DNA of 64,000 nucleotides from positions 56,530,059-56,594,058 of the forward strand of contig CM034542.1 in NCBI GenBank assembly GCA_020002185.1. Direction: 5' to 3'. Below are positions 1-64,000 of this stretch, piece by piece; the stretch's first letter is position 1; each line of letters opens with the position of its first letter. The stretch is from Paraescarpia echinospica. Its lineage: Eukaryota; Annelida; Polychaeta; Sabellida; Siboglinidae. The notes under the pieces are model-generated. The model saw only the letters and a list, made by a program, of their open reading frames with translations. It ran no database searches and was not told where the DNA came from. A program made the position numbers and the translations under genes.

Positions 1-113
1 CTACCAGCTCGATAAGTTATACTTCTCTGGTAGCCACCTCATCTGTGTTACATTGCTCTTGAATTGTGCTGTATATTATCTGGATGAGGAAATAAATTTA
101 CTTTACTTTACTT
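1..113 (+). repeat. LINE-like 3' tail
   Basis: The stretch ends in an AATAAA-containing segment followed by short repeats of a TTTAC unit at about 90-112. That structure is typical of the 3' end of some non-LTR retrotransposons. No coding part is visible because the window starts here, so the call is tentative. Confidence 0.35.
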
Positions 114-310
114 GAACATTGTTCCTGTGGATTGTATGTAGCATGCGAACCTGTTTTTGTCGCAAATCGGTAATACTAATATGGTTCCCAACGAGCTGCG
201 CGCCGCGATGATGCAGGTCGTCTACGATTCCAATGACGATCGCTGTCAAATGGAATGCTGGTTTCCTTTGACATGTCGTCGTCATCCACTGACGCTGTCT
301 GTATGTAAAG

Positions 311-846
311 TCAACGATCTGAGTTCCCAACTAAATCCATTGGCGTGTTGACGTCCTTGAGACCACGAGCGAAGGTTTCCCATCCCACTGGTTCAAACAA
401 CTTCCGTTTTCTCAACACATCATTCACAAGGTTCACGATATTACTTCCGGGAACCGCCTTGTTTCTGTACATCATCTCGCCACGATCGTTCCAACTTACG
501 GCACTTTTCATTTTATCTAGGAGTCGCCGTGCTTTCTGCTTCATAGTTTTTGGAACGCTGGCGATGATTTCATTTTCGAAGCTCTCCTTTTCGACGATTT
601 CATTTTCGTTAGCAGGTTGTGCTTTGTTTTCCTGGGAATTTTTTCGATGACCACACGCAGGGGTTCTTGGATACGTTTGTCGGAAAGATCGTTGTACCGA
701 TTCAATACCTAGTTATGCAACACAACTTTTTCCCTCTCGTGTATATCACTTCGTTGTAATATGCCTTGCATTTCATTGTCGAGTCGTTGCAAAACACTTT
801 CGATAGGGTTAGCAGTCGAAAGACGTTGCGGTTGAATGTTTGACAT
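311..846 (-). pseudogene. Decayed Polinton late-gene fragment
   Basis: Read on the minus strand, the ATG at 846-844 opens a segment with the pattern LQRLDNEMQGILQRSDI. After at least one frame change between about 700 and 560, a second segment ends at 311 and contains VPGSNIVNLVNDVLRK and PMDLVGNSDR. Both blocks match, in order, the intact 217-residue protein at 21576-22229 of the full Polinton in this window (DLDDEMKVILDRRDL, VPGSNMVDLVNDLLRK, PMELVGNQDR). The similarity covers nearly the whole protein but is clearly diverged, so this comes from a different Polinton family. No terminal repeat or other Polinton gene was found next to it. The function of this family is unknown; its place among capsid genes suggests a virion component. 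Confidence 0.7.
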
Positions 847-931
847 TGATAGGCAAACATTTATAAACAGAAAGATGGGAAGGTCGTAGATCTGTATGGT
901 AACCAGAAATGATATGATAGATGTAAATGTA

Positions 932-1195
932 TAGGCTAAAAGGACCCTATATCTAAACAAATGGTCCACAACCTATGACATATAAGAACAACCACCATTG
1001 CGCATGCGCAATGGCCTATTTAATGACGTCTTTGATCTAATTTTAGAGTAAAAAAATATATAGGCTAGGAGGGCCCTATACCTAAACAAATGGTCCACAA
1101 CCTATGATACAGAAGAAAGGACACCATTGCGCATGTGCAATGGTCTATTTAACGACGTTAGTGACCTATTTAATGACGTTTTTGACCTATTTTTA
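932..1195. repeat. Two-copy tandem repeat, about 125 bp unit
   Basis: Two successive copies share the order TAGGCTA, CCCTATA, an AACAAATGGTCCACAACC block, a GCGCATGYGCAATGG block and TTTAATGACGT. The second copy has an extra internal duplication of the TATTTAATGACGTT segment. No gene is present. Confidence 0.65.
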
Positions 1196-1209
1196 TACTA
1201 AAAAGAATA

Positions 1210-3141
1210 AAAAGAAACAAGAGGCACGAATTTAAACAGTATCGATATTTGGTTCATTGACATCCGTCGGGAGAGTTATTTTTAATTCTCTTTCAGTTCG
1301 TAACCTTTCCACCAAGGGGCGCTAATTTTCATAAATAAGACGCACCAATTTAGGCAGGACCCCTATTTAGTTCACGACTTATCCGACAAGTTGTTGTCCC
1401 CTCCGTCTTTCTTCCTTCCTTCCTTCAGTTGGGCGGTACGCAAATGGCTTAAGAAGACCGGAGCCTTACCTCGGGTATGTCGCTCGCCAAGCCGTGTGCA
1501 TCATCGTGCTGTGGTGATGCAATGTCCCCTCATGCTAAGGGTGTATTGGTTTGCCAATGAAATTGAACAAACAAGCGTTCCAGGTTCGTCACGAATATAT
1601 ATGTTTTATTCATCAGTAGAAACTTTAGACACGATGTCCGTACAACGTTTACACATTCATGTGCGCCGACAGTCCAAACCTATTTTACATTTAAAGTGTC
1701 CGTAGTTTTTGAAGATCGAAAGATAAAGCAATATATAAACCACCGTGGTTTATATTTGCCGAAATTTTGATAAGTCTAAACTGTGGGAAACATTTTCCTA
1801 GTTTCCCCGTGGAGAGCGTCAACGTGTCTTTTCTTGTGTGTTCATTGCTGCCCTTTTTGTAATTCCAAAAATAGTTCCCTTTTAAATATACTGGTTTGGC
1901 CTCAAGCCAAATCCGGGAATTGTCTTTAAACCGTAAAGGATCGAAACGCATAGTATGACATTTGTAGAATTATGGCTCTACGCATGCGTGTTTTTATGTC
2001 GTCATACTATGGGGATGAGGGTGCTCACTGCATTTATTTGCATAATTTCATCTTTCCGGTTCGATCTTAAAACCAGGACATGGTCACGAAGTGAATCTAA
2101 GGTCAGGCCAATGTCTGCACCAAATTCCAGTCAAGACTCTTATCTGTCAGTTACATTCTGTTCCGGTAGACACCAAGAACTATGCCTACTGACGCGAAAA
2201 TAAACAAATCGTTCAAATCTTGTTGCTTTAGAAACGCGCCCACTGTGGCGGCGACCATATGCTTGCCTTGTGCAGCATTCTTTTTTATAATGCTTTTATA
2301 AAGTGAATCTGGATTTTCTGTTCTAGTCTTTCTCTGATAACTAATAATAATATTAATTAACTAAATTAGCCACTGCAGGTCTGTTACATACCATACACAC
2401 ATCTAGTTTAAAATATATTTTTAAACTCACAATAAACTAACAAAAGATCCTGCAGGATACTATCGTTATATGGCTAATTTACAAAACATGCGTATACATA
2501 TCTTACTAACCTCTGGCCTCCTACAGCTCGCTTTGAGATTAGCTAAATGGCATCCGTAAAAGATGTCTTCCAACTCTAACAATAAAATTGAACGTATTCA
2601 ATATGAACGTAAGCAAAACATAGATGTCTAAATGACATTCAAGTGTTATCGGTCTTATATACGCCGATATTCGCATACATGCACATAATAATGGCAATCA
2701 AGGTAATAAAACATGCTTAGTAGTTTTAATACGACACTGTGTTAACATAATAACCAATCTATAATACTCAAGTAGTATATAATATTTCAATACCTTTGCT
2801 AAATAACAAGTACAATCAACCAGTTGTTTTCACCTATAGTGCGCAAGCCATGTTTTTAATGCAAGAATAATTGTTTATTGAAAACACTCCCCGTTGCTTA
2901 ATGAATAATGGCCAATAGTGTGACATTCGTAAGGGATGTCATTACTCAACATAACGCAGAAACATGCATTATATAATACACCATTATGCGACAGGTATTA
3001 TTCTGTAATCTTTGTCGCTAACCATCAATATACTATCATCATGCTAATCTAACTGCATTCCGCCCTGTGAATGACAGGTTGAACCGCTTTCGGTCAGCTG
3101 TCGTGTTTATGGCCGAGCATCTACACTACACAACTGTCAAC
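1210..3141. other. Non-coding, old repeat copy at left
   Basis: Positions 1210-1395 share blocks with 4820-4890 (GCACGAATTTARRCAGTAT, TAGTTCACGACTTATCC), so both are copies of one dispersed repeat. A short near-palindrome lies at 1730-1761 (arms ATATAAACCAC). The open frames at 1391-1705, 1691-1951 and 1955-2203 are short, overlap on opposite strands, and show no recognised motif. From 2200 to 3141 the DNA is AT-rich with nothing recognisable. Confidence 0.5.
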
Positions 3142-4790
3142 TTATTGACCAGTTCGATCACTGCTATCCGGTTGCCACGCTTCGGGTAAATTAGGTGGGG
3201 ATACGCCCACATCTCTCCTGGAGATATCCTCCAAGCTATCCGCTGATTCCTCTGAGCGTCTCATAGCCAAGGTTGGAATAGTAATCATCCTTTTACGATA
3301 CATTACTAATAGGATACTCATTAGAGCAACTACCACACCAATTAAACCGATTAATGCAGTCCAAGAAATGTGCCCGGGGTAACTACCCCAAATTTGCGTG
3401 TCATCACTGGAACTAATTGCTAGCTTGTCCAATGCGATATTCTTGATTTCTCCCATAGACTCCTACATAAGATCATCAAAATGGCGTTTAATTTTGTCGC
3501 GGGGAAGTATTTGAAGAAGCGACATTAGGGGAATCGAAATGACTGAGAAGTCGACCAAAACCTTGGAGCAGAGTCAGGCAATACTTGTTATTGTCCAGCC
3601 GGAGGCCTTTAAATGGCAGCCTCGTTCTAATCTTAATGCGTATGCACCACTTGTCAATATTAGTCTTCGTTCTGGTTCATTAGTGCAAAGGAGTGAGACA
3701 TGTTCGCCGTATGTCACGATCACAAATTTTCCGGGGAATAGTTCTGTCACCGTCGTGTCTGTGTCTGTCTGTGGTCTTATCGTTACATTACATTTTTTCA
3801 TAGGGCAACCTCACCGGTAAGAAGTCCCCTAGGGCACTTAAAACGAGTCCTGTCATATATCTACACACCATTGGCTTTTTGCCTTGGCAAGCGGTCGGTT
3901 GGAACATTCCGGCTGTTAATGGATTGATTGCTATATCAGAGGCTATTTTTAGCTGGACAGTGAAGTTGTGTGTTTTCCCCGGAATTGGCCAACTTGTGAC
4001 AAAATATCGCTTATACACTATAGCGTCCGTTAATGGGAGTTTAATACGAAATATCAACTGGTGTTCCGTTCTGGTGATTGGGGACACGCGAATGTTCTCA
4101 TAGTACCAATGTGCACTCGGCGATTCATAACCAGCACGTCTGCCGGCTGTTAGAATTCTCACTATTTATTGACTGCTTAGTAATTCTTCGGTTAAAAATC
4201 CTAACTCTAGAGAAGCGACTTGTCTGTTAAACTTATCAACTTGTCGGAGCCAGTTATCGTGTGCAGATTCCATCGCACTTAGGACCCGGTCAATCCTTAT
4301 CTGCGCGTCAAGCACCTGCAACAGGTTTTCCTGTTGGCTCAATTGCGATTCAATGAATCGTATTTCATGTGACATTTCACCTACATAGCGTTCTATCGCG
4401 AGGATTACGATCCTCGACTTGCTGTACATGTGTTTGATTTATTACAGAAAGCATTTGACTTACTGAGTGCACGATTCTCTGGTTCAATCTGCCGACTTGC
4501 CTTATCTGTCGTATACATTCTAACACATCATCGTCTGTCGCAACACCAAAAAGTGTTTTAGAAATCTGTCCCAAATTTTTCAATAGTCCACGTCTTTGTC
4601 GTCCTGTTGGTTGAGGGACGTACATGGCTTGTTCGATTTCAGCTAGTCGATCGCTCCAGCTTTCCATCGATTGATTCTTGAATTCTCGGACTGCCCGCTG
4701 CATAAGAATGGCGGTTTTGAATTGTTCAAGTTTCTGTCGTAGTCCTGATATCTCGGATGGGGCCGTTACAAGGGTGGTATTTGTAGTTCA
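3142..4790 (-). pseudogene. Decayed F-type fusion glycoprotein (baculovirus F / errantivirus Env family)
   Basis: Four or five consecutive minus-strand segments in changing frames read as one class I fusion protein. From the 5' side: a heptad-like stretch near 4740, a furin-type site RQRR followed by a glycine-rich hydrophobic fusion-peptide-like stretch containing LGQISKTLFG (about 4600-4550), a coiled segment (4429-4166), a cysteine-containing ectodomain (4162-3574), and a membrane anchor (WTALIGLIGVVVALMSILL, about 3360-3300) with a short basic and acidic tail ending at 3142. This order is that of the Baculo_F family found in baculoviruses and insect errantiviruses. Frame changes near 4400, 4165, 3790 and 3530 show it is dead. 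The F2 part upstream of the cleavage site is missing or replaced by the motif array at 4795. No reverse transcriptase or LTR was found beside it. Confidence 0.65.
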
Positions 4791-4794
4791 TGAT

Positions 4795-5215
4795 ATATCC
4801 GCCAGGGGGCGCCATTTGACAAAACTAAGAAGCACGAATTTAGGCAGTATTCGTATGTAGTTCAACACTTATCCGCCAGGTGGCGCTGTTTTATTTCACG
4901 ACTTATCCGCCAGGGGACATCGAGTTCAAAAACATTCCGTCAGGTGGCGATATCTATGTTAATCAGTTATCCGCCAGGTGGCGCTATTTACGGTTCACGA
5001 CAGATCCGTTAAGTGGCGCATATTGACCTTTGACCTTGACCTACATCCGGGTAACTATTTATTTTGTTAATAAAAATTCCACCAGGTGGCACTATTTCAG
5101 TTCAAAAAATTCCGCCAGGGGAAATTTGGTTTATAAAATTCCCGCCAGGTGGCTCTATTTAGTTCACGACCTATCCGACAGGTGGCGCCACTTGACCTTG
5201 CCATACATCCGGGTA
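4795..5215 (+). repeat. Array of about ten CCGCCAGGTGGCGC-like motifs
   Basis: The motif CCGCCAGGKGGCGC and close variants recur at about 4799, 4873, 4907, 4937, 4971, 5006, 5079, 5112, 5142 and 5175, all in one orientation and 25-75 bp apart. Between them are blocks such as TTCACGACTTATCC. The core resembles the CTCF binding consensus. Related single copies occur near 1300 and inside the foldback element at 34430-34915, so the motif belongs to a dispersed repeat family. Confidence 0.6.
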
Positions 5216-5407
5216 TTTTGACCTTCCACTTCCACCGCGCCGCGCCACCATCCCCACTGATTAACCTACTAAACTACTTTTATACATGACAAACAAAAGA
5301 AACATAATTATATTCACATAGTCACATATTTCAAACACAGTGACCATGTACTTTGTTATACCCAGTATTTAATTATGAAAACAATTATTGTGCGATTTGT
5401 GTTGTAG

Positions 5408-6085
5408 CTGTCACTGCAAGTACTTCAAAGGCGAGTCGTGCTTCCAACAGTTTGGTGTGGAAGACATGATGAAGAGGAGAAGATACATGACAGCTATTGT
5501 GCCAAGTAAGTTACTCAGTGAAGCACATCCTCGGGTTTTCTGTATGGTACAATAAATGGGAAAGTTGTTCCAATGATTGGGATAACAATTAACACAAGTT
5601 TGCCAATTATTTGTTGAGAAAATTGATCACAATGTGTATTGCCAAGTAAGGCCTCAAAATAGTAGCCGTACAAAGGTAGTGGCTTGAATTTACAACATGA
5701 TTAAATATGATGTGTATCGTTCTACACATGATGAATACAATTGATGCACGTGTTATCATGTTTAACAACTTGTTTAATTGTCAGCATAATTGTTGCAACA
5801 GATTCGAGGCAGATCATCCAGGCAAGGTGTTCGCCCGTGTCCCCTGGAGAGCGAGGACACCTTTACCCTGTGGACGCCAGACACACGCCTGCCACAGTCT
5901 GCCCCTGATGCTGTTATGCCAGCCGGACTAGACCCACAGCGACAATGGTATCTGTACAACAGCATCAGGGAGTTTGTGAAAGACGGCGACAAGGACACTT
6001 TGTACCCACTGCCCACTGTGTCCCGGTCAATCACCCAGCGACACCCAGAGAAGCGTGAATCTTCGCCACCATCGAAGAGGGCGTG
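5408..6085 (+). CDS. Two exon-like segments of an unidentified gene
   Basis: 5408-5505 lies between TTGTAG and a strong GTAAGT donor. It reads as a cysteine-containing peptide beginning CHCKYFKGESCF in one open frame. 5802-6085 follows a CAACAG acceptor and is open to a TGA at 6083-6085, with a basic proline- and serine-rich end (ESPPSKRA). The simple splice 5505/5802 does not keep the frame of the second segment; a less typical acceptor at 5808 would. So the join is uncertain, and the gene may be broken or belong to a mobile element. I do not recognise the family. Confidence 0.4.
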
Positions 6086-6573
6086 ACGAAGTCGACGAGG
6101 CGTGCAAGAGGCAGTGGTCGGCGTTGTGCCACACTCAGAGAATGTTGAGAATGATATGCAAATGGATCCTGCTATTCAGTGTTGAACTATGCAAATACGG
6201 CGACAACAATAAACTGTCAATTTTTAAAGAATTTTGCAAAATAACTACTTGTTGTATGGTGTTATACAAAAGCAAACGCTTGTACACCTATAATCATTCA
6301 AGAGAGTTGATATAATGGTTTGCATAATAGCACTGGAAAAAAAAAACTTCTGTCTATAAATATGCAATTTGTTAATTTTCAGTGAAACATCCGGATTAAT
6401 TGTACATTTGTATGTGCTACATATCAATATCAGCATATACAATAAAAGCATTTTACTGTTGATGTGTCATTTCTATGTGGTGATTGTATTCGGAACACAT
6501 ATTATACGACTAAGATAATTGTCTTATACTTATAATGTAGATTTATGTTATTTTATATTTATATTGTTAACAG

Positions 6574-6794
6574 AGATTATGCGCTCTATTGCTGTGGACG
6601 AGGTTCGGAGCTCCATTTACTGGAGCGACGGATCCGAACTGAAACGAGCGGCACCTGACGGCTTCGACGAAAAATTTATTCTAGATTTAGCTGGTAGGCA
6701 CGTTGTATTTATTGCATGTTTCATGTGTCTTGCATGTGTTATAGTTATTTTGTGTGTTTGTGTGTGTGGTCGGTACATCAAGTGCAAAGTTTCA

Positions 6795-6825
<31 letters not shown>

Positions 6826-8064
6826 GCGCACACACACACACACGTATATATATATAATATACATAATACATATATAATTATATATACGTATATAATATAC
6901 ATAATATATATATATATATATAATTATATATACGTATATATACATATATATATCTATGTATACATACGTACATATAATATATGTACATATATTTATATAT
7001 ATTTATACCTATATATAAGTATGTATATATATGTTATATATATATACACACATGTGTGTGTAGGTAAATATATACTTTATATACCAACCATACTACTATT
7101 GAACGTGTATATATCGTATTTGTAGATGACAAGTTAAGCGGGCTTGCAGCTGACACGATGGAAAACAAAGTGTACGTGTCAAGCTACAACAGGAAGAAGA
7201 TTAAAGTGCTGACTGCTGATGGTAACGTGACGACTATACACACGTTAACAAGCAAGCCTGGTGGCTTGATTGTGGACAAGATCAACAGGTAAGTGATAGT
7301 TGTTTGTAGCTTTAAACTTTGGGGCGAAAAACAAAATACATCCATTACACGTGGGAACGTTTTATGTTTTAATTCAATGTTTCTAAAGAATGCATCTGTT
7401 AATTGTTTAGCCAATGTAGAACATTTGAGGAAAGTCCATGACGTATATTATTATATATTTGACTGACTTGGATTCATGCCAACTTTACTGAATATACAGG
7501 CCTAATATGGGGATCCATTATTACCAATGTCAGACTATTTAGTCACGACTTCTCTGTTCTGGTTTGTCTTGATGCGGAATAGAATCACCATTGAGATAAG
7601 GCTGACTTATCTTGATATTTGGTTAGATAAATCGTTGTGTCAAGATTTCTCTACATTGATTTAAGTTGATGTCCGATTAGGATTAGAGGAAAATTTTGAC
7701 AAGGCTTCGCTGCATTTAATTATTTTGATATCATATTAGATACCTCTTTGACAGACAAAACGTATCTGTCTCAGTATGACTACGTAATATCGTAACTATG
7801 ATGACAAAACATACGTGATATTTTAGTGATCTTGTTTCAAACATACTCTTCAGAAGGCTGTTCTATGTGACGTTGTATGGACCTGGTATTTACAACAGCA
7901 ACTTGGATGGCAGCGGAAAGACGAAAATAGCGGCATCTAGCAAGTTAACCAGGGATATATCCATCGACTATAACAACAACCGGATTTGCTGGACTGATGC
8001 ATGTACGTTCAATTCCGTTGTATTTTCTTTCCGTATGGTTTGTAGTCTTAGCAAAGCAACTATA

Positions 8065-8104
<40 letters not shown>

Positions 8105-9234
8105 CATATCCTGCAGAAAGTATTCTACAGGATTTTAGCGGATGATTTGCATAAAATATTTTTCAAAGAAAAATTCTACAAAATGTTTATAGAAAAATTA
8201 TATGATTTTGAACATTCTATAGAATTCTACAGAATATATCATAGAAAATGAAGTGTATATTTACATTATATAGAATTATATTTTGTATAGATTTGTGTAT
8301 AATTCTGTAGAATAGTTTGCTAAGAGTAACCTATTTTGAATATAACAAAACTGTTGTGTTATAGGGAAATTCTCTGTAGGATGATCCGATTGTTGCGAAA
8401 AGACATTCTATGAAACATCTATTAATAATAAAATTCTGTGAAATACTTGTACTGTACAAATCTATTGAAAATGATGTGCCCTTGACAATTCAGCATAATT
8501 ATATACACTATATTATAGGATTCTACAGAAATTGAAGTGACTATAAATTGTATTACATTATATTTGCTACAGATTTCTATATAATTCAGCATAATTCTAT
8601 AGAATATATTATAGGATTCTACCGAAATTGAAGTGACTATAGAAATTGTATTAAATCATATTTGCTATAGATTTCTATATAACTGATTGCTAAGTGTAAC
8701 CTATGTTGAATATAACGAAACTATTATGTTACAGGGAAATTTACTGTAGAGTGTTCTGACTACGACGGCAGCAACTTGCAAGTCTACAGCTCATCAGTCA
8801 AAAGTGGACAATACATACACGTTGAAGACGATGTTGCATATTACACACAGTGGGAACCATACGGGTATTGCTTGATGTGCTTACTTAATCCTTTCGTTTG
8901 GAATTCCCACGGGTATTGTATTATGACTGTACTATTATTTGTAGCAATGGCTACGCTCCTATCACATCAATTAGAAATACACAACGTCGTACGAATAGTT
9001 CATTGTTTAAGAAGTTATATAATGATTGGCTGAACAGGGAAGACGTACTCGGTACTATAAATGAAGTATCCACTGTTGAATAATGTCCACGTTGTCTTAT
9101 TTTTACGTTTCCAAAAGAGAACACCTGTACAACTCTCTAGATATATCACGTGGTTATGATATCACTAATGTCATATCAATAATACATTTTCTTGCAGTGT
9201 TGGTTTGATCCATCTGAAAGGAGGGTCTAGATAA
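6574..9234 (+). CDS. LDL-receptor-type YWTD propeller protein, 3' exons
   Basis: Five exons fit together in phase: 6574-6693, 7126-7288, 7854-8002, 8735-8864 and 9198-9234, with TAA at 9232-9234. Donors are GTAGGC, GTAAGT, GTACGT and a weak GTATTG; all acceptors are AG. The product has LDL-receptor class B (YWTD) strand patterns: SIAVDEVRSSIYWSDG followed by L-R-A-PDGF, GLAADTMENKVYVSSYN, ISIDYNNNRICWTDA, and a final blade-like SDYDGSNLQVYSS. Such propellers are extracellular parts of LRP, nidogen and similar receptors. No transmembrane segment, EGF module or signal peptide is visible, and the last exon adds only about eleven residues. The protein is therefore either truncated or a short secreted form. 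The 5' exons were not found; exon one starts mid-codon, although an ATG lies at 6579. Confidence 0.75.
6795..7065. repeat. CA/CG/TA microsatellite in intron
   Basis: An alternating (CA)n-(CG)n-(CA)n tract runs from about 6795 to 6843, followed by (TA)-rich DNA to about 7065. It sits in the first identified intron of the YWTD gene. A second (AT)n tract lies at 8068-8100. Confidence 0.9.
8325..8752 (+). repeat. Duplicated splice-acceptor region
   Basis: The segment just before and across the start of the exon at 8735 (TAACCTATGTTGAATATAAC, then GTTACAGGGAAATT) has a degenerate copy at about 8325-8378 (TAACCTATTTTGAATATAAC, GTTATAGGGAAATT). In the upstream copy the acceptor is TATAG and the reading frame is lost soon after. 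This looks like a local duplication of about 360 bp that left a dead acceptor. Confidence 0.6.
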
Positions 9235-9772
9235 GCTATAGATCTAGGATCATACACAGGATCCCAAACGAATGGCATTGCTATGCCGTGTTGGAAAGAC
9301 CACACAACAGACACAGGTAAATGGAACACTGGTGACATCATGTGCTCTTGCTTCACACGTATTTCCTTTCTTTCCTCGTGCACTCTTTCTGCATCCTATA
9401 TTTGCATAATTCAGGATTTGTAATAATGTAGACTTTCACTTGCAGCCTATGTAGTCAGGAGTGTTGTATATTTTATGAAGAGACTTCTCCTTCAAACAGT
9501 CACGGAAGGAGATCGACCATTTTGTTTACCGGAGGACAACATCGGACCTGCATGAATCATGTTAGCGACATCGTGGGAATATAATGATGCAAACAAGTAC
9601 AGCCGTGACAGACATCACAGAAGAAAGGAACCAGTGACAATGTGACACAAAGGTAAACACGCTAGATTCTCTACTGAGATATTTACGTTTCACTTGATCC
9701 CTACACAACTACGCAGTGTATGACTTTATTTCTTTGTTCTACTTTTGATATCAATTGCAACTTAAATCATCT

Positions 9773-9835
9773 CAAAAATTGTCTTATTGACATTTTCTAA
9801 TTATCCATTAGAAAATGTCAATAAGACAATTTTTG
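9773..9835. repeat. Perfect 29-bp inverted repeat (hairpin)
   Basis: The arms at 9773-9801 and 9807-9835 are exact reverse complements, separated by five bases (TATCC). The hairpin is AT-rich and lies about 540 bp downstream of the YWTD gene stop. Confidence 0.9.
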
Positions 9836-11138
9836 TGTATGTATGTCAGAAAAATGTAAATGCTGACAAAACAGAGATTTCGGTTATTGGCTCACAAAGC
9901 CTGTGTGAAAAAAATAAAAGCTTTCCCTACGTCTATCCTTACCCAGCATGTTATGCACTTTCAACCCGAAATCTAGGAATTAGTTTTTTAACAAAATTAC
10001 AGTTACATGCTCCCTATTAGTGTTATATCAGTTGAAAATATTACACTTTTTCGTGTTCATTTAAAAAAAAAATTCTTTTGTAACCCTGTTTACCCAAAGT
10101 AGCTTCCTAGCATATCCATCATCCATCTGTAGGCAACTTGAACACGGCTGATCGATTTTGAGATTGGCTAACCCTTTTCTCTTGGTGTGCCACTGAGCTT
10201 GGTTTCCATGCATTTACGCAAACGTTACCTTACACAAATGACGTACGGCATTGGATGTAACCCCAGGGAAGCAATGATGCAAGAGCTAGGATACAATGCA
10301 TCATCCTTTATCAGTGCAGAAATTCGTGCGACAACACCTACTTCTCTGCTACACTACATATTACTCACAATGTTATCTCATTCGCGTCTATCACATATCT
10401 TTCCAACAGCGCATGTCCGTGACTAAGCAAAAGTTTGGCGCGGTTCTTTTAAACGTATAACTGGGGATAAGTTCCTGACCAGTTCCTTTGATTCTTTTTA
10501 TAGTTTTACTTAGTTAAACTTCACCACAAACAAAGCACTTGTGTGATTAATCGTCATGAGAGCAGGAACTATTATATTTGAAACTAAACCAAGAGCGCGA
10601 ATCGTAACGGCGCTATAAAATATTTCATTATTATTATTATTACATAGGGCCTACTTTCCTATCCCGGTGTATGTCAGTCGACTGTAGACATGTTGGCAGG
10701 GGTGTGAAACTTGCAAAGTGTAACCACATCACCGATATCTTCTTTCAGTTGTGCTACGTTGAAACTGGCGGCGCGGTGACAAGACGAGCAACAATGTGGC
10801 AATACTATCTAAATACAACCATTCCGATTATGTAAGCGACGATTTAAGCTGCTTTCTAAACTGGTCTATTCCATCATGAATCCGGTTCTGTTTGTCAACA
10901 TATATAGAGTGTGAATAGTTTAAGAAACATCAACAGTCGGCTGAATATAAAGTGCATACATTTTGCTAATTGGTCAACAAAGTTTACTTTAATTGCTACA
11001 TCGGGTAATTTGCTGAATTCAACTACCGGCTCCAAATTGATACCGTTGTTTCACCCACCACGTGATTTGAAGGATAGGGACGGTATTGTTTGTCAAATGG
11101 TGGCCGTTGCATCACGTTGTTGCGTACTGACTTCGAAA
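9836..11138. other. Non-coding stretch left of the Polinton
   Basis: No coding region with recognisable motifs, no long repeat and no RNA gene was found. The open frames at 9787-10020, 10187-10426 and 10911-11174 lack supporting features. The 6-bp target duplication CACGGA of the Polinton ends this stretch at 11139-11144. Confidence 0.5.
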
Positions 11139-11144
11139 CACGGA

Positions 11145-11330
11145 AGTAGTAGTAGAGGGTTTTGTAATACGTAATTAGGAGGGTGCATGTGCTCCCATGG
11201 CTAAATTCTAAGATGGCGCCTGTTTTATGATGATGCAATTCCTTTTCCATGGTGCATTTCCTGTCGTCTGACCCTCTCCTAGCGGTAAGAGGTGGACCTA
11301 ACCCACTCCTAGCGGTATCTAGTGTATAGA
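11145..11330 (+). repeat. Polinton left terminal inverted repeat
   Basis: It matches the reverse complement of 27290-27449, including TAATACGTAATTA, GTGCATGTGCTCCCATGG, ATGGCGCCTG and GTGGACCTAACCC. A short insertion after GGCGCCTG distinguishes the left copy. A second short copy of AATTCYAAGATGGCGCCTGT lies just inside, at 11379-11400. Confidence 0.9.
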
Positions 11331-11497
11331 AGTGAAAATAGTCTCATCGTGATGAAACCGGAGTACTTATTGAGAAATTCCAAGATGGCGCCTGTCATAT
11401 GACCTGTCAGGGAGTCATAGAGGTATGATATATATTCTGTATACTTGAAAGAAATAACCAACAACATATCATCAAAGTAGGAAACGTTTTTTTTAAT

Positions 11498-12559
11498 TTA
11501 GTGATCAATACAGAAAAATCCATCATCATCATCTTGAGTATCGCATGTCCAATAGGCTTCATGATCGCCGGTGTCAATAGGTTCCGGAGAATCAGGTTCA
11601 TACAACGGTGATGGAGGATCAATACGTGGGCGTGTAGCGAGTAGCTCTCGGAGGACAGGAGAGAAGTGATATTCATGCTCGAGACGTATATCTTCTTCTC
11701 TGGAAGGTATACATCAAAACTTTGAAAACTATACGAATGAGACGTTAAATCTTACACACAGGAGAGGTATTAAAAACACAGACATTGATCCATTTCGTCT
11801 CTGTGATAGTACTCTAACCAGACACCACGTTGCTAGGCAACCAAGCTAGACCGAGTGCGTGGACAGATGAACGGAAGTCAACAAGGAGAGAACTAGGTCA
11901 CCTATGTACACAGTGCTAGCCAGTCAAGCTAGCCTGAGAGTGAGAGGAAGTCACCAAGGAGAGAACTAGGTCATCTATTAATAATGTACACGGCCAGTCA
12001 AGCTAGCCTGAGAGAGAGAGGAAGTCACCAAGGAGAGAACTAGGTCATCTATTAATAATGTACACGGTGCTAGTCAACCAACCAACCTAGAGCGAGAGAG
12101 GAGACATGAAACGGTAAGTCAACAAGGGAGAACTGATCAAAACTTTGAAAACTATATAATAATACAAATTTGAACACTTACGTCCACTCCGAGACACTGT
12201 TCGTATCATCCTCTTCTTCTTCTACTTCTTCTTCTTCATCATTGCTAAAAAAGATGATATAGACAAATGTTAGATGTGATAAATGAATAATTATGCGTAA
12301 TTATATACTTTTCAAAGTGTTGATATATGTAGCAGAACTAGTGGTTAAATATGTACGATACAGGTAGGTTATGTGAAGAACTTCTAAGAACGCTGTGTAG
12401 TTACTCGAATGAAGTAAATACTTAGTCATTAAAACGGATGACATCAAGTAAATATAAATACTACTCTGTGAAATTGTGTACTCACATCGTTACATCATTT
12501 GATGTCTCGCGCTGTCGCCACTGTTCGCGTATCTCATCCCAAGGTATAAACACAGCCAT
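11498..12559 (-). CDS. Spliced acidic 112-residue protein of unknown function (E1A-like features)
   Basis: Minus-strand exons are 12559-12486 (ATG at 12559-12557), 12244-12182 and 11699-11498 (TAA at 11500-11498). Both donors are near-perfect (GTGAGT, GTAAGT), both acceptors are AG (one after a T-run, one CTTCCAG), and phases match at both junctions. No stop or frameshift interrupts the reading frame. Exon 1 begins MAVFIPWDEIREQW. Exon 2 is mostly Glu/Asp. Exon 3 has FSPVLRELLA, then a proline/acidic stretch (PPSPLYEPDSPEP), then WTCD followed by four Asp. An N-terminal LxxLL-like helix, prolines, and a Cys before an acidic run recall the layout of DNA-tumour-virus E1A-type regulators, but no LxCxE is present. 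It faces away from the rightward gene block across a repeat-rich control region, as an early regulatory gene would. Function is inferred only from layout. Confidence 0.6.
11815..12135. repeat. Tandem repeat of about 75 bp, roughly four copies
   Basis: Units share GGAAGTCAMCAAGGAGAGAAC, TAGGTCAYCTAT, GTACAC and GCTAGCCTGAGAG. The array lies wholly in the second intron of the minus-strand gene at 11498-12559. Confidence 0.8.
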
Positions 12560-12639
12560 CTTTGTTGTTCTTGTTGTGTATATGGAATGAATTGAAACTT
12601 AACACACGAACGAGATGTTGAAAACAGCCTTTAATTATC

Positions 12640-13105
12640 GTATGACGCCTCGTGCAAACAGGAAATCGATAACAACTATGTCAGTGTCTTGTGACGGATA
12701 ATTACTTTCCCGTCCCGGAACAGTCCTCTATCTTTACTACGCGTCTTCCTGTTTTAACGAGGCTTCTTGTGATGGATACTTCCCGTCACGGAACAGTCAT
12801 CTAATTTTACTACGCGTCTTCCTGTTTTAACGAGGCGTCTGTTTACAGTTAACGGATGTATGTCCCAGATTCAATCATATATTTTTACTACGCGTCTTCC
12901 TCTTTTTACGAGGCGTCTCTTTACAGTTAACGGATGTGTGTCTCGGACCGGATTCAATCATCTATTTTTACCACGCCTTTTCCTGTTTGTAATGAGCATC
13001 TTATGCCAGGCATATTTCTGTATTCACTATACATCTGGAAACTCCCTCGTTAAAACAGGAAGATGCGCCGTAAAAATAGATGACTGCATCCGGGAAGTGT
13101 CTTAT
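12640..13105. promoter_or_regulatory. Repeat-rich control region between divergent genes
   Basis: Three to four direct copies of a unit of about 90 bp share TTTTACTACGCGTCTTCCT, ACGAGGCGTCT and ACAGTTAACGGATGTRTGTC, at about 12730, 12800, 12880 and 12960. An inverted copy (AAAACAGGAAGATGCGCCGTAAAAATAGATG) lies at about 13053-13083. The region separates the minus-strand gene from the first rightward gene, so it may be a bidirectional enhancer or an origin-like element. Confidence 0.5.
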
Positions 13106-13166
13106 CGCTAACGCCCGCGTACAGGAACCCCCGTCACGAGTTCGATGACTGGCTCCTTTCTTTGTG

Positions 13167-13174
13167 TATATAAG
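13167..13174 (+). promoter_or_regulatory. TATA box of the rightward gene block
   Basis: TATATAAG lies 87 bp before the ATG at 13261, just after the repeat-rich control region and in front of the first rightward gene. Confidence 0.5.
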
Positions 13175-13260
13175 CCTACTCTAAATCGAGTAGGGCATAA
13201 CACTCTATCCCTCTCCATCGGTCGAACAGCTTTAAGCATTCCTCCTGAGACACCGACAAG

Positions 13261-13772
13261 ATGGCGACTGTAACTCCAGTGCAACCTCCGAGTTGAACGA
13301 CCTGATAGCCCTCGAAACAGTAAGTTATGGTTGTTATGCATTTGTTCGTCCTCTGAATATTGTAACATGCGCTCTGACTCCGAAATATGTATGTTATCCA
13401 TCGTGTCGTATCTGTACCCGCAAAGTTCTCGAAATAAAAGGACACCACACCGTCACGGCATGTCCGGTTCATGGACGACAGAAGGGGGCCCTTGTATATA
13501 AATACTGTATGGGAATCCTATTGAGTGATCGAAAAGGCAATGAACTGTGGGTCATGGCTTTTGATGCCGTAGCCCGGCGGGCTATAGGCAATGTGTTGGC
13601 CAATGACAATATATCACTGAAAACAGACGAAGACCGTCATCGGGTATTGAGCGTCCTGTGCGGTAAACAGGCTAGGGTGACTATCATGAAGTCACCAAAA
13701 GGAGGTTACGTGAACTATTCCGTGACAGTATTGGAAGTGATTCAACAGTATGTCCAGCAAGGTCTGTTGTGA
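13261..13772 (+). pseudogene. RPA70 C-terminal-like OB-fold protein
   Basis: The open segment 13293-13772 has YPSCRICTRKV, then CPVH, then ALVYKYCMGILLSDRKGNELWVMAFDAVA. This matches the layout of the replication protein A large-subunit C-terminal domain: a four-ligand zinc ribbon (C-x2-C...C-x2-H here) set in an OB fold ending in a W-V-x-A-F-D strand. Such proteins bind single-stranded DNA during replication, which fits an element with its own polymerase. The only nearby ATG, at 13261, is out of frame with this segment and runs into a TGA after eleven codons, so a one-base change near 13290 probably broke the start. It follows a TATA box at 13167. The family call rests on motif layout only. 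Confidence 0.55.
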
Positions 13773-13841
13773 CCGGAAATGATGATGATGTAATTTCCTA
13801 TGTTGTAGTCGTCGTCGTCGTTTTAACACCTGTCTACCTGG

Positions 13842-14655
13842 ATGGACAATACCCAGGAATCGAAATCTATGCCACCACCACCAGCCGAAGGGTCCCAAAC
13901 CATCAAACGACATCTGAGTTATTCAGACATCAGCGATGACGAGGCAAGTGTCCTTTTAAGTGGGTCGTGTACATGGTCTAGTGACGACGATGACAATCTT
14001 GTTGTCGACTGTAGTAGTGATTTACAGGAGACTGTAGCGAAGGTCAATGCCATCCAAAAGCGCACAGAGGAAATGATAGACGACGATGTATTTATAGCGA
14101 CTATCTCCAACGCCTGCGTGCTCTATGTATCTAAAACACAGTGTCGCCGCTACGAAGGCGTTCATAAGTCACAGTACACCCTGCATCCTACCAAGATCCT
14201 GAATTGTTTGCATGAGGTACTGTTCGATATCACGTACGTATTGTATACATCAGGGTGGGGCGAGTATACCATCCCACGAGTGAAAGAGAGTCTGCATACG
14301 CAAGGTATATCCTTGCGAAATGAACCGAAGGACGCGTCCGCGATGTCAGTGAGAGGTAGCCACAAAAAAAAAAGAGCTCACGGAGGAAATGAAGGACTCG
14401 GACCTGTTCATCACAACTGCAGTCAAAGTCTGTATTCGCCGCGTAGCCAACAGACTGTATCGTACCTTTGAAGGCGAAGAAGATGACATGTACAAAGTGG
14501 GCAGTGCCTTGATCTACGACGCTTTGAAGTGAACAGTGAGACATATGAGGTATAAAGCGAATTTTCCGGAGTGGGCACGTCATACTATACCACGTGTCCA
14601 AGCCATCCTGCGAAGTTGTGGGTTAACACTGGCCCCTGAAGATGAAGAGAACTAA
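13842..14655 (+). pseudogene. Unknown protein with a duplicated domain
   Basis: From the ATG at 13842 the protein starts with a Pro/Ser/Asp-rich stretch (SYSDISDDEAS, SSDDDDN). It then has a domain running VFIATISNACVLYV...YEGV...Y-TIPRVKESLHTQGISL. After an A10 run at 14364-14373 the frame changes, and a second version of the same domain follows: LFITTAVKVCIRRV...FEGE...HTIPRVQAILRSCGLTL, ending at 14653-14655. The second copy also contains an in-frame TGA at 14530-14532. The repeated order FI-A--C, EG, Y, W---TIPRV---L---G--L indicates an internal duplication of about 90 residues. I do not recognise the family. The A10 run could be decay or a slippage site; the TGA supports decay. Confidence 0.5.
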
Positions 14656-14712
14656 AACTGTCGGGTGTACTCATCATCATGTAATATTGTTCTTCTTATT
14701 GTGTCTAACAGG

Positions 14713-14895
14713 ATGATGGTCGTCGAGTTAGGGCGAATACGTCACGCCTATATGGACGACGCGGATATGACGTGGGCGACAAAGAAAAAGGTCCCGCGTC
14801 GACCCCGTGCCCGTGTCGACCTTCCATTACGTCGCCGTCTCCTCATGATATTACATGAGCGCCACCATACCTCATACGACTTCACCAACGCTTGA
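14713..14895 (+). CDS. Small basic ORF, unknown
   Basis: Two adjacent ATG codons at 14713 and 14716 open a frame of about 60 codons rich in Arg (PRRPRARVDLPLRRRL), ending at 14895. Its last 41 bases overlap the start of the next ORF at 14855 in another frame. No family is recognised. It could be a genuine small protein or the remains of an N-terminal part of the next gene. Confidence 0.3.
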   Translation: MMVVELGRIRHAYMDDADMTWATKKKVPRRPRARVDLPLRRRLLMILHERHHTSYDFTNA

Positions 14896-15319
14896 CATAT
14901 CGTGTAATGATATCACCACGTCACCATCAACATCTCACATCCCATTACAGATGAAATGCGAGAAGGTCGACGACGACTATGACGTCACCACATTGTCATC
15001 TGAGTACGAAGCCCTCCGGAACAATACATCGACATTCGGTCTATCCCCCGATGGACATATCATATGGGCGAGTTTTCTCGATTGTATGTCTTTGGGTTAT
15101 GGAGAACCCTTCGAATCCATGGCCTGCTTAGAGCGAGACATAGGACGCTTGTCGAATGTCCTATACGCATCCACACCACATACTCTGAAAGAGTCGGTAC
15201 GCCACTGATGTCATGAAATCGCGAGAAATATCATCCGTGACGAACACGTTGAGGCCGTAGCCTCTACGATTCGTAAAAAACTCTATAGTCATGTCGACTT
15301 TGACGAAAATGCTATGTAG
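14855..15319 (+). pseudogene. Unknown early-region protein with in-frame stop
   Basis: The ATG at 14855 opens a frame with a Thr/Ser-rich start, then a KVDDDYDV acidic patch, then a folded-looking part (TFGLSPDGHIIWASFLDCMSLGYGEP). A TGA at 15206-15208 interrupts it, but the same frame continues with HEIARNIIRDEHVEAVASTIRKKL to a TAG at 15317-15319. The downstream helix-like stretch argues that the TGA is a mutation. It lies between the duplicated-domain gene and the polymerase block. Function is unknown. Confidence 0.4.
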
Positions 15320-15341
15320 TTGTGTAAAATAGAAGGTAGTG

Positions 15342-15389
15342 ACAAAGAGGAAATGCGCCCCTACGGTAGTTGGGGTTAGTGGCGCCTCG
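15342..15389 (+). repeat. Direct repeat copy 1 (post-gene element)
   Basis: ACAAAGAGGAAATGCGCCCC followed by TACGGTAGTTGGGGTTAGTGGC lies just after the stop at 15319. A near-identical copy lies at 20220-20267, after the polymerase end. Both sit about 20-45 bp past a gene end, so they may have a shared 3'-end or promoter role. Confidence 0.7.
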
Positions 15390-15509
15390 AATTGTCACAC
15401 CTTATGCGTATTTATCGGTATATTAGTTGCATAGTAGTAGAAGTTTTCGATTTGAATATTGTAATTGTTAGTATCATAGAAATAAAGGTACATGTAATAC
15501 CCTTCTCGG

Positions 15510-15690
15510 TCGTCCGTTGTTCTTTCGCGTCGAACAGTGACTTTGCGGTATACGGTGCACACACGCGCGCGCGCACACACACACACACACACACGCACAC
15601 AGTTATCGGTTTATCTTTCACGTCGAAGAAGAGTGACTTTGCGGTAACGGTACACACGCACACATGCATGCACACATGCACACACGTGTA
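15510..15690. repeat. Duplicated segment with CA microsatellites
   Basis: Two copies of CTTTCRCGTCGAA--AGTGACTTTGCGGTA are each followed by an ACACACGC-type microsatellite, at about 15521-15600 and 15614-15686. Confidence 0.8.
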
Positions 15691-15714
15691 TAGTTAACAG
15701 TTTATACGTAGCCA

Positions 15715-15805
15715 CACTGACGTCATCACATAGTGTCCTATATATATAGCAACAGACAACGTTTACACGACGTCGCATAGTGTCTGATATATAGAAATAG
15801 GCAAG
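15715..15805 (+). promoter_or_regulatory. Twin TATA-like promoter before the polymerase region
   Basis: Two copies of CGTC-CATAGTGTCY are followed by TATATATA (15739-15748) and GATATATAG (about 15787). They lie 55-105 bp before the ATG at 15843 that starts the zinc-finger/polymerase region. Confidence 0.45.
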
Positions 15806-15842
15806 GATCCTTCATCCTTCAGTTGCAGGTGAATACAGCACC

Positions 15843-16403
15843 ATGAAGAAGCACAGTTGTCGACACTGCGGTATCGTCAGCAATACATACAACGACTTAC
15901 AACGTCACATATATCTAAACCATTCATCGTCGTCGGTCAACTCACCACGAGTCGACGATCATGCATAAACCAAAGCACCGTCGCGAGTGGCGCCATCTGC
16001 CGAATGCAAAATAACCACCCACCGATGTCAGGTATGTTCAAAAGAGTTCGCGAGACGATACACCTTGTTACGTCACATGAAGACGTCATGTGGTAGGGTA
16101 CCCGCGAAGACAAACGATACCCACCGCTGCGAGACTTGCGCACGTGAATTTGCAAGACGTGACCACTTGTTACAACATATCAAGACGGCATGTAGCAGAC
16201 GAGAAGTGATGAGGAAGCCACCCAAGCGAGCAAGACGCGAAGAGCGACCACGCGAAAGATACGACGACGGCGACGATCCCATACGTCCTCCCCCACGACT
16301 CCCCTTTGCCGACAATCTGTCTAGGGACCTGCGAGATGTCATTCGAGACCACTGGTCGACCATCAGAACCCACGTGACCAGAGGACCCGTTCAATCCATG
16401 TAA
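15843..16403 (+). pseudogene. C2H2/C2HC zinc-finger region, probable N-terminus of the polymerase
   Basis: The ATG at 15843 starts a first finger (CRHCG...LQRHIYLNH) that is stopped near 15966. A second open segment, 15987-16403, has two more fingers: CQVCSKEFARRYTLLRHMKTSC and CETCAREFARRDHLLQHIKTAC, with Cys as the last ligand. An Arg-rich linker and an RLPFADNLSRDLRDVI stretch follow. It lies immediately before polymerase B in the same direction, and some animal Polinton polymerases carry N-terminal fingers, so this is likely the broken 5' part of that gene. A separate DNA-binding protein is the alternative. Confidence 0.6.
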
Positions 16404-16534
16404 AATTACAGGGGGACGACACCGGACACGTCTGTTCTAGAACCGTCATTGAAGATCATGTTTCGCGAACAGACACACGCCTTTAAGATTAACCTTAGTT
16501 ACGGTTTCGTGCTGAGGAACAAGAACACAAATAT

Positions 16535-19500
16535 ATAGATACTACCATTCGTCCTGCAACTGTTGCGGACGTTACCTCGATGAAACGTGTCTTATCACCA
16601 ACGCCGAAGACTGATTCATTTCTGGAGCGTATCCGAGAAACAGACGTGTTGCAGTGGGCGATCAATCAACGTCCGTACAGTCAATGGGTATGCGAGGTGG
16701 TCACGAAAGTCACCTTATTCGTCTACCACATCGTAGACCATCCGATAGTATGCGCGGACATCACCCTTTCCAGGTACATAAAGAAGAACATTGCCGTCAT
16801 CGGACTGGAAAGAGAAGGCAATAACAACAAGAAGTACACCGACAATCTCTGTCTCTTCCGCTGTCTGGCTCTGCATCGCGGATGTGACCCACGTCACCTG
16901 GAACCCACTGTGAAGGTACTCTATAAGAAGTACGACCGAGTGTCTGTGAAAGACTTTGACGGAGTGACGATGGAAGACCTCTATCGCATCGAGACCACCT
17001 TTGAGATCAACGAGTGCGTCTACACCCTCATCGAACCGACGGAAGAAGAAGAAGGCGGAAAGGCGACTGCCGAGCTCGTGCGTCGTTCATTGTGTCACTA
17101 TTCCGACACCTTTTTCTATATACAAGACGTGAATATGTACTGTCACTCTTATCGTTTCAGGAAGTGTGGTGACTCGTTATGTAAAGACGCGTACCATCTA
17201 GAGAGACTAGAGCGCACGTGTAAGGGAGGTGTGCGAAAGATCTATCCCGTCGGTGTCTACCAACCGTCGCCGACAGTCTTCCAGCGTTTGGACGACGAAG
17301 AAATTCGTGTTCCCGAGGGTTTGCGCTACTACCCCTATCGCGCTACCTTCGACTTCGAGTCCTGGTTCGATACGTCACACCTTCCACCGGACAGCGACAA
17401 GGTCCATTGGGTGTCTCGTCACATACCATTGAATGTGTCACTGGCGAGTAACGTACCCGGATTCGAAGAAATGCGATGTCTTATCACCGATGGCGATAGC
17501 GACAAATTGGTGTCCGACATGATGTCCATCCTTTAGTCTATGAGCTATGCTGCCTACGAAGCATGAAGGATGATTACGAGAGCGTCCTTCAAGAACTCGC
17601 GGAAGCGATCGCGACCTGGGACGAGCACGAGGCGGCGGCGGACAACGAGTCTCAGCGACAACCGACCAATCCCTACAAGACACTCATGGGTCAATTGTAC
17701 GGTGGGCTTCATCCGTTGCCCGTCATCGGATTCAACTCGGGCAGGTACCATCTGAACGCGTCAAGCAGTTCCTGGTACCCTACTTCCTGTCCACGCCGAA
17801 AGACAGAGAGGAGGTGGAGGAGGAGAAAAAGGAGGGGGAGGAGGAGGAGGATGTTGGAGAGTTTCACGTGATCAAACGCGGCAACAATTTTATGTGTCTA
17901 TCGACGGATGACCTGAAATTCCTTGATATGACTCATTATATCGCCCCGGGATTCTCGTACGATAAGTACCTGAAAGCGTACGGTTGCGAGGTTACGAAAG
18001 GTCATTTCCCGTACGAATACATGGAGAGGTTGGAGAGACTCGATGACACCGCTCTGACTCCCAAAGAGGCCTTCTTCAGTCGACTGAAGAACGAAGGTAT
18101 ATCCAACGAGGACTATACCCGTTGTCAAGAAGCATGGCGAGTCAACGACATCAAGACGTTGCGGGACTTTATCGTCTGGTACAACAACAGGGACGTCGTA
18201 CCGTTCTTTGAGGCCATCGACAAACAGTTTGCCTTCTACCAACAACGCGGTCTCGACATGTTCAAGCAAGCCATCAGTATACCCGGTTTGACATTGACCC
18301 ATCTGTTCAAGTACGTGCCGGTGAAGACCTTCTTTACACTCTTCAACGAGACGAACAAGGATGTCCATCAACTGGTCAGAGATAATACCGTCGGAGGGCT
18401 TTCATTCATCTTCACCAGACATCACGAGAAGGGGGTCACGAAGATACTTCGGAACGACTATGGTGATGCGGCTCGAACGTGTGAGTCCATTGTTGGCTAC
18501 GATGCAAATGCCCTCTACTTGTGGTCTCTATCGCAAGACATGCCGACGGGATGGTACACGCGACGACGGGAAGAGAAGGAGTTCCGACCCGAAGCGGCAC
18601 ACCCCACCGGACAGATGGCCGCCGAATGGCTGTCGTGGGAGTCCGAAAGCACGGGACGCATCATACGTTACCAGTCCAACGGACGAGAGAAGCACATCGG
18701 TAAACTCCTGGTGGACGGTTGGTGCAGCGAAACAAAGACGGCCTATCAGTTTCACGGATGCTTCTATCACGGACGTCCGTGCACCGGTCGTGAGGTCAAA
18801 AACCTCAACGGGAAACCCATGACTCAACTCCTCGCCGAAACACGAAAGCACACGGCCTACCTTCGTCACTTTGTCAGGGTCGTCGAGGTGTGGGAATGCG
18901 AGTGGAAGGTCACGAGACGCGATCCGTGCGTGAAACTGTTTCTGGACGCCACCTTTCGCCGCCGTCGTCGACGCGTGCCATGGAAGATGACGTCACAAAG
19001 GATCCTGACAGGGGTGCGTTTTCGGAATGATTCAGTGCGACATTCGTGTACCGGAGGAATTGCGCGCGCACTTTGCCGAGATGCAGCCCATCTTCAAGAA
19101 CATTCACATGACCCGCGATGACCTCGGATCGTTCATGCGTCGAAACTGTGAAGAACACGACATCATGTCAACCCCGCGTCGCATGCTCGTCGGAAATTAT
19201 CGTGGAGATAAGATCTTGCTCGCTACACCTCTCTTGCGATGGTACCTGGAACATGGGCTCGAGGTGACCCACGTCTACCTGGTCATCGAGTACACACCGA
19301 TCGACGATTCGGCGAGGCGGTGTCCGCCGCGCGTCGCGAGGGAGACGTCCACCCCGACAAGGCCATGGTTGCGGATACCAACACACTTATGGGGAATTCT
19401 TCCTATGGGAAATTTATCGCTAATGTCAATAGGCACCGCGAAGTCGCCTACTGCAGGGAGAAGAGGGCATCGATCATGATCAACAATCGTCTCTTTCGAC

Positions 19501-20175
19501 AGCTCGACGTCGTTACTGACGATGCATATGAGATAGAGATGCACAAGAGGAACGTTAAATACGCATTGCCCACGCACGTGGGCTTCTTCGTTTTGCAGTG
19601 GGCCAAAGTACGCATGTTGGAGTTCTTCTACGATTTCATGATGAAGTACGTGGAACGTCCGCTGTTCGAATACTGCGAAACCGATACAGACAGCGCCTAT
19701 CTGGCTCTGGCGGGTGAGTCCGTCGACGACCTCCTGACCACGGCACTACGCAAAGACTACTTTCGCCACCGCTCCGAATGGCTACAGTCCGAATGTGTGC
19801 GATGATCACCGGAGCGAGTACGTGCGCTGTCGACTGACCAGACGTCCGTGGAGCGATACCGAGACGTGTTGCAAGGTGCGCAAAGCGTTCGACAAGAGAA
19901 CACCGGGACTCTTCAAGGTCGAATGGTCCGGCGATTTTTTTCTTGGTCTGTGCAGCAAGACCTACTATTGTTCGGGTCCCGTCGATAAATACAGCTCCAA
20001 TGGTCTGAACAAGCGACTCAACACCAGGCGTTCCTGGACATGCTCACCAATCGACGGAACGGAAGCGGAAAGAACCGCGGATTCCGGGTGAATCACTCGC
20101 CGGGGTTGACGTACATGCAGGAATGCGCGCGTGGTCCACGAGGACGGAGTCACAACGGGACCGGTGGACGTGTAA
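16535..20175 (+). pseudogene. polB: Protein-primed family B DNA polymerase, multiply frameshifted
   Basis: This is the replicative polymerase of Polintons, which starts synthesis from a terminal protein. In order it has an N-terminal region (16580-17536), exonuclease motif I FDFES (about 17350), motif II-like FNSGRYHLN (about 17731-17760), motif III YNNRDVVPFF (about 18181), polymerase motif A GYDANALYLW (about 18500), a nuclease-like insertion with EFHGCFYHG-type spacing (about 18720-18790), motif B NSSYGKF (about 19395), motif C ETDTDSAYLAL (about 19678) and the C-terminal thumb (YSSNGLNKRL, NRGFR) ending near 20175. Frame changes occur near 16600, 17545, 17760, 18955, 19310, 19800, 20030 and 20125. 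Motif II has His where the family has the catalytic Asp. The gene is dead. Confidence 0.9.
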
Positions 20176-20219
20176 TAACGATCGATTGCCGTGTCAATCT
20201 ACGCCGAAACACCGCAGAT

Positions 20220-20267
20220 ACAAAGAGGAAATGCGCCCCTACGTTAGTTGAGGTTAGTGGCTTCTCT
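20220..20267 (+). repeat. Direct repeat copy 2 (post-gene element)
   Basis: This is the near-identical partner of 15342-15389, starting 45 bp after the polymerase end at 20175. Confidence 0.7.
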
Positions 20268-20281
20268 TAGCTGTCACGTGG

Positions 20282-20500
20282 TTAGTAGGCAGACAGTAGA
20301 CAAAAAAGGTTACTTAGACAGATGTCACGCAATCTATCGTGATAGAACACTATGTCACGAACGTGAGTGGTCATAGGAGTATCGGAAGTAGGAACAGTCG
20401 GAGTGTACCTGTACGTCATATACGTCTTGTTGTACGTTCCCCTTCGCTCTTCGTGCGGTGGAGGTATCGTCGTATCTAACGTCACAGCGAACGCGACCAC
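20282..20500 (-). CDS. Possible minus-strand 72-codon ORF
   Basis: It is the only open frame filling the gap between the polymerase end and the packaging ATPase. It reads with LDTTIPPPHEERRGTYNK and RDIVFYHDR and starts from GTG at 20500 rather than ATG. No family is recognised, and convergent placement with the polymerase would be unusual. It is weakly supported. Confidence 0.2.
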   Translation of the reverse strand: MVAFAVTLDTTIPPPHEERRGTYNKTYMTYRYTPTVPTSDTPMTTHVRDIVFYHDRLRDICLSNLFCLLSAY

Positions 20501-20518
20501 CTACTAGAAGACGTGATC

Positions 20519-21114
20519 ATGGATACGCGATGGAAACATCCCTTCACCTGTATCGTCGCGGGTCCGACGGGATGCGGTAAGAGTACCTTCGTCACGCTGC
20601 AACGATGATAGATCCGCCTCCGGAGAAGAGCACGTGGTGTTATGGAGAATGGCAGAACGTCCACAGACAACGACTCGGTACAGTTCGAGGAAGGGTTGCC
20701 GAACGGTGCGTTCGACGCATCGACGCGAAACCTCGTGGTCATAGACGATCTGATGGCGGAAACGGATGAACGGGTCACGACCTTGTTCACGAAAAAGAGT
20801 CATCATCAGAACACCTCCGTACTCTAACTCGTGCAGAACCTGTTTCCGAAAAACAAGGAGAGTCGCACAATCAGTCTGAACGCGCAATACATGGTGGAAC
20901 CATGTACTGCAACGCGTCGCAGATAGGTCACTTGGCGCGACAGATGTATCCGGCATGCCTGAAGTTTGCTCAGGACGCGTTCAAAGACGCCACGTCATTA
21001 CCGTACAGTTATCTCCTGATCGATCTGAAACAGGACACGCCCGAAGACATGCGTCTGCGAACAACCATCTTTCCGGACGACGGTGTTCAGAACGAGTACC
21101 ATCCTAAGGTATAA
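20519..21114 (+). pseudogene. FtsK/HerA (A32-like) genome-packaging ATPase, broken
   Basis: The ATG at 20519 leads to a Walker A loop GPTGCGKST at about 20561-20587; stops follow at 20606. A second segment has Walker B NLVVIDDLM (about 20729-20755), a TKKSHHQN stretch, and a TAA at 20825-20827 with coding sense continuing in frame (LVQNLFPKNKESR). After another frame change, the last segment (20902-21114) gives the C-terminal part with PYSYLLIDLKQDTPEDMRLRT. This order is that of the viral packaging ATPase that pumps the genome into the capsid, about 200 residues here as in other Polintons. It lies between polymerase and capsid genes. Confidence 0.85.
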
Positions 21115-21151
21115 GACGACTGCGCATGCACGTCGTCTCTTCAGTCGCAGG

Positions 21152-21569
21152 ATGTCCGAACTCGTGAAGAGACATATCCTCTGTATACAGGCTCTAAACA
21201 GATACAAGAGCACGAAATTGAGCCATCATCATCAAAGCCGACGCCGATCTTTTGTGCGCATTGGCCGAGTGCACCTACAACATATTGAAGAAGAACATTC
21301 CCTTGACTCCCGTACAGAGACAACGTTTGAGTAAGTACAAAACAAAACTGCGTGAGTTGGCAGACAGAGATGCGCCGGTGGTCAGGTGACGTCACATCTT
21401 GCTGCAGGGGTTGGGACGGAGAAACGCACCGAGGGCGGTCGGGAGACGTCTTCGTCGGGATAATAACCAGGTCGGAGAGGGACAGACCGGTGGTTTCCTG
21501 TCAACTTTCCTAGCACCGTTGGCCAGTTCGGTCTTTCTACCGTTGCTCAAAGAGGTGCTACTCAAGTAG
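21152..21569 (+). pseudogene. Small basic Polinton protein with hydrophobic C-terminus
   Basis: The ATG at 21152 opens a Lys/Arg-rich start (MSELVKRHILCIQAL). After a frame change near 21225, the sense continues with ALCxCxYNILKKNIPLTPVQ-like sequence and LSKYKTKLRELAD. A TGA at 21387-21389 interrupts, and the same frame goes on through Arg-rich sequence and a glycine/hydrophobic tail (GGFLSTFLAPLASSVFLPLL) to a TAG at 21567-21569. Proteins of this type, with a basic N-part and hydrophobic end, recur in animal Polintons and have been compared with adenovirus core or minor proteins. Its role is not established. Confidence 0.55.
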
Positions 21570-21575
21570 ACGACG

Positions 21576-22229
21576 ATGGAACATGCACGGAAGATGGCCT
21601 TGGTAGATCCGCGACTGTTGGACAGTCTTCGCGCACCACCACCGACGGATACCCTAGGACGCAAGGTACAGGACCTCGACGACGAGATGAAAGTCATACT
21701 CGACAGACGGGATCTCACCGACGGAGACAAGGTCGTCACGTATAATCAAGAGTTGCAACGCTACAACGCGTTGTCCGATCGTCGCATGCGAGAACCAGTG
21801 CGCGTGATCAACGTGAAGACATCACCACCTCCCTCACCGGTAGCCACAGCGGCGGCGGCGGCAAATGACCCACCGCCCCCACCTCCGGCGGGGGCGGGAG
21901 GTATAGAAGCGGTAGTCATCAACAGCGTTCCAAAGGCCCTTCGGCCCAAAGCCGCGAGACTGATGGAACATGTCGAAGGAGACGTTGCGTGGAGCTCGCG
22001 CGGAGAGCTGATGCACAAAGGAGTAGCTGTACCCGGAAGTAACATGGTTGATCTCGTGAACGATCTGCTGCGCAAGTGCAAGACCAACGGCGATCCGACG
22101 GGATGGCAGGTGTTTGCGCGTCAACTCGGTGACATGAACGTACCCATGGAGTTGGTGGGTAACCAGGACAGGAAACGACACATTCAGCAAACGCAAAAGA
22201 AGAGCGCGGTGGCGGCAGCGGCCGCATGA
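21576..22229 (+). CDS. Conserved Polinton late protein, intact, 217 residues
   Basis: The gene starts at ATG 21576, seven bases after the previous stop, and is open to TGA at 22227-22229. It has an N-terminal helical part (VQDLDDEMKVILDRRDL, YNQELQRYNALSDRR), a central Ala/Pro linker (about residues 85-105), and a C-terminal domain (VAWSSRGELMHKGVAVPGSN, LVNDLLRKC, GWQVFARQL, PMELVGNQDR). A decayed homologue lies at 311-846, which shows the gene is conserved between Polinton families. No enzymatic motif is seen. Its place between the ATPase and the integrase/capsid genes suggests a structural or assembly role, which is an inference. Confidence 0.7.
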   Translation: MEHARKMALVDPRLLDSLRAPPPTDTLGRKVQDLDDEMKVILDRRDLTDGDKVVTYNQELQRYNALSDRRMREPVRVINVKTSPPPSPVATAAAAANDPPPPPPAGAGGIEAVVINSVPKALRPKAARLMEHVEGDVAWSSRGELMHKGVAVPGSNMVDLVNDLLRKCKTNGDPTGWQVFARQLGDMNVPMELVGNQDRKRHIQQTQKKSAVAAAAA

Positions 22230-22286
22230 TCGCTCGGTGGAGCGCGACGAACCCTACAGTGGACACCCCTCGCGCGTCGTCAACGA

Positions 22287-22453
22287 ATGGACTCGTCTGC
22301 CGCCTTACCCACGCCACCGTCGGAAGGACGTAAGACATGGGAGTCTTTAAAGACGACGACGTATAATGACGTGCGACAGTTGTCTGTTTGTCGGTATCGC
22401 TTACGCCGCACTTCACCTCGTGACCGGGATCACCGTCGACTATCTGATACGAC
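22287..22453 (+). other. Small ORF remnants before the integrase
   Basis: Two overlapping frames are open here. One starts at ATG 22287 (MDSSAALPTPPSEGRK) and runs on into the integrase frame. The other starts at ATG 22366 and contains a hydrophobic segment (CLFVGIAYAALHLVTGITV) that could span a membrane. They may be one small gene split by a frameshift. No family is recognised. Confidence 0.3.
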
Positions 22454-22454
22454 T

Positions 22455-23540
22455 ATGGCGCATCACCGGAAAAAGCTCCAGGGAGTCTACTTCGATCCTG
22501 CTAAGGCAGAAAGTTACGGAGGTATCGAGTCTTTGCGCCGAGTCACCTTCTGACCTATACAGCGTGTACTGAGAAAGATCGTCGAACAATGGCTATCGGA
22601 ACAGAACGCCTGTACTCTACACAAACCGGTCAGAGTTCATTTCGAGCGGCGACACGTGGTCGTCGGAGGCCGGAATCAACAGTGGGAAGCCGATCTCGTC
22701 GACGTGTCCAGTCTGAAAAGAGACAACGAGGGTACGACGTTCCTACTCGCGGTGATCGACGTCTTCTTGAAAGTCGCCCGATGCGTTCCCCTGTAGAATA
22801 AGTCGGCGACGTCTATGACGAGGGCGCTGGATGGACTGTTCACCGACGGCGTTCGTCCACTGACGTTGCAGACTGATAGAGGTCTGGAATTCCTGAACCG
22901 TGGCGTTCGGGGTGTATTGGAAAAGTACGGTATTCATCACTTCTTCACCTACAACGAGGAGACCAAGGCGAGCATCGTGGAACGCTTCAATCGCACGCTA
23001 AAGATGCGGATATGGCGATACCTGACGCAAAAAGAAACGTGGCGATACATCGATATCCTTCCGGATCTGGAGCGGACGTACAACGACACACCCCACCGCA
23101 GCATCGGGATGGCTCCGTTGCAGGTGAATGCGTCTAATCAGGAAGAGGTGTGGCAGCGCTTGTACGGCGGTCATCACGGTAAGGGCGTGCCCATGTACCA
23201 CGTGGCGGATCGCGTGCGTATCAGCAAGGTCAAGAGACAGTTCGACAAAGTGTACATGGCGAATTGGACAGAGGAAATATTCACGATACGCGAGGTGCAC
23301 CCGTCTGATCCGCCCATCTATCGTCTGACGGACGATCTCGGAGAGATACTGGACGAAACCTTCTGCGAACCGGAGTTGCAGAACGTGACGGTTCCGATCG
23401 ATAAACTGTACCGCGCGGAATCGATAGTGCAGCGACGCAAGGTAGGGAGGCGAAGGGAGGTATTGGTGAAATGGTTTGGATACCCTTCGAAATTCAATAG
23501 CTGGATCGATGCCAAGGTCCTCGTCGGCTATAAAGACTAG
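22455..23540 (+). pseudogene. Retroviral-type integrase with C-terminal chromodomain, two nonsense codons
   Basis: From ATG 22455 a single frame runs to TAG at 23538-23540, interrupted by TGA at 22551-22553 and TAG at 22794-22796 with no frameshift. The N-part has YFDPAKAESYGGIESL. The catalytic core has WEADLVDV (Asp at 22692), LQTDRGLEF (Asp at 22875) and ASIVERFNRTLK (Glu at 22980), giving the DDE triad with 34 residues between the last two. An SH3-like part follows (RVRISKVKRQFDK). Residues from about 23409 form a chromodomain-like end (YRAESIVQRR...EVLVKWFGYPSKFNSWI), which may guide insertion to marked chromatin. All catalytic residues remain, so the gene was inactivated by point mutation. 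Confidence 0.9.
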
Positions 23541-23573
23541 TCACGTGTCCGAAGAGATGTCATTCATCCGCTC

Positions 23574-23858
23574 ATGACGGACGAGACGACAATAGCTTCC
23601 ATTGTCAACGAAGAAGAAGAAGAAGTCGACGTACCGCCGCAGAAAAAGAGGACTCCGTGGCACATCTTCGGCACCGCGTGTCCCAAAGAGGAGATCGGTT
23701 TTGTGTGTCAGGTTATCGTCTTGTACAGTGCCATCTTGGTCAGCATCTACAACCTATCCATCGGACACGAGAACGCGACTCTGTGGACTGCCCTGTTGAG
23801 TAGTTCGTTGGGTTACCTGCTACCCAGTCCGACGTTGCGACAACATGATCAGCAGTGA
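23574..23858 (+). CDS. Small two-segment membrane protein of Polintons
   Basis: The gene is 94 codons from ATG 23574 to TGA 23856-23858. An acidic N-part (NEEEEEVDVP), a basic PQKKR patch and two hydrophobic segments follow: FVCQVIVLYSAILVSIYNLSI and LWTALLSSSLGYLLPSPTL. It overlaps the penton gene by 14 bases. Short proteins with this two-segment layout and the LP-P-T end recur beside capsid genes in animal Polintons. The role is unknown; a virion membrane or egress function is possible. Confidence 0.65.
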   Translation: MTDETTIASIVNEEEEEVDVPPQKKRTPWHIFGTACPKEEIGFVCQVIVLYSAILVSIYNLSIGHENATLWTALLSSSLGYLLPSPTLRQHDQQ

Positions 23859-24582
23859 TTTCTACCTGACGCTACCTAGCAACGCTTCCATGCGTACGCA
23901 TCCCGACAACACGTTGACCCACTACATCACGACGCTACCGCAACGTCTCAACTTGTCGGGTCAGTGGGAGTGTGGTCTGGCGGAGATAATCTATCCGCAT
24001 AGTTGGTACAACGTGAGAGAGAAGAACGCGTGGTTCGGTATTGGGATAAGAAATACGGATGAAGAGAAGGAGATGACTACGACGAAAACCAATATCGAGG
24101 CCAGGTATTATCACGGACCGGAGAATCTCATCAAAGCGATAAACAAAGCCCTACTACGTGTGCTACCGGATAATGTTGTGCGCATATACTACATCCCCAC
24201 CACGCACAAGATTACAGTGGTGATGCTGTCGAATGCCATATTCAGCGCGGATATGTTGACGAGCATTCTAGGCTTTCATGAGACCATGCTGTTCGGAGAG
24301 ATTCCGAAGAAGAAGAAGGAAACGTTGATAGAAGCCGACTCCGTGGTGGACATGACGCGGGATTTCGACTCGCCCTATGTCTACACGAACGTCATCGAAC
24401 CTCGAATCGTTGGCGACACCGTGACGACGACCTTTCAAAAGATCCAGTACCTGCCCGTCCTGTGCAAAGAATTCGGCACGATCGAGATCGATATAAGAGA
24501 CGATACCGGCCGGCGCGTGCCATTCGAAAGCGGAAAACTGACGACGACGCTTCATTTCCGACGACGACGGACGGCACTGTTC

Positions 24583-24585
<3 letters not shown>
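23845..24585 (+). CDS. Minor capsid protein (penton), intact
   Basis: The 246-codon gene runs from ATG 23845 to TAG 24583-24585 without interruption. The N-part has the pattern FYLTLPSNASM followed by PDNTLTHYITTLP, then LSGQWECGLAEIIYPHSWYNV. These blocks mark the conserved Polinton/adintovirus protein placed with single-jelly-roll penton proteins that occupy capsid vertices. It sits directly before the pVI/pX-like and major capsid genes. A GA microsatellite begins at its stop codon. Confidence 0.8.

Positions 24586-24633
<48 letters not shown>
24584..24633 (+). repeat. GA microsatellite between penton and pVI/pX-like genes
   Basis: About 24 uninterrupted AG units run from the penton stop codon to the ATG at 24634, filling the whole intergenic gap. 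Confidence 0.95.
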
Positions 24634-24637
<4 letters not shown>

Positions 24638-25026
24638 ATTACAACTACGCTCGTCAAGCGGGAGCCGCGCTTCCCTATTTCGTAGGTGGCCGCTACCAAA
24701 GAGGACACGGTCTAGGAAGTATATTCGGAGGTCTACTGCGTAGCGTCATGCCGCTCGTCAAGAGAGGCGCCATGGCGTTGGGAAAGAGAGCGCTGTCGGC
24801 CGGCGCGCACATAGCTGACGATGTCCTGTCGGGGGAGAACATCAAAACATCCGCCAAACGTCGCGTTACGGACGCCGGTAGAGAGATGTTGAGTCAACTC
24901 ATAACCCCTGGCGTACAAGCGCGTAAGACGCATATACAACGCACGTTCCCTACGAAACGAGTCAGTACAGCCGGGAGACGGACGACGAAGAAGACACGCA
25001 TATTCGACGATGGCGTTCGTTCATAA
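24634..25026 (+). CDS. Adenovirus pVI/pX-like minor virion protein
   Basis: The 130-codon gene is intact. It starts at the ATG right after the GA tract and ends at TAA 25024-25026, overlapping the capsid gene start by 17 bases. It has an aromatic/glycine start (YVGGRYQRGHGLGSIFGGL-like), an amphipathic helix (LLRSVMPLVKRGAMALGKRA), then GAHIADDVLSGENIKTSAKRR and a basic tail (RRTTKKTR). This layout matches small basic, membrane-active or core proteins of adenovirus-like virions, processed by the adenain-type protease. The exact equivalence (pVI or pX) is not decided by sequence alone. Confidence 0.65.
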
Positions 25027-26310
25027 ACAATCATGTGAGGGACTCAAGGGCGAACTCGATATCTTCGCCGTGTCTCCGACCAGTATCATCGATAGTCACG
25101 TGGTGCAACATCAACCCATGTCGTCGCTCGACTCGGGTGAACCGATAGAATTCGTTATAGCCGGTTCCGAAGACGATTACCTGGATCTCGCCAGCACGAT
25201 GCTACACGTTCAAGCGAAGGTAACCCGCGCCGACGGAAGCGACCTCGATGGCGCCGATCCCGTCGGTCCAGTGAATAACTGGCTCCATTCCCTTTTCAGC
25301 CAGGTCGACGTCTACCTGAACGGAACGCTCGTCACCCCCTCGACCAACACGTACCCGTACCGCGCCTACATGGAGACGCTGCTGAGTTACGGAGACGACG
25401 CCAAGGAGACGCAACTGATGAGTCAGATGTGGTGCAAGGACAGGAGTAATCGTATGGAAGCCGTCGAAATAGCCGCCGGAAATGCAGCCAACGCGGGGTT
25501 CATCACCAGACACTCCAGTACGACTGGGAGTCGCGTGGTCGACATGATGGTTCGTCTCCACGTGGACCTGTTCCTCCAGGATCAATTCCTCATCAACGGC
25601 GTAGAGGTCAAGATACGTCTGGTACGCAGCAAGGACGCCTTCGCGCTCATGGAAACAACTCCGACTAAAAGATAAAGGTCATCAACGCCACGCTGTTCAT
25701 CAAGAAGGCCACCCTGAATCCGGGCGTGCAGATGGCTCACATCAAGGCCCTCGAAATAAGCACAGCCAAGTATCCGATGCGACCCGTCAACTGCAAGGTC
25801 TACTCCATTCCCACGGGTACCCGCTCGCACATGCATGAGAATCTCTTTCTTGGCATTCTTCCAAAACGTCTCGTGCTGTGCTGCATCGACAACGACGCCT
25901 ACAACGGAAGCTATGCTAAAAACCCGTTCAACGCCAAAAACAACCATATCAACTTCCTCGCCGTGTACGTGGACGGACGACAGATACCCTCCAAACCTTT
26001 CCAACCCAATTTCGTCGACGACCTCTTCGTCAGGTGCTACCACAACCTGTTCACCTCGACGGGTAAGGTGTGGCAGGACGAAGGAAACGGCTTGACTCGC
26101 GCTACGGCTACACCTTCTTCGGCTTGGATCTCACCCCTGACTCGTGCGATGACTGCTGCTTCCATCTGGTACAAAAGGGCAACCTGCGCATCGATATTCA
26201 TTTCCGCGACGCACTGACGACCACTGTGATCGTCGTCGCCTACGCCGAGTTCGAGACCGTTCTGGAGATCGATAAGAGTCGCAACGTCATCTACGACTAT
26301 TTATGTAAAC
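25010..26310 (+). pseudogene. Major capsid protein (double jelly-roll hexon), frameshifted
   Basis: The gene starts at ATG 25010. The first frame is open to 25675 and includes PIEFVIAGSEDDYLDL, NNWLHSLFSQVDVYLNG and TYPYRAYMETLLSYG, all hallmark blocks of the Polinton major capsid protein. A one-base-type frame change near 25666-25675 moves to a second frame (VINATLFIKKATLNPGV, NFLAVYVDGRQIPSKPF), and another near 26095 moves to a third frame holding the end (YGYTFFGLDLTPD, RIDIHFRDALT, VIVVAYAEFETVLEID). The natural stop is not clear because the third frame reads on to 26405. The protein would form the trimeric capsid shell. Confidence 0.9.
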
Positions 26311-26746
26311 CCTGCAGATCGCCCGTCTACTCGTCCAGGATGCGCACACCAAGGCCATCGTTCGTAGGATCGTACCCAAAGACGTACTCCTCACCGAGAC
26401 GATAGACGCTTACCCGGTCGCCTTCGTATGCAACACGAAGAAACCGGGAGAACATTGGATAGCGCTGTACCTGAACGATAAAGGTCAAGGTGAATACTTC
26501 TGCTCGTACGGCTTGCCGCCACGACACGTCGAATTCCGACGATTCATGAATAAACATTGCGTAGAATGGACTCATAATTCAAAGAGACTTCAGAGTCCCG
26601 TGTCTAACGTTTGCGGGCAATACTGTGTTGCTTATCTCATGTTTCGATGTTGTGGACTTCCTATGAAGGAAATCGTGAACGGTTTCGGTACTGATCTGGT
26701 AGCAAACGACTGCCGTGTATTCGACTGGCTTAAACTATTGAACTAA
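26306..26746 (+). pseudogene. Adenain-like cysteine protease
   Basis: A frame open from about 26306 to TAA at 26744-26746 gives the adenovirus-type virion maturation protease. His is at 26453 (GEHWIALY), Gln at 26618 and Cys at 26624 (VCGQYCVAY). The third triad position, usually acidic, is Cys at 26501 (EYFCSYG). There is no in-frame ATG between the upstream stop near 26303 and the catalytic His, so the start is lost or was upstream in another frame. It is the last gene of the rightward block, in the usual place after the major capsid gene. Confidence 0.75.
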
Positions 26747-26814
26747 GATGCGTGCATTTCGGTACATACCGTGTTTCATTAACGGACAGATATCATCATC
26801 ATCATTATCGTTCG

Positions 26815-26975
26815 AGCCTATGGCGCGGTGATCACACATCCGTAAGCTCACGACCTCTGCCGCGGTGTTCAGGCACCCGTAAGTCATATCACATTACGAG
26901 CCACTGGCGTGGTCTTCATGACCCGTAAGCTCACGGCCGCTGGCGTGGTGTTCAGTCACCCGTAAGTCGTGTCAT
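26815..26975 (+). repeat. Tandem repeat, about 40 bp, four copies
   Basis: Units share TGGCGYGGTSTTCA--CCCGTAAG with GCTCACG or TCATRTC between them. They lie in the non-coding right arm after the protease. Confidence 0.75.
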
Positions 26976-27139
26976 CATCATCGCACTTGTCTTCGTGTCT
27001 TCGGTTACTAAAACACGGTTTCATACAGCATATACTCATTACGCTTGTATCTTTAGTCAACAAAATTCGTGTGCACACGTATACTTTGGTGTTTCGTTCG
27101 TTATTTCATACACGCGCATTCATACACACACACACCTCT

Positions 27140-27285
27140 TTACCTGCCAGCGTCACCGGAAGCACAACCTCCATACCCGCCCCCGTCCGCGTCACCGGAG
27201 GCACAACCTCCATACCCACCCCGGCCCACCTCCCTGCCCGCCGGTCCCGCCCGCCCGCGTCACCGGAGGCACAACCTCCATACTT
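27140..27285 (+). repeat. Minisatellite, about 35-60 bp, three copies
   Basis: CGTCACCGGAGGCACAACCT followed by CCATAC occurs three times, separated by C-rich spacers. It lies just inside the right terminal repeat. Confidence 0.8.
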
Positions 27286-27289
27286 ATAT

Positions 27290-27449
27290 CCGCTAGATGG
27301 CCCTACCGTCGGGTTAGGTCCACTTCTTTCCGCTTGGAGGCGGGTCGGGTGACAGGAAGTGCACCATGGGACAGGCGCCATATTGGAATTTGCCCATGGG
27401 AGCACATGCACCCTCTTAATTACGTATTACAAAACCCTCTACTACTACT
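27290..27449 (-). repeat. Polinton right terminal inverted repeat
   Basis: This is the reverse complement of 11145-11330, with scattered differences and without the short insertion seen on the left. The outer end ACTACTACT is followed by the target duplication CCCGGA at 27450-27455. Confidence 0.9.
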
Positions 27450-27455
27450 CCCGGA

Positions 27456-28105
27456 CCGGGCAGGCATGATATTTGGTGTAAAAACCTAGCTCTCAACATT
27501 GGGAACTGTGTATCCCTCGTGACTCGGAGATCACGTTAATGTCGGTCCCGTCTCAATTTGGAACGTAATTAAAACAACCACTGAGGACGACAAACACCCT
27601 GGCAGTGACCACCCTCAGTACCAGCATATAAAGGTCGGTTTGGGGATAATATTCTGAAAAAGGCTGACTAGTTGAATGAGACCTCATAAGACCATTACAT
27701 TATAACTACAGTAACACAGACTAGAACGTTGCCGAGCGCAGGAAACAACTAGAACGCTAGGACAGGTGGCAGTATTAATTAATGCGACGGCTGGTTGACA
27801 TTTTTCAAACGTACCGACACGTAATAGTTCAGCTTAGTGGACACAGGTGTTAGCAACTTGTCGAAATAATCAGCATGCTTATTAATTTCAACTGTGATAC
27901 ATTATGTATGGCCGCACCTTGTATATTATGCATATGTTGAAAAAAGGATTGCACTTAGTTCCAAAATGATCCGCTATAGAGAAAGGTTCCGTCTCTTTCC
28001 GCTAGGCTCTGTTTCCCTTTCTGTTTAATGTTTAACCTTCTGTATCTGTATTTTGACTGGCAAAATGACCTATGGACACATCACGCCAGTGCGCATGGTG
28101 GCTCT
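27456..28105. other. Non-coding flank between Polinton and LINE
   Basis: No gene, repeat array or RNA gene is recognisable. The 3' end of the minus-strand LINE must fall near its right edge but cannot be placed exactly. Confidence 0.5.
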
Positions 28106-28109
28106 TATA

Positions 28110-31037
28110 GATAAAAAATTTACATGTTGGGCTAGACTAATTTGGAATGAAGTCAGTGATGTACTTAATACAATGCTTGGAGGTAGTGAATTCCACTATT
28201 TTATTGTGACTGGGAAAAAGTTGTTTCCAAATATGTTTGTCGAGTGCCTGATTTGTACTAACTGTTTATTATGTTTACGTGAGCATCTGGTGTTGCGTTT
28301 GATGTATTGATCTAGTGGGATATCTATGAGGTTATGTTCCATTTTATATAATATGCTAAGTCTTTGGGTTTTTCTTCTTGATTGGAGGGTGTCCCATTGG
28401 AGATCTTTAAGGAGTTGTGTTACTGTTCCTGGCTCTCTAGAATAGTTGTTCTTAACAATCTGGCGGCTTGTCTCTAGGTTCTTTCTATGAGTTTGATATT
28501 TCTTAGGCAATGTGGATCCCATGATGCTGACGCATATTCAAGTATAGGGCGGACAAGGGTTGTGTAGGCTATGGACTTGATTTGCGTTGGGCATTTATTT
28601 AAATTTCTTCTAATAATTCCCAATGTCTGTTGTGCTTTTTTGTGACTGAGTTGCTTTGTATTGTCCAATTTAATGTATTTTATATATGTATGCCAAGATA
28701 ACAGTGTGATTCAACAGATTTAAGTTGTTGTCCGCAGAAGGTGTAGATATTTGGTGTCGGTTTTCTTGAGGCTATTGTCATTGTAATACATTTAGTGGGG
28801 TTGAATTTTATAAGCCACGTGTGTTGCCATTTCTCAAGTTTGAGCAGATCGTTTTGGAGGACAGATGTGTCTTTGTCAGTTTTAATCGGTGAATATAACA
28901 GGCAGTCGTCTGCAAAAAGGCGAACAGTTGAGGAAAGATTGTCTGGCAGGTCATTTATGTAAAGTAGGAAAAGTAGGGGCCCCAGTACTGTGCCCTGTGG
29001 TACCCCAGAAATGACTTGAGTTGATGTTGACTTGGATCCATTTATAACAACCTGTTGAGTTCTTCCTGTAAGGAAGCTATTTATCCATGATGATATTGGG
29101 CCTGTGATGCCATAGTGTTTGAGTTATGGATTAGTCTTTTATGTGGAACTTTATGGAATGCTTTGGTGAAGTCAAGGATGTCACAGAATTATTTCCAGTC
29201 TTCTGGATTTCTAGTTCTTTTTGCTTTGTTATATAGCTGTTTCTTTCTTTTGCACATTTTCTTTAAATCTTTATTGAACCAGGGAAGATTGTGTCTTGAA
29301 GTAGTAAGACGGTGTGGTACATATTGGTTCATAATGTTGATGATTTTCGTGGAAACAAGATTCCATTTGTCATTGACTGTCATGTTTTGGTTTTGAGAGA
29401 AGTATTCATGTGTAAAGTTTTCAAGAGATTTCTGGATGTTAATGTTGTCGGCTTTATTTATAATGAAGACTTTACGTTTCGGGCTATGTTTGCGTTTGGG
29501 CGAGATGTTTACATCAATGATGATTGTGCTATGGTCTGCTATTCCGTCTACTACATTTATCTTCTTTATTAACCCAGGTCTATTGGTGAAGACAAGATCT
29601 AAAATATTATTGGCATTTCCCTGTCTGTGCGTGGGTTCTTTGACATGTTGGATTAGTCCATGTTCCTCTGTAAAAGAGAGTAATTTATTGGCAGCAGTTG
29701 TACTGTATCCATTGTTAGGTGTGACTTGGAGAATTTCCCAATTGATGTTAGGGAGGTTGAAATCGCCAGTAATGATGACATTATGTGTGTTGGTCTTGTT
29801 ACCTTATTTAGAAAAGGCTACGTCTCTTCGATTTGAGTTCCATGAGAGTCATTTGGGGCACGATAGAGGGTACACATGATTATTGGTTTCATTCCTGTTA
29901 TCTGGGTTTCAGTCCAAATGCTCTCACTGTTAGTGTCTAGGTCTGGTAGGTGGCTTGTGATGAGGTCATCTTTTGATATTTGAAATACATCCCCCCTCCA
30001 GTAGTGTCTGTTTCTCTGTCCTTTCTAAAGACGTTAAAGTTGCTTGGGAATATTTCTCCATTTTTTATTGAGGGCTCTAACAATGATTCAGTGCTACATA
30101 TGATGTCTGGGTTGTGTAGATTGTTTAGTGCTTTAATGTCTGAGGCTTTCTTTTTAACGGTTTGGCAGTTTATGAGGATGCATCTGAAATTTGGTCTCTT
30201 TTTCGGTCTATATGCTTTCTTGCTATTAGTTGTATTGTTGGTGGTGGTTTCGTTTAGGTTATGACTGTTACTGTCCAGAGGATAAAAGGGATTTGCTGTT
30301 GGGATTTCTGTATCTCTGAAGAAAGAATTTGTGAAGTAGAAGTTGTTGCATTCGGGGCAGGCCCACGAACATGAGGAATTTATGAATCATTTGTATTCAT
30401 TGTCATCTATTGCACAGCATTGTGTGTGGATCCAGTTTAGGCAGTGGTCGCACTGAATTGCTTTATGGTCATTTAGGACATCCCCATGGCAAATGCCACA
30501 GGGTGCTGAGCAATTTGAACAGTGCCATGGTACATTTAGGTTTCTGTAAATGTTGTTAAATTCTTGTCTGGATATCCTGGCGCATTTGATGTGTGTTGAT
30601 TTATTACAATCATTACAAGTTAGGATGAGTGCATTAGACTTTAGTGATTTCTTACATGAGTGACATTTAGAGGGGCCTGGATTTAGTTGAACATCTCCTG
30701 ATAGCATGATGTATAGAAGTATGGAGAATTTTGTTGTTGTCCTGGGTTTGTACGGTAGAGGAGTGATCAGTAATCCAGTGGAGGTGCTGGATTTGAGACA
30801 TTTCAATTGGGCTATGGTTTTCCATATGGGACTGTAAATGTAGTTGGACGTGACAGAATGGATGTCTTGTCTAGCTTTGGTGTTGACATAGGTCTCGTTT
30901 GTGTTGCTCTGGAAACTCTCAAACTTTTTGAAATTGGGATCATTTAAAAACCTAAAAGTGATCTGCAGACATAAAATCATGAACAGGGTACATCTAAAAG
31001 TGCATCTTGTAGGGATATGTCGTACGGAGCCTGCCAT
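28110..31037 (-). mobile_element. CR1/Jockey-like LINE, frameshifted
   Basis: Read on the minus strand from 31037, the element has a first region with a 2A-like motif and PHD finger, an endonuclease-type stretch (about 30290-29400; for example ILINCQTV and DIICSTESLL), a pre-RT segment (29383-29189; RHNLPWFNKDLKKMCKRKK), and a reverse transcriptase with GVPQGTVLGPLLFLLYIND and VRLFADDCLLY (about 29010-28890). The usual C-terminal part follows (28668-28196; YTTLVRPILEYASASWDP). Several frame changes and stops break the endonuclease and RT. No target duplication was found. Confidence 0.85.
30387..31037 (-). CDS. LINE first region with 2A-like motif and PHD finger
   Basis: The 216-codon open segment starts at ATG 31037. 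Residues around 105-120 carry a hydrophobic lead-in and GDVQLNPGP (30698-30672). This is the 2A-like signature that makes the ribosome skip a peptide bond before the last proline. Behind it, two Cys/His clusters follow: CHSCKKS...CNDCNKSTHIKC...HCSNC and CGICHGD...CDHCLNWIHTQC, of zinc-ribbon and PHD-finger type. 2A sequences in this position are known from APE-type non-LTR elements of sea urchins, lancelets and molluscs. The segment ends in a stop where the endonuclease part should continue, so it is probably truncated. Confidence 0.75.
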   Translation of the reverse strand: MAGSVRHIPTRCTFRCTLFMILCLQITFRFLNDPNFKKFESFQSNTNETYVNTKARQDIHSVTSNYIYSPIWKTIAQLKCLKSSTSTGLLITPLPYKPRTTTKFSILLYIMLSGDVQLNPGPSKCHSCKKSLKSNALILTCNDCNKSTHIKCARISRQEFNNIYRNLNVPWHCSNCSAPCGICHGDVLNDHKAIQCDHCLNWIHTQCCAIDDNEYK

Positions 31038-31059
31038 GTCACCAACTCGAGTGGTAGTG

Positions 31060-31889
31060 GTTAAGAATTTATAAAACGGTCAAGTAGTTATTAAGAAACA
31101 CACCCACACTTAAAACGTGTACCGAGATAATATTAAAAAATAAAAGATAAATAATGATAAAATATCTGTCCGTGTAAAAGGTTTAGTGACTAGTTGTTGT
31201 TTTTGCTGTTTTTTGACAGCCTACAATCCGGATTTGTAATAGTATGATACGTAAGCTTTATGTGAAAGTATATATTTACATGTGTGTATGTTGAACCATC
31301 TCACACTGGTTCACGAGTCAAACTGAAAACCCAACTAACACGACACTTCCCTGTGTGCAGTCCGACTATGAACTGGTCTACGCACTCACTTATTGGTATA
31401 CAGTTTATTGTTTATTTCAGCTTGATTTCTGATAGTATATAAACAGAACTAGTAATGATAATAACATAGGTTTTACTTTGTCGCTGGGAGAATGCACCGA
31501 TTTATGAGTTGATTTGGGGGTGGTTTGGGTTTCGCGTGCTTTATACCTGTTGTTAGGCACTTCAACAAAAAATTTAATATCATGCTAGAACATTGAGAAT
31601 GGGCTTAAATTAAAGGTAATAGGTTAAGGATCACATAACTGTTTATTTTATTAAGATACCTTTAATATATCAAAAGAAGAATTGCGATTTTAAGACGGAA
31701 AAACTGCATAATTTTTGTGTATCTCTTACAATGACAAAATGGACTAATTTTTGTGTTTTCTGTGGATAAATATTTGCTTTAAAATGTCATAACTTTTTTT
31801 ATTTATACAGATATTTAAATATTGTTTTCAAACACATTGACCAGAGTAATAAATTTACAATATTTAATATTTTTAGTAATAATTATAAC
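31060..31889. other. AT-rich non-coding DNA
   Basis: No coding frame or recognised element was found. Confidence 0.5.
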
Positions 31890-32460
31890 CAAATTAATTA
31901 GTTAATTTTAGTAATGAAGCATGCAAACTCAACAGACCGATACGTTCCAATTAAAGGCCGTAATGCCCATGATTATGAAGATATTTATACATATTATGCA
32001 ATGTGTATAACCACATTAATGATGGTAATAAATAGTCATTAACAAATCAATTAATAATAATTTAATTAGTCAATATTGGATAATTAGCACGCGATCTCGA
32101 CAGACCGACACATTTCAGTAAAAGGCCATATTGTCCATGATTATGAAAATATTTGTATAATTTATGCATGCAGTAAACCACATTAATTATGGTAATAAAT
32201 ATAGACATTAACAGTAACTTAATTAATAAGTTAATATTGGCTAATATTAGCACGCTAACAACTGACCGCTACATTTCGATGAAAGGCTGGAATGTCCATA
32301 ATTATGAAGACAGTTATATAATTTATGCAATGTTTATAACCACTTTAAACATTATAATAAATATACATTAACCAGTCATATAGCATTAACAGTAACTTTA
32401 TTAATAAGTAAATATTGGCTAAATATCACACAAACTCAACATATCAATACATGACAATAT
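31890..32460. repeat. Diverged tandem repeat, about 165 bp unit
   Basis: Three to four copies share CTCRACAGACCGA, AAAGGCC or AAAGGCTG, TGTCCATGATTATGAA, ATTTATGCA and AACCACATTAAT. They differ by many substitutions and small gaps, so the array is old. Confidence 0.75.
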
Positions 32461-34425
32461 GAAATACAAGTCATACTCCTAGTTCACTGTGTCTATGTGC
32501 GACTGTGTCATGACAGGTTGGATGACTGTTGCAGGCTCTGTACACACCAGTAATCAATTGTTACTGCTTCATAATGTAATGTTCTGCATTTTAACATGAA
32601 CTTGATGAACTAATGTTTATAAATTGTTCACAGTATTCTGTCGCTGAATCCAAATGCGCCAAATGCAAGATTGCTTTCTGCATTACTCCCCATGGCCCAT
32701 GGGAGTCAAACCATGAAGAAATCTGCACTGCTCATTATAGTCTTTTTGTAATATTGGAAGTTGATTGTCTCATAATTTAATGCCAGTGGGTTGCAAGATC
32801 TGTGCAGCAAGGTTCATATTTCAGTATCTTGTAAAATAACGTTTTGTTCTTCAACATGATGTCTATAAGTAATGTTCATGTCGTGTTGAATGGACACTGT
32901 TCAATCTAGATATCAGATATATAATCAGTCAGATTAAATGTGTACGTATGCAGGCAGGTGATGGGTGTCATATTCAGACGACGCTGTGGCTCGGTACCTT
33001 CACAGTCAAACACAGATCAGCGCAAGATCAGTGTCACTGCATGTAATTGCGAACAATATCTGAAATAAAAAGGCAATTGTGAATCATATTATGATAACTG
33101 TTTTGATTCTGCATGCAAATCTTGTGAAACACTTTTCACATCCCTGCCTCTGTTATTCAAGAGAGCAGTGTGAAATTCTATTATAATGCATTATGTCACA
33201 CATAAATTCATAATAATTGTGATATTTGAGATGTAAAACTGTGGTATTTAATGTATTGCGTGTTGTCACACAATGAAACAAATGATGCTACAACTGATCA
33301 AGGCATTTATGGTTTGCATTACATGTTTTACAAAATTTTGTGCAATGACTGTTTATCTTGAAACACTTTTTAAAACAAATTAAGTCAAATAATTTACGTA
33401 TTTGACCACAACAATAACTTTTCTAACAAACTGTTGATTTAATAGGTAACAACAATTAATTACAATTATTACATAATGAAATTTATATTATTTCTAAGTC
33501 TAAATAAAAGCATAACCATAAATAATGGAATAAGCCATGCTAAACCCAAGAGTAAGCAGTAACCAACCCTGGCCTAAGCTAAGCCTAAGACTACCATGCT
33601 TGGCCCGTAGACGTAGTATGGGCTGGCGTGGGCCATATTTCTACAACTAGCAAACCTAAATATATGATTCTGTATTGCAAAATTGACAAGGATATTATTT
33701 AAATATGGTATAAATAGTATTGGTTTTGTAGTGATTTTAATTCAAAGAAATAGATTAAGTCACGATCTGCATCTGGCATCGCGCTCCAGTGACGCGCGCA
33801 AGACACAGAACTTGCAAATATGACGATTTTTTGAACTGCGAAAAACCACATTTCGCATCGGAACGCAGCACCAATTTGTTCAACATAGACTAAATAACAC
33901 TCATAGATGACGCTAAGCACAAAATATTTCAGGCTATCCGCGGCTATATATAAAATATATGCAAATGAACACATAGGTGGTCGTAAAATTGATGTAATAT
34001 AGCTTAATTATGGTAAAATTTCAAAATTTAAACGACGTAGACGAAGATCAACTTACTCTCGACAGCAGCCCAGCTGTGAATGACGTCAATGACCGGAAAT
34101 AGAGCGCGAAAACACGAGTTGAAACAAAGCGATCACTGCAGTCCCGGCAAACAAGACGGACTGCGGTGATCGCGAATCGGCGCACGCGAAACGTCCCAGT
34201 TTGCGGAATTCATCGAAGTGCCTACTGTTGTTTACTAGTTTAGTTTACATCTTGTTTTGTAGGTTTTAGGCTGGTTGTTAGGGAAGCTAATTTGTCAAAA
34301 ACTTGGTTTAGGTATGTCAGATTGCAACTACAACCGTGGAATTGTATTCCGATGTAGTTATACGAGTGCCTCATTCATTTATGAACGAAAGAAACGTTTG
34401 GAAATCGTAAATAATATCGGTAAAT
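32461..34425. other. AT-rich intergenic DNA
   Basis: No gene was found. The small open frames at 33699-33974 and 34275-34622 have no motif, and the latter runs into the foldback element. Confidence 0.5.
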
Positions 34426-34429
34426 ATGG

Positions 34430-34915
34430 GGTACTTTTGCAGTTTAGGCCCGCACCTCGAGAAAACCATGATAATAGTCACCTACAGTCACCAAACTTCA
34501 CATCATATATCTACAACACTTATTCTACACATATACATTTGTCACGTGATCAAACAATTAAATTTACTGTCATCGATCAAAATATTCGCTTGTTTTTGAG
34601 TGTATTCATTAGTTCCACGTAAACTCCGGCAGGTGGCGACACTTTATGGTTGCTTCAGCCTATCCCCATGTCTGAAGTCAACCATAAAGTGACGCCACCT
34701 ACCGGAGTTTCCGGTGGAACTAATGAATACACACAAAAACGAGTGAATTTCTTGTACATTTTGATCGATAAAAGACAGTAAATTTAACTTTTTTATCACG
34801 TAATAATTATGTATGTGTAGAATACGTGTTGTAGATATATGATGTGAAGTTTGATGACTGTAGGTAAGCGTTTTCATGTTTTTTTCGAGGTGCGGGCCTA
34901 AACTGCAAAAGTACC
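34430..34915. mobile_element. Foldback (palindromic) element of about 490 bp
   Basis: The arm at 34430-34659 is the imperfect reverse complement of 34673-34915, separated by about 13 bp. Both outer ends read GGTACTTTTGCAGTTTAGGC. Each arm carries the CCGGCAGGTGGCG-type motif near the centre. AATATCGG occurs near both ends (34413-34420 and 34917-34924), a possible 8-bp target duplication with intervening bases on the left. No coding sequence is present. Confidence 0.75.
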
Positions 34916-35083
34916 AAATATCGGAGCAATAAAACGGATTCGACTACACCTGACGCATGCGCAAGATCTCGCATTAATATTTTTTTCGAGCAAAAATGAG
35001 CGCTGATGTTATCATTTATGTTTAAGTTTAGAAATCGAAGTATCAACATAATCTGATCATCAGAGAATAACAAATCGAGCCCA

Positions 35084-38000
35084 ATGGCTCCCAGAAGAAA
35101 TCGACACAAGATTTGGGGGTATTTTATGAAGTCGACATCTGAACATGACAGCGACAACGAAGACTCGGACTGTGTATCGGACGACGAAGCTCTGGATCTT
35201 GACGACATCGAAGCAAGTTCTGATGACACGATCGCCAGATCCGTGCCAAACAAGTTGAAAACCAGTATGTTTAATTTGTTTAATTATCCAGTCACGATAA
35301 ACACACTAATTTGATATTGTGGTAAAGAGCGAACGGGTAATTAGTGGTAACTTACGTGGCTCGCTCTTTATGTTCGGTTGCTGCGTTGCGTTCTGTGGTC
35401 GCCGTTGATCCTGAGCCAGCACATCGGAAGTATGATGTCTTGCTCGGGTGGATCGGTGTGGCGCGCTTGGTATGGGTGTGGTTGGGGTTTATATACAGGG
35501 CAGGGGTATTGGTGTGCAGTGGTGTGTGCAAGGGGTAGTGGGTGGGTGGCGATGAGCAGTGCTACCATCTGGTGACTACCACATTCCTCCCTCCTTATGT
35601 TATGACGTTTGATCGCCAACCATATATTCAACTTGAATTCCATTTTAAAACTTAATATAATTATGTAAGTAATAATTAACAAATTAGTCAATCAAACAAC
35701 CTAGTCAATTTAATAAAACAAATTAATTTAATAATCGTTAAATAATTATACACCGTTTATTATGAACGTATTACCAGTGATTGTTGTGAACAGGGTTAGT
35801 ACAATAAACATTCAAAAACTAAAACTCTTTATAACATAGTAATGTGGTGGGCAACGAAATGTTGTTGCACTAGTCTTATTTGACCAGGCAGTGCAAGTGC
35901 AGGGTTCTGTTGACAGCATAAGAGGGCTGATGCCCGGCTGTCGTGATATTTGCTTCCTACACCTTATAAAACGCCTGTGCGTTGAGGGTGGCCATGCGAA
36001 GCACTACCCAGCTTGGCAGATTGCACAGTGCTGCAATGTACCGTGCCCGGTGCACCAGCTCATATGGGTGTCCGTTGTTATGGCCCCGTGGTGACAACAG
36101 GGGGGCATCTGTTTCCAACACCAGTCGGTATAGGTCGATCTGTCGTGCCAGTTCGCTAAATCCTGGCGCGGACACCGACTTGTTGGTGATTCCAAAAACA
36201 CTGTTGGTAAACTGCCGTACCCACTGCCTGTAGTCTGCCAGACTACCGGTGAAACAGTGCACATGTATAAGCTGGCGTTGATGTGTGTGCTTTTCTAGTA
36301 TTGCCAGAGCTTCGCACATGACACTCGAGAAAGGAACGCGTGCGTTCCCACGCAGGTGGAGAACCAGCGGCTTTTCCAACTCCTTAGCCAAGGCAATATG
36401 CTTTTCTAGCAATAGTCGTTGGCTGGGAAGCGAATGTAGTGGCTCCGTATAATCGAGGCCACATTCGCCTATCGCCGCGCAGTCAGTACTACAGATCTTG
36501 GCTTGAACCCTGTCCCATGATTCACTACCAAGCGACTTTGCCAGTCGAGGGTGAACACCGTATGTGGTTTTTATAACCACCGTCTGATGACTGACGGTGA
36601 CCCCCTTTATGACTGGTCGCAACCAGTCGTCTGGAAAGACGCGGTTATCCACCACTGCGGTGAGGCTGACCTTACTATCACCTCGCCAGAGGGAGAAGGC
36701 CGTTTCCCACGCTGGGACAGGTTCCGTGATAAAATCAAATGGAACAGCAGTTCTCTCCCGGGTCCCTGTCTCCTGGTGTTTCCTCGCCCTTGTCTCCCTA
36801 GCCTGCAGTAATTGTAGGTGGCAGTGGGCATCCATGGCGAACTCCGTTATAGTGTGAGTCTGATGGAGTGAGGCAGACGGGACTAGCCATTCCCTGAAGA
36901 TGTCCTGCTTATGGGGTGGCATCTCCGCCAACATCCTGCCCATGCTGTCCCAATTGAGGAGCGCCACTGGGTGATTGGGTGGACTCAGCTGGATGTTGAC
37001 GGCAGCGATAGGTCGGCCTATCATCTCAGCTACTTCGGCTAGCATGACCCGCATGGCCATGTTAGATCGGGAACCCCACTTCTGGTACCAATGTGGTAAA
37101 GAGCGAACGGGTAATTAGTGGTAACTTACGTGGCTCGCTCTTTATGTTCGGTTGCTGCGTTGCGTTCTGTGGTCGCCGTTGATCCTGAGCCAGCACATCG
37201 GAAGTATGATGTCTTGCTCGGGTGGATCGGTGTGGCGCGCTTGGTATGGGTGTGGTTGGGGTTTATATACAGGGCAGGGGTATTGGTGTGCAGTGGTGTG
37301 TGCAAGGGGTAGTGGGTGGGTGGCGATGAGCAGTGCTACCATCTGGTGACTACCACAATATTATATTCGATTTTTTAAACGCCCCTGCTCCCTTCCCCTC
37401 TAGTCTAGGCTAGCTCTACTAACTTGCCTTACCCCTTTAGCTAGGTATATCAGGTAACAATTCAAATACGCTATTTTTTCAATTAAATGGTTCCACAAGA
37501 TAGAGTTTGTTATGACGTTTATGACAGTTTTTGAATTTGTGTGAAATCTTCATTATTTCCGACGTAATTCCACTTTTTGTTCTCAGAAAAACAACACTTT
37601 TTGGTATTGAATTTCAGTCCATTTCTTGTGCCCAAACTGGCCCCAGAAGCTTAATGTACTGCATTTAATCATATAGGAAAACGGCCATAAAATTGTGTAT
37701 ATTGAAGATATTTATGCGAAATAAGAAGTTATGTGACTCAAAAAAATCATATTGATATGATTTGACCTTGATCTAATTAATTGACCTTCATTGTATATTT
37801 GACCTAATTACATTGATTATTTGCATTATTTGAATGTAATTAATTAGGAAATGCCTACTAAACTATTAGAGGATTGAAGATTGTTAATATATATTATATT
37901 GTTATAATTAATTGACCTATATTTAATAATAACTGCTAACTCTTAAAATCCATAATTTGTTGATGACCTAATTAGTTAACCTAATTTCTTATTTGACCTA

Positions 38001-41000
38001 TTTACAGGAATTAATGGCATGATTGACCTACAATTAATTAGGAAATGGGCATACCAATCTTAAGAATGAAAGAAATTGTTAATAGATAAACTTGAAATGT
38101 TACCAATTATGCATGACATAATTCGTTTAATATTTTCCTAATTAGTTGAACAATTTTAAACGCTTAATTCATTAATGAGGATTAACATTATGAAAAATTT
38201 GTTAATACAGCAATCTGAATTCAATGTGATTTTGTAATAAAATGCATGCAGACTAATTGATGAACATTTCTGTAATTAGTATGCCACAACAGGTAAATAT
38301 AAAGGGAATTAAATAGATAAACATTACAACAGAATGAATATTAAGAACATTTATTATAACAGATTCAAACATAGCGGCAACATTAATAATTTCATGAAAC
38401 GCTGGATGCATATAATGCAGTGCAAATGTATTGCACAAATGTTCATATGTCCAAGGATGCATGTCCAATGCAACATTATAAAGTCCTGCAGATGTAGAGT
38501 AGCATGTTCTGTAATTCAGGCAGCACAGCAACATGCAAAGTCCTGCATGTACAACAACAGTTGTAGGCCTACACAGTGCAGCAATGTTTGTAAAGTCATG
38601 TAGTTATAACGAGTAAAACGTCTTTCAGGTAAAAATAATTTGTAAATCTTTGTCTAGTAATTATTTTCAACTGTTGCGTAATCTTGCATTAAGTCTAACT
38701 TTCAGTTGACCAACTGATGTATAATGAATTTTTTGCATGAGGAGCCACATCAGAATATTGTCCACAGAGAGAGGATCATCTCAAATCAGCTTCATGCAGC
38801 ATTCGTTTGAAGTTTCCGTAGCAACAGTGAATTTGTGTGAAACTTGCTTTTAAGAATTCATTACAACTTGAGGTGTGCAATAATGTTCTGCACTTTTAAA
38901 GCAGTCTTTTTGCACGTAGTGGGACTTGTGTATCAACTGATGTGTAGAGATGTTGACACCAGCCACTTGCAGAGATCAGAAATGCCAGCTGTCGAGGAAG
39001 AACTGACCCATGCCAGCATCAGTTCCAGTCATTGGTGTAGGCCCACATCTTGAATTAGGCACAGTCTCGATGAAGAACTTTTTTGAAAAGTAGCTTTGTG
39101 AAAATGGCAATTTGGAGAGAACTCAGAATTTTGAAAAGTAGGTTTAGAAAATTGCATTTTAAACAGTACTTTGAAAATAACGTGAGCCGACCGATCGACC
39201 ATTGCTGAGTTGCCATTCTGAAATGAAAATGCATAACAGTGAATTGTATGCACATTCTAGAGAATGTTATGAACAGTGGATTATCACACTGTTCTTAGGG
39301 CACACAACATCGATATTATTTCAATGTTGTGATTCACAAAATAAATAATATAAACTACAACTTATATCAAGACTACCCGTTTGATCTTCCAACATTGAAA
39401 CATGAAAGTCACACTGAATCACTTGATGGAAATGATGTGGTGTAGTATGAAAAAAGAAATGTCATAACTAAAGACATAACAAAATAAATTTGTTAATATA
39501 ATAATAAAAAGTTAATTGCATAATAATTAGTTATAACTTTAAGTACAAAAGTAAAAGCAATTCATTTTATAGATTGAGATGGTTTGGGATTTAAATAACG
39601 ATGCTATGGAAAGCGTCACTAACAACAGACACAGATTCAGTCAGCTTGTACACATTTTTCTTTAAACATTTAATTTTGGCATGTTAATATCAAACTAAAA
39701 ACGGTAAATATTAATTAGATATAGATCTTGTCACTGTTAGAAGTGAACAATAACACCAATGATATGTGATGGTTGCGATGGATATGGATTTAATTAATGC
39801 TGCAAAAGCGCCTACTGATGCCAGCGTGATACGGCGTCAACTATTGAAACTGTACGCCCAGAACGCCAAAGTTGCCCACATCGGTGTGTTGCTCGGCAGG
39901 CACGTACACTTATGTAACATATATCATTTTAAAGCAAATATTTCAATCTACACTAATATCGCAATTTCATTACGTAATATTTACATTTTATTTACGCATT
40001 TAGCAAGCATAGAAAACATTAAACTTCACTTACCTACACACACAAAATGCCGCGCTCAAAACAAAAAAGAAGTATTTCCATATGTAACAGAGTTATCCAT
40101 AGGTCGATTCCATGCTCAAACGTCATGGTGACATCATTAGCATAGCAGCAGCGACGTATTTTCTGCGACCATGTGATCTCTGACGCGGCGCCGTGCCGGC
40201 GTCATTTTTATGCACAAGAAATGGATCAGTTTTGGCCGCTAGAAGGAAATACGCCACCTAGCGGATACTGATATCACTACCTTAGCCTTAGGCTAAGCGG
40301 GCTTAGGCTTATGCAAGTTATGGAGTTATGGCCCCTATTCATTTCATGTTTCCCCCACCCCACAAACCATCTATTCAACTGCAAACTATAGAAAATCTCA
40401 CCTAAGTCGGATATTCGTTCAATTCGGACATAATTCCAACTAAGTCTTAGGTCAGGTTTACTGTATCTTCCTTTTTTATTTACTACTCCGATGCATACAC
40501 CCTGAAACCAACTATGATCTTCAAAATGTTGAAGTTGGTTCTTAACCAGGAAGCAGAAGAAGAAGGATGGATGTATCTAAACCAGGGGTCAGCAACCTGC
40601 TGATGATAACAATCAATCAGTATTTAATCTTATAGGGTCTACATTACCAAAATGTGTAAGTTCAACTTTTAATGGATAGGAGCTGGAACTTTGTAAATAT
40701 ATTTGTAACAAAATAATTTTTTTAATTATGCCAGTTTCCATATAGGTTAGGTGAATGATAATCAATATTAACAAATAAATGTGTGGCCTACTGACCTAGC
40801 CCATCTCATTTATTTGGCCCCCCCATTGAAAAAGGTTGCTGTTCCCTGATCTAAATATGCACACTTGAATTAATAAAAAAAATTCTACAGACATAATTTA
40901 TAGTAGCTGGATTCGTACTCTTCAACAAGGACCAGGAAGTTAGTAGGACTAGGCAGTATCAAAGACAGGATGATGGCTAACTGCTACCACTCCTCGTACA

Positions 41001-44000
41001 AATGTACCACCTGGTGTCAGTCTTGTCACTCTTTTGGAAAAAACGCTATTAAGCTGTTGGCTTTTTTAGATGCCAGGGGAAGTAAAAAAATCTGACAAGG
41101 GAAATACAAATTAAAAAACCTGTTATGGACTTATTGAGTGGAAAGCTCATTCTCTAAACTCCCAATACCAGTGATCTTTAAAGTCTTGAAAGAAGAAGAA
41201 ATACGAAGCTCCCCCCAAAAGGCAAAGCCAGCCTCAGGCACGTGGATAGTTCGACTAATCGCGGGTTCGGCCAACAGATAGTTTAACCCACATCTGCCGT
41301 ATTGTATCATCCTGACATGCACACGTATCGGATACATTAATTTAAATATGCAAAACTATCAGAAGCAATGTTTGCAAAATAGACCCATATTCTAAAGTAT
41401 TTAACATTTATTTTATACAATTTTAGCAAACACATTTTTTAAATAACTAAATCTGGACTCTACCGAAAGAACGTGGATTCGAATCCTGTGCAGCTATGTC
41501 AAACCTTGGGCAAGTTCATTTACTCTACATTACTTCAGTTCACTCAGCTGTATGAATGAGTACCTGGCTATAGACAGTGGTGGCTATTTGTGTACGAATA
41601 GTCTTCGCACATTAATTGCAGCGTGGCTGAATGCCCAGAGAAGTTGAGATGGTGTTCGATTGAACAGGTCTGCCAGGGAATAAAGTGTCAAGCGCTTTGA
41701 GCAGTCATGCATACTGGATACTATGCTATATAAGAACTTACCTTTAACTATTTCTTTGTGAGAAATCATTTCTGTAACACATATCAAAATGGCAAATCAA
41801 TCTTCCTCGGATGATTAATGTGAATAGTTACCCTAATTTTAGCCATTGAGATTGTTAACATTTAATTACCATTTTGCACGCATGTTTTATTTTCTATTTA
41901 ATATTCAGTCATATTAATATTGTCCATCACCATGTTTCAATGTTATGACATAATGCAGGTGTAGGCATAGCTCTTCCATTTTAGTGAATTTGTTGTAACA
42001 TGTCCAGAAAACAAGACAACGCATCAGCAAATTAAAAAATAATATCTGGTAGTTAAGTGAAATCCATTTGACTTACATATATATGTATGTATAGGTACTA
42101 GCAAATATTTTAGTTGGAATGAGACATTTTTGTTTTTTAAATGTTGTTCTCCCCAAAATGAACCTGACCTCTTGATCCAGGCATGTTCTTGATGTGACTT
42201 AGTCGGGTATCCAGCATAGAGGTCACATCACATCCTTTATCACCGCCCTCCAGGTGGGGCTGTCAACTTAGGAGATTAAAGCAAGCCCATATGAATTGTG
42301 GTGCATTTTCTGTTTTGATTTGCAGTGTTTTTTCATCTGTATGATAACAACGAGACGATTCGAGTACGAGGCCGCTTCAACATGTCGGACCCCTGGTGGG
42401 CTGCACGGATGACAGTAGTGAAACACAATGACATCTGGGAACTATGCGGGAATGTTGCATACTATCTGCGACAGGACAACAAAGTCGTCGGCGAGAAAGT
42501 CGTGCCATTGTTTCTCACTTCGTGTGAAGTTCATCCTGACCATCTTCAGATGTTCACAGAGGCAATGAGGTATGTTTCTATGCAAATGCCAAAGACAAGG
42601 AATACATTTAAAAAATTAAAAACATTAAAGGAAATAAAAATAAGGCATTAACTAAAATCCTTTTTCCATGTGTACACAAAGTTTAACATTGTATGTAACA
42701 TTTGACAACATTAAACAAATACAGAAAAATACATTTGTAGCATAACTTCGATTTTAAGCCCGTCTGTGAAGCGATTCCCGTGGAAAATGAAATTGTAATG
42801 AGCTAGGCGATCACGTGGTATCGTGACGTCACTTATGACACACACTCGCATCAGGCCGACCCTTTCCATGCATTCAGAGCATGTTTACAAGTATAGGTTT
42901 TGGGTCGAAATGAGCGTCAGAACGAGTTATTGTGCAATATTCCGACGTAATACAAACACTAGTCATCATAGAGGAACAAACATTTATCTTACGGTTCCAC
43001 CTGAATCGAATTTTATTCAAAACAACGAATGCGAATGGGCCTACAGCGTACAAGTCGACTAGGACTAGGTTTCGCCGAGCTTGGGCTCGTTTTCAGAATA
43101 ATTATATCGAATGCAACCAACGGGAGATAATCTACACCAATAAACATACATAGCAAACATATATTGTATCCAGTTACATAAAGTAACGTGTATAATCTCA
43201 TAATATCACTAGAATATCGATATATGACGGAGTTGTACAATTTATCATAACAACTTAAATCGGTCAGAAAGTTTCTGTTGGTCCCGCTAGCTCAGTGGGT
43301 AGGCACGTTGGTTACTTGTCGTTTATTTTACAATCGGGTGACGCCGGTTCAATCCTGACAGCATGCAAACCTTTGATTTTCTTTACACTTTTTTTGTTTA
43401 TGTTTTCACGAAGTAATATAAACAAAATCATTTTATACTATAATGCACTGTTTGTAAATATTTTTTATATTTTTGTAGTAATTATTTATTCGCCACAAAA
43501 ATGAAAATATGGTCATTATATATAACGATTTTTCTAAATTGTATTTATCCAGACAGATCTAAATTTGTTTTCACATATATAATTACAATATATTACCATA
43601 CAATATATTTACAATTAATAAATTATATCCATTACATTATATTTGTTTGGATAAATACAATTTAGAAACATCGTTATATAATGACCATATTTTCATTTTT
43701 GTGGCGAATAAATAGTTACTACAAAAATAAGAATTATTTACAAATAGTGCATTATAGTATAAAATGATTTTGTTTATATTACTTCGTGAAAACATAAACA
43801 AAAAAAGTGTATAGAAAATCAAAGGTTTGCATGCTGTCAGGATTGAACCGGCGTCGCCCGATTATAAAATAAATGACAAGTAACCAACGCGCCTCCCCAC
43901 TAAGCTAGCGGGACCAACGGAAACTTTCTGGCTGATTTAAGTTGTTATGATAAATTGTACAACTCCGTCATATATCGATATTCTAGTAATATTATGAGAT

Positions 44001-45082
44001 TATACATGTTACTTTATGTAGCTGGATACAATATATGTTTGCTATGTATGTTTATTGGTGTAAATTATCTCCCGTTGGTTGCATTCGATATAATTATTCT
44101 GAAAACGAGCCCAAGCTCGGCAAAACTTAGTCAACTTGTCTTGTAGGCCCATTCGCATTCGTTGTTTTGAATAAAATTCTTTTCATGTGGAACCGTAAGA
44201 TAACTGCTTGTTCCTCTATGATGACTAGTGTTTGTATTACGTCGGAATATTGCACAATAACTCGTTCTGACGCTCGTTTCGACCCAAAAGCTATACTTGT
44301 AAACATACTCTGAATGCATGGAAAGGGTCGGCCTGATGCGAGTTTGAGTCATAAGTGACGTCATATCTCGGCATCCCGAAAAGCGCGCCAAAAATATGCA
44401 TATTCGAAAATGTCCAGATGCACACCATAAAATGTGGAATTTCTAATTCTTTGAATTTTTTATTATTTTTTTGGCTTGGTGGACGTGGAAATAGATAGCA
44501 GGATGTAATATAACATGAATTCGAGCAATAGATGTTTTTATTCCCTTTAATGTGTGCACAATTTACTTTTAAATTGTTTGTATATTTCATAACTATGTCA
44601 ATTATTTTTAAGTCTTCTAGAATTATCTAGATCTATGTAGATTTTGAATATTTTTGACATAGCAACCAGCAGATTGCAAAAAAATCGTGTTGTTTAAAAT
44701 GTCATTTTAATATATTTTAAAGCAAATTGAATTGAAATAGTTTTAACATATTTTATTATTATTAATCAGTCAGTGCGTATACACCTTCATTATCTAAATT
44801 AATTGATCATGTTTAAATTAGTTTTATTTAAATATTAGATTATGTAGAGTACTACAAACATAAATAAATATGGCACCTTATAAAATAAATAATTTTATTT
44901 AATTATTATGATATGTTAAGTTATTGGTTACACAGTGAGCATGAGGTGCCTTCTACATTGCAGATCCCTCAAGAAAACCAATCAGCTGACTTTCCAGACT
45001 CTGCCAGGGATGTTGGAAGAATTTGCTGCCATGTCAGAAACTAACAAGGATGTGGCAGGCAAAATTAACTCTCATATCACAG
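35084..45082 (+). CDS. Unidentified host gene, three phase-matched exons
   Basis: Exon 35084-35264 starts with ATG and reads MAPRRNRHKIWGYFMK followed by an acidic Ser/Asp stretch, with donor GTATGT. Exon 42326-42569 (acceptor TTTGCAG, donor GTATGT) reads FFHLYDNNETIRVRGRFN, WWAARMTVVKHNDIWELC and VVPLFLTSCEVHPDHL. Exon 44964-45082 (acceptor TTGCAG, donor GTCCGT) reads LKKTNQLTFQTLPGMLEEF. Phases match at both joins (1 and 2). Further exons must lie beyond, possibly past the satellite. The intervening introns carry the TatD LTR element and the large palindrome. An alternative first exon may start at 39766 or 39775. I do not recognise the protein family. Confidence 0.55.
35318..35583 (-). repeat. 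LTR (3' LTR in minus orientation)
   Basis: 266 bp, TG...CA ends, apparently identical to 37092-37357. It is preceded on the minus strand by the polypurine tract at 35596-35584. Confidence 0.9.
35957..37060 (-). CDS. TatD-family metal-dependent nuclease inside an LTR element
   Basis: The 367-codon frame is intact from ATG at 37060-37058 to its stop at 35959-35957. It starts 13 bases after the primer-binding-like site. Residues 1-75 form an extension without a clear match. The TatD barrel begins at MDAHCHL (His79, His81) and continues with YGVHP (His170), IGECGLDY (Glu199), PLVLHLRG (His235), IHVHCFTGS (His268) and LVLETDAPLLSP (Asp318). All metal-binding and catalytic positions of the family are present. 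TatD enzymes are 3' exonucleases or endonucleases on DNA; the animal relative TATDN2 has also been linked to RNA and R-loop processing. A role in copying or processing the element's own nucleic acid is an inference. The family call is strong. Confidence 0.9.
   Translation of the reverse strand: MAMRVMLAEVAEMIGRPIAAVNIQLSPPNHPVALLNWDSMGRMLAEMPPHKQDIFREWLVPSASLHQTHTITEFAMDAHCHLQLLQARETRARKHQETGTRERTAVPFDFITEPVPAWETAFSLWRGDSKVSLTAVVDNRVFPDDWLRPVIKGVTVSHQTVVIKTTYGVHPRLAKSLGSESWDRVQAKICSTDCAAIGECGLDYTEPLHSLPSQRLLLEKHIALAKELEKPLVLHLRGNARVPFSSVMCEALAILEKHTHQRQLIHVHCFTGSLADYRQWVRQFTNSVFGITNKSVSAPGFSELARQIDLYRLVLETDAPLLSPRGHNNGHPYELVHRARYIAALCNLPSWVVLRMATLNAQAFYKV
37073..37090 (-). promoter_or_regulatory. 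Primer-binding-site-like sequence
   Basis: Two bases inside the 5' LTR (minus strand) the sequence reads TGGTACCAGAAGTGGGGT. It starts with TGG, as expected for pairing with the CCA end of a tRNA. Which tRNA was not determined. Confidence 0.6.
37092..37357 (-). repeat. LTR (5' LTR in minus orientation)
   Basis: 266 bp, apparently identical to 35318-35583, which implies a recent insertion. TATATAAACCCC on the minus strand (about 37271-37260) could serve as a TATA box. Confidence 0.9.
37362..42325. other. Intron of host gene, AT-rich
   Basis: No long repeat or mobile-element gene was found. One coding-like stretch at 39766-39882 (MDLINAAKAPTDASVIRRQLLKL, then AQNAKVAHI) ends at a GTGTGT donor in phase 1, which would join in frame to the exon at 42326. 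It may be an alternative first exon. Other frames (38253-38603, 38844-39053, 41131-41787) show no support. Confidence 0.4.
43281..43360 (+). other. tRNA-like segment, left arm
   Basis: GTCCCGCTAGCTCAGTGGGTAGG contains an A-box-like TAGCTCAGTGGGTAGG, and GGTTCAATCC at 43346-43355 is a good B box. The anticodon region is not a clean stem-loop and the acceptor stem is imperfect. It looks like a SINE head or tRNA relic rather than a working tRNA. Confidence 0.55.
43835..43914 (-). other. tRNA-like segment, right arm
   Basis: This is the mirror copy of 43281-43360, with a B-box-like GGTTCAATCC on the minus strand and a slightly altered A box. Confidence 0.55.
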
Positions 45083-45156
45083 GTCCGTTCTTGGATTTTT
45101 AGTCATTCATGTAGCATTTAATATTTATGTATTTTTTAAAATGTTTTTATACCTAG

Positions 45157-45625
45157 TCAGTCTGACATGTTACGCCAAAGTGTCTGGGTATTGTGTCGCA
45201 CATGCCTGTTCAGTCTGACATGTTACGCCAAAGTGTCTGGGTATTGTGTCGCATATACCTGTTCAGTCTGACATGTTACGCCACAGTGTCAGGGTATTGT
45301 TTCGCACATGCCTGTTCAGTCTGACATGTTACGCCAAAGTGTCTGGGTATTGTGTCGCACATGCCTGTTCAGACTGACATATTACGCCAAAGTGTCTGGG
45401 TATTGTGTCGCATATGCCTATTCAGTCTGACATTTTACGCCACAGTGTCTGGTTATTATGTCGCGTATGCCTACTCAGTCTGACATGTTATGCCACAATG
45501 ACTGGGTATTATGTCGCACATGCCTATTCAGTCTGACACGTTACGCCACAGTGTCGGGATATTTTGTCGCACATGCCTGTTCAGTCTGACATGTTACGCC
45601 ACACTGTCTGGGTATTATGTCGCAC
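45157..45625 (+). repeat. 53-bp tandem repeat, about nine copies
   Basis: Each unit contains CAGTCTGACATGTTACGCCA, then AGTGTCTGGGTATT and GTCGCACATGCCTGTT. Copies differ at a few positions. It starts about 75 bp after the host exon at 45082. Confidence 0.9.
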
Positions 45626-45639
45626 ACAAAGGAATCCAG

Positions 45640-46153
45640 TATAACTGCTGAGGTTATGTTCCAATAATTTTATGATTTTCGCAGAAATATAATCTCGTAT
45701 TTCAATGTCCAGTTTATTTTTGTCGACAACAATCCAAACCTAACAAAACGATAGTTGCATAAATTTATGAACCCACAGACTTAAAAAAACAATGTCAATC
45801 CAAATGACCTTATTTCTCAAAATGTTTTAGAAATAATAAAAAACTACTGAAGATATTTAAGTTCACAATATATGGACTCCAAAAAGTTACAAAACTCCAT
45901 TTCAATTGTACAAATTAATACCCACTACTTATAAGGCCCACAAGCTTGCACACTCACATATATATGTATATATAATATATATATAATATATATATATAAT
46001 ATATATGTAAGTATGTACAGCTGTATATTGCTTTAATTGTAGTTCCGTGTGTATGTATGCAGGGGGAATTTATATGCAGTTTTTGCAAACCTAGCTACTA
46101 ATGAAAGTAGCCAGTACGACAATTGTGCTTTTCAATGTAGTTTTGTTCATGCT
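45640..46153. other. Spacer between two tandem arrays
   Basis: AT-rich DNA with an (AT)n stretch at about 45958-46010. No gene was found. Confidence 0.5.
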
Positions 46154-49100
46154 TTGTATCTTGGGTGCCAAGCTTTCAGGGGTTTATTTATGTATCTTGG
46201 GTGCCAAGCTTTCAGGGGTTTATCTATGTATCTTGGGTGCCAAGCTTTCAGGGGTTTATCTATGTATCTTGGGTGCCAAGCTTTCAGGTGTTTATCTATG
46301 TATCTTGGGTGCCAACCTTTCAGTGGTTTATCTATGTATCTTGGGTGCCAATCTTCCAGGGGTTTATCTATGTATCTTGGGTGCCAAACTTTCAGGTGTT
46401 TATCTTTGTATCTTGTGTGCCAAGCTTTCAGGGGTTTATCTATGTATCTTGGGTGCCAAGCTTTCAGGGTTTTATTTATGTATCTTGGGTGCCAAGCTTT
46501 CAGGGGTTTATCTTTGTATCTTGGATGCCAAGCTTTCAGTTGTTTATCTATGTATCTTGGGTGCCAAGCTTTCAGTTGTTTATCTATGTATCTTGGGTGC
46601 CAAGCTTCCAGGGGTTTATCTATGTATCTTGGGTGCCAAACTTTCAGGGGTTTATCTTTGTATCTTGGGTGCCAAGCTTTCAGAGGTTTAACTATGTATC
46701 TTGGGTGCCAAGCTTTCAGGGGTTTATCTATGTATCTTGGGTGCCAAGCTTTCAGTTGTTTATCTATGTATCTTGGGTGCCAAACTTTCAGTTGTTTATC
46801 TATGTATCTTGGGTGCCAAACTTTCAGGGGTTTATCTATGTATCTTGGGTGCCAAACTTTCAGTTGTTTATCTATGTATCTTTGGTGCCAAGCTTTTAGT
46901 TATTTATCTATGTATCTTGGGTGCCAAGCTTTCAGAGGTTTTTCTTTGTATCTTGGATGCAAAACTTTCAGTTGTTTATCCTTGTATCTTGGGTGCCAAG
47001 CTTTCAGTTGTTTATCTATGTATGTTGGGTGCCAAGCTTTCAGGGGTTTATCTATGTATCTCGGGTGCGAAACTTTCAGTTGTTTATATATGTATCTTGG
47101 GTGCCAAGCTTTCAGGGATTTATCTTTGTATCTTGGGTGCCAAGCTTTCAGTCGTTTATCTATGTATCTTGGGTGCCAAGCTTTCAGGGATTTATCTATG
47201 TATCTTGGTTGCCAAGCTTTCATGGGTTTATCTTTGTATATTGGGTGCTAAGCTTTCAGGGGTTTATCTATTTATGTATGTTGGGTGCCAAGCTTTCAGG
47301 GGTTTATCTATGTATCTTGGGTGCCAAGCTTTCAGTTGTTTATCTATATATCTTGGGTGCCAAGCTTCCAGGTGTTTATCTATGTATCTTGGGTGCCAAG
47401 CTTTCAGTTATTTATCTATGTATCTTGGGTGCCAAACTTTCAGGGGTATATCTTTGTATCTTGGGTGCCAAGCTTTCAGGTGTTTATATATGTATCTTGG
47501 GTGCCAAGCTTTCAGGGGTTTATCTTTGTATCTTGTGTTCCAAGCTTTCAGGGATTTATCTATGTATCTTGGTTGCCAAGCTTTCATGGGTTTATCTTTG
47601 TATCTTGGGTGCTAAGCTTTCAGGGGTTTATCTATGTATCTTGGGTGCCAAGCTTTCAGTTGTTTATCTATGTATCTTGGGTGCCAAGCTTTCAGTTGTT
47701 TATCAATGTTTCTTGGGTGCCAAACTTTCAGGGGTTTATCTATGTATCTTGGGTGCCAAACTTTCAGTTGTTTATCTATGTATCTTGTGTGCCAAGCTTT
47801 CAGTTATTTATCTATGTATCTTGGGTGCCAAGCTTTCAGGGGTTTATCTATGTATCTTGGGTGCCAAACTTTCAGTTGTTTATCTATGTATCTTGTGTGC
47901 CAAGCTTTTAGTTACTTATCTATGTATCTTGGGTGCCAAGCTTTCAGTTATTTATCTATGTATCTTAGGTGCCAAGCTTTCAGGGGTTTATCTTTGTATG
48001 TTGGGTGCCAAACTTTCAGTTGTTTATCTATGTATCTTGGGTGCCAAACTTTCAGTGGTTTATATTTGTATCTCATGTGCCAAGCTTTCAGGGGTTTATC
48101 TTTGTATCTTGCATCACAAACTTTCAGTTGTTTATCTATGTATCTTGGGTGCCATGCTTTCAGGGGTTTATCTTTGTATCTTGGGTGCCAAACTTTCAGG
48201 TGTTTATATATGTATCTTGGGTGCCAAGCTTTCTGGGGTTTATATTTGTATCTTGTGTGCCAAGCTTTCAGGGGTTTATCTATGTATCTTGGTTGCCAAG
48301 CTTTCATGGGTTTATCTTTGTATCTTGGGTGCCAAGCTTTCAGGGGTTTATCTATGTATCTTGGGTGCCAAACTTTCAGTTGTTTATCTATGTATCTTGG
48401 GTGCCAAGCTTTTAGTTATTTATCTATGTATCTTGGGTGCCAAGCTTTCAGGGGTTTTTCTTTGTATCTTGGGTGCAAAACTTTCAGTTGTTTATCCTTG
48501 TATCTTGGGTGCCAAGCTTTCAGTTGTTTATCTATGTATGTTGGGTGCCAAGCTTTCAGGGGTTTATCTATGTATCTCGGGTGCCAAACTTTCAGTTGTT
48601 TATATATGTATCTTGGGTGCCAAGCTTTCAGGGATTTATCTTTGTATCTTGGGTGCCAAGCTTTCAGTGGTTTATCTATGTATCTTGGGTGCCAAGCTTT
48701 CAGGGATTTATCTATGTATCTTGGTTGCCAAGCTTTCATGGGTTTATCTTTGTATCTTGGGTGCTAAGCTTTCAGGGGTTTATCTATTTATGTATGTTGG
48801 TTGCCAAGCTTTCAGGGGTTTATCTATGTATCTTGGGTGCCAAGCTTTCAGTTGTTTATCTATATATCTTGGGTGCCAAGCTTCCAGGTGTTTATCTATG
48901 TATCTTGGGTGCCAAGCTTTCAGTTATTTATCTATGTATCTTGGGTGCCAAACTTTCAGGTGTATATCTTTGTATCTTGGGTGCCAAGCTTTCAGGTGTT
49001 TATATATGTATCTTGGGTGCCAAGCTTTCAGGGGTTTATCTTTGTATCTTGTCTTCCAAGCTTTCAGGGGTTTATCTATGTATATTGGGTGCCTAGCTTT

Positions 49101-52100
49101 CAGTTGTTTATCTATATATCTTGGGTTCCAAGCTTCCAGGTGTTTATCTATGTATCTTGGGTGCCAAGCTTTCAGTTATTTATCTATGTATCTTGGGTGC
49201 CAAACTTTCAGGGGTATATCTTTGTATCTTGGGTGCCAAGCTTTCAGGTGTTTATATATGTATCTTGGGTGCCAAGCTTTCAGGGATTTATCTATGTATC
49301 TTGGTTGCCAAGCTTTCATGGGTTTATCTTTGTATCTTGGGTGCTAAGCTTTCAGGGGTTGATCTATGTATCTTGGGTGCCAAGCTTTCAGTTGTTTATC
49401 TATGTATCTTGGGTGCCAAGCTTTCAGTTATTTATCTTATGTTTCTTGGGTGCCAAACTTTCAGGGGTTTATCTATGTATCTTGGGTGCCAAACTTTCAG
49501 TTGTTTATCTATGTATCTTGGGTGCCAAGCTTTCAGTTATTTATTTATGTATCTTAGGTGCCAAGCTTTCAGGGGTTTATCTTTGTATGTTGGGTGCCAA
49601 ACTTTCAGTTGTTTATCTATGTATCTTGGGTGCCAAACTTTCAGTTGTTTATCTATGTATCTTGGGTGCCAAACTTTCAGTGGTTTATATTTGTATCGCA
49701 TGTGCCAAGCTTTCAGGGGTTTATCTTTGTATCTTGCATCACAAACTTTCAGTTGTTTATCTATGTATCTTGGGTGCCATGCTTTCAGGGGTTTATCTTT
49801 GTATCTTGGGTGCCAAGCTTTCAGGTGTTTATATATGTATCTTGGGTGCCAAGCTTTCTGGGGTTTATCTTTGTATCTTGTGTGCCAAGCTTTCAGGGGT
49901 TTATCTATGTATCTTGGTTGCCAAGCTTTCATGGGTTTATCTTTGTATCTTGGGTGCCAAGCTTTCAGGGGTTTATCTATGTATCTTGGGTGCCAAGCTT
50001 TCAGTTGTTTAACTATGTATCTTGGGTGCCAAACTTTCAGTTGTTTATCTATGTATCTTGGGTGCCAAACTTTCAGGGGTTTATCTATGTATCTTGGGTG
50101 CCAAACTTTCAGTTGTTTATCTATGTATCTTGGGTGCCAAGCTTTTAGTTATTTATCTATGTATCTTGGGTGCCAAGCTTTCAGGGGTTTTTCTTTGTAT
50201 CTTGGGTGCAAAACTTTCAGTTGTTTATCCTTGTATCTTGGGTGCCAAGCTTTCAGTTGTTTATCTATGTATCTTGGGTGCCAAACTTTCAGGGGTATAT
50301 CTTTGTATCTTGGGTGCCAAGCTTTCAGGTGTTTATATATGTATCTTGGGTGCCAAGCTTTCAGGGGTTTATCTTTGTATCTTGTGTTCCAAGCTTTCAG
50401 GGATTTATCTATGTATCTTGGTTGCCAAGCTTTCATGGGTTTATCTTTGTATCTTGGGTGCTAAGCTTTCAGGGGTTTATCTATGTATCTTGGGTGCCAA
50501 GCTTTCAGTTGTTTTTCTATGTATCTTGGGTGCCAAGCTTTCAGTTGTTTATCAATGTTTCTTGGGTGCCAAACTTTCAGGGGTTTATCTATGTATCTTG
50601 GGTGCCAAACTTTCAGTTGTTTATCTATGTATCTTGTGTGCCAAGCTTTCAGTTATTTATCTATGTATCTTGGGTGCCAAGCTTTCAGGGGTTTATCTTT
50701 GTATGTTGGGTGCCAAACTTTCAGTTGTTTATCTATGTATCTTGGGTGCCAAACTTTCAGTTGTTTATCTATGTATCTTGGGTGCCAAACTTTCAGTGGT
50801 TTATATTTGTATCTCATGTGCCAAGCTTTCAGGGGTTTATCTTTGTATCTTGCATCACAAACTTTCAGTTGTTTATCTATGTATCTTGGGTGCCATGCTT
50901 TCAGGGGTTTATCTTTGTATCTTGGGTGCCAAACTTTCAGGTGTTTATATATGTATCTTGGGTGCCAAGCTTTCTGGGGTTTATCTTTGTATCTTGTGTG
51001 CCAAGCTTTCAGGGGTTTATCTATGTATCTTGGTTGCCAAGCTTTCATGGGTTTATCTTTGTATCTTGGGTGCCAAGCTTTCAGGGGTTTATCTATGTAT
51101 CTTGGGTGCCAAACTTTCAGTTGTTTATGTATGTATCTTGGGTGCCAAGCTTTTAGTTATTTATCTATGTATCTTGGGTGCCAAGCTTTCAGGGGTTTTT
51201 CTTTGTATCTTGGGTGCAAAACTTTCAGTTGTTTATCCTTGTATCTTGGGTGCCAAGCTTTCAGTTGTTTATCTATGTATGTTGGGTGCCAAGCTTTCAG
51301 GGGTTTATCTATGTATCTCGGGTGCCAAACTTTCAGTTGTTTATATATGTATCTTGGGTGCCAAGCTTTCAGGGATTTATCTTTGTATCTTGGGTGCCAA
51401 GCTTTCAGTCGTTTATCTATGTATCTTGGGTGCCAAGCTTTCAGGGATTTATCTATGTATCTTGGTTGCCAAGCTTTCATGGGTTTATCTTTGTATCTTG
51501 GGTGCTAAGCTTTCAGGGGTTTATCTATTTAAGTATGTTGGTTGCCAAGCTTTCAGGGGTTTATCTATGTATCTTGGCTGCCAAGCTTTCAGTTGTTTAT
51601 CTATATATCTTGGGTGCCAAGCTTCCAGGTGTTTATCTATGTATCTTGGGTGCCAAGCTTTCAGTTATTTATCTATGTATCTTGGGTGCCAAGCTTTCAG
51701 GGGTTTATCTTTGTATCTTGGGTGCCAAACTTTCAGTTGTTTATCTATGTATCTTGGGTGCCAAGCTTTCAGTTGTTTATCTATGTATCTTGGGTGTCAA
51801 ACTTTCAGTTATTTATCTATGTATCTTGGGTGCCAAACTTTCAGGGGTTTATCTTTGTATCTTGGGTGCCAAACTTTCAGTTGTTTATCTATGTATCTTG
51901 GGTGCCAAGCTTTCAGTTGTTTATCTATGTATCTTGGGTGCCAAACTTTCTGGGGTTTATCTATGTATCTTTATCTTTGGGTGCCAAACTTTCAGTTGTT
52001 TATATATGTATCTTGGGTGCCAAGCTTTCAGCTTGTCCAAGTTATTTATCTTTGTATCTTGGGTGCCAAGCTTTCAGGGGGTTTATCTTTGTATCTTGTG

Positions 52101-55100
52101 TTCCAAGCTTTCTTTATCTATGTATCTTGGTTGCCAAGCTTTCATGGGTTTATCTTTGTATCTTGGGTGCCAAGCTTTCAGGGGTTTATCTATGTATCTT
52201 GGGTGCCAAGCTTTCAGTTGTTTATCTATGTATCTTGGGTGCCAAACTTTCAGTTGTTTATCTATGTATCTTGGGTGCCAAGCTTTCAGGGGTTTATCTT
52301 TGTATCTTGGTTGTTTATCTATGTATCTTGGGTGCATGCTTTCAGGGGTTTATCTTTGTATCTTGGGTGCCAAGTTTATCTTGGGTGCCAAGCTTTCTGT
52401 ATCTTTGTATCTTGTGTGCCAAGCTTTCAGGGGTTTATCTATGTATCTTGGTTGCCAAGCTTTCATTTTATCTTTGTATCTTGGGTGCCAAGCTTTCAGG
52501 GGTTTATCTATGTATCTTGGGTGCCAAGCTTTCAGTTGTTTATCTATGTATCTTGGGTGCCAAACTTTCAGTTGTTTATCTATGTATCTTGGGTGCCAAA
52601 GTGCCAAGCTTTTAGTTATTTATCTATGTATCTTGGGTGCCAAGCTTTCAGGGATTTATCTTTGTATCTTGGGTGTTTCAGCCAAGCTTTCAGGGGTTTA
52701 TATTTATGTGTATCTTGGGGGCCAAGCTGCCAAGCTTTCAGGGTTTATCTTTGTTTATCTTTATCTGTGTATCTTGGGTGCCAAGCTTTCAGGGGTTTAT
52801 CTTTATCTTGGGTGCCAAACTTTCAGGGATTTATCTTTGTTTATCTATGTATCTTGGGTGCCAAGCTTTCAGGGGTTTATCTTTGTTTATCTTGTTTATC
52901 TATGTATCTTGGGTGTCAAACTTTCAGTTGTTTATCTATGTATCTTGGGTGCCAAACTTTCAGGGGTTTATCTTTGTATCTTGGGTGCCAAACTTTCAGT
53001 TGTTTATCTATGTGTCTTGGGTGCCAAGCTTTCAGTTGTTTATCTATGTATCTTGGGTGCCAAACTTTCTGGGGTTTATCTATGTATCTTGGGTGCCAAA
53101 CTTTCAGTTGTTTATATATGTATCTTGGGTGCCAAGCTTTCAGTTATTTATCTGTGTATCTTGGGTGCCAAGCTTTCAGGGGTTTATCTTTGTATCTTGA
53201 GTGCCAAACTTTCAGTTGTTTATCCTTGTATCTTGGGTGCCAAGCTTTCAGTTGTTTATCTATGTATCTTGGGTGCCAAGCTTTCAGGGGTTTATCTATG
53301 TATCTTGGGTGCCAAGCTTTCAGTCGTTTATCTATGTATCTTGGGTGCCAAGCTTTCAGGCTTTATCTTTTTATCTTGTGTGCCAAGCTATCAGGGGTTT
53401 ATCTGTGTATCTTGGGTGCCAAGTTTCCAGGGGTTTATCTATGTATCTTGGTTGCCAAACTTTCAGGGGTTTATCTTTGTATCTTGTGTGCCAAGCTTTC
53501 AGGGGTTTATCTATGTATCTTGGGTGCCAAGCTTTCTGGGGTTTATCTTTGTATCTTGGGTGCCAAACTTTCAGTTGTTTATCTATGTATCTTGGGTGCC
53601 AAGCTTTCAGTTGTTTATCTATGTATCAAACTTTCAGTTGTTTATCTATGTATCTTGGGTGCCAAACTTTCAGGGTTTATCTTTGTATCTTGGTGCCAGT
53701 CAAGCTTTCAGTTGTTTATCTATGGTTTATTTATCTATGTATCTTGGGTGCCAAACTTTCAGTTGTTTATCTATGTATCTTGGGTGCCAAGCTTTTAGTT
53801 ATTTATCTATGTATCTTGGGTGCCAAGCTTTCAGGGGTTTTTCTTTGTATCTTGGGTGCAAAACTTTCAGTTGTTTATCCTTGTATCTTGGGTGCCAAGC
53901 TTTCAGTTGTTTATCTATGTATGTTGGGTGCCAAGCTTTCAGGGGTTTATCTATGTATCTCGGGTGCCAAACTTTCAGTTGTTTATATATGTATCTTGGG
54001 TGCCAAGCTTTCAGGGATTTATCTTTGTATCTTGGGTGCCAAGCTTTCAGTCGTTTATCTATGTATCTTGGGTGCCAAGCTTTCAGGGATTTATCTATGT
54101 ATCTTGGTTGCGAAGCTTTCATGGGTTTATCTTTGTATCTTGGGTGCTAAGCTTTCAGGGGTTTATCTATTTATGTATGTTGGTTGCCAAGCTTTCAGGG
54201 GTTTATCTATGTATCTTGGGTGCCAAGCTTTCAGTTGTTTATCTATATATCTTGGGTTCCAAGCTTCCAGGTGTTTATCTATGTATCTTGGGTGCCAAGC
54301 TTTCAGTTATTTATCTATGTATCTTGGGTGCCAAACTTTCAGGGGTATATCTTTGTATCTTGGGTGCCAAGCTTTCAGGTGTTTATATATGTATCTTGGG
54401 TGCCAAGCTTTCAGGGATTTATCTATGTATCTTGGTTGCCAAGCTTTCATGGGTTTATCTTTGTATCTTGGGTGCTAAGCTTTCAGGGGTTGATCTATGT
54501 ATCTTGGGTGCCAAGCTTTCAGTTGTTTATCTATGTATCTTGGGTGCCAAGCTTTCAGTTATTTATCTTATGTTTCTTGGGTGCCAAACTTTCAGGGGTT
54601 TATCTATGTATCTTGGGTGCCAAACTTTCAGTTGTTTATCTATGTATCTTGGGTGCCAAGCTTTCAGTTATTTATTTATGTATCTTAGGTGCCAAGCTTT
54701 CAGGGGTTTATCTTTGTATGTTGGGTGCCAAACTTTCAGTTGTTTATCTATGTATCTTGGGTGCCAAACTTTCAGTTGTTTATCTATGTATCTTGGGTGC
54801 CAAACTTTCAGTGGTTTATATTTGTATCGCATGTGCCAAGCTTTCAGGGGTTTATCTTTGTATCTTGCATCACAAACTTTCAGTTGTTTATCTATGTATC
54901 TTGGGTGCCATGCTTTCAGGGGTTTATCTTTGTATCTTAGGTGCCAAGCTTTCAGGTGTTTATATATGTATCTTGGGTGCCAAGCTTTCTGGGGTTTATC
55001 TTTGTATCTTGTGTGCCAAGCTTTCAGGGGTTTATCTATGTATCTTGGTTGCCAAGCTTTCATGGGTTTATCTTTGTATCTTGGGTGCCAAGCTTTCAGG

Positions 55101-58100
55101 GGTTTATCTATGTAACTTGGGTGCCAAGCTTTCAGTTGTTTAACTATGTATCTTGGGTGCCAAACTTTCAGTTGTTTATCTATGTATCTTGGGTGCCAAA
55201 CTTTCAGGGGTTTATCTATGTATCTTGGGTGCCAAACTTTCAGTTGTTTATCTATGTATCTTGGGTGCCAAGCTTTTAGTTATTTATCTATGTATCTTGG
55301 GTGCCAAGCTTTCAGGGGTTTTTCTTTGTATCTTGGGTGCAAAACTTTCAGTTGTTTATCCTTGTATCTTGGGTGCCAAGCTTTCAGTTGTTTATCTATG
55401 TATCTTGGGTGCCAAACTTTCAGGGGTATATCTTTGTATCTTGGGTGCCAAGCTTTCAGGTGTTTATATATGTATCTTGGGTGCCAAGCTTTCAGGGGTT
55501 TATCTTTGTATCTTGTGTTCCAAGCTTTCAGGGATTTATCTATGTATCTTGGTTGCCAAGCTTTCATGGGTTTATCTTTGTATCTTGGGTGCTAAGCTTT
55601 CAGGGGTTTATCTTTGTATCTTGGGTGCCAAGCTTTCAGTTGTTTTTCTATGTATCTTGGGTGCCAAGCTTTCAGTTGTTTATCAATGTTTCTTGGGTGC
55701 CAAACTTTCAGGGGTTTATCTATGTATCTTGGGTGCCAAACTTTCAGTTGTTTATCTATGTATCTTGTGTGCCAAGCTTTCAGTTATTTATCTATGTATC
55801 TTGGGTGCCAAGCTTTCAGGGGTTTATCTTTGTATGTTGGGTGCCAAACTTTAAGTTGTTTATCTATGTATCTTGGGTGCCAAACTTTCAGTTGTTTATC
55901 TATGTATCTTGGGTGCCAAACTTTCAGTGGTTTATATTTGTATCTCATGTGCCAAGCTTTCAGGGGTTTATCTTTGTATCTTGCATCACAAACTTTCAGT
56001 TGTTTATCTATGTATCTTGGGTGCCATGCTTTCAGGGGTTTATCTTTGTATCTTGGGTGCCAAACTTTCAGGTGTTTATATATGTATCTTGGGTGCCAAG
56101 CTTTCTGGGGTTTATCTTTGTATCTTGTGTGCCAAGCTTTCAGGGGTTTATCTATGTATCTTGGTTGCCAAGCTTTCATGGGTTTATCTTTGTATCTTGG
56201 GTGCCAAGCTTTCAGGGGTTTATCTATGTATCTTGGGTGCCAAACTTTCAGTTGTTTATCTATGTATCTTGGGTGCCAAGCTTTTAGTTATTTATCTATG
56301 TATCTTGGGTGCCAAGCTTTCAGGGGTTTTTCTTTGTATCTTGGGTGCAAAACTTTCAGTTGTTTATCCTTGTATCTTGGGTGCCAAGCTTTCAGTTGTT
56401 TATCTATGTATGTGGGTGCCAAGCTTTCAGGGGTTTATCTATGTATCTCGGGTGCCAAACTTTCAGTTGTTTATATATGTATCTTGGGTGCCAAGCTTTC
56501 AGGGATTTATCTTTGTATCTTGGGTGCCAAGCTTTCAGTCGTTTATCTATGTATCTTGGGTGCCAAGCTTTCAGGGATTTATCTATGTATCTTGGTTGCC
56601 AAGCTTTCATGGGTTTATCTTTGTATCTTGGGTGCTAAGCTTTCAGGGGTTTATCTATTTATGTATGTTGGTTACCAAGCTTTCAGGGGTTTATCTATGT
56701 ATCTTGGCTGCCAAGCTTTCAGTTGTTTATCTATATATCTTGGGTGCCATGCTTCCAGGTGTTTATCTATGTATCTTGGGTGCCAAGCTTTCAGTTGTTT
56801 ATCTATGTATCTTGGGTGCCAAGCTTTCAGGGGTTTATCTATGTATCTCGGGTGCCAAACTTTCAGTTGTTTATATATGTATCTTGGGTGCCAAGCTTTC
56901 AGGGATTTATCTTTGTATCTTGGGTGCCAAGCTTTCAGTGGTTTATCTATGTATCTTGGGTGCCAAGCTTTCAGGGATTTATCTATGTATCTTGGTTGCC
57001 AAGCTTTCATGGGTTTATCTTTGTATCTTGGGTGCTAAGCTTTCAGGGGTTTATCTATTTATGTATGTTGGTTGCCAATCTTTCAGGGGTTTATCTATGT
57101 ATCTTGGCTGCCAAGCTTTCTGTTGTTTATCTATGTATCTTGGGTGCCAAGCTTTCAGGTGTTTATCTATGTATCTTGGGTGCCAAGCTTTCAGTTATTT
57201 ATCTATGTATCTTGGGTGCCAAGCTTTCAGGGGTTTATCTATGTATCTTGGGTGCCAAACTTTCAGTTGTTTATCTATGTATCTTGTGTGCCAAGCTTTT
57301 AGTTACTTATCTATGTATCTTGGGTGCCAAGCTTTCAGTTATTTATCTATGTATCTTAGGTGCCAAGCTTTCAGGGGTTTATCTTTGTATGTTGGGTGCC
57401 AAACTTTCAGTTGTTTATCTATGTATCTTGGGTGCCAAACTTTCAGTGGTTTATATTTGTATCTCATGTGCCAAGCTTTCAGGGGTTTATCTTTGTACCT
57501 TGCATCACAAACTTTCAGTTGTTTATCTATGTATCTTGGGTGCCATGCTTTCAGGGGTTTATCTTTGTATCTTGGGTGCCAAACTTTCAGGTGTTTATAT
57601 ATGTATCTTGGGTGCCAAGCTTTCTGGGGTTTATATTTGTATCTTGTGTGCCAAGCTTTCAGGGGTTTATCTATGTATCTTGGTTGCCAAGCTTTCATGG
57701 GTTTATCTTTGTATCTTGGGTGCCAAGCTTTCAGGGGTTTATCTATGTATCTTGGGTGCCAAACTTTCAGTTGTTTATCTATGTATCTTGGGTGCCAAGC
57801 TTTTAGTTATTTATCTATGTATCTTGGGTGCCAAGCTTTCAGGGGTTTATCTTTGTATCTTGGGTGCCAAACTTTCAGTTGTTTATCTTTGTATCTTGGG
57901 TGCCAAGCTTTCAGTTGTTTATCTATGTATCTTGGGTGCCAAGCTTTCAGGGGTTTATCTATGTATCTTGGGTGCCAAACTTTCAGTTGTTTATATATGT
58001 ATCTTGGGTGCCAAGCTTTCAGGGATTTATCTTTGTATCTTGGGTGCCAAGCTTTCAGTCGTTTATCTATGTATCTTGGGTGCCAAGCTTTCAGGGATTT

Positions 58101-61100
58101 ATCTATGTATCTTGGTTGCCAAGCTTTCATGGGTTTATCTTTGTATCTTGGGTGCTAAGCTTTCAGGGGTTTATCTATTTATGTATGTTGGTTGCCAAGC
58201 TTTCAGGGGTTTATCTATGTATCTTGGGTGCCAAGCTTTCAGTTGTTTATCTATATATCTTGGGTGCCAAGCTTCCAGGTGTTTATCTATGTATCTTGGG
58301 TGCCAAGCTTTCAGTTATTTATCTATGTATCTTGGGTGCCAAACTTTCAGGTGTATATCTTTGTATCTTGGGTGCCAAGCTTTCAGGTGTTTATATATGT
58401 ATCTTGGGTGCCAAGCTTTCAGGGGTTTATCTTTGTATCTTGTCTTCCAAGCTTTCAGGGGTTTATCTATGTATATTGGGTGCCTAGCTTTCAGTTGTTT
58501 ATCTATATATCTTGGGTTCCAAGCTTCCAGGTGTTTATCTATGTATCTTGGGTGCCAAGCTTTCAGTTATTTATCTATGTATCTTGGGTGCCAAACTTTC
58601 AGGGGTATATCTTTGTATCTTGGGTGCCAAGCTTTCAGGTGTTTATATATGTATCTTGGGTGCCAAGCTTTCAGGGATTTATCTATGTATCTTGGTTGCC
58701 AAGCTTTCATGTTTATCTTTGTATCTTGGGTGCTATCTATGTATCTTGGGTGCCAAGCTTTCAGTTGTTTATCTATGTATCTTGGGTGCCAAGCTTTCAG
58801 TTATTTATCTTATGTTTCTTGGGTGCCAAACTTTCAGGGGTTTATCTATGTATCTTGGGTGCCAAACTTTCAGTTGTTTATCTATGTATCTTGGGTGCCA
58901 AGCTTTCAGTTATTTATTTATGTATCTTAGGTGCCAAGCTTTCAGGGGTTTATCTTTGTATGTTGGGTGCCAAACTTTCAGTTGTTTATCTATGTATCTT
59001 GGGTGCCAAACTTTCAGTTGTTTATCTATGTATCTTGGGTGCCAAACTTTCAGTGGTTTATATTTGTATCGCATGTGCCAAGCTTTCAGGGGTTTATCTT
59101 TGTATCTTGCATCACAAACTTTCAGTTGTTTATCTATGTATCTTGGGTGCCATGCTTTCAGGGGTTTATCTTTGTATCTTGGGTGCCAAGCTTTCAGTGT
59201 TTATATATGTATCTTGGGTGCCAAGCTTTCTGGGGTTTATCTTTGTATCTTGTGTGCCAAGCTTTCAGGGGTTTATCTATGTATCTTGGTTGCCAAGCTT
59301 TCATGGGTTTATCTTTGTATCTTGGGTGCCAAGCTTTCAGGGGTTTATCTATGTATCTTGGGTGCCAAGCTTTCAGTTGTTTATCTATGTATCTTGGGTG
59401 CCAAACTTTCAGTTGTTTATCTATGTATCTTGGGTGCCAAACTTTCAGGGGTTTATCTATGTATCTTGGGTGCCAAACTTTCAGTTGTTTATCTATGTAT
59501 CTTGGGTGCCAAGCTTTTAGTTATTTATCTATGTATCTTGGGTGCCAAGCTTTCAGGGGTTTTTCTTTGTATCTTGGGTGCAAAACTTTCAGTTGTTTAT
59601 CCTTGTATCTTGGGTGCCAAGCTTTCAGTTGTTTATCTATGTATCTTGGGTGCCAAACTTTCAGGGGTATATCTTTGTATCTTGGGTGCCAAGCTTTCAG
59701 GTGTTTATATATGTATCTTGGGTGCCAAGCTTTCAGGGGTTTATCTTTGTATCTTGTGTTCCAAGCTTTCAGGGATTTATCTATGTATCTTGGTTGCCAA
59801 GCTTTCATGGGTTTATCTTTGTATCTTGGGTGCTAAGCTTTCAGGGGTTTATCTATGTATCTTGGGTGCCAAGCTTTCAGTTGTTTTTCTATGTATCTTG
59901 GGTGCCAAGCTTTCAGTTGTTTATCAATGTTTCTTGGGTGCCAAACTTTCAGGGGTTTATCTATGTATCTTGGGTGCCAAACTTTCAGTTGTTTATCTAT
60001 GTATCTTGTGTGTCAAGCTTTCAGTTATTTATCTATGTATCTTGGGTGCCAAGCTTTCAGGGGTTTATCTTTGTATGTTGGGTGCCAAACTTTCAGTTGT
60101 TTATCTATGTATCTTGGGTGCCAAACTTTCAGTTGTTTATCTATGTATCTTGGGTGCCAAACTTTCAGTGGTTTATATTTGTATCTCATGTGCCAAGCTT
60201 TCAGGGGTTTATCTTTGTATCTTGCATCACAAACTTTCAGTTGTTTATCTATGTATCTTGGGTGCCATGCTTTCAGGGGTTTATCTTTGTATCTTGGGTG
60301 CCAAACTTTCAGGTGTTTATATATGTATCTTGGGTGCCAAGCTTTCTGGGGTTTATCTTTGTATCTTGTGTGCCAAGCTTTCAGGGGTTTATCTATGTAT
60401 CTTGGTTGCCAAGCTTTCATGGGTTTATCTTTGTATCTTGGGTGCCAAGCTTTCAGGGGTTTATCTATGTATCTTGGGTGCCAAACTTTCAGTTGTTTAT
60501 GTATGTATCTTGGGTGCCAAGCTTTTAGTTATTTATCTATGTATCTTGGGTGCCAAGCTTTCAGGGGTTTTTCTTTGTATCTTGGGTGCAAAACTTTCAG
60601 TTGTTTATCCTTGTATCTTGGGTGCCAAGCTTTCAGTTGTTTATCTATGTATGTTGGGTGCCAAGCTTTCAGGGGTTTATCTATGTATCTCGGGTGCCAA
60701 ACTTTCAGTTGTTTATATATGTATCTTGGGTGCCAAGCTTTCAGGGATTTATCTTTGTATCTTGGGTGCCAAGCTTTCAGTCGTTTATCTATGTATCTTG
60801 GGTGCCAAGCTTTCAGGGATTTATCTATGTATCTTGGTTGCCAAGCTTTCATGGGTTTATCTTTGTATCTTGGGTGCTAAGCTTTCAGGGGTTTATCTAT
60901 TTATGTATGTTGGTTGCCAAGCTTTCAGGGGTTTATCTATGTATCTTGGCTGCCAAGCTTTCAGTTGTTTATCTATATATCTTGGGTGCCAAGCTTCCAG
61001 GTGTTTATCTATGTATCTTGGGTGCCAAGCTTTCAGTTATTTATCTATGTATCTTGGGTGCCAAGCTTTCAGGGGTTTATCTTTGTATCTTGGGTGCCAA

Positions 61101-64000
61101 ACTTTCAGTTGTTTATCTATGTATCTTGGGTGCCAAGCTTTCAGTTGTTTATCTATGTATCTTGGGTGTCAAACTTTCAGTTGTTTATCTATGTATCTTG
61201 GGTTCCAAACTTTCAGGGGTTTATCTTTGTATCTTGGGTGCCAAACTTTCAGTTGTTTATCTATGTATCTTGGGTGCCAAGCTTTCAGTTGTTTATCTAT
61301 GTATCTTGGGTGCCAAACTTTCTGGGGTTTATCTATGTATCTTGGGTGCCAAACTTTCAGTTGTTTATATATGTATCTTGGGTGCCAAGCTTTCAGTTAT
61401 TTATCTGTGTATCTTGGGTGCCAAGCTTTCAGGGGTTTATCTTTGTATCTTGAGTGCCAAACTTTCAGTTGTTTATCCTTGTATCTTGGGTGCCAAGCTT
61501 TCAGTTGTTTATCTATGTATCTTGGGTGCCAAGCTTTCAGGGGTTTATCTATGTATCTTGGGTGCCAAACTTTCAGTTGTTTATATATGTATCTTGGGTG
61601 CCAAGCTTTCAGGGATTTATCTTTGTATCTTGGGTGCCAAGCTTTCAGGTGTTTATATATGTATCTTGGGTGCCAAGCTTTCAGGGGTTTATCTTTGTAT
61701 CTTGTGTTCCAAGCTTTCAGGGATTTATCTATGTATCTTGGTTGCCAAGCTTTCATGGGTTTATCTTTGTATCTTGGGTGCTAAGCTTTCAGGGGTTTAT
61801 CTATGTATCTTGGGTGCCAAGCTTTCAGTTGTTTATCTATGTATCTTGGGTGCCAAACTTTCAGTTGTTTATCTATGTATCTTGGGTGCCAAGCTTTCAG
61901 GGGTTTATCTTTGTATCTTGCATCACAAACTTTCAGTTGTTTATCTATGTATCTTGGGTGCCATGCTTTCAGGGGTTTATCTTTGTATCTTGGGTGCCAA
62001 GCTTTCAGGTGTTTATATATGTATCTTGGGTGCCAAGCTTTCTGTGGTTTATCTTTGTATCTTGTGTGCCAAGCTTTCAGGGGTTTATCTATGTATCTTG
62101 GTTGCCAAGCTTTCATGGGTTTATCTTTGTATCTTGGGTGCCAAGCTTTCAGGGGTTTATCTATGTATCTTGGGTGCCAAGCTTTCAGTTGTTTATCTAT
62201 GTATCTTGGGTGCCAAACTTTCAGTTGTTTATCTATGTATCTTGGGTGCCAAACTTTCAGGGGTTTATCTATGTATCTTGGGTGCCAAACTTTCAGTTGT
62301 TTATCTATGTATCTTGGGTGCCAAGCTTTTAGTTATTTATCTATGTATCTTGGGTGCCAAGTTTTCAGGGGTTTTTCTTTGTATCTTGGGTGCAAAACTT
62401 TCAGTTGTTTATATATGTATCTTGGGTGCCAAGTTTTCAGGGATTTATCTTTGTATCTTGGGTGCCAAACTTTCAGTTGTTTATCTATGTATCTTGGGTG
62501 CCAAGCTTTCAGTTATTTATTTATGTATCTTAGGTGCCAAGCTTTCAGGGGTTTATCTTTGTATGTTGGGTGCCAAACTTTCAGTTGTTTATCTATGTAT
62601 CTTGGGTGCCAAACTTTCAGTTGTTTATCTATGTATCTTGGGTGCCAAACTTTCAGTGGTTTATATTTGTATCGCATGTGCCAAGCTTTCAGGGGTTTAT
62701 CTTTGTATCTTGCATCACAAACTTTCAGTTGTTTATCTATGTATCTTGGGTGCCATGCTTTCAGGGGTTTATCTTTGTATCTTAGGTGCCAAGCTTTCAG
62801 GTGTTTATATATGTATCTTGGGTGCCAAGCTTTCTGGGGTTTATCTTTGTATCTTGTGTGCCAAGCTTTCAGGGGTTTATCTATGTATCTTGGTTGCCAA
62901 GCTTTCATGGGTTTATCTTTGTATCTTTGGTGCCAAGCTTTCAGGGGTTTATCTATGTATCTTGGGTGCCAAGCTTTCAGTTGTTTAACTATGTATCTTG
63001 GGTGCCAAACTTTCAGTTGTTTATCTATGTATCTTGGGTGCCAAACTTTCAGGGGTTTATCTATGTATCTTGGGTGCCAAACTTTCAGGTGTTTATCTAT
63101 GTATCTTGGGTGCCAAGCTTTTAGTTATTTATCTATGTATCTTGGGTGCCAAGCTTTCAGGGGTTTTTCTTTGTATCTTGGGTGCAAAACTTTCAGTTGT
63201 TTATCCTTGTATCTTGGGTGCCAAGCTTTCAGTTGTTTATCTATGTATCTTGGGTGCCAAACTTTCAGGGGTATATCTTTGTATCTTGGGTGCCAAGCTT
63301 TCAGGTGTTTATATATGTATCTTGGGTGCCAAGCTTTCAGGGGTTTATCTTTGTATCTTGTGTTCCAAACTTTCAGGGATTTATCTATGTCTCTTGGTTG
63401 CCAAGCTTTCATGGGTTTATCTTTGTATCTTGGGTGCTAAGCTTTCAGGGGTTTATCTATGTATCTTGGGTGCCAAGCTTTCAGTTGTTTATCTATGTAT
63501 CTTGGGTGCCAAGCTTTCAGTTGTTTATCAATGTTTCTTGGGTGCCAAACTTTCAGGGGTTTATCTATGTATCTTGGGTGCCAAACTTTCAGTTGTTTAT
63601 CTATGTATCTTGTGTGTCAAGCTTTCAGTTATTTATCTATGTATCTTGGGTGCCAAGCTTTCAGGGGTTTATCTTTGTATGTTGGGTGCCAAACTTTCAG
63701 TTGTTTATCTATGTATCTTGGGTGCCAAACTTTCAGTTGTTTATCTATGTATCTTGGGTGCCAAACTTTCAGTGGTTTATATTTGTATCTCATGTGCCAA
63801 GCTTTCAGGGGTTTATCTTTGTATCTTGCATCACAAACTTTCAGTTGTTTATCTATGTATCTTGGGTGCCATGCTTTCAGGGGTTTATCTTTGTATCTTG
63901 GGTGCCAAACTTTCAGGTGTTTATATATATATCTTGGGTGCCAAGCTTTCTGGGGTTTATCTTTGTATCTTGTGTGCCAAGCTTTCAGGGGTTTATCTAT
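46154..64000 (+). repeat. 36-bp satellite, about 490 copies, running off the window
   Basis: The unit GGGGTTTATCTATGTATCTT-GGGTGCCAAGCTTTCA recurs throughout with recurring variants: GTTG or GGTG for GGGG, CAAACTTTC for CAAGCTTTC, and TATCTTTGTATC or TATATATGTATC. Since 36 is a multiple of three and most units lack stops in all plus frames and some minus frames, the array contains overlapping open frames up to about 1250 codons, such as YLGCQAFRGLSM repeats. Nothing suggests these are translated. Longer blocks of several kilobases are repeated within the array. The right end is not in the window. Confidence 0.95.
51960..53720 (+). repeat. Disordered zone of the satellite
   Basis: Here many units are truncated or joined out of step: extra TTTATCT blocks, units cut after GTGCCAAG, and doubled GCCAAGCT. 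This breaks the 36-bp rhythm that holds on both sides. Confidence 0.7.

What the first reader, a model, noticed from the sequence alone, without database searches (positions are those of the whole stretch)
35318..37357. LTR retrotransposon-like element whose only gene is an intact TatD nuclease
Apparently identical 266-bp LTRs, a primer-binding-like site, a polypurine tract and a 4-bp target duplication frame a single intact 367-codon TatD-family gene on the sense strand, with all metal ligands kept. There is no gag or pol. A host-like nuclease travelling as the sole cargo of a recently moved LTR element is unusual. The nuclease might act on the element's DNA or RNA:DNA intermediates, or it may be passenger cargo kept by selection.
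Basis: partly seen in the sequence, partly recalled or inferred. Interest (0 to 1): 0.92.

Follow-up and report, generated by a model that had tools for sequence, protein, structure and literature searches.

The report
Jumping gene carrying a TatD nuclease
The 2-kb element is a shortened copy of a 10-kb virus-like jumping element of an animal genome, and the full-size version carries, besides its usual genes, a zinc-finger DNA/RNA-cutting enzyme that selection has kept, which appears to be a new kind of cargo for this well-known class of elements.

Summary
In detail: two identical 266-bp LTRs, a 4-bp duplication, a tRNA primer site, a polypurine tract and an intact 367-codon TatD frame, all in sense on the minus strand. 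The reading "host nuclease carried as sole cargo" does not hold. The same LTRs flank ~10.4-kb Ty3/gypsy elements in this genome (gag with CCHC knuckles, PR-RT-RH-IN) whose third ORF, between integrase and 3' LTR, is a ~750-aa protein: C2H2-type fingers plus TatD. A second family (RT 84%, ORF3 47% identical) has the same layout. 49 of 62 integrase matches have TatD within 5 kb downstream on the same strand; 0 of 62 have it in the control orientations. The TatD frame is under purifying selection (median dN/dS 0.23; 0.9-1.3 in control frames). The window copy is an internal-deletion derivative that lacks the fingers; the same junction occurs in three elements. Its primer site matches 20 nt of the genome's own tRNA-Leu(UAA), against 13 nt in a full-length copy, and runs straight into ORF3 codons. 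This suggests that tRNA-tailed plus-strand strong-stop DNA landed on a primer-site-like stretch inside ORF3. New: an LTR retrotransposon lineage with a selected zinc-finger TatD ORF. What the nuclease does is inferred, not shown.

The parts
37092..37357 (-). 5' LTR (266 bp, TG...CA, TATATAAA box at 37262-37269)
35318..35583 (-). 3' LTR, identical to the 5' LTR
35314..35317 (.). target-site duplication ATAT (3' side in sense)
37358..37361 (.). target-site duplication ATAT (5' side in sense)
37071..37090 (-). primer-binding site; 20 of 20 nt equal the reverse complement of the 3' end (with CCA) of tRNA-Leu(UAA) genes of the same genome; the full-length copy L010 matches only 13 nt
37071..37076 (-). 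deletion junction: tRNA-like PBS passes into ORF3 codons within the shared GGGTTC
35957..37060 (-). TatD nuclease frame, 367 aa (TatD domain residues 77-366); N-terminally truncated form of the parent's ORF3; frame open upstream to 37114
35584..35956 (-). 3' untranslated stretch of the parent element, 373 nt (368 in the full-length copy L009)
35584..35596 (-). polypurine tract AAGGAGGGAGGAA next to the 3' LTR

Best explanation
The window element is a non-autonomous internal-deletion derivative of a Ty3/gypsy-type LTR retrotransposon family whose own third ORF, in the env position between integrase and 3' LTR, encodes a zinc-finger TatD nuclease. Shown: the parent's layout LTR-PBS-gag-PR-RT-RH-IN-ORF3(C2H2-type fingers + TatD)-PPT-LTR, the same IN-ORF3-PPT-LTR layout in a second diverged family, shared LTRs and 3' region, purifying selection on TatD, and the same deletion junction in three elements. 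Inferred: (1) The deletion arose when plus-strand strong-stop DNA, tailed with a full copy of the tRNA-Leu(UAA) primer, annealed not to the true PBS complement but to a PBS-like stretch in the minus-strand copy of ORF3 (TGGTACC..AAG..GGGTTC), whose last 6 nt match the tRNA tail while the true PBS is mostly mismatched there; the short form then moved with enzymes of full-length relatives. (2) ORF3 protein enters the nucleus or the particle, binds nucleic acid by its fingers and trims RNA or 3' ends in the element's RNA:DNA or cDNA intermediates, as TATDN2 does on R-loops and TatD does on single-stranded ends. The short copies make at most a finger-less TatD protein.
For: LTR shared by 40 scored full-length matches at >=99%, with three pairs ~10.17 kb and one 9.96 kb apart in the list. 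L009/L010: gag-like ORF with CCHC, PR+RT ORF, RH+IN ORF and 758-codon ORF3; Pfam PR, RVT_1, RNaseH, H2C2, rve, TatD, and zf-CCHC in the gag of L012. Of 30 TatD loci fetched, 27 have integrase upstream (exceptions: window, L046, L047) and all 30 an LTR match downstream, L066 and L070 in part. 49 of 62 IN matches have TatD <5 kb downstream in sense, 0 of 62 upstream or on the other strand. Family B L072: RT-RH, IN, ORF3 668 aa, PPT, LTR start; RT 84%, ORF3 47% over 610 aa. 30 of 34 full-length TatD matches >=94% identical have no stop. dN/dS median 0.23 over 225 pairs; for 7 representatives, control frames 1.32, 0.89, antisense 1.25. Ligands kept in 31 of 33 rows. Junction exact at 4 sites in 3 elements; TSDs ATAT and GTAT for two of them. 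tRNA-Leu(UAA) genes and the 20-nt match. Elsewhere: P0003 (source unnamed) joins a PR 83% identical to L010's to TatD; Ridgeia P0010 joins gag (81%) and RT (68%) pieces to TatD.
Against: The tRNA origin of the junction rests on one base found in neither parent (G where both have A), shared by all three copies; a point change in a common ancestor would do the same. The three copies share no derived substitution relative to L009 in the parts compared, so one or several origins cannot be told apart. L011 has no matching TSD. 13 of 62 IN matches had no TatD within 5 kb: old, truncated or TatD-less relatives. The gag frame of L010 is interrupted and the pol frame of L072 too; gag was not surveyed in other copies. 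Fingers score below Pfam cut-offs. No RNA, protein or enzyme data.
Confidence: 0.86

Rival explanations
1. LTR-mediated retroposition: a host TatD mRNA was packaged and captured between LTRs by template switching, so the window is a host retrogene in a foreign shell (as for maize Bs1 or the retrocopies of Tan et al.).
For: Structure of the window taken alone; microhomology at the junction; the mechanism is known (passages of PMC5408686).
Against: The same TatD frame, 3' region and LTR occur together in gag-pol elements, with integrase upstream in 27 of 30 fetched loci; the window equals that ORF3 at 99%.
Confidence: 0.03
2. The deletion was made by ordinary RT template switching during minus-strand synthesis, or by recombination between DNA copies, at the TGGTACC microhomology, without a tRNA copy.
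For: 7 nt in a row and 10 of 12 bases are shared between the full-length PBS and the ORF3 stretch; other deletions in the family join other points (L012, L014/L016).
Against: Leaves the extra G unexplained; the window's PBS matches tRNA-Leu for 20 nt while neither parent does.
Confidence: 0.3
3. ORF3 is selected for something other than replication of its own element: defence against rival elements or viruses, damage of host chromatin for integration, or an env-like role.
For: Env position; fingers and a PPRKRRRV motif upstream of TatD would fit chromatin; no data tie it to replication.
Against: No direct test; membrane segments were not looked for. TatD chemistry fits processing of ends and hybrids (passages of PMC12709183).
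Confidence: 0.35
4. The short element is a decayed passenger: its TatD frame is open only because it moved recently.
For: 7 changes on the window branch, 5 nonsynonymous and 2 synonymous; identical LTRs; fingers lost.
Against: Counts too small (Fisher p 0.16). The C9 copy's frame is also reported open (380 aa, 96% identical), but I read it only in part.
Confidence: 0.65

Closest known systems
Ty3/gypsy (Metaviridae-type) LTR retrotransposons, including tubeworm Mag/CsRN1-like families described in Lamellibrachia luymesi (PMC8220671, abstract and passages)
   Same: LTRs, tRNA PBS, PPT, 4-bp TSD, CCHC gag, PR-RT-RH-IN order
   Different: A zinc-finger TatD ORF3 after integrase; that paper's text has no word beginning 'tatd' or 'nuclease'
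Gypsy elements with an acquired enzyme ORF: orchid Gypsy AlkB/2-ODD demethylase (PMC9289625, abstract and one section)
   Same: Large gypsy element with an extra, conserved enzyme ORF acting on nucleic acid
   Different: Nuclease instead of demethylase, animal instead of plant; the section on that screen's domains names no TatD
Sense additional ORFs between pol and 3' LTR (env-like aORFs; PMC7264820, passages)
   Same: Position and orientation; present in many copies
   Different: Recognisable metal-dependent nuclease fold rather than env-like protein
TatD nucleases (E. coli TatD, YcfH, human TATDN1/2/3)
   Same: TIM-barrel model whose best PDB matches are TatD enzymes, ligand set kept
   Different: Fused to C2H2-type fingers and a conserved middle region; element-borne
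LTR-mediated retroposition / Bs1-type gene transduction
   Same: Host-type gene between LTRs, microhomology junction
   Different: Here the gene already belongs to the element family; the junction is an internal deletion

Membership tests
Ty3/gypsy LTR retrotransposon (parent family) | LTRs TG...CA with 4-6 bp TSD | tested here: met
   (TSD ATAT, ATAC, GTAT; L011 has none)
Ty3/gypsy LTR retrotransposon (parent family) | PBS complementary to a host tRNA | tested here: met
   tRNA-Leu(UAA); 13 nt in the full-length copy, 20 nt in the window
Ty3/gypsy LTR retrotransposon (parent family) | gag with CCHC and pol in order PR-RT-RH-IN | tested here: met
   absent from the window copy itself
Ty3/gypsy LTR retrotransposon (parent family) | place in a named clade by RT tree | not tested
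   no reference set of named elements was at hand
TatD nuclease family | PF01026 domain and ligands HxH, E, H, H, D | tested here: met
   (31 of 33 rows; ligand identities recalled)
TatD nuclease family | TIM-barrel fold | tested here: met
   AlphaFold model, core pLDDT above 90, best PDB hits TatD, YcfH, TATDN3
TatD nuclease family | metal-dependent nuclease activity | not testable with these tools
   needs biochemistry
LTR-mediated host retrogene | captured sequence derives from a host mRNA and not from the element | tested here: not met
   TatD is ORF3 of the element family
Endogenous retrovirus with env | third ORF encodes an envelope glycoprotein | tested here: not met
   Pfam finds only TatD and a weak finger in ORF3; membrane segments not looked for

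The most novel reading that the evidence does not exclude
A lineage of animal Ty3/gypsy elements has filled the env slot with a nuclear zinc-finger TatD nuclease that finishes its own reverse transcription: it trims the tRNA-copied 3' tail of plus-strand strong-stop DNA, which in these elements matches the genomic PBS for only 13 nt, or clears RNA:DNA hybrids. When trimming fails, the untrimmed tail primes at a decoy inside ORF3 and yields short TatD-only elements such as the window copy.
Probability: 0.2. Interest if true: 0.88.

Novelty: new variant of a known kind. Interest (0 to 1): 0.74.

Why it matters
Gag and pol are usually thought enough for LTR retrotransposition. A selected nuclease ORF implies a step that RT, its RNase H and integrase do not fully serve, or an interaction with host R-loop or repair enzymes of the TATDN kind. 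It would also explain a Ridgeia gene model (P0010) that joins gag, RT and TatD pieces: element remains, not a host gene. The short copies offer a case in which a tRNA primer may have directed an internal deletion, which makes the old question of inheritance of the tRNA copy in Ty-like elements testable in genome data.

Tried and rejected
Host retrogene in an LTR shell: rejected by the full-length copies. Only copy: rejected. Relatives in IMG/VR: no match with the window protein; a profile of 15 proteins was too diverged to scan. Family C (C12:24879776, TatD 52%, open frame 1072 aa): 1.3 kb of its upstream side (L073) shows repeats and a finger-like stretch, and I saw no integrase by eye; unresolved. 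L026/L028 carry a 5'-truncated ORF3 without the junction. Whether the distant zinc-finger TatD proteins from elsewhere (P0011, P0014, P0121 etc.; one 19-row clade, 99/97) also sit in LTR elements could not be tested: no contigs at hand. Paper searches for TatD with LTR retrotransposons, gypsy, gene family expansion, reverse transcriptase/integrase, or accessory/Pfam and TATDN2 with transposable elements showed no report of a TatD ORF in an LTR element; this is one library, I saw listings, and the lists (15 of 769; 12 of 195) were capped. Tan et al. 2016 is not held; I know it only from the passage in PMC5408686.

Rows left out or counted twice: one search was a first count on 55 of 62 IN and 66 of 123 TatD rows and is replaced on all rows listed. 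Both lists are of scored candidates only (58 of 10537 and 111 of 382). In one search one locus is present twice (L014 and L046), so 33 rows are 32 loci; L026 aligned with 22 gaps and a stop and was not among the 26 stop-free copies. Pairs in dN/dS are not independent.

Full report
WHAT IS THERE. The window holds a 2040-bp element at 35318-37357 whose sense strand is minus. Two 266-bp repeats are identical, begin TG and end CA, and are flanked by ATAT on both sides. The 5' LTR (37092-37357) holds a TATATAAA box. It is followed by T and TGGTACCAGAAGTGGGG, found once in the window. AAGGAGGGAGGAA precedes the 3' LTR. Between them lies one open frame of 367 codons that matches TatD (PF01026, E 3.5e-37). 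An AlphaFold model has a confident core (pLDDT above 90; mean 76) and matches YcfH, TatD, TATDN3 and TATDN1 structures best.

THE GENE IS LONGER IN ITS RELATIVES. Protein hits show that the homology does not start at the window's ATG. P0002, P0010 and P0017 read GWYPK.GSR.NMGM (sequences) where the window, read upstream of its ATG through the primer site, has WYQKWGSRSNMAM. Relatives carry a further N-terminal half with two C2H2-type fingers (motif by eye; Pfam scores below cut-off). P0003 has a retroviral-type protease joined to TatD, and P0010 from Ridgeia piscesae has gag-like and RT-like pieces.

THE PARENT ELEMENT. In the window's own genome (1.08 Gb; window = C12:56530059-56594058) the LTR gave 249 first-look candidates; 40 were scored and all 40 match over the full 266 nt at 99% or more. 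In that list three pairs lie about 10.17 kb apart and one 9.96 kb. One such copy (C11:53341080-53351518, read as L009 and L010) encodes a gag-like ORF piece with two CCHC knuckles, PR and RT, RH and IN, and then an ORF of 758 codons: a long low-complexity stretch, PPRKRRRV, two C2H2-type fingers and TatD. Pfam confirms gag-asp_proteas, RVT_1, RT_RNaseH, Integrase_H2C2, rve and TatD_DNase in L009/L010, and zf-CCHC and weak gag matches in the 633-codon gag of the derivative L012. The gag frame of L010 itself is interrupted (449-codon piece). TSD of this copy: ATAC. ORF3's first ATG lies 17 nt after the pol stop.

HOW GENERAL. The window's TatD protein has 123 matches in the genome, from 111 scored of 382 candidates. 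34 are full length at 94% or more, and 30 of these have no stop. Of the 30 TatD loci fetched, 27 have integrase upstream; the window, L046 and L047 do not. An integrase search gave 62 matches, from 58 scored of 10537 candidates. 49 of 62 have a TatD match within 5 kb downstream on the same strand (often 935-937 or about 1140-1174 nt away), and 0 of 62 have one upstream or on the other strand. 13 of 62 have none. 10 of 62 integrase rows lie in pol frames of 1488-1496 codons without a stop in the match, and ORF3 frames of 746-758 codons without a stop exist at several of the same elements; gag was not surveyed.

A SECOND FAMILY. L072 (C5:67775500-67781200) reads RT-RH-IN, then a 668-codon zinc-finger TatD ORF in the same frame after one stop, then AACGGGGAAAGGA and an LTR start; its pol frame is interrupted. 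RT is 84% identical to family A over 291 aa, ORF3 47% over 610 aa with an N-terminal motif also aligned. Hence ORF3 is likely older than the split of the two families and evolves faster than RT.

OTHER SOURCES. P0003 (source unnamed) has a protease 83% identical to L010's over 166 aa; Ridgeia P0010's gag piece is 81% over 48 aa and its RT piece 68% over 41 aa. The third search, with ORF3 whole, gave 5 proteins, none with a complete pol. A tree of 41 TatD domains puts the element TatDs in a clade of 19 zinc-finger or related TatD proteins, support 99/97; whether the others are element-borne is unknown. The assembly resembles that of Paraescarpia echinospica (1.09 Gb, 14 pseudochromosomes, passages of PMC8476170), but the organism was not identified.

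SELECTION. Among 26 stop-free family A rows (one locus twice; window and L072 left out), 225 pairs with dS above 0.02 have median dN/dS 0.23 (5-95%: 0.13-0.43). Seven representatives (21 pairs) give 0.13-0.59 except one pair at 0.96 with dS 0.004. The same nucleotides of these seven read in the two other frames give medians 1.32 and 0.89, and antisense 1.25. The N-terminal part of ORF3 gives 0.55-0.69 in the pairs with dS of at least 0.02 (five copies). A against B: dN about 0.37, dS about 2, saturated. The six metal ligands are kept in 31 of 33 rows; L069 and L071 have lost some. On the window's own branch there are 7 changes, 5 nonsynonymous and 2 synonymous; close copies compared with the window also give ratios up to 1.6 on few changes; the contrast with the family is not significant (p 0.16).

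HOW THE SHORT COPY AROSE. The window equals the full-length 5' end for 280 nt and, from position 282 on, ORF3 apart from 7 substitutions. Aligned stretches: tRNA copy TGGTACCAGAAGTGGGGTTC, window TGGTACCAGAAGTGGGGTTC, full-length PBS TGGTACCAGAAGTATATG, ORF3 TGGTACCCAAAGCAGGGTTC. The tRNA is tRNA-Leu(UAA): two genes of this genome carry exactly that 3' end. One base (G) is in the tRNA and in neither parent. If plus-strand strong-stop DNA ends in a full tRNA copy, its last nucleotides are mostly mismatched to the true PBS but match the ORF3 stretch, so priming there would give LTR-PBS-TatD-PPT-LTR, which is what is seen. In Ty1 and Ty3 the tRNA sequence is normally not inherited (passages of PMC5371799). 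The junction is exact at four sites in three elements: window, C9:8351696 and, twice, C10:11195218 and 11196091. The C9 copy has TSD GTAT; the C10 one has none. The three share no derived change relative to L009 in the parts compared, so one mobile short form and repeated formation both remain possible. Other deletions in the family: L012 (PR joined to TatD) and L014/L016 (LTR 1-105 joined to ORF3).

WHAT ORF3 MAY DO. TatD enzymes are 3'-5' exonucleases on ssDNA and RNA; TATDN1 and TATDN3 also cut AP sites; TATDN2 digests RNA and resolves R-loops (passages of PMC12709183). With fingers and a basic PPRKRRRV motif (nuclear-signal reading recalled), the likeliest role is processing of RNA:DNA or 3' ends during or after reverse transcription. 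This is inference.

WHAT IS KNOWN. [quoted passage not shown] LTR elements of the tubeworm Lamellibrachia were described without a TatD mention in the text (abstract and passages of PMC8220671). My searches (listings, two of them capped) found no TatD ORF in an LTR element; Repbase was not available.

Noticed in passing
window 13800-26750: ORFs that look like a Maverick/Polinton: DNA polymerase B-like pieces 16499-19805, retroviral-type integrase 22797-23540, capsid-like 23800-26217, protease-like 26309-26746 (by eye, no family search).
   Followed up: no
window 28680-31079 (minus): Non-LTR element pieces (endonuclease, RT) and an ORF with a PHD-like region and a GDVQLNPGP motif that resembles a 2A peptide (by eye).
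   Followed up: no
window 46000-63500: Long tandem array whose unit is open in several frames on both strands (YLCILGAKLSGV-like translation).
   Followed up: no
L011 (C10:11194956-11197412): A short copy that carries the junction twice: a stretch of LTR plus PBS plus TatD start is repeated inside its own TatD frame, as if the same mis-transfer had happened within one reverse transcription.
   Followed up: partly
G000:C12:24879776-24880834 and L073: Diverged TatD (52%) in a 1072-codon open frame with a repetitive stretch and a finger-like motif but no integrase seen in the 1.3 kb read; host gene or third kind of element.
   Followed up: partly
P0021: TatD protein with an N-terminal zinc-knuckle-like motif of the gag type (by eye); possibly another element-borne TatD.
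   Followed up: no
L014 and L016 (C4:69.32 and 69.20 Mb): Two loci 121 kb apart with the same deletion derivative and the same flanks: a duplicated segment rather than two insertions.
   Followed up: partly
full-length 5' leader (reference from L010): The leader downstream of the PBS holds diverged internal repeats (stretches 73-225 and 238-394 match each other at about 74%).
   Followed up: no
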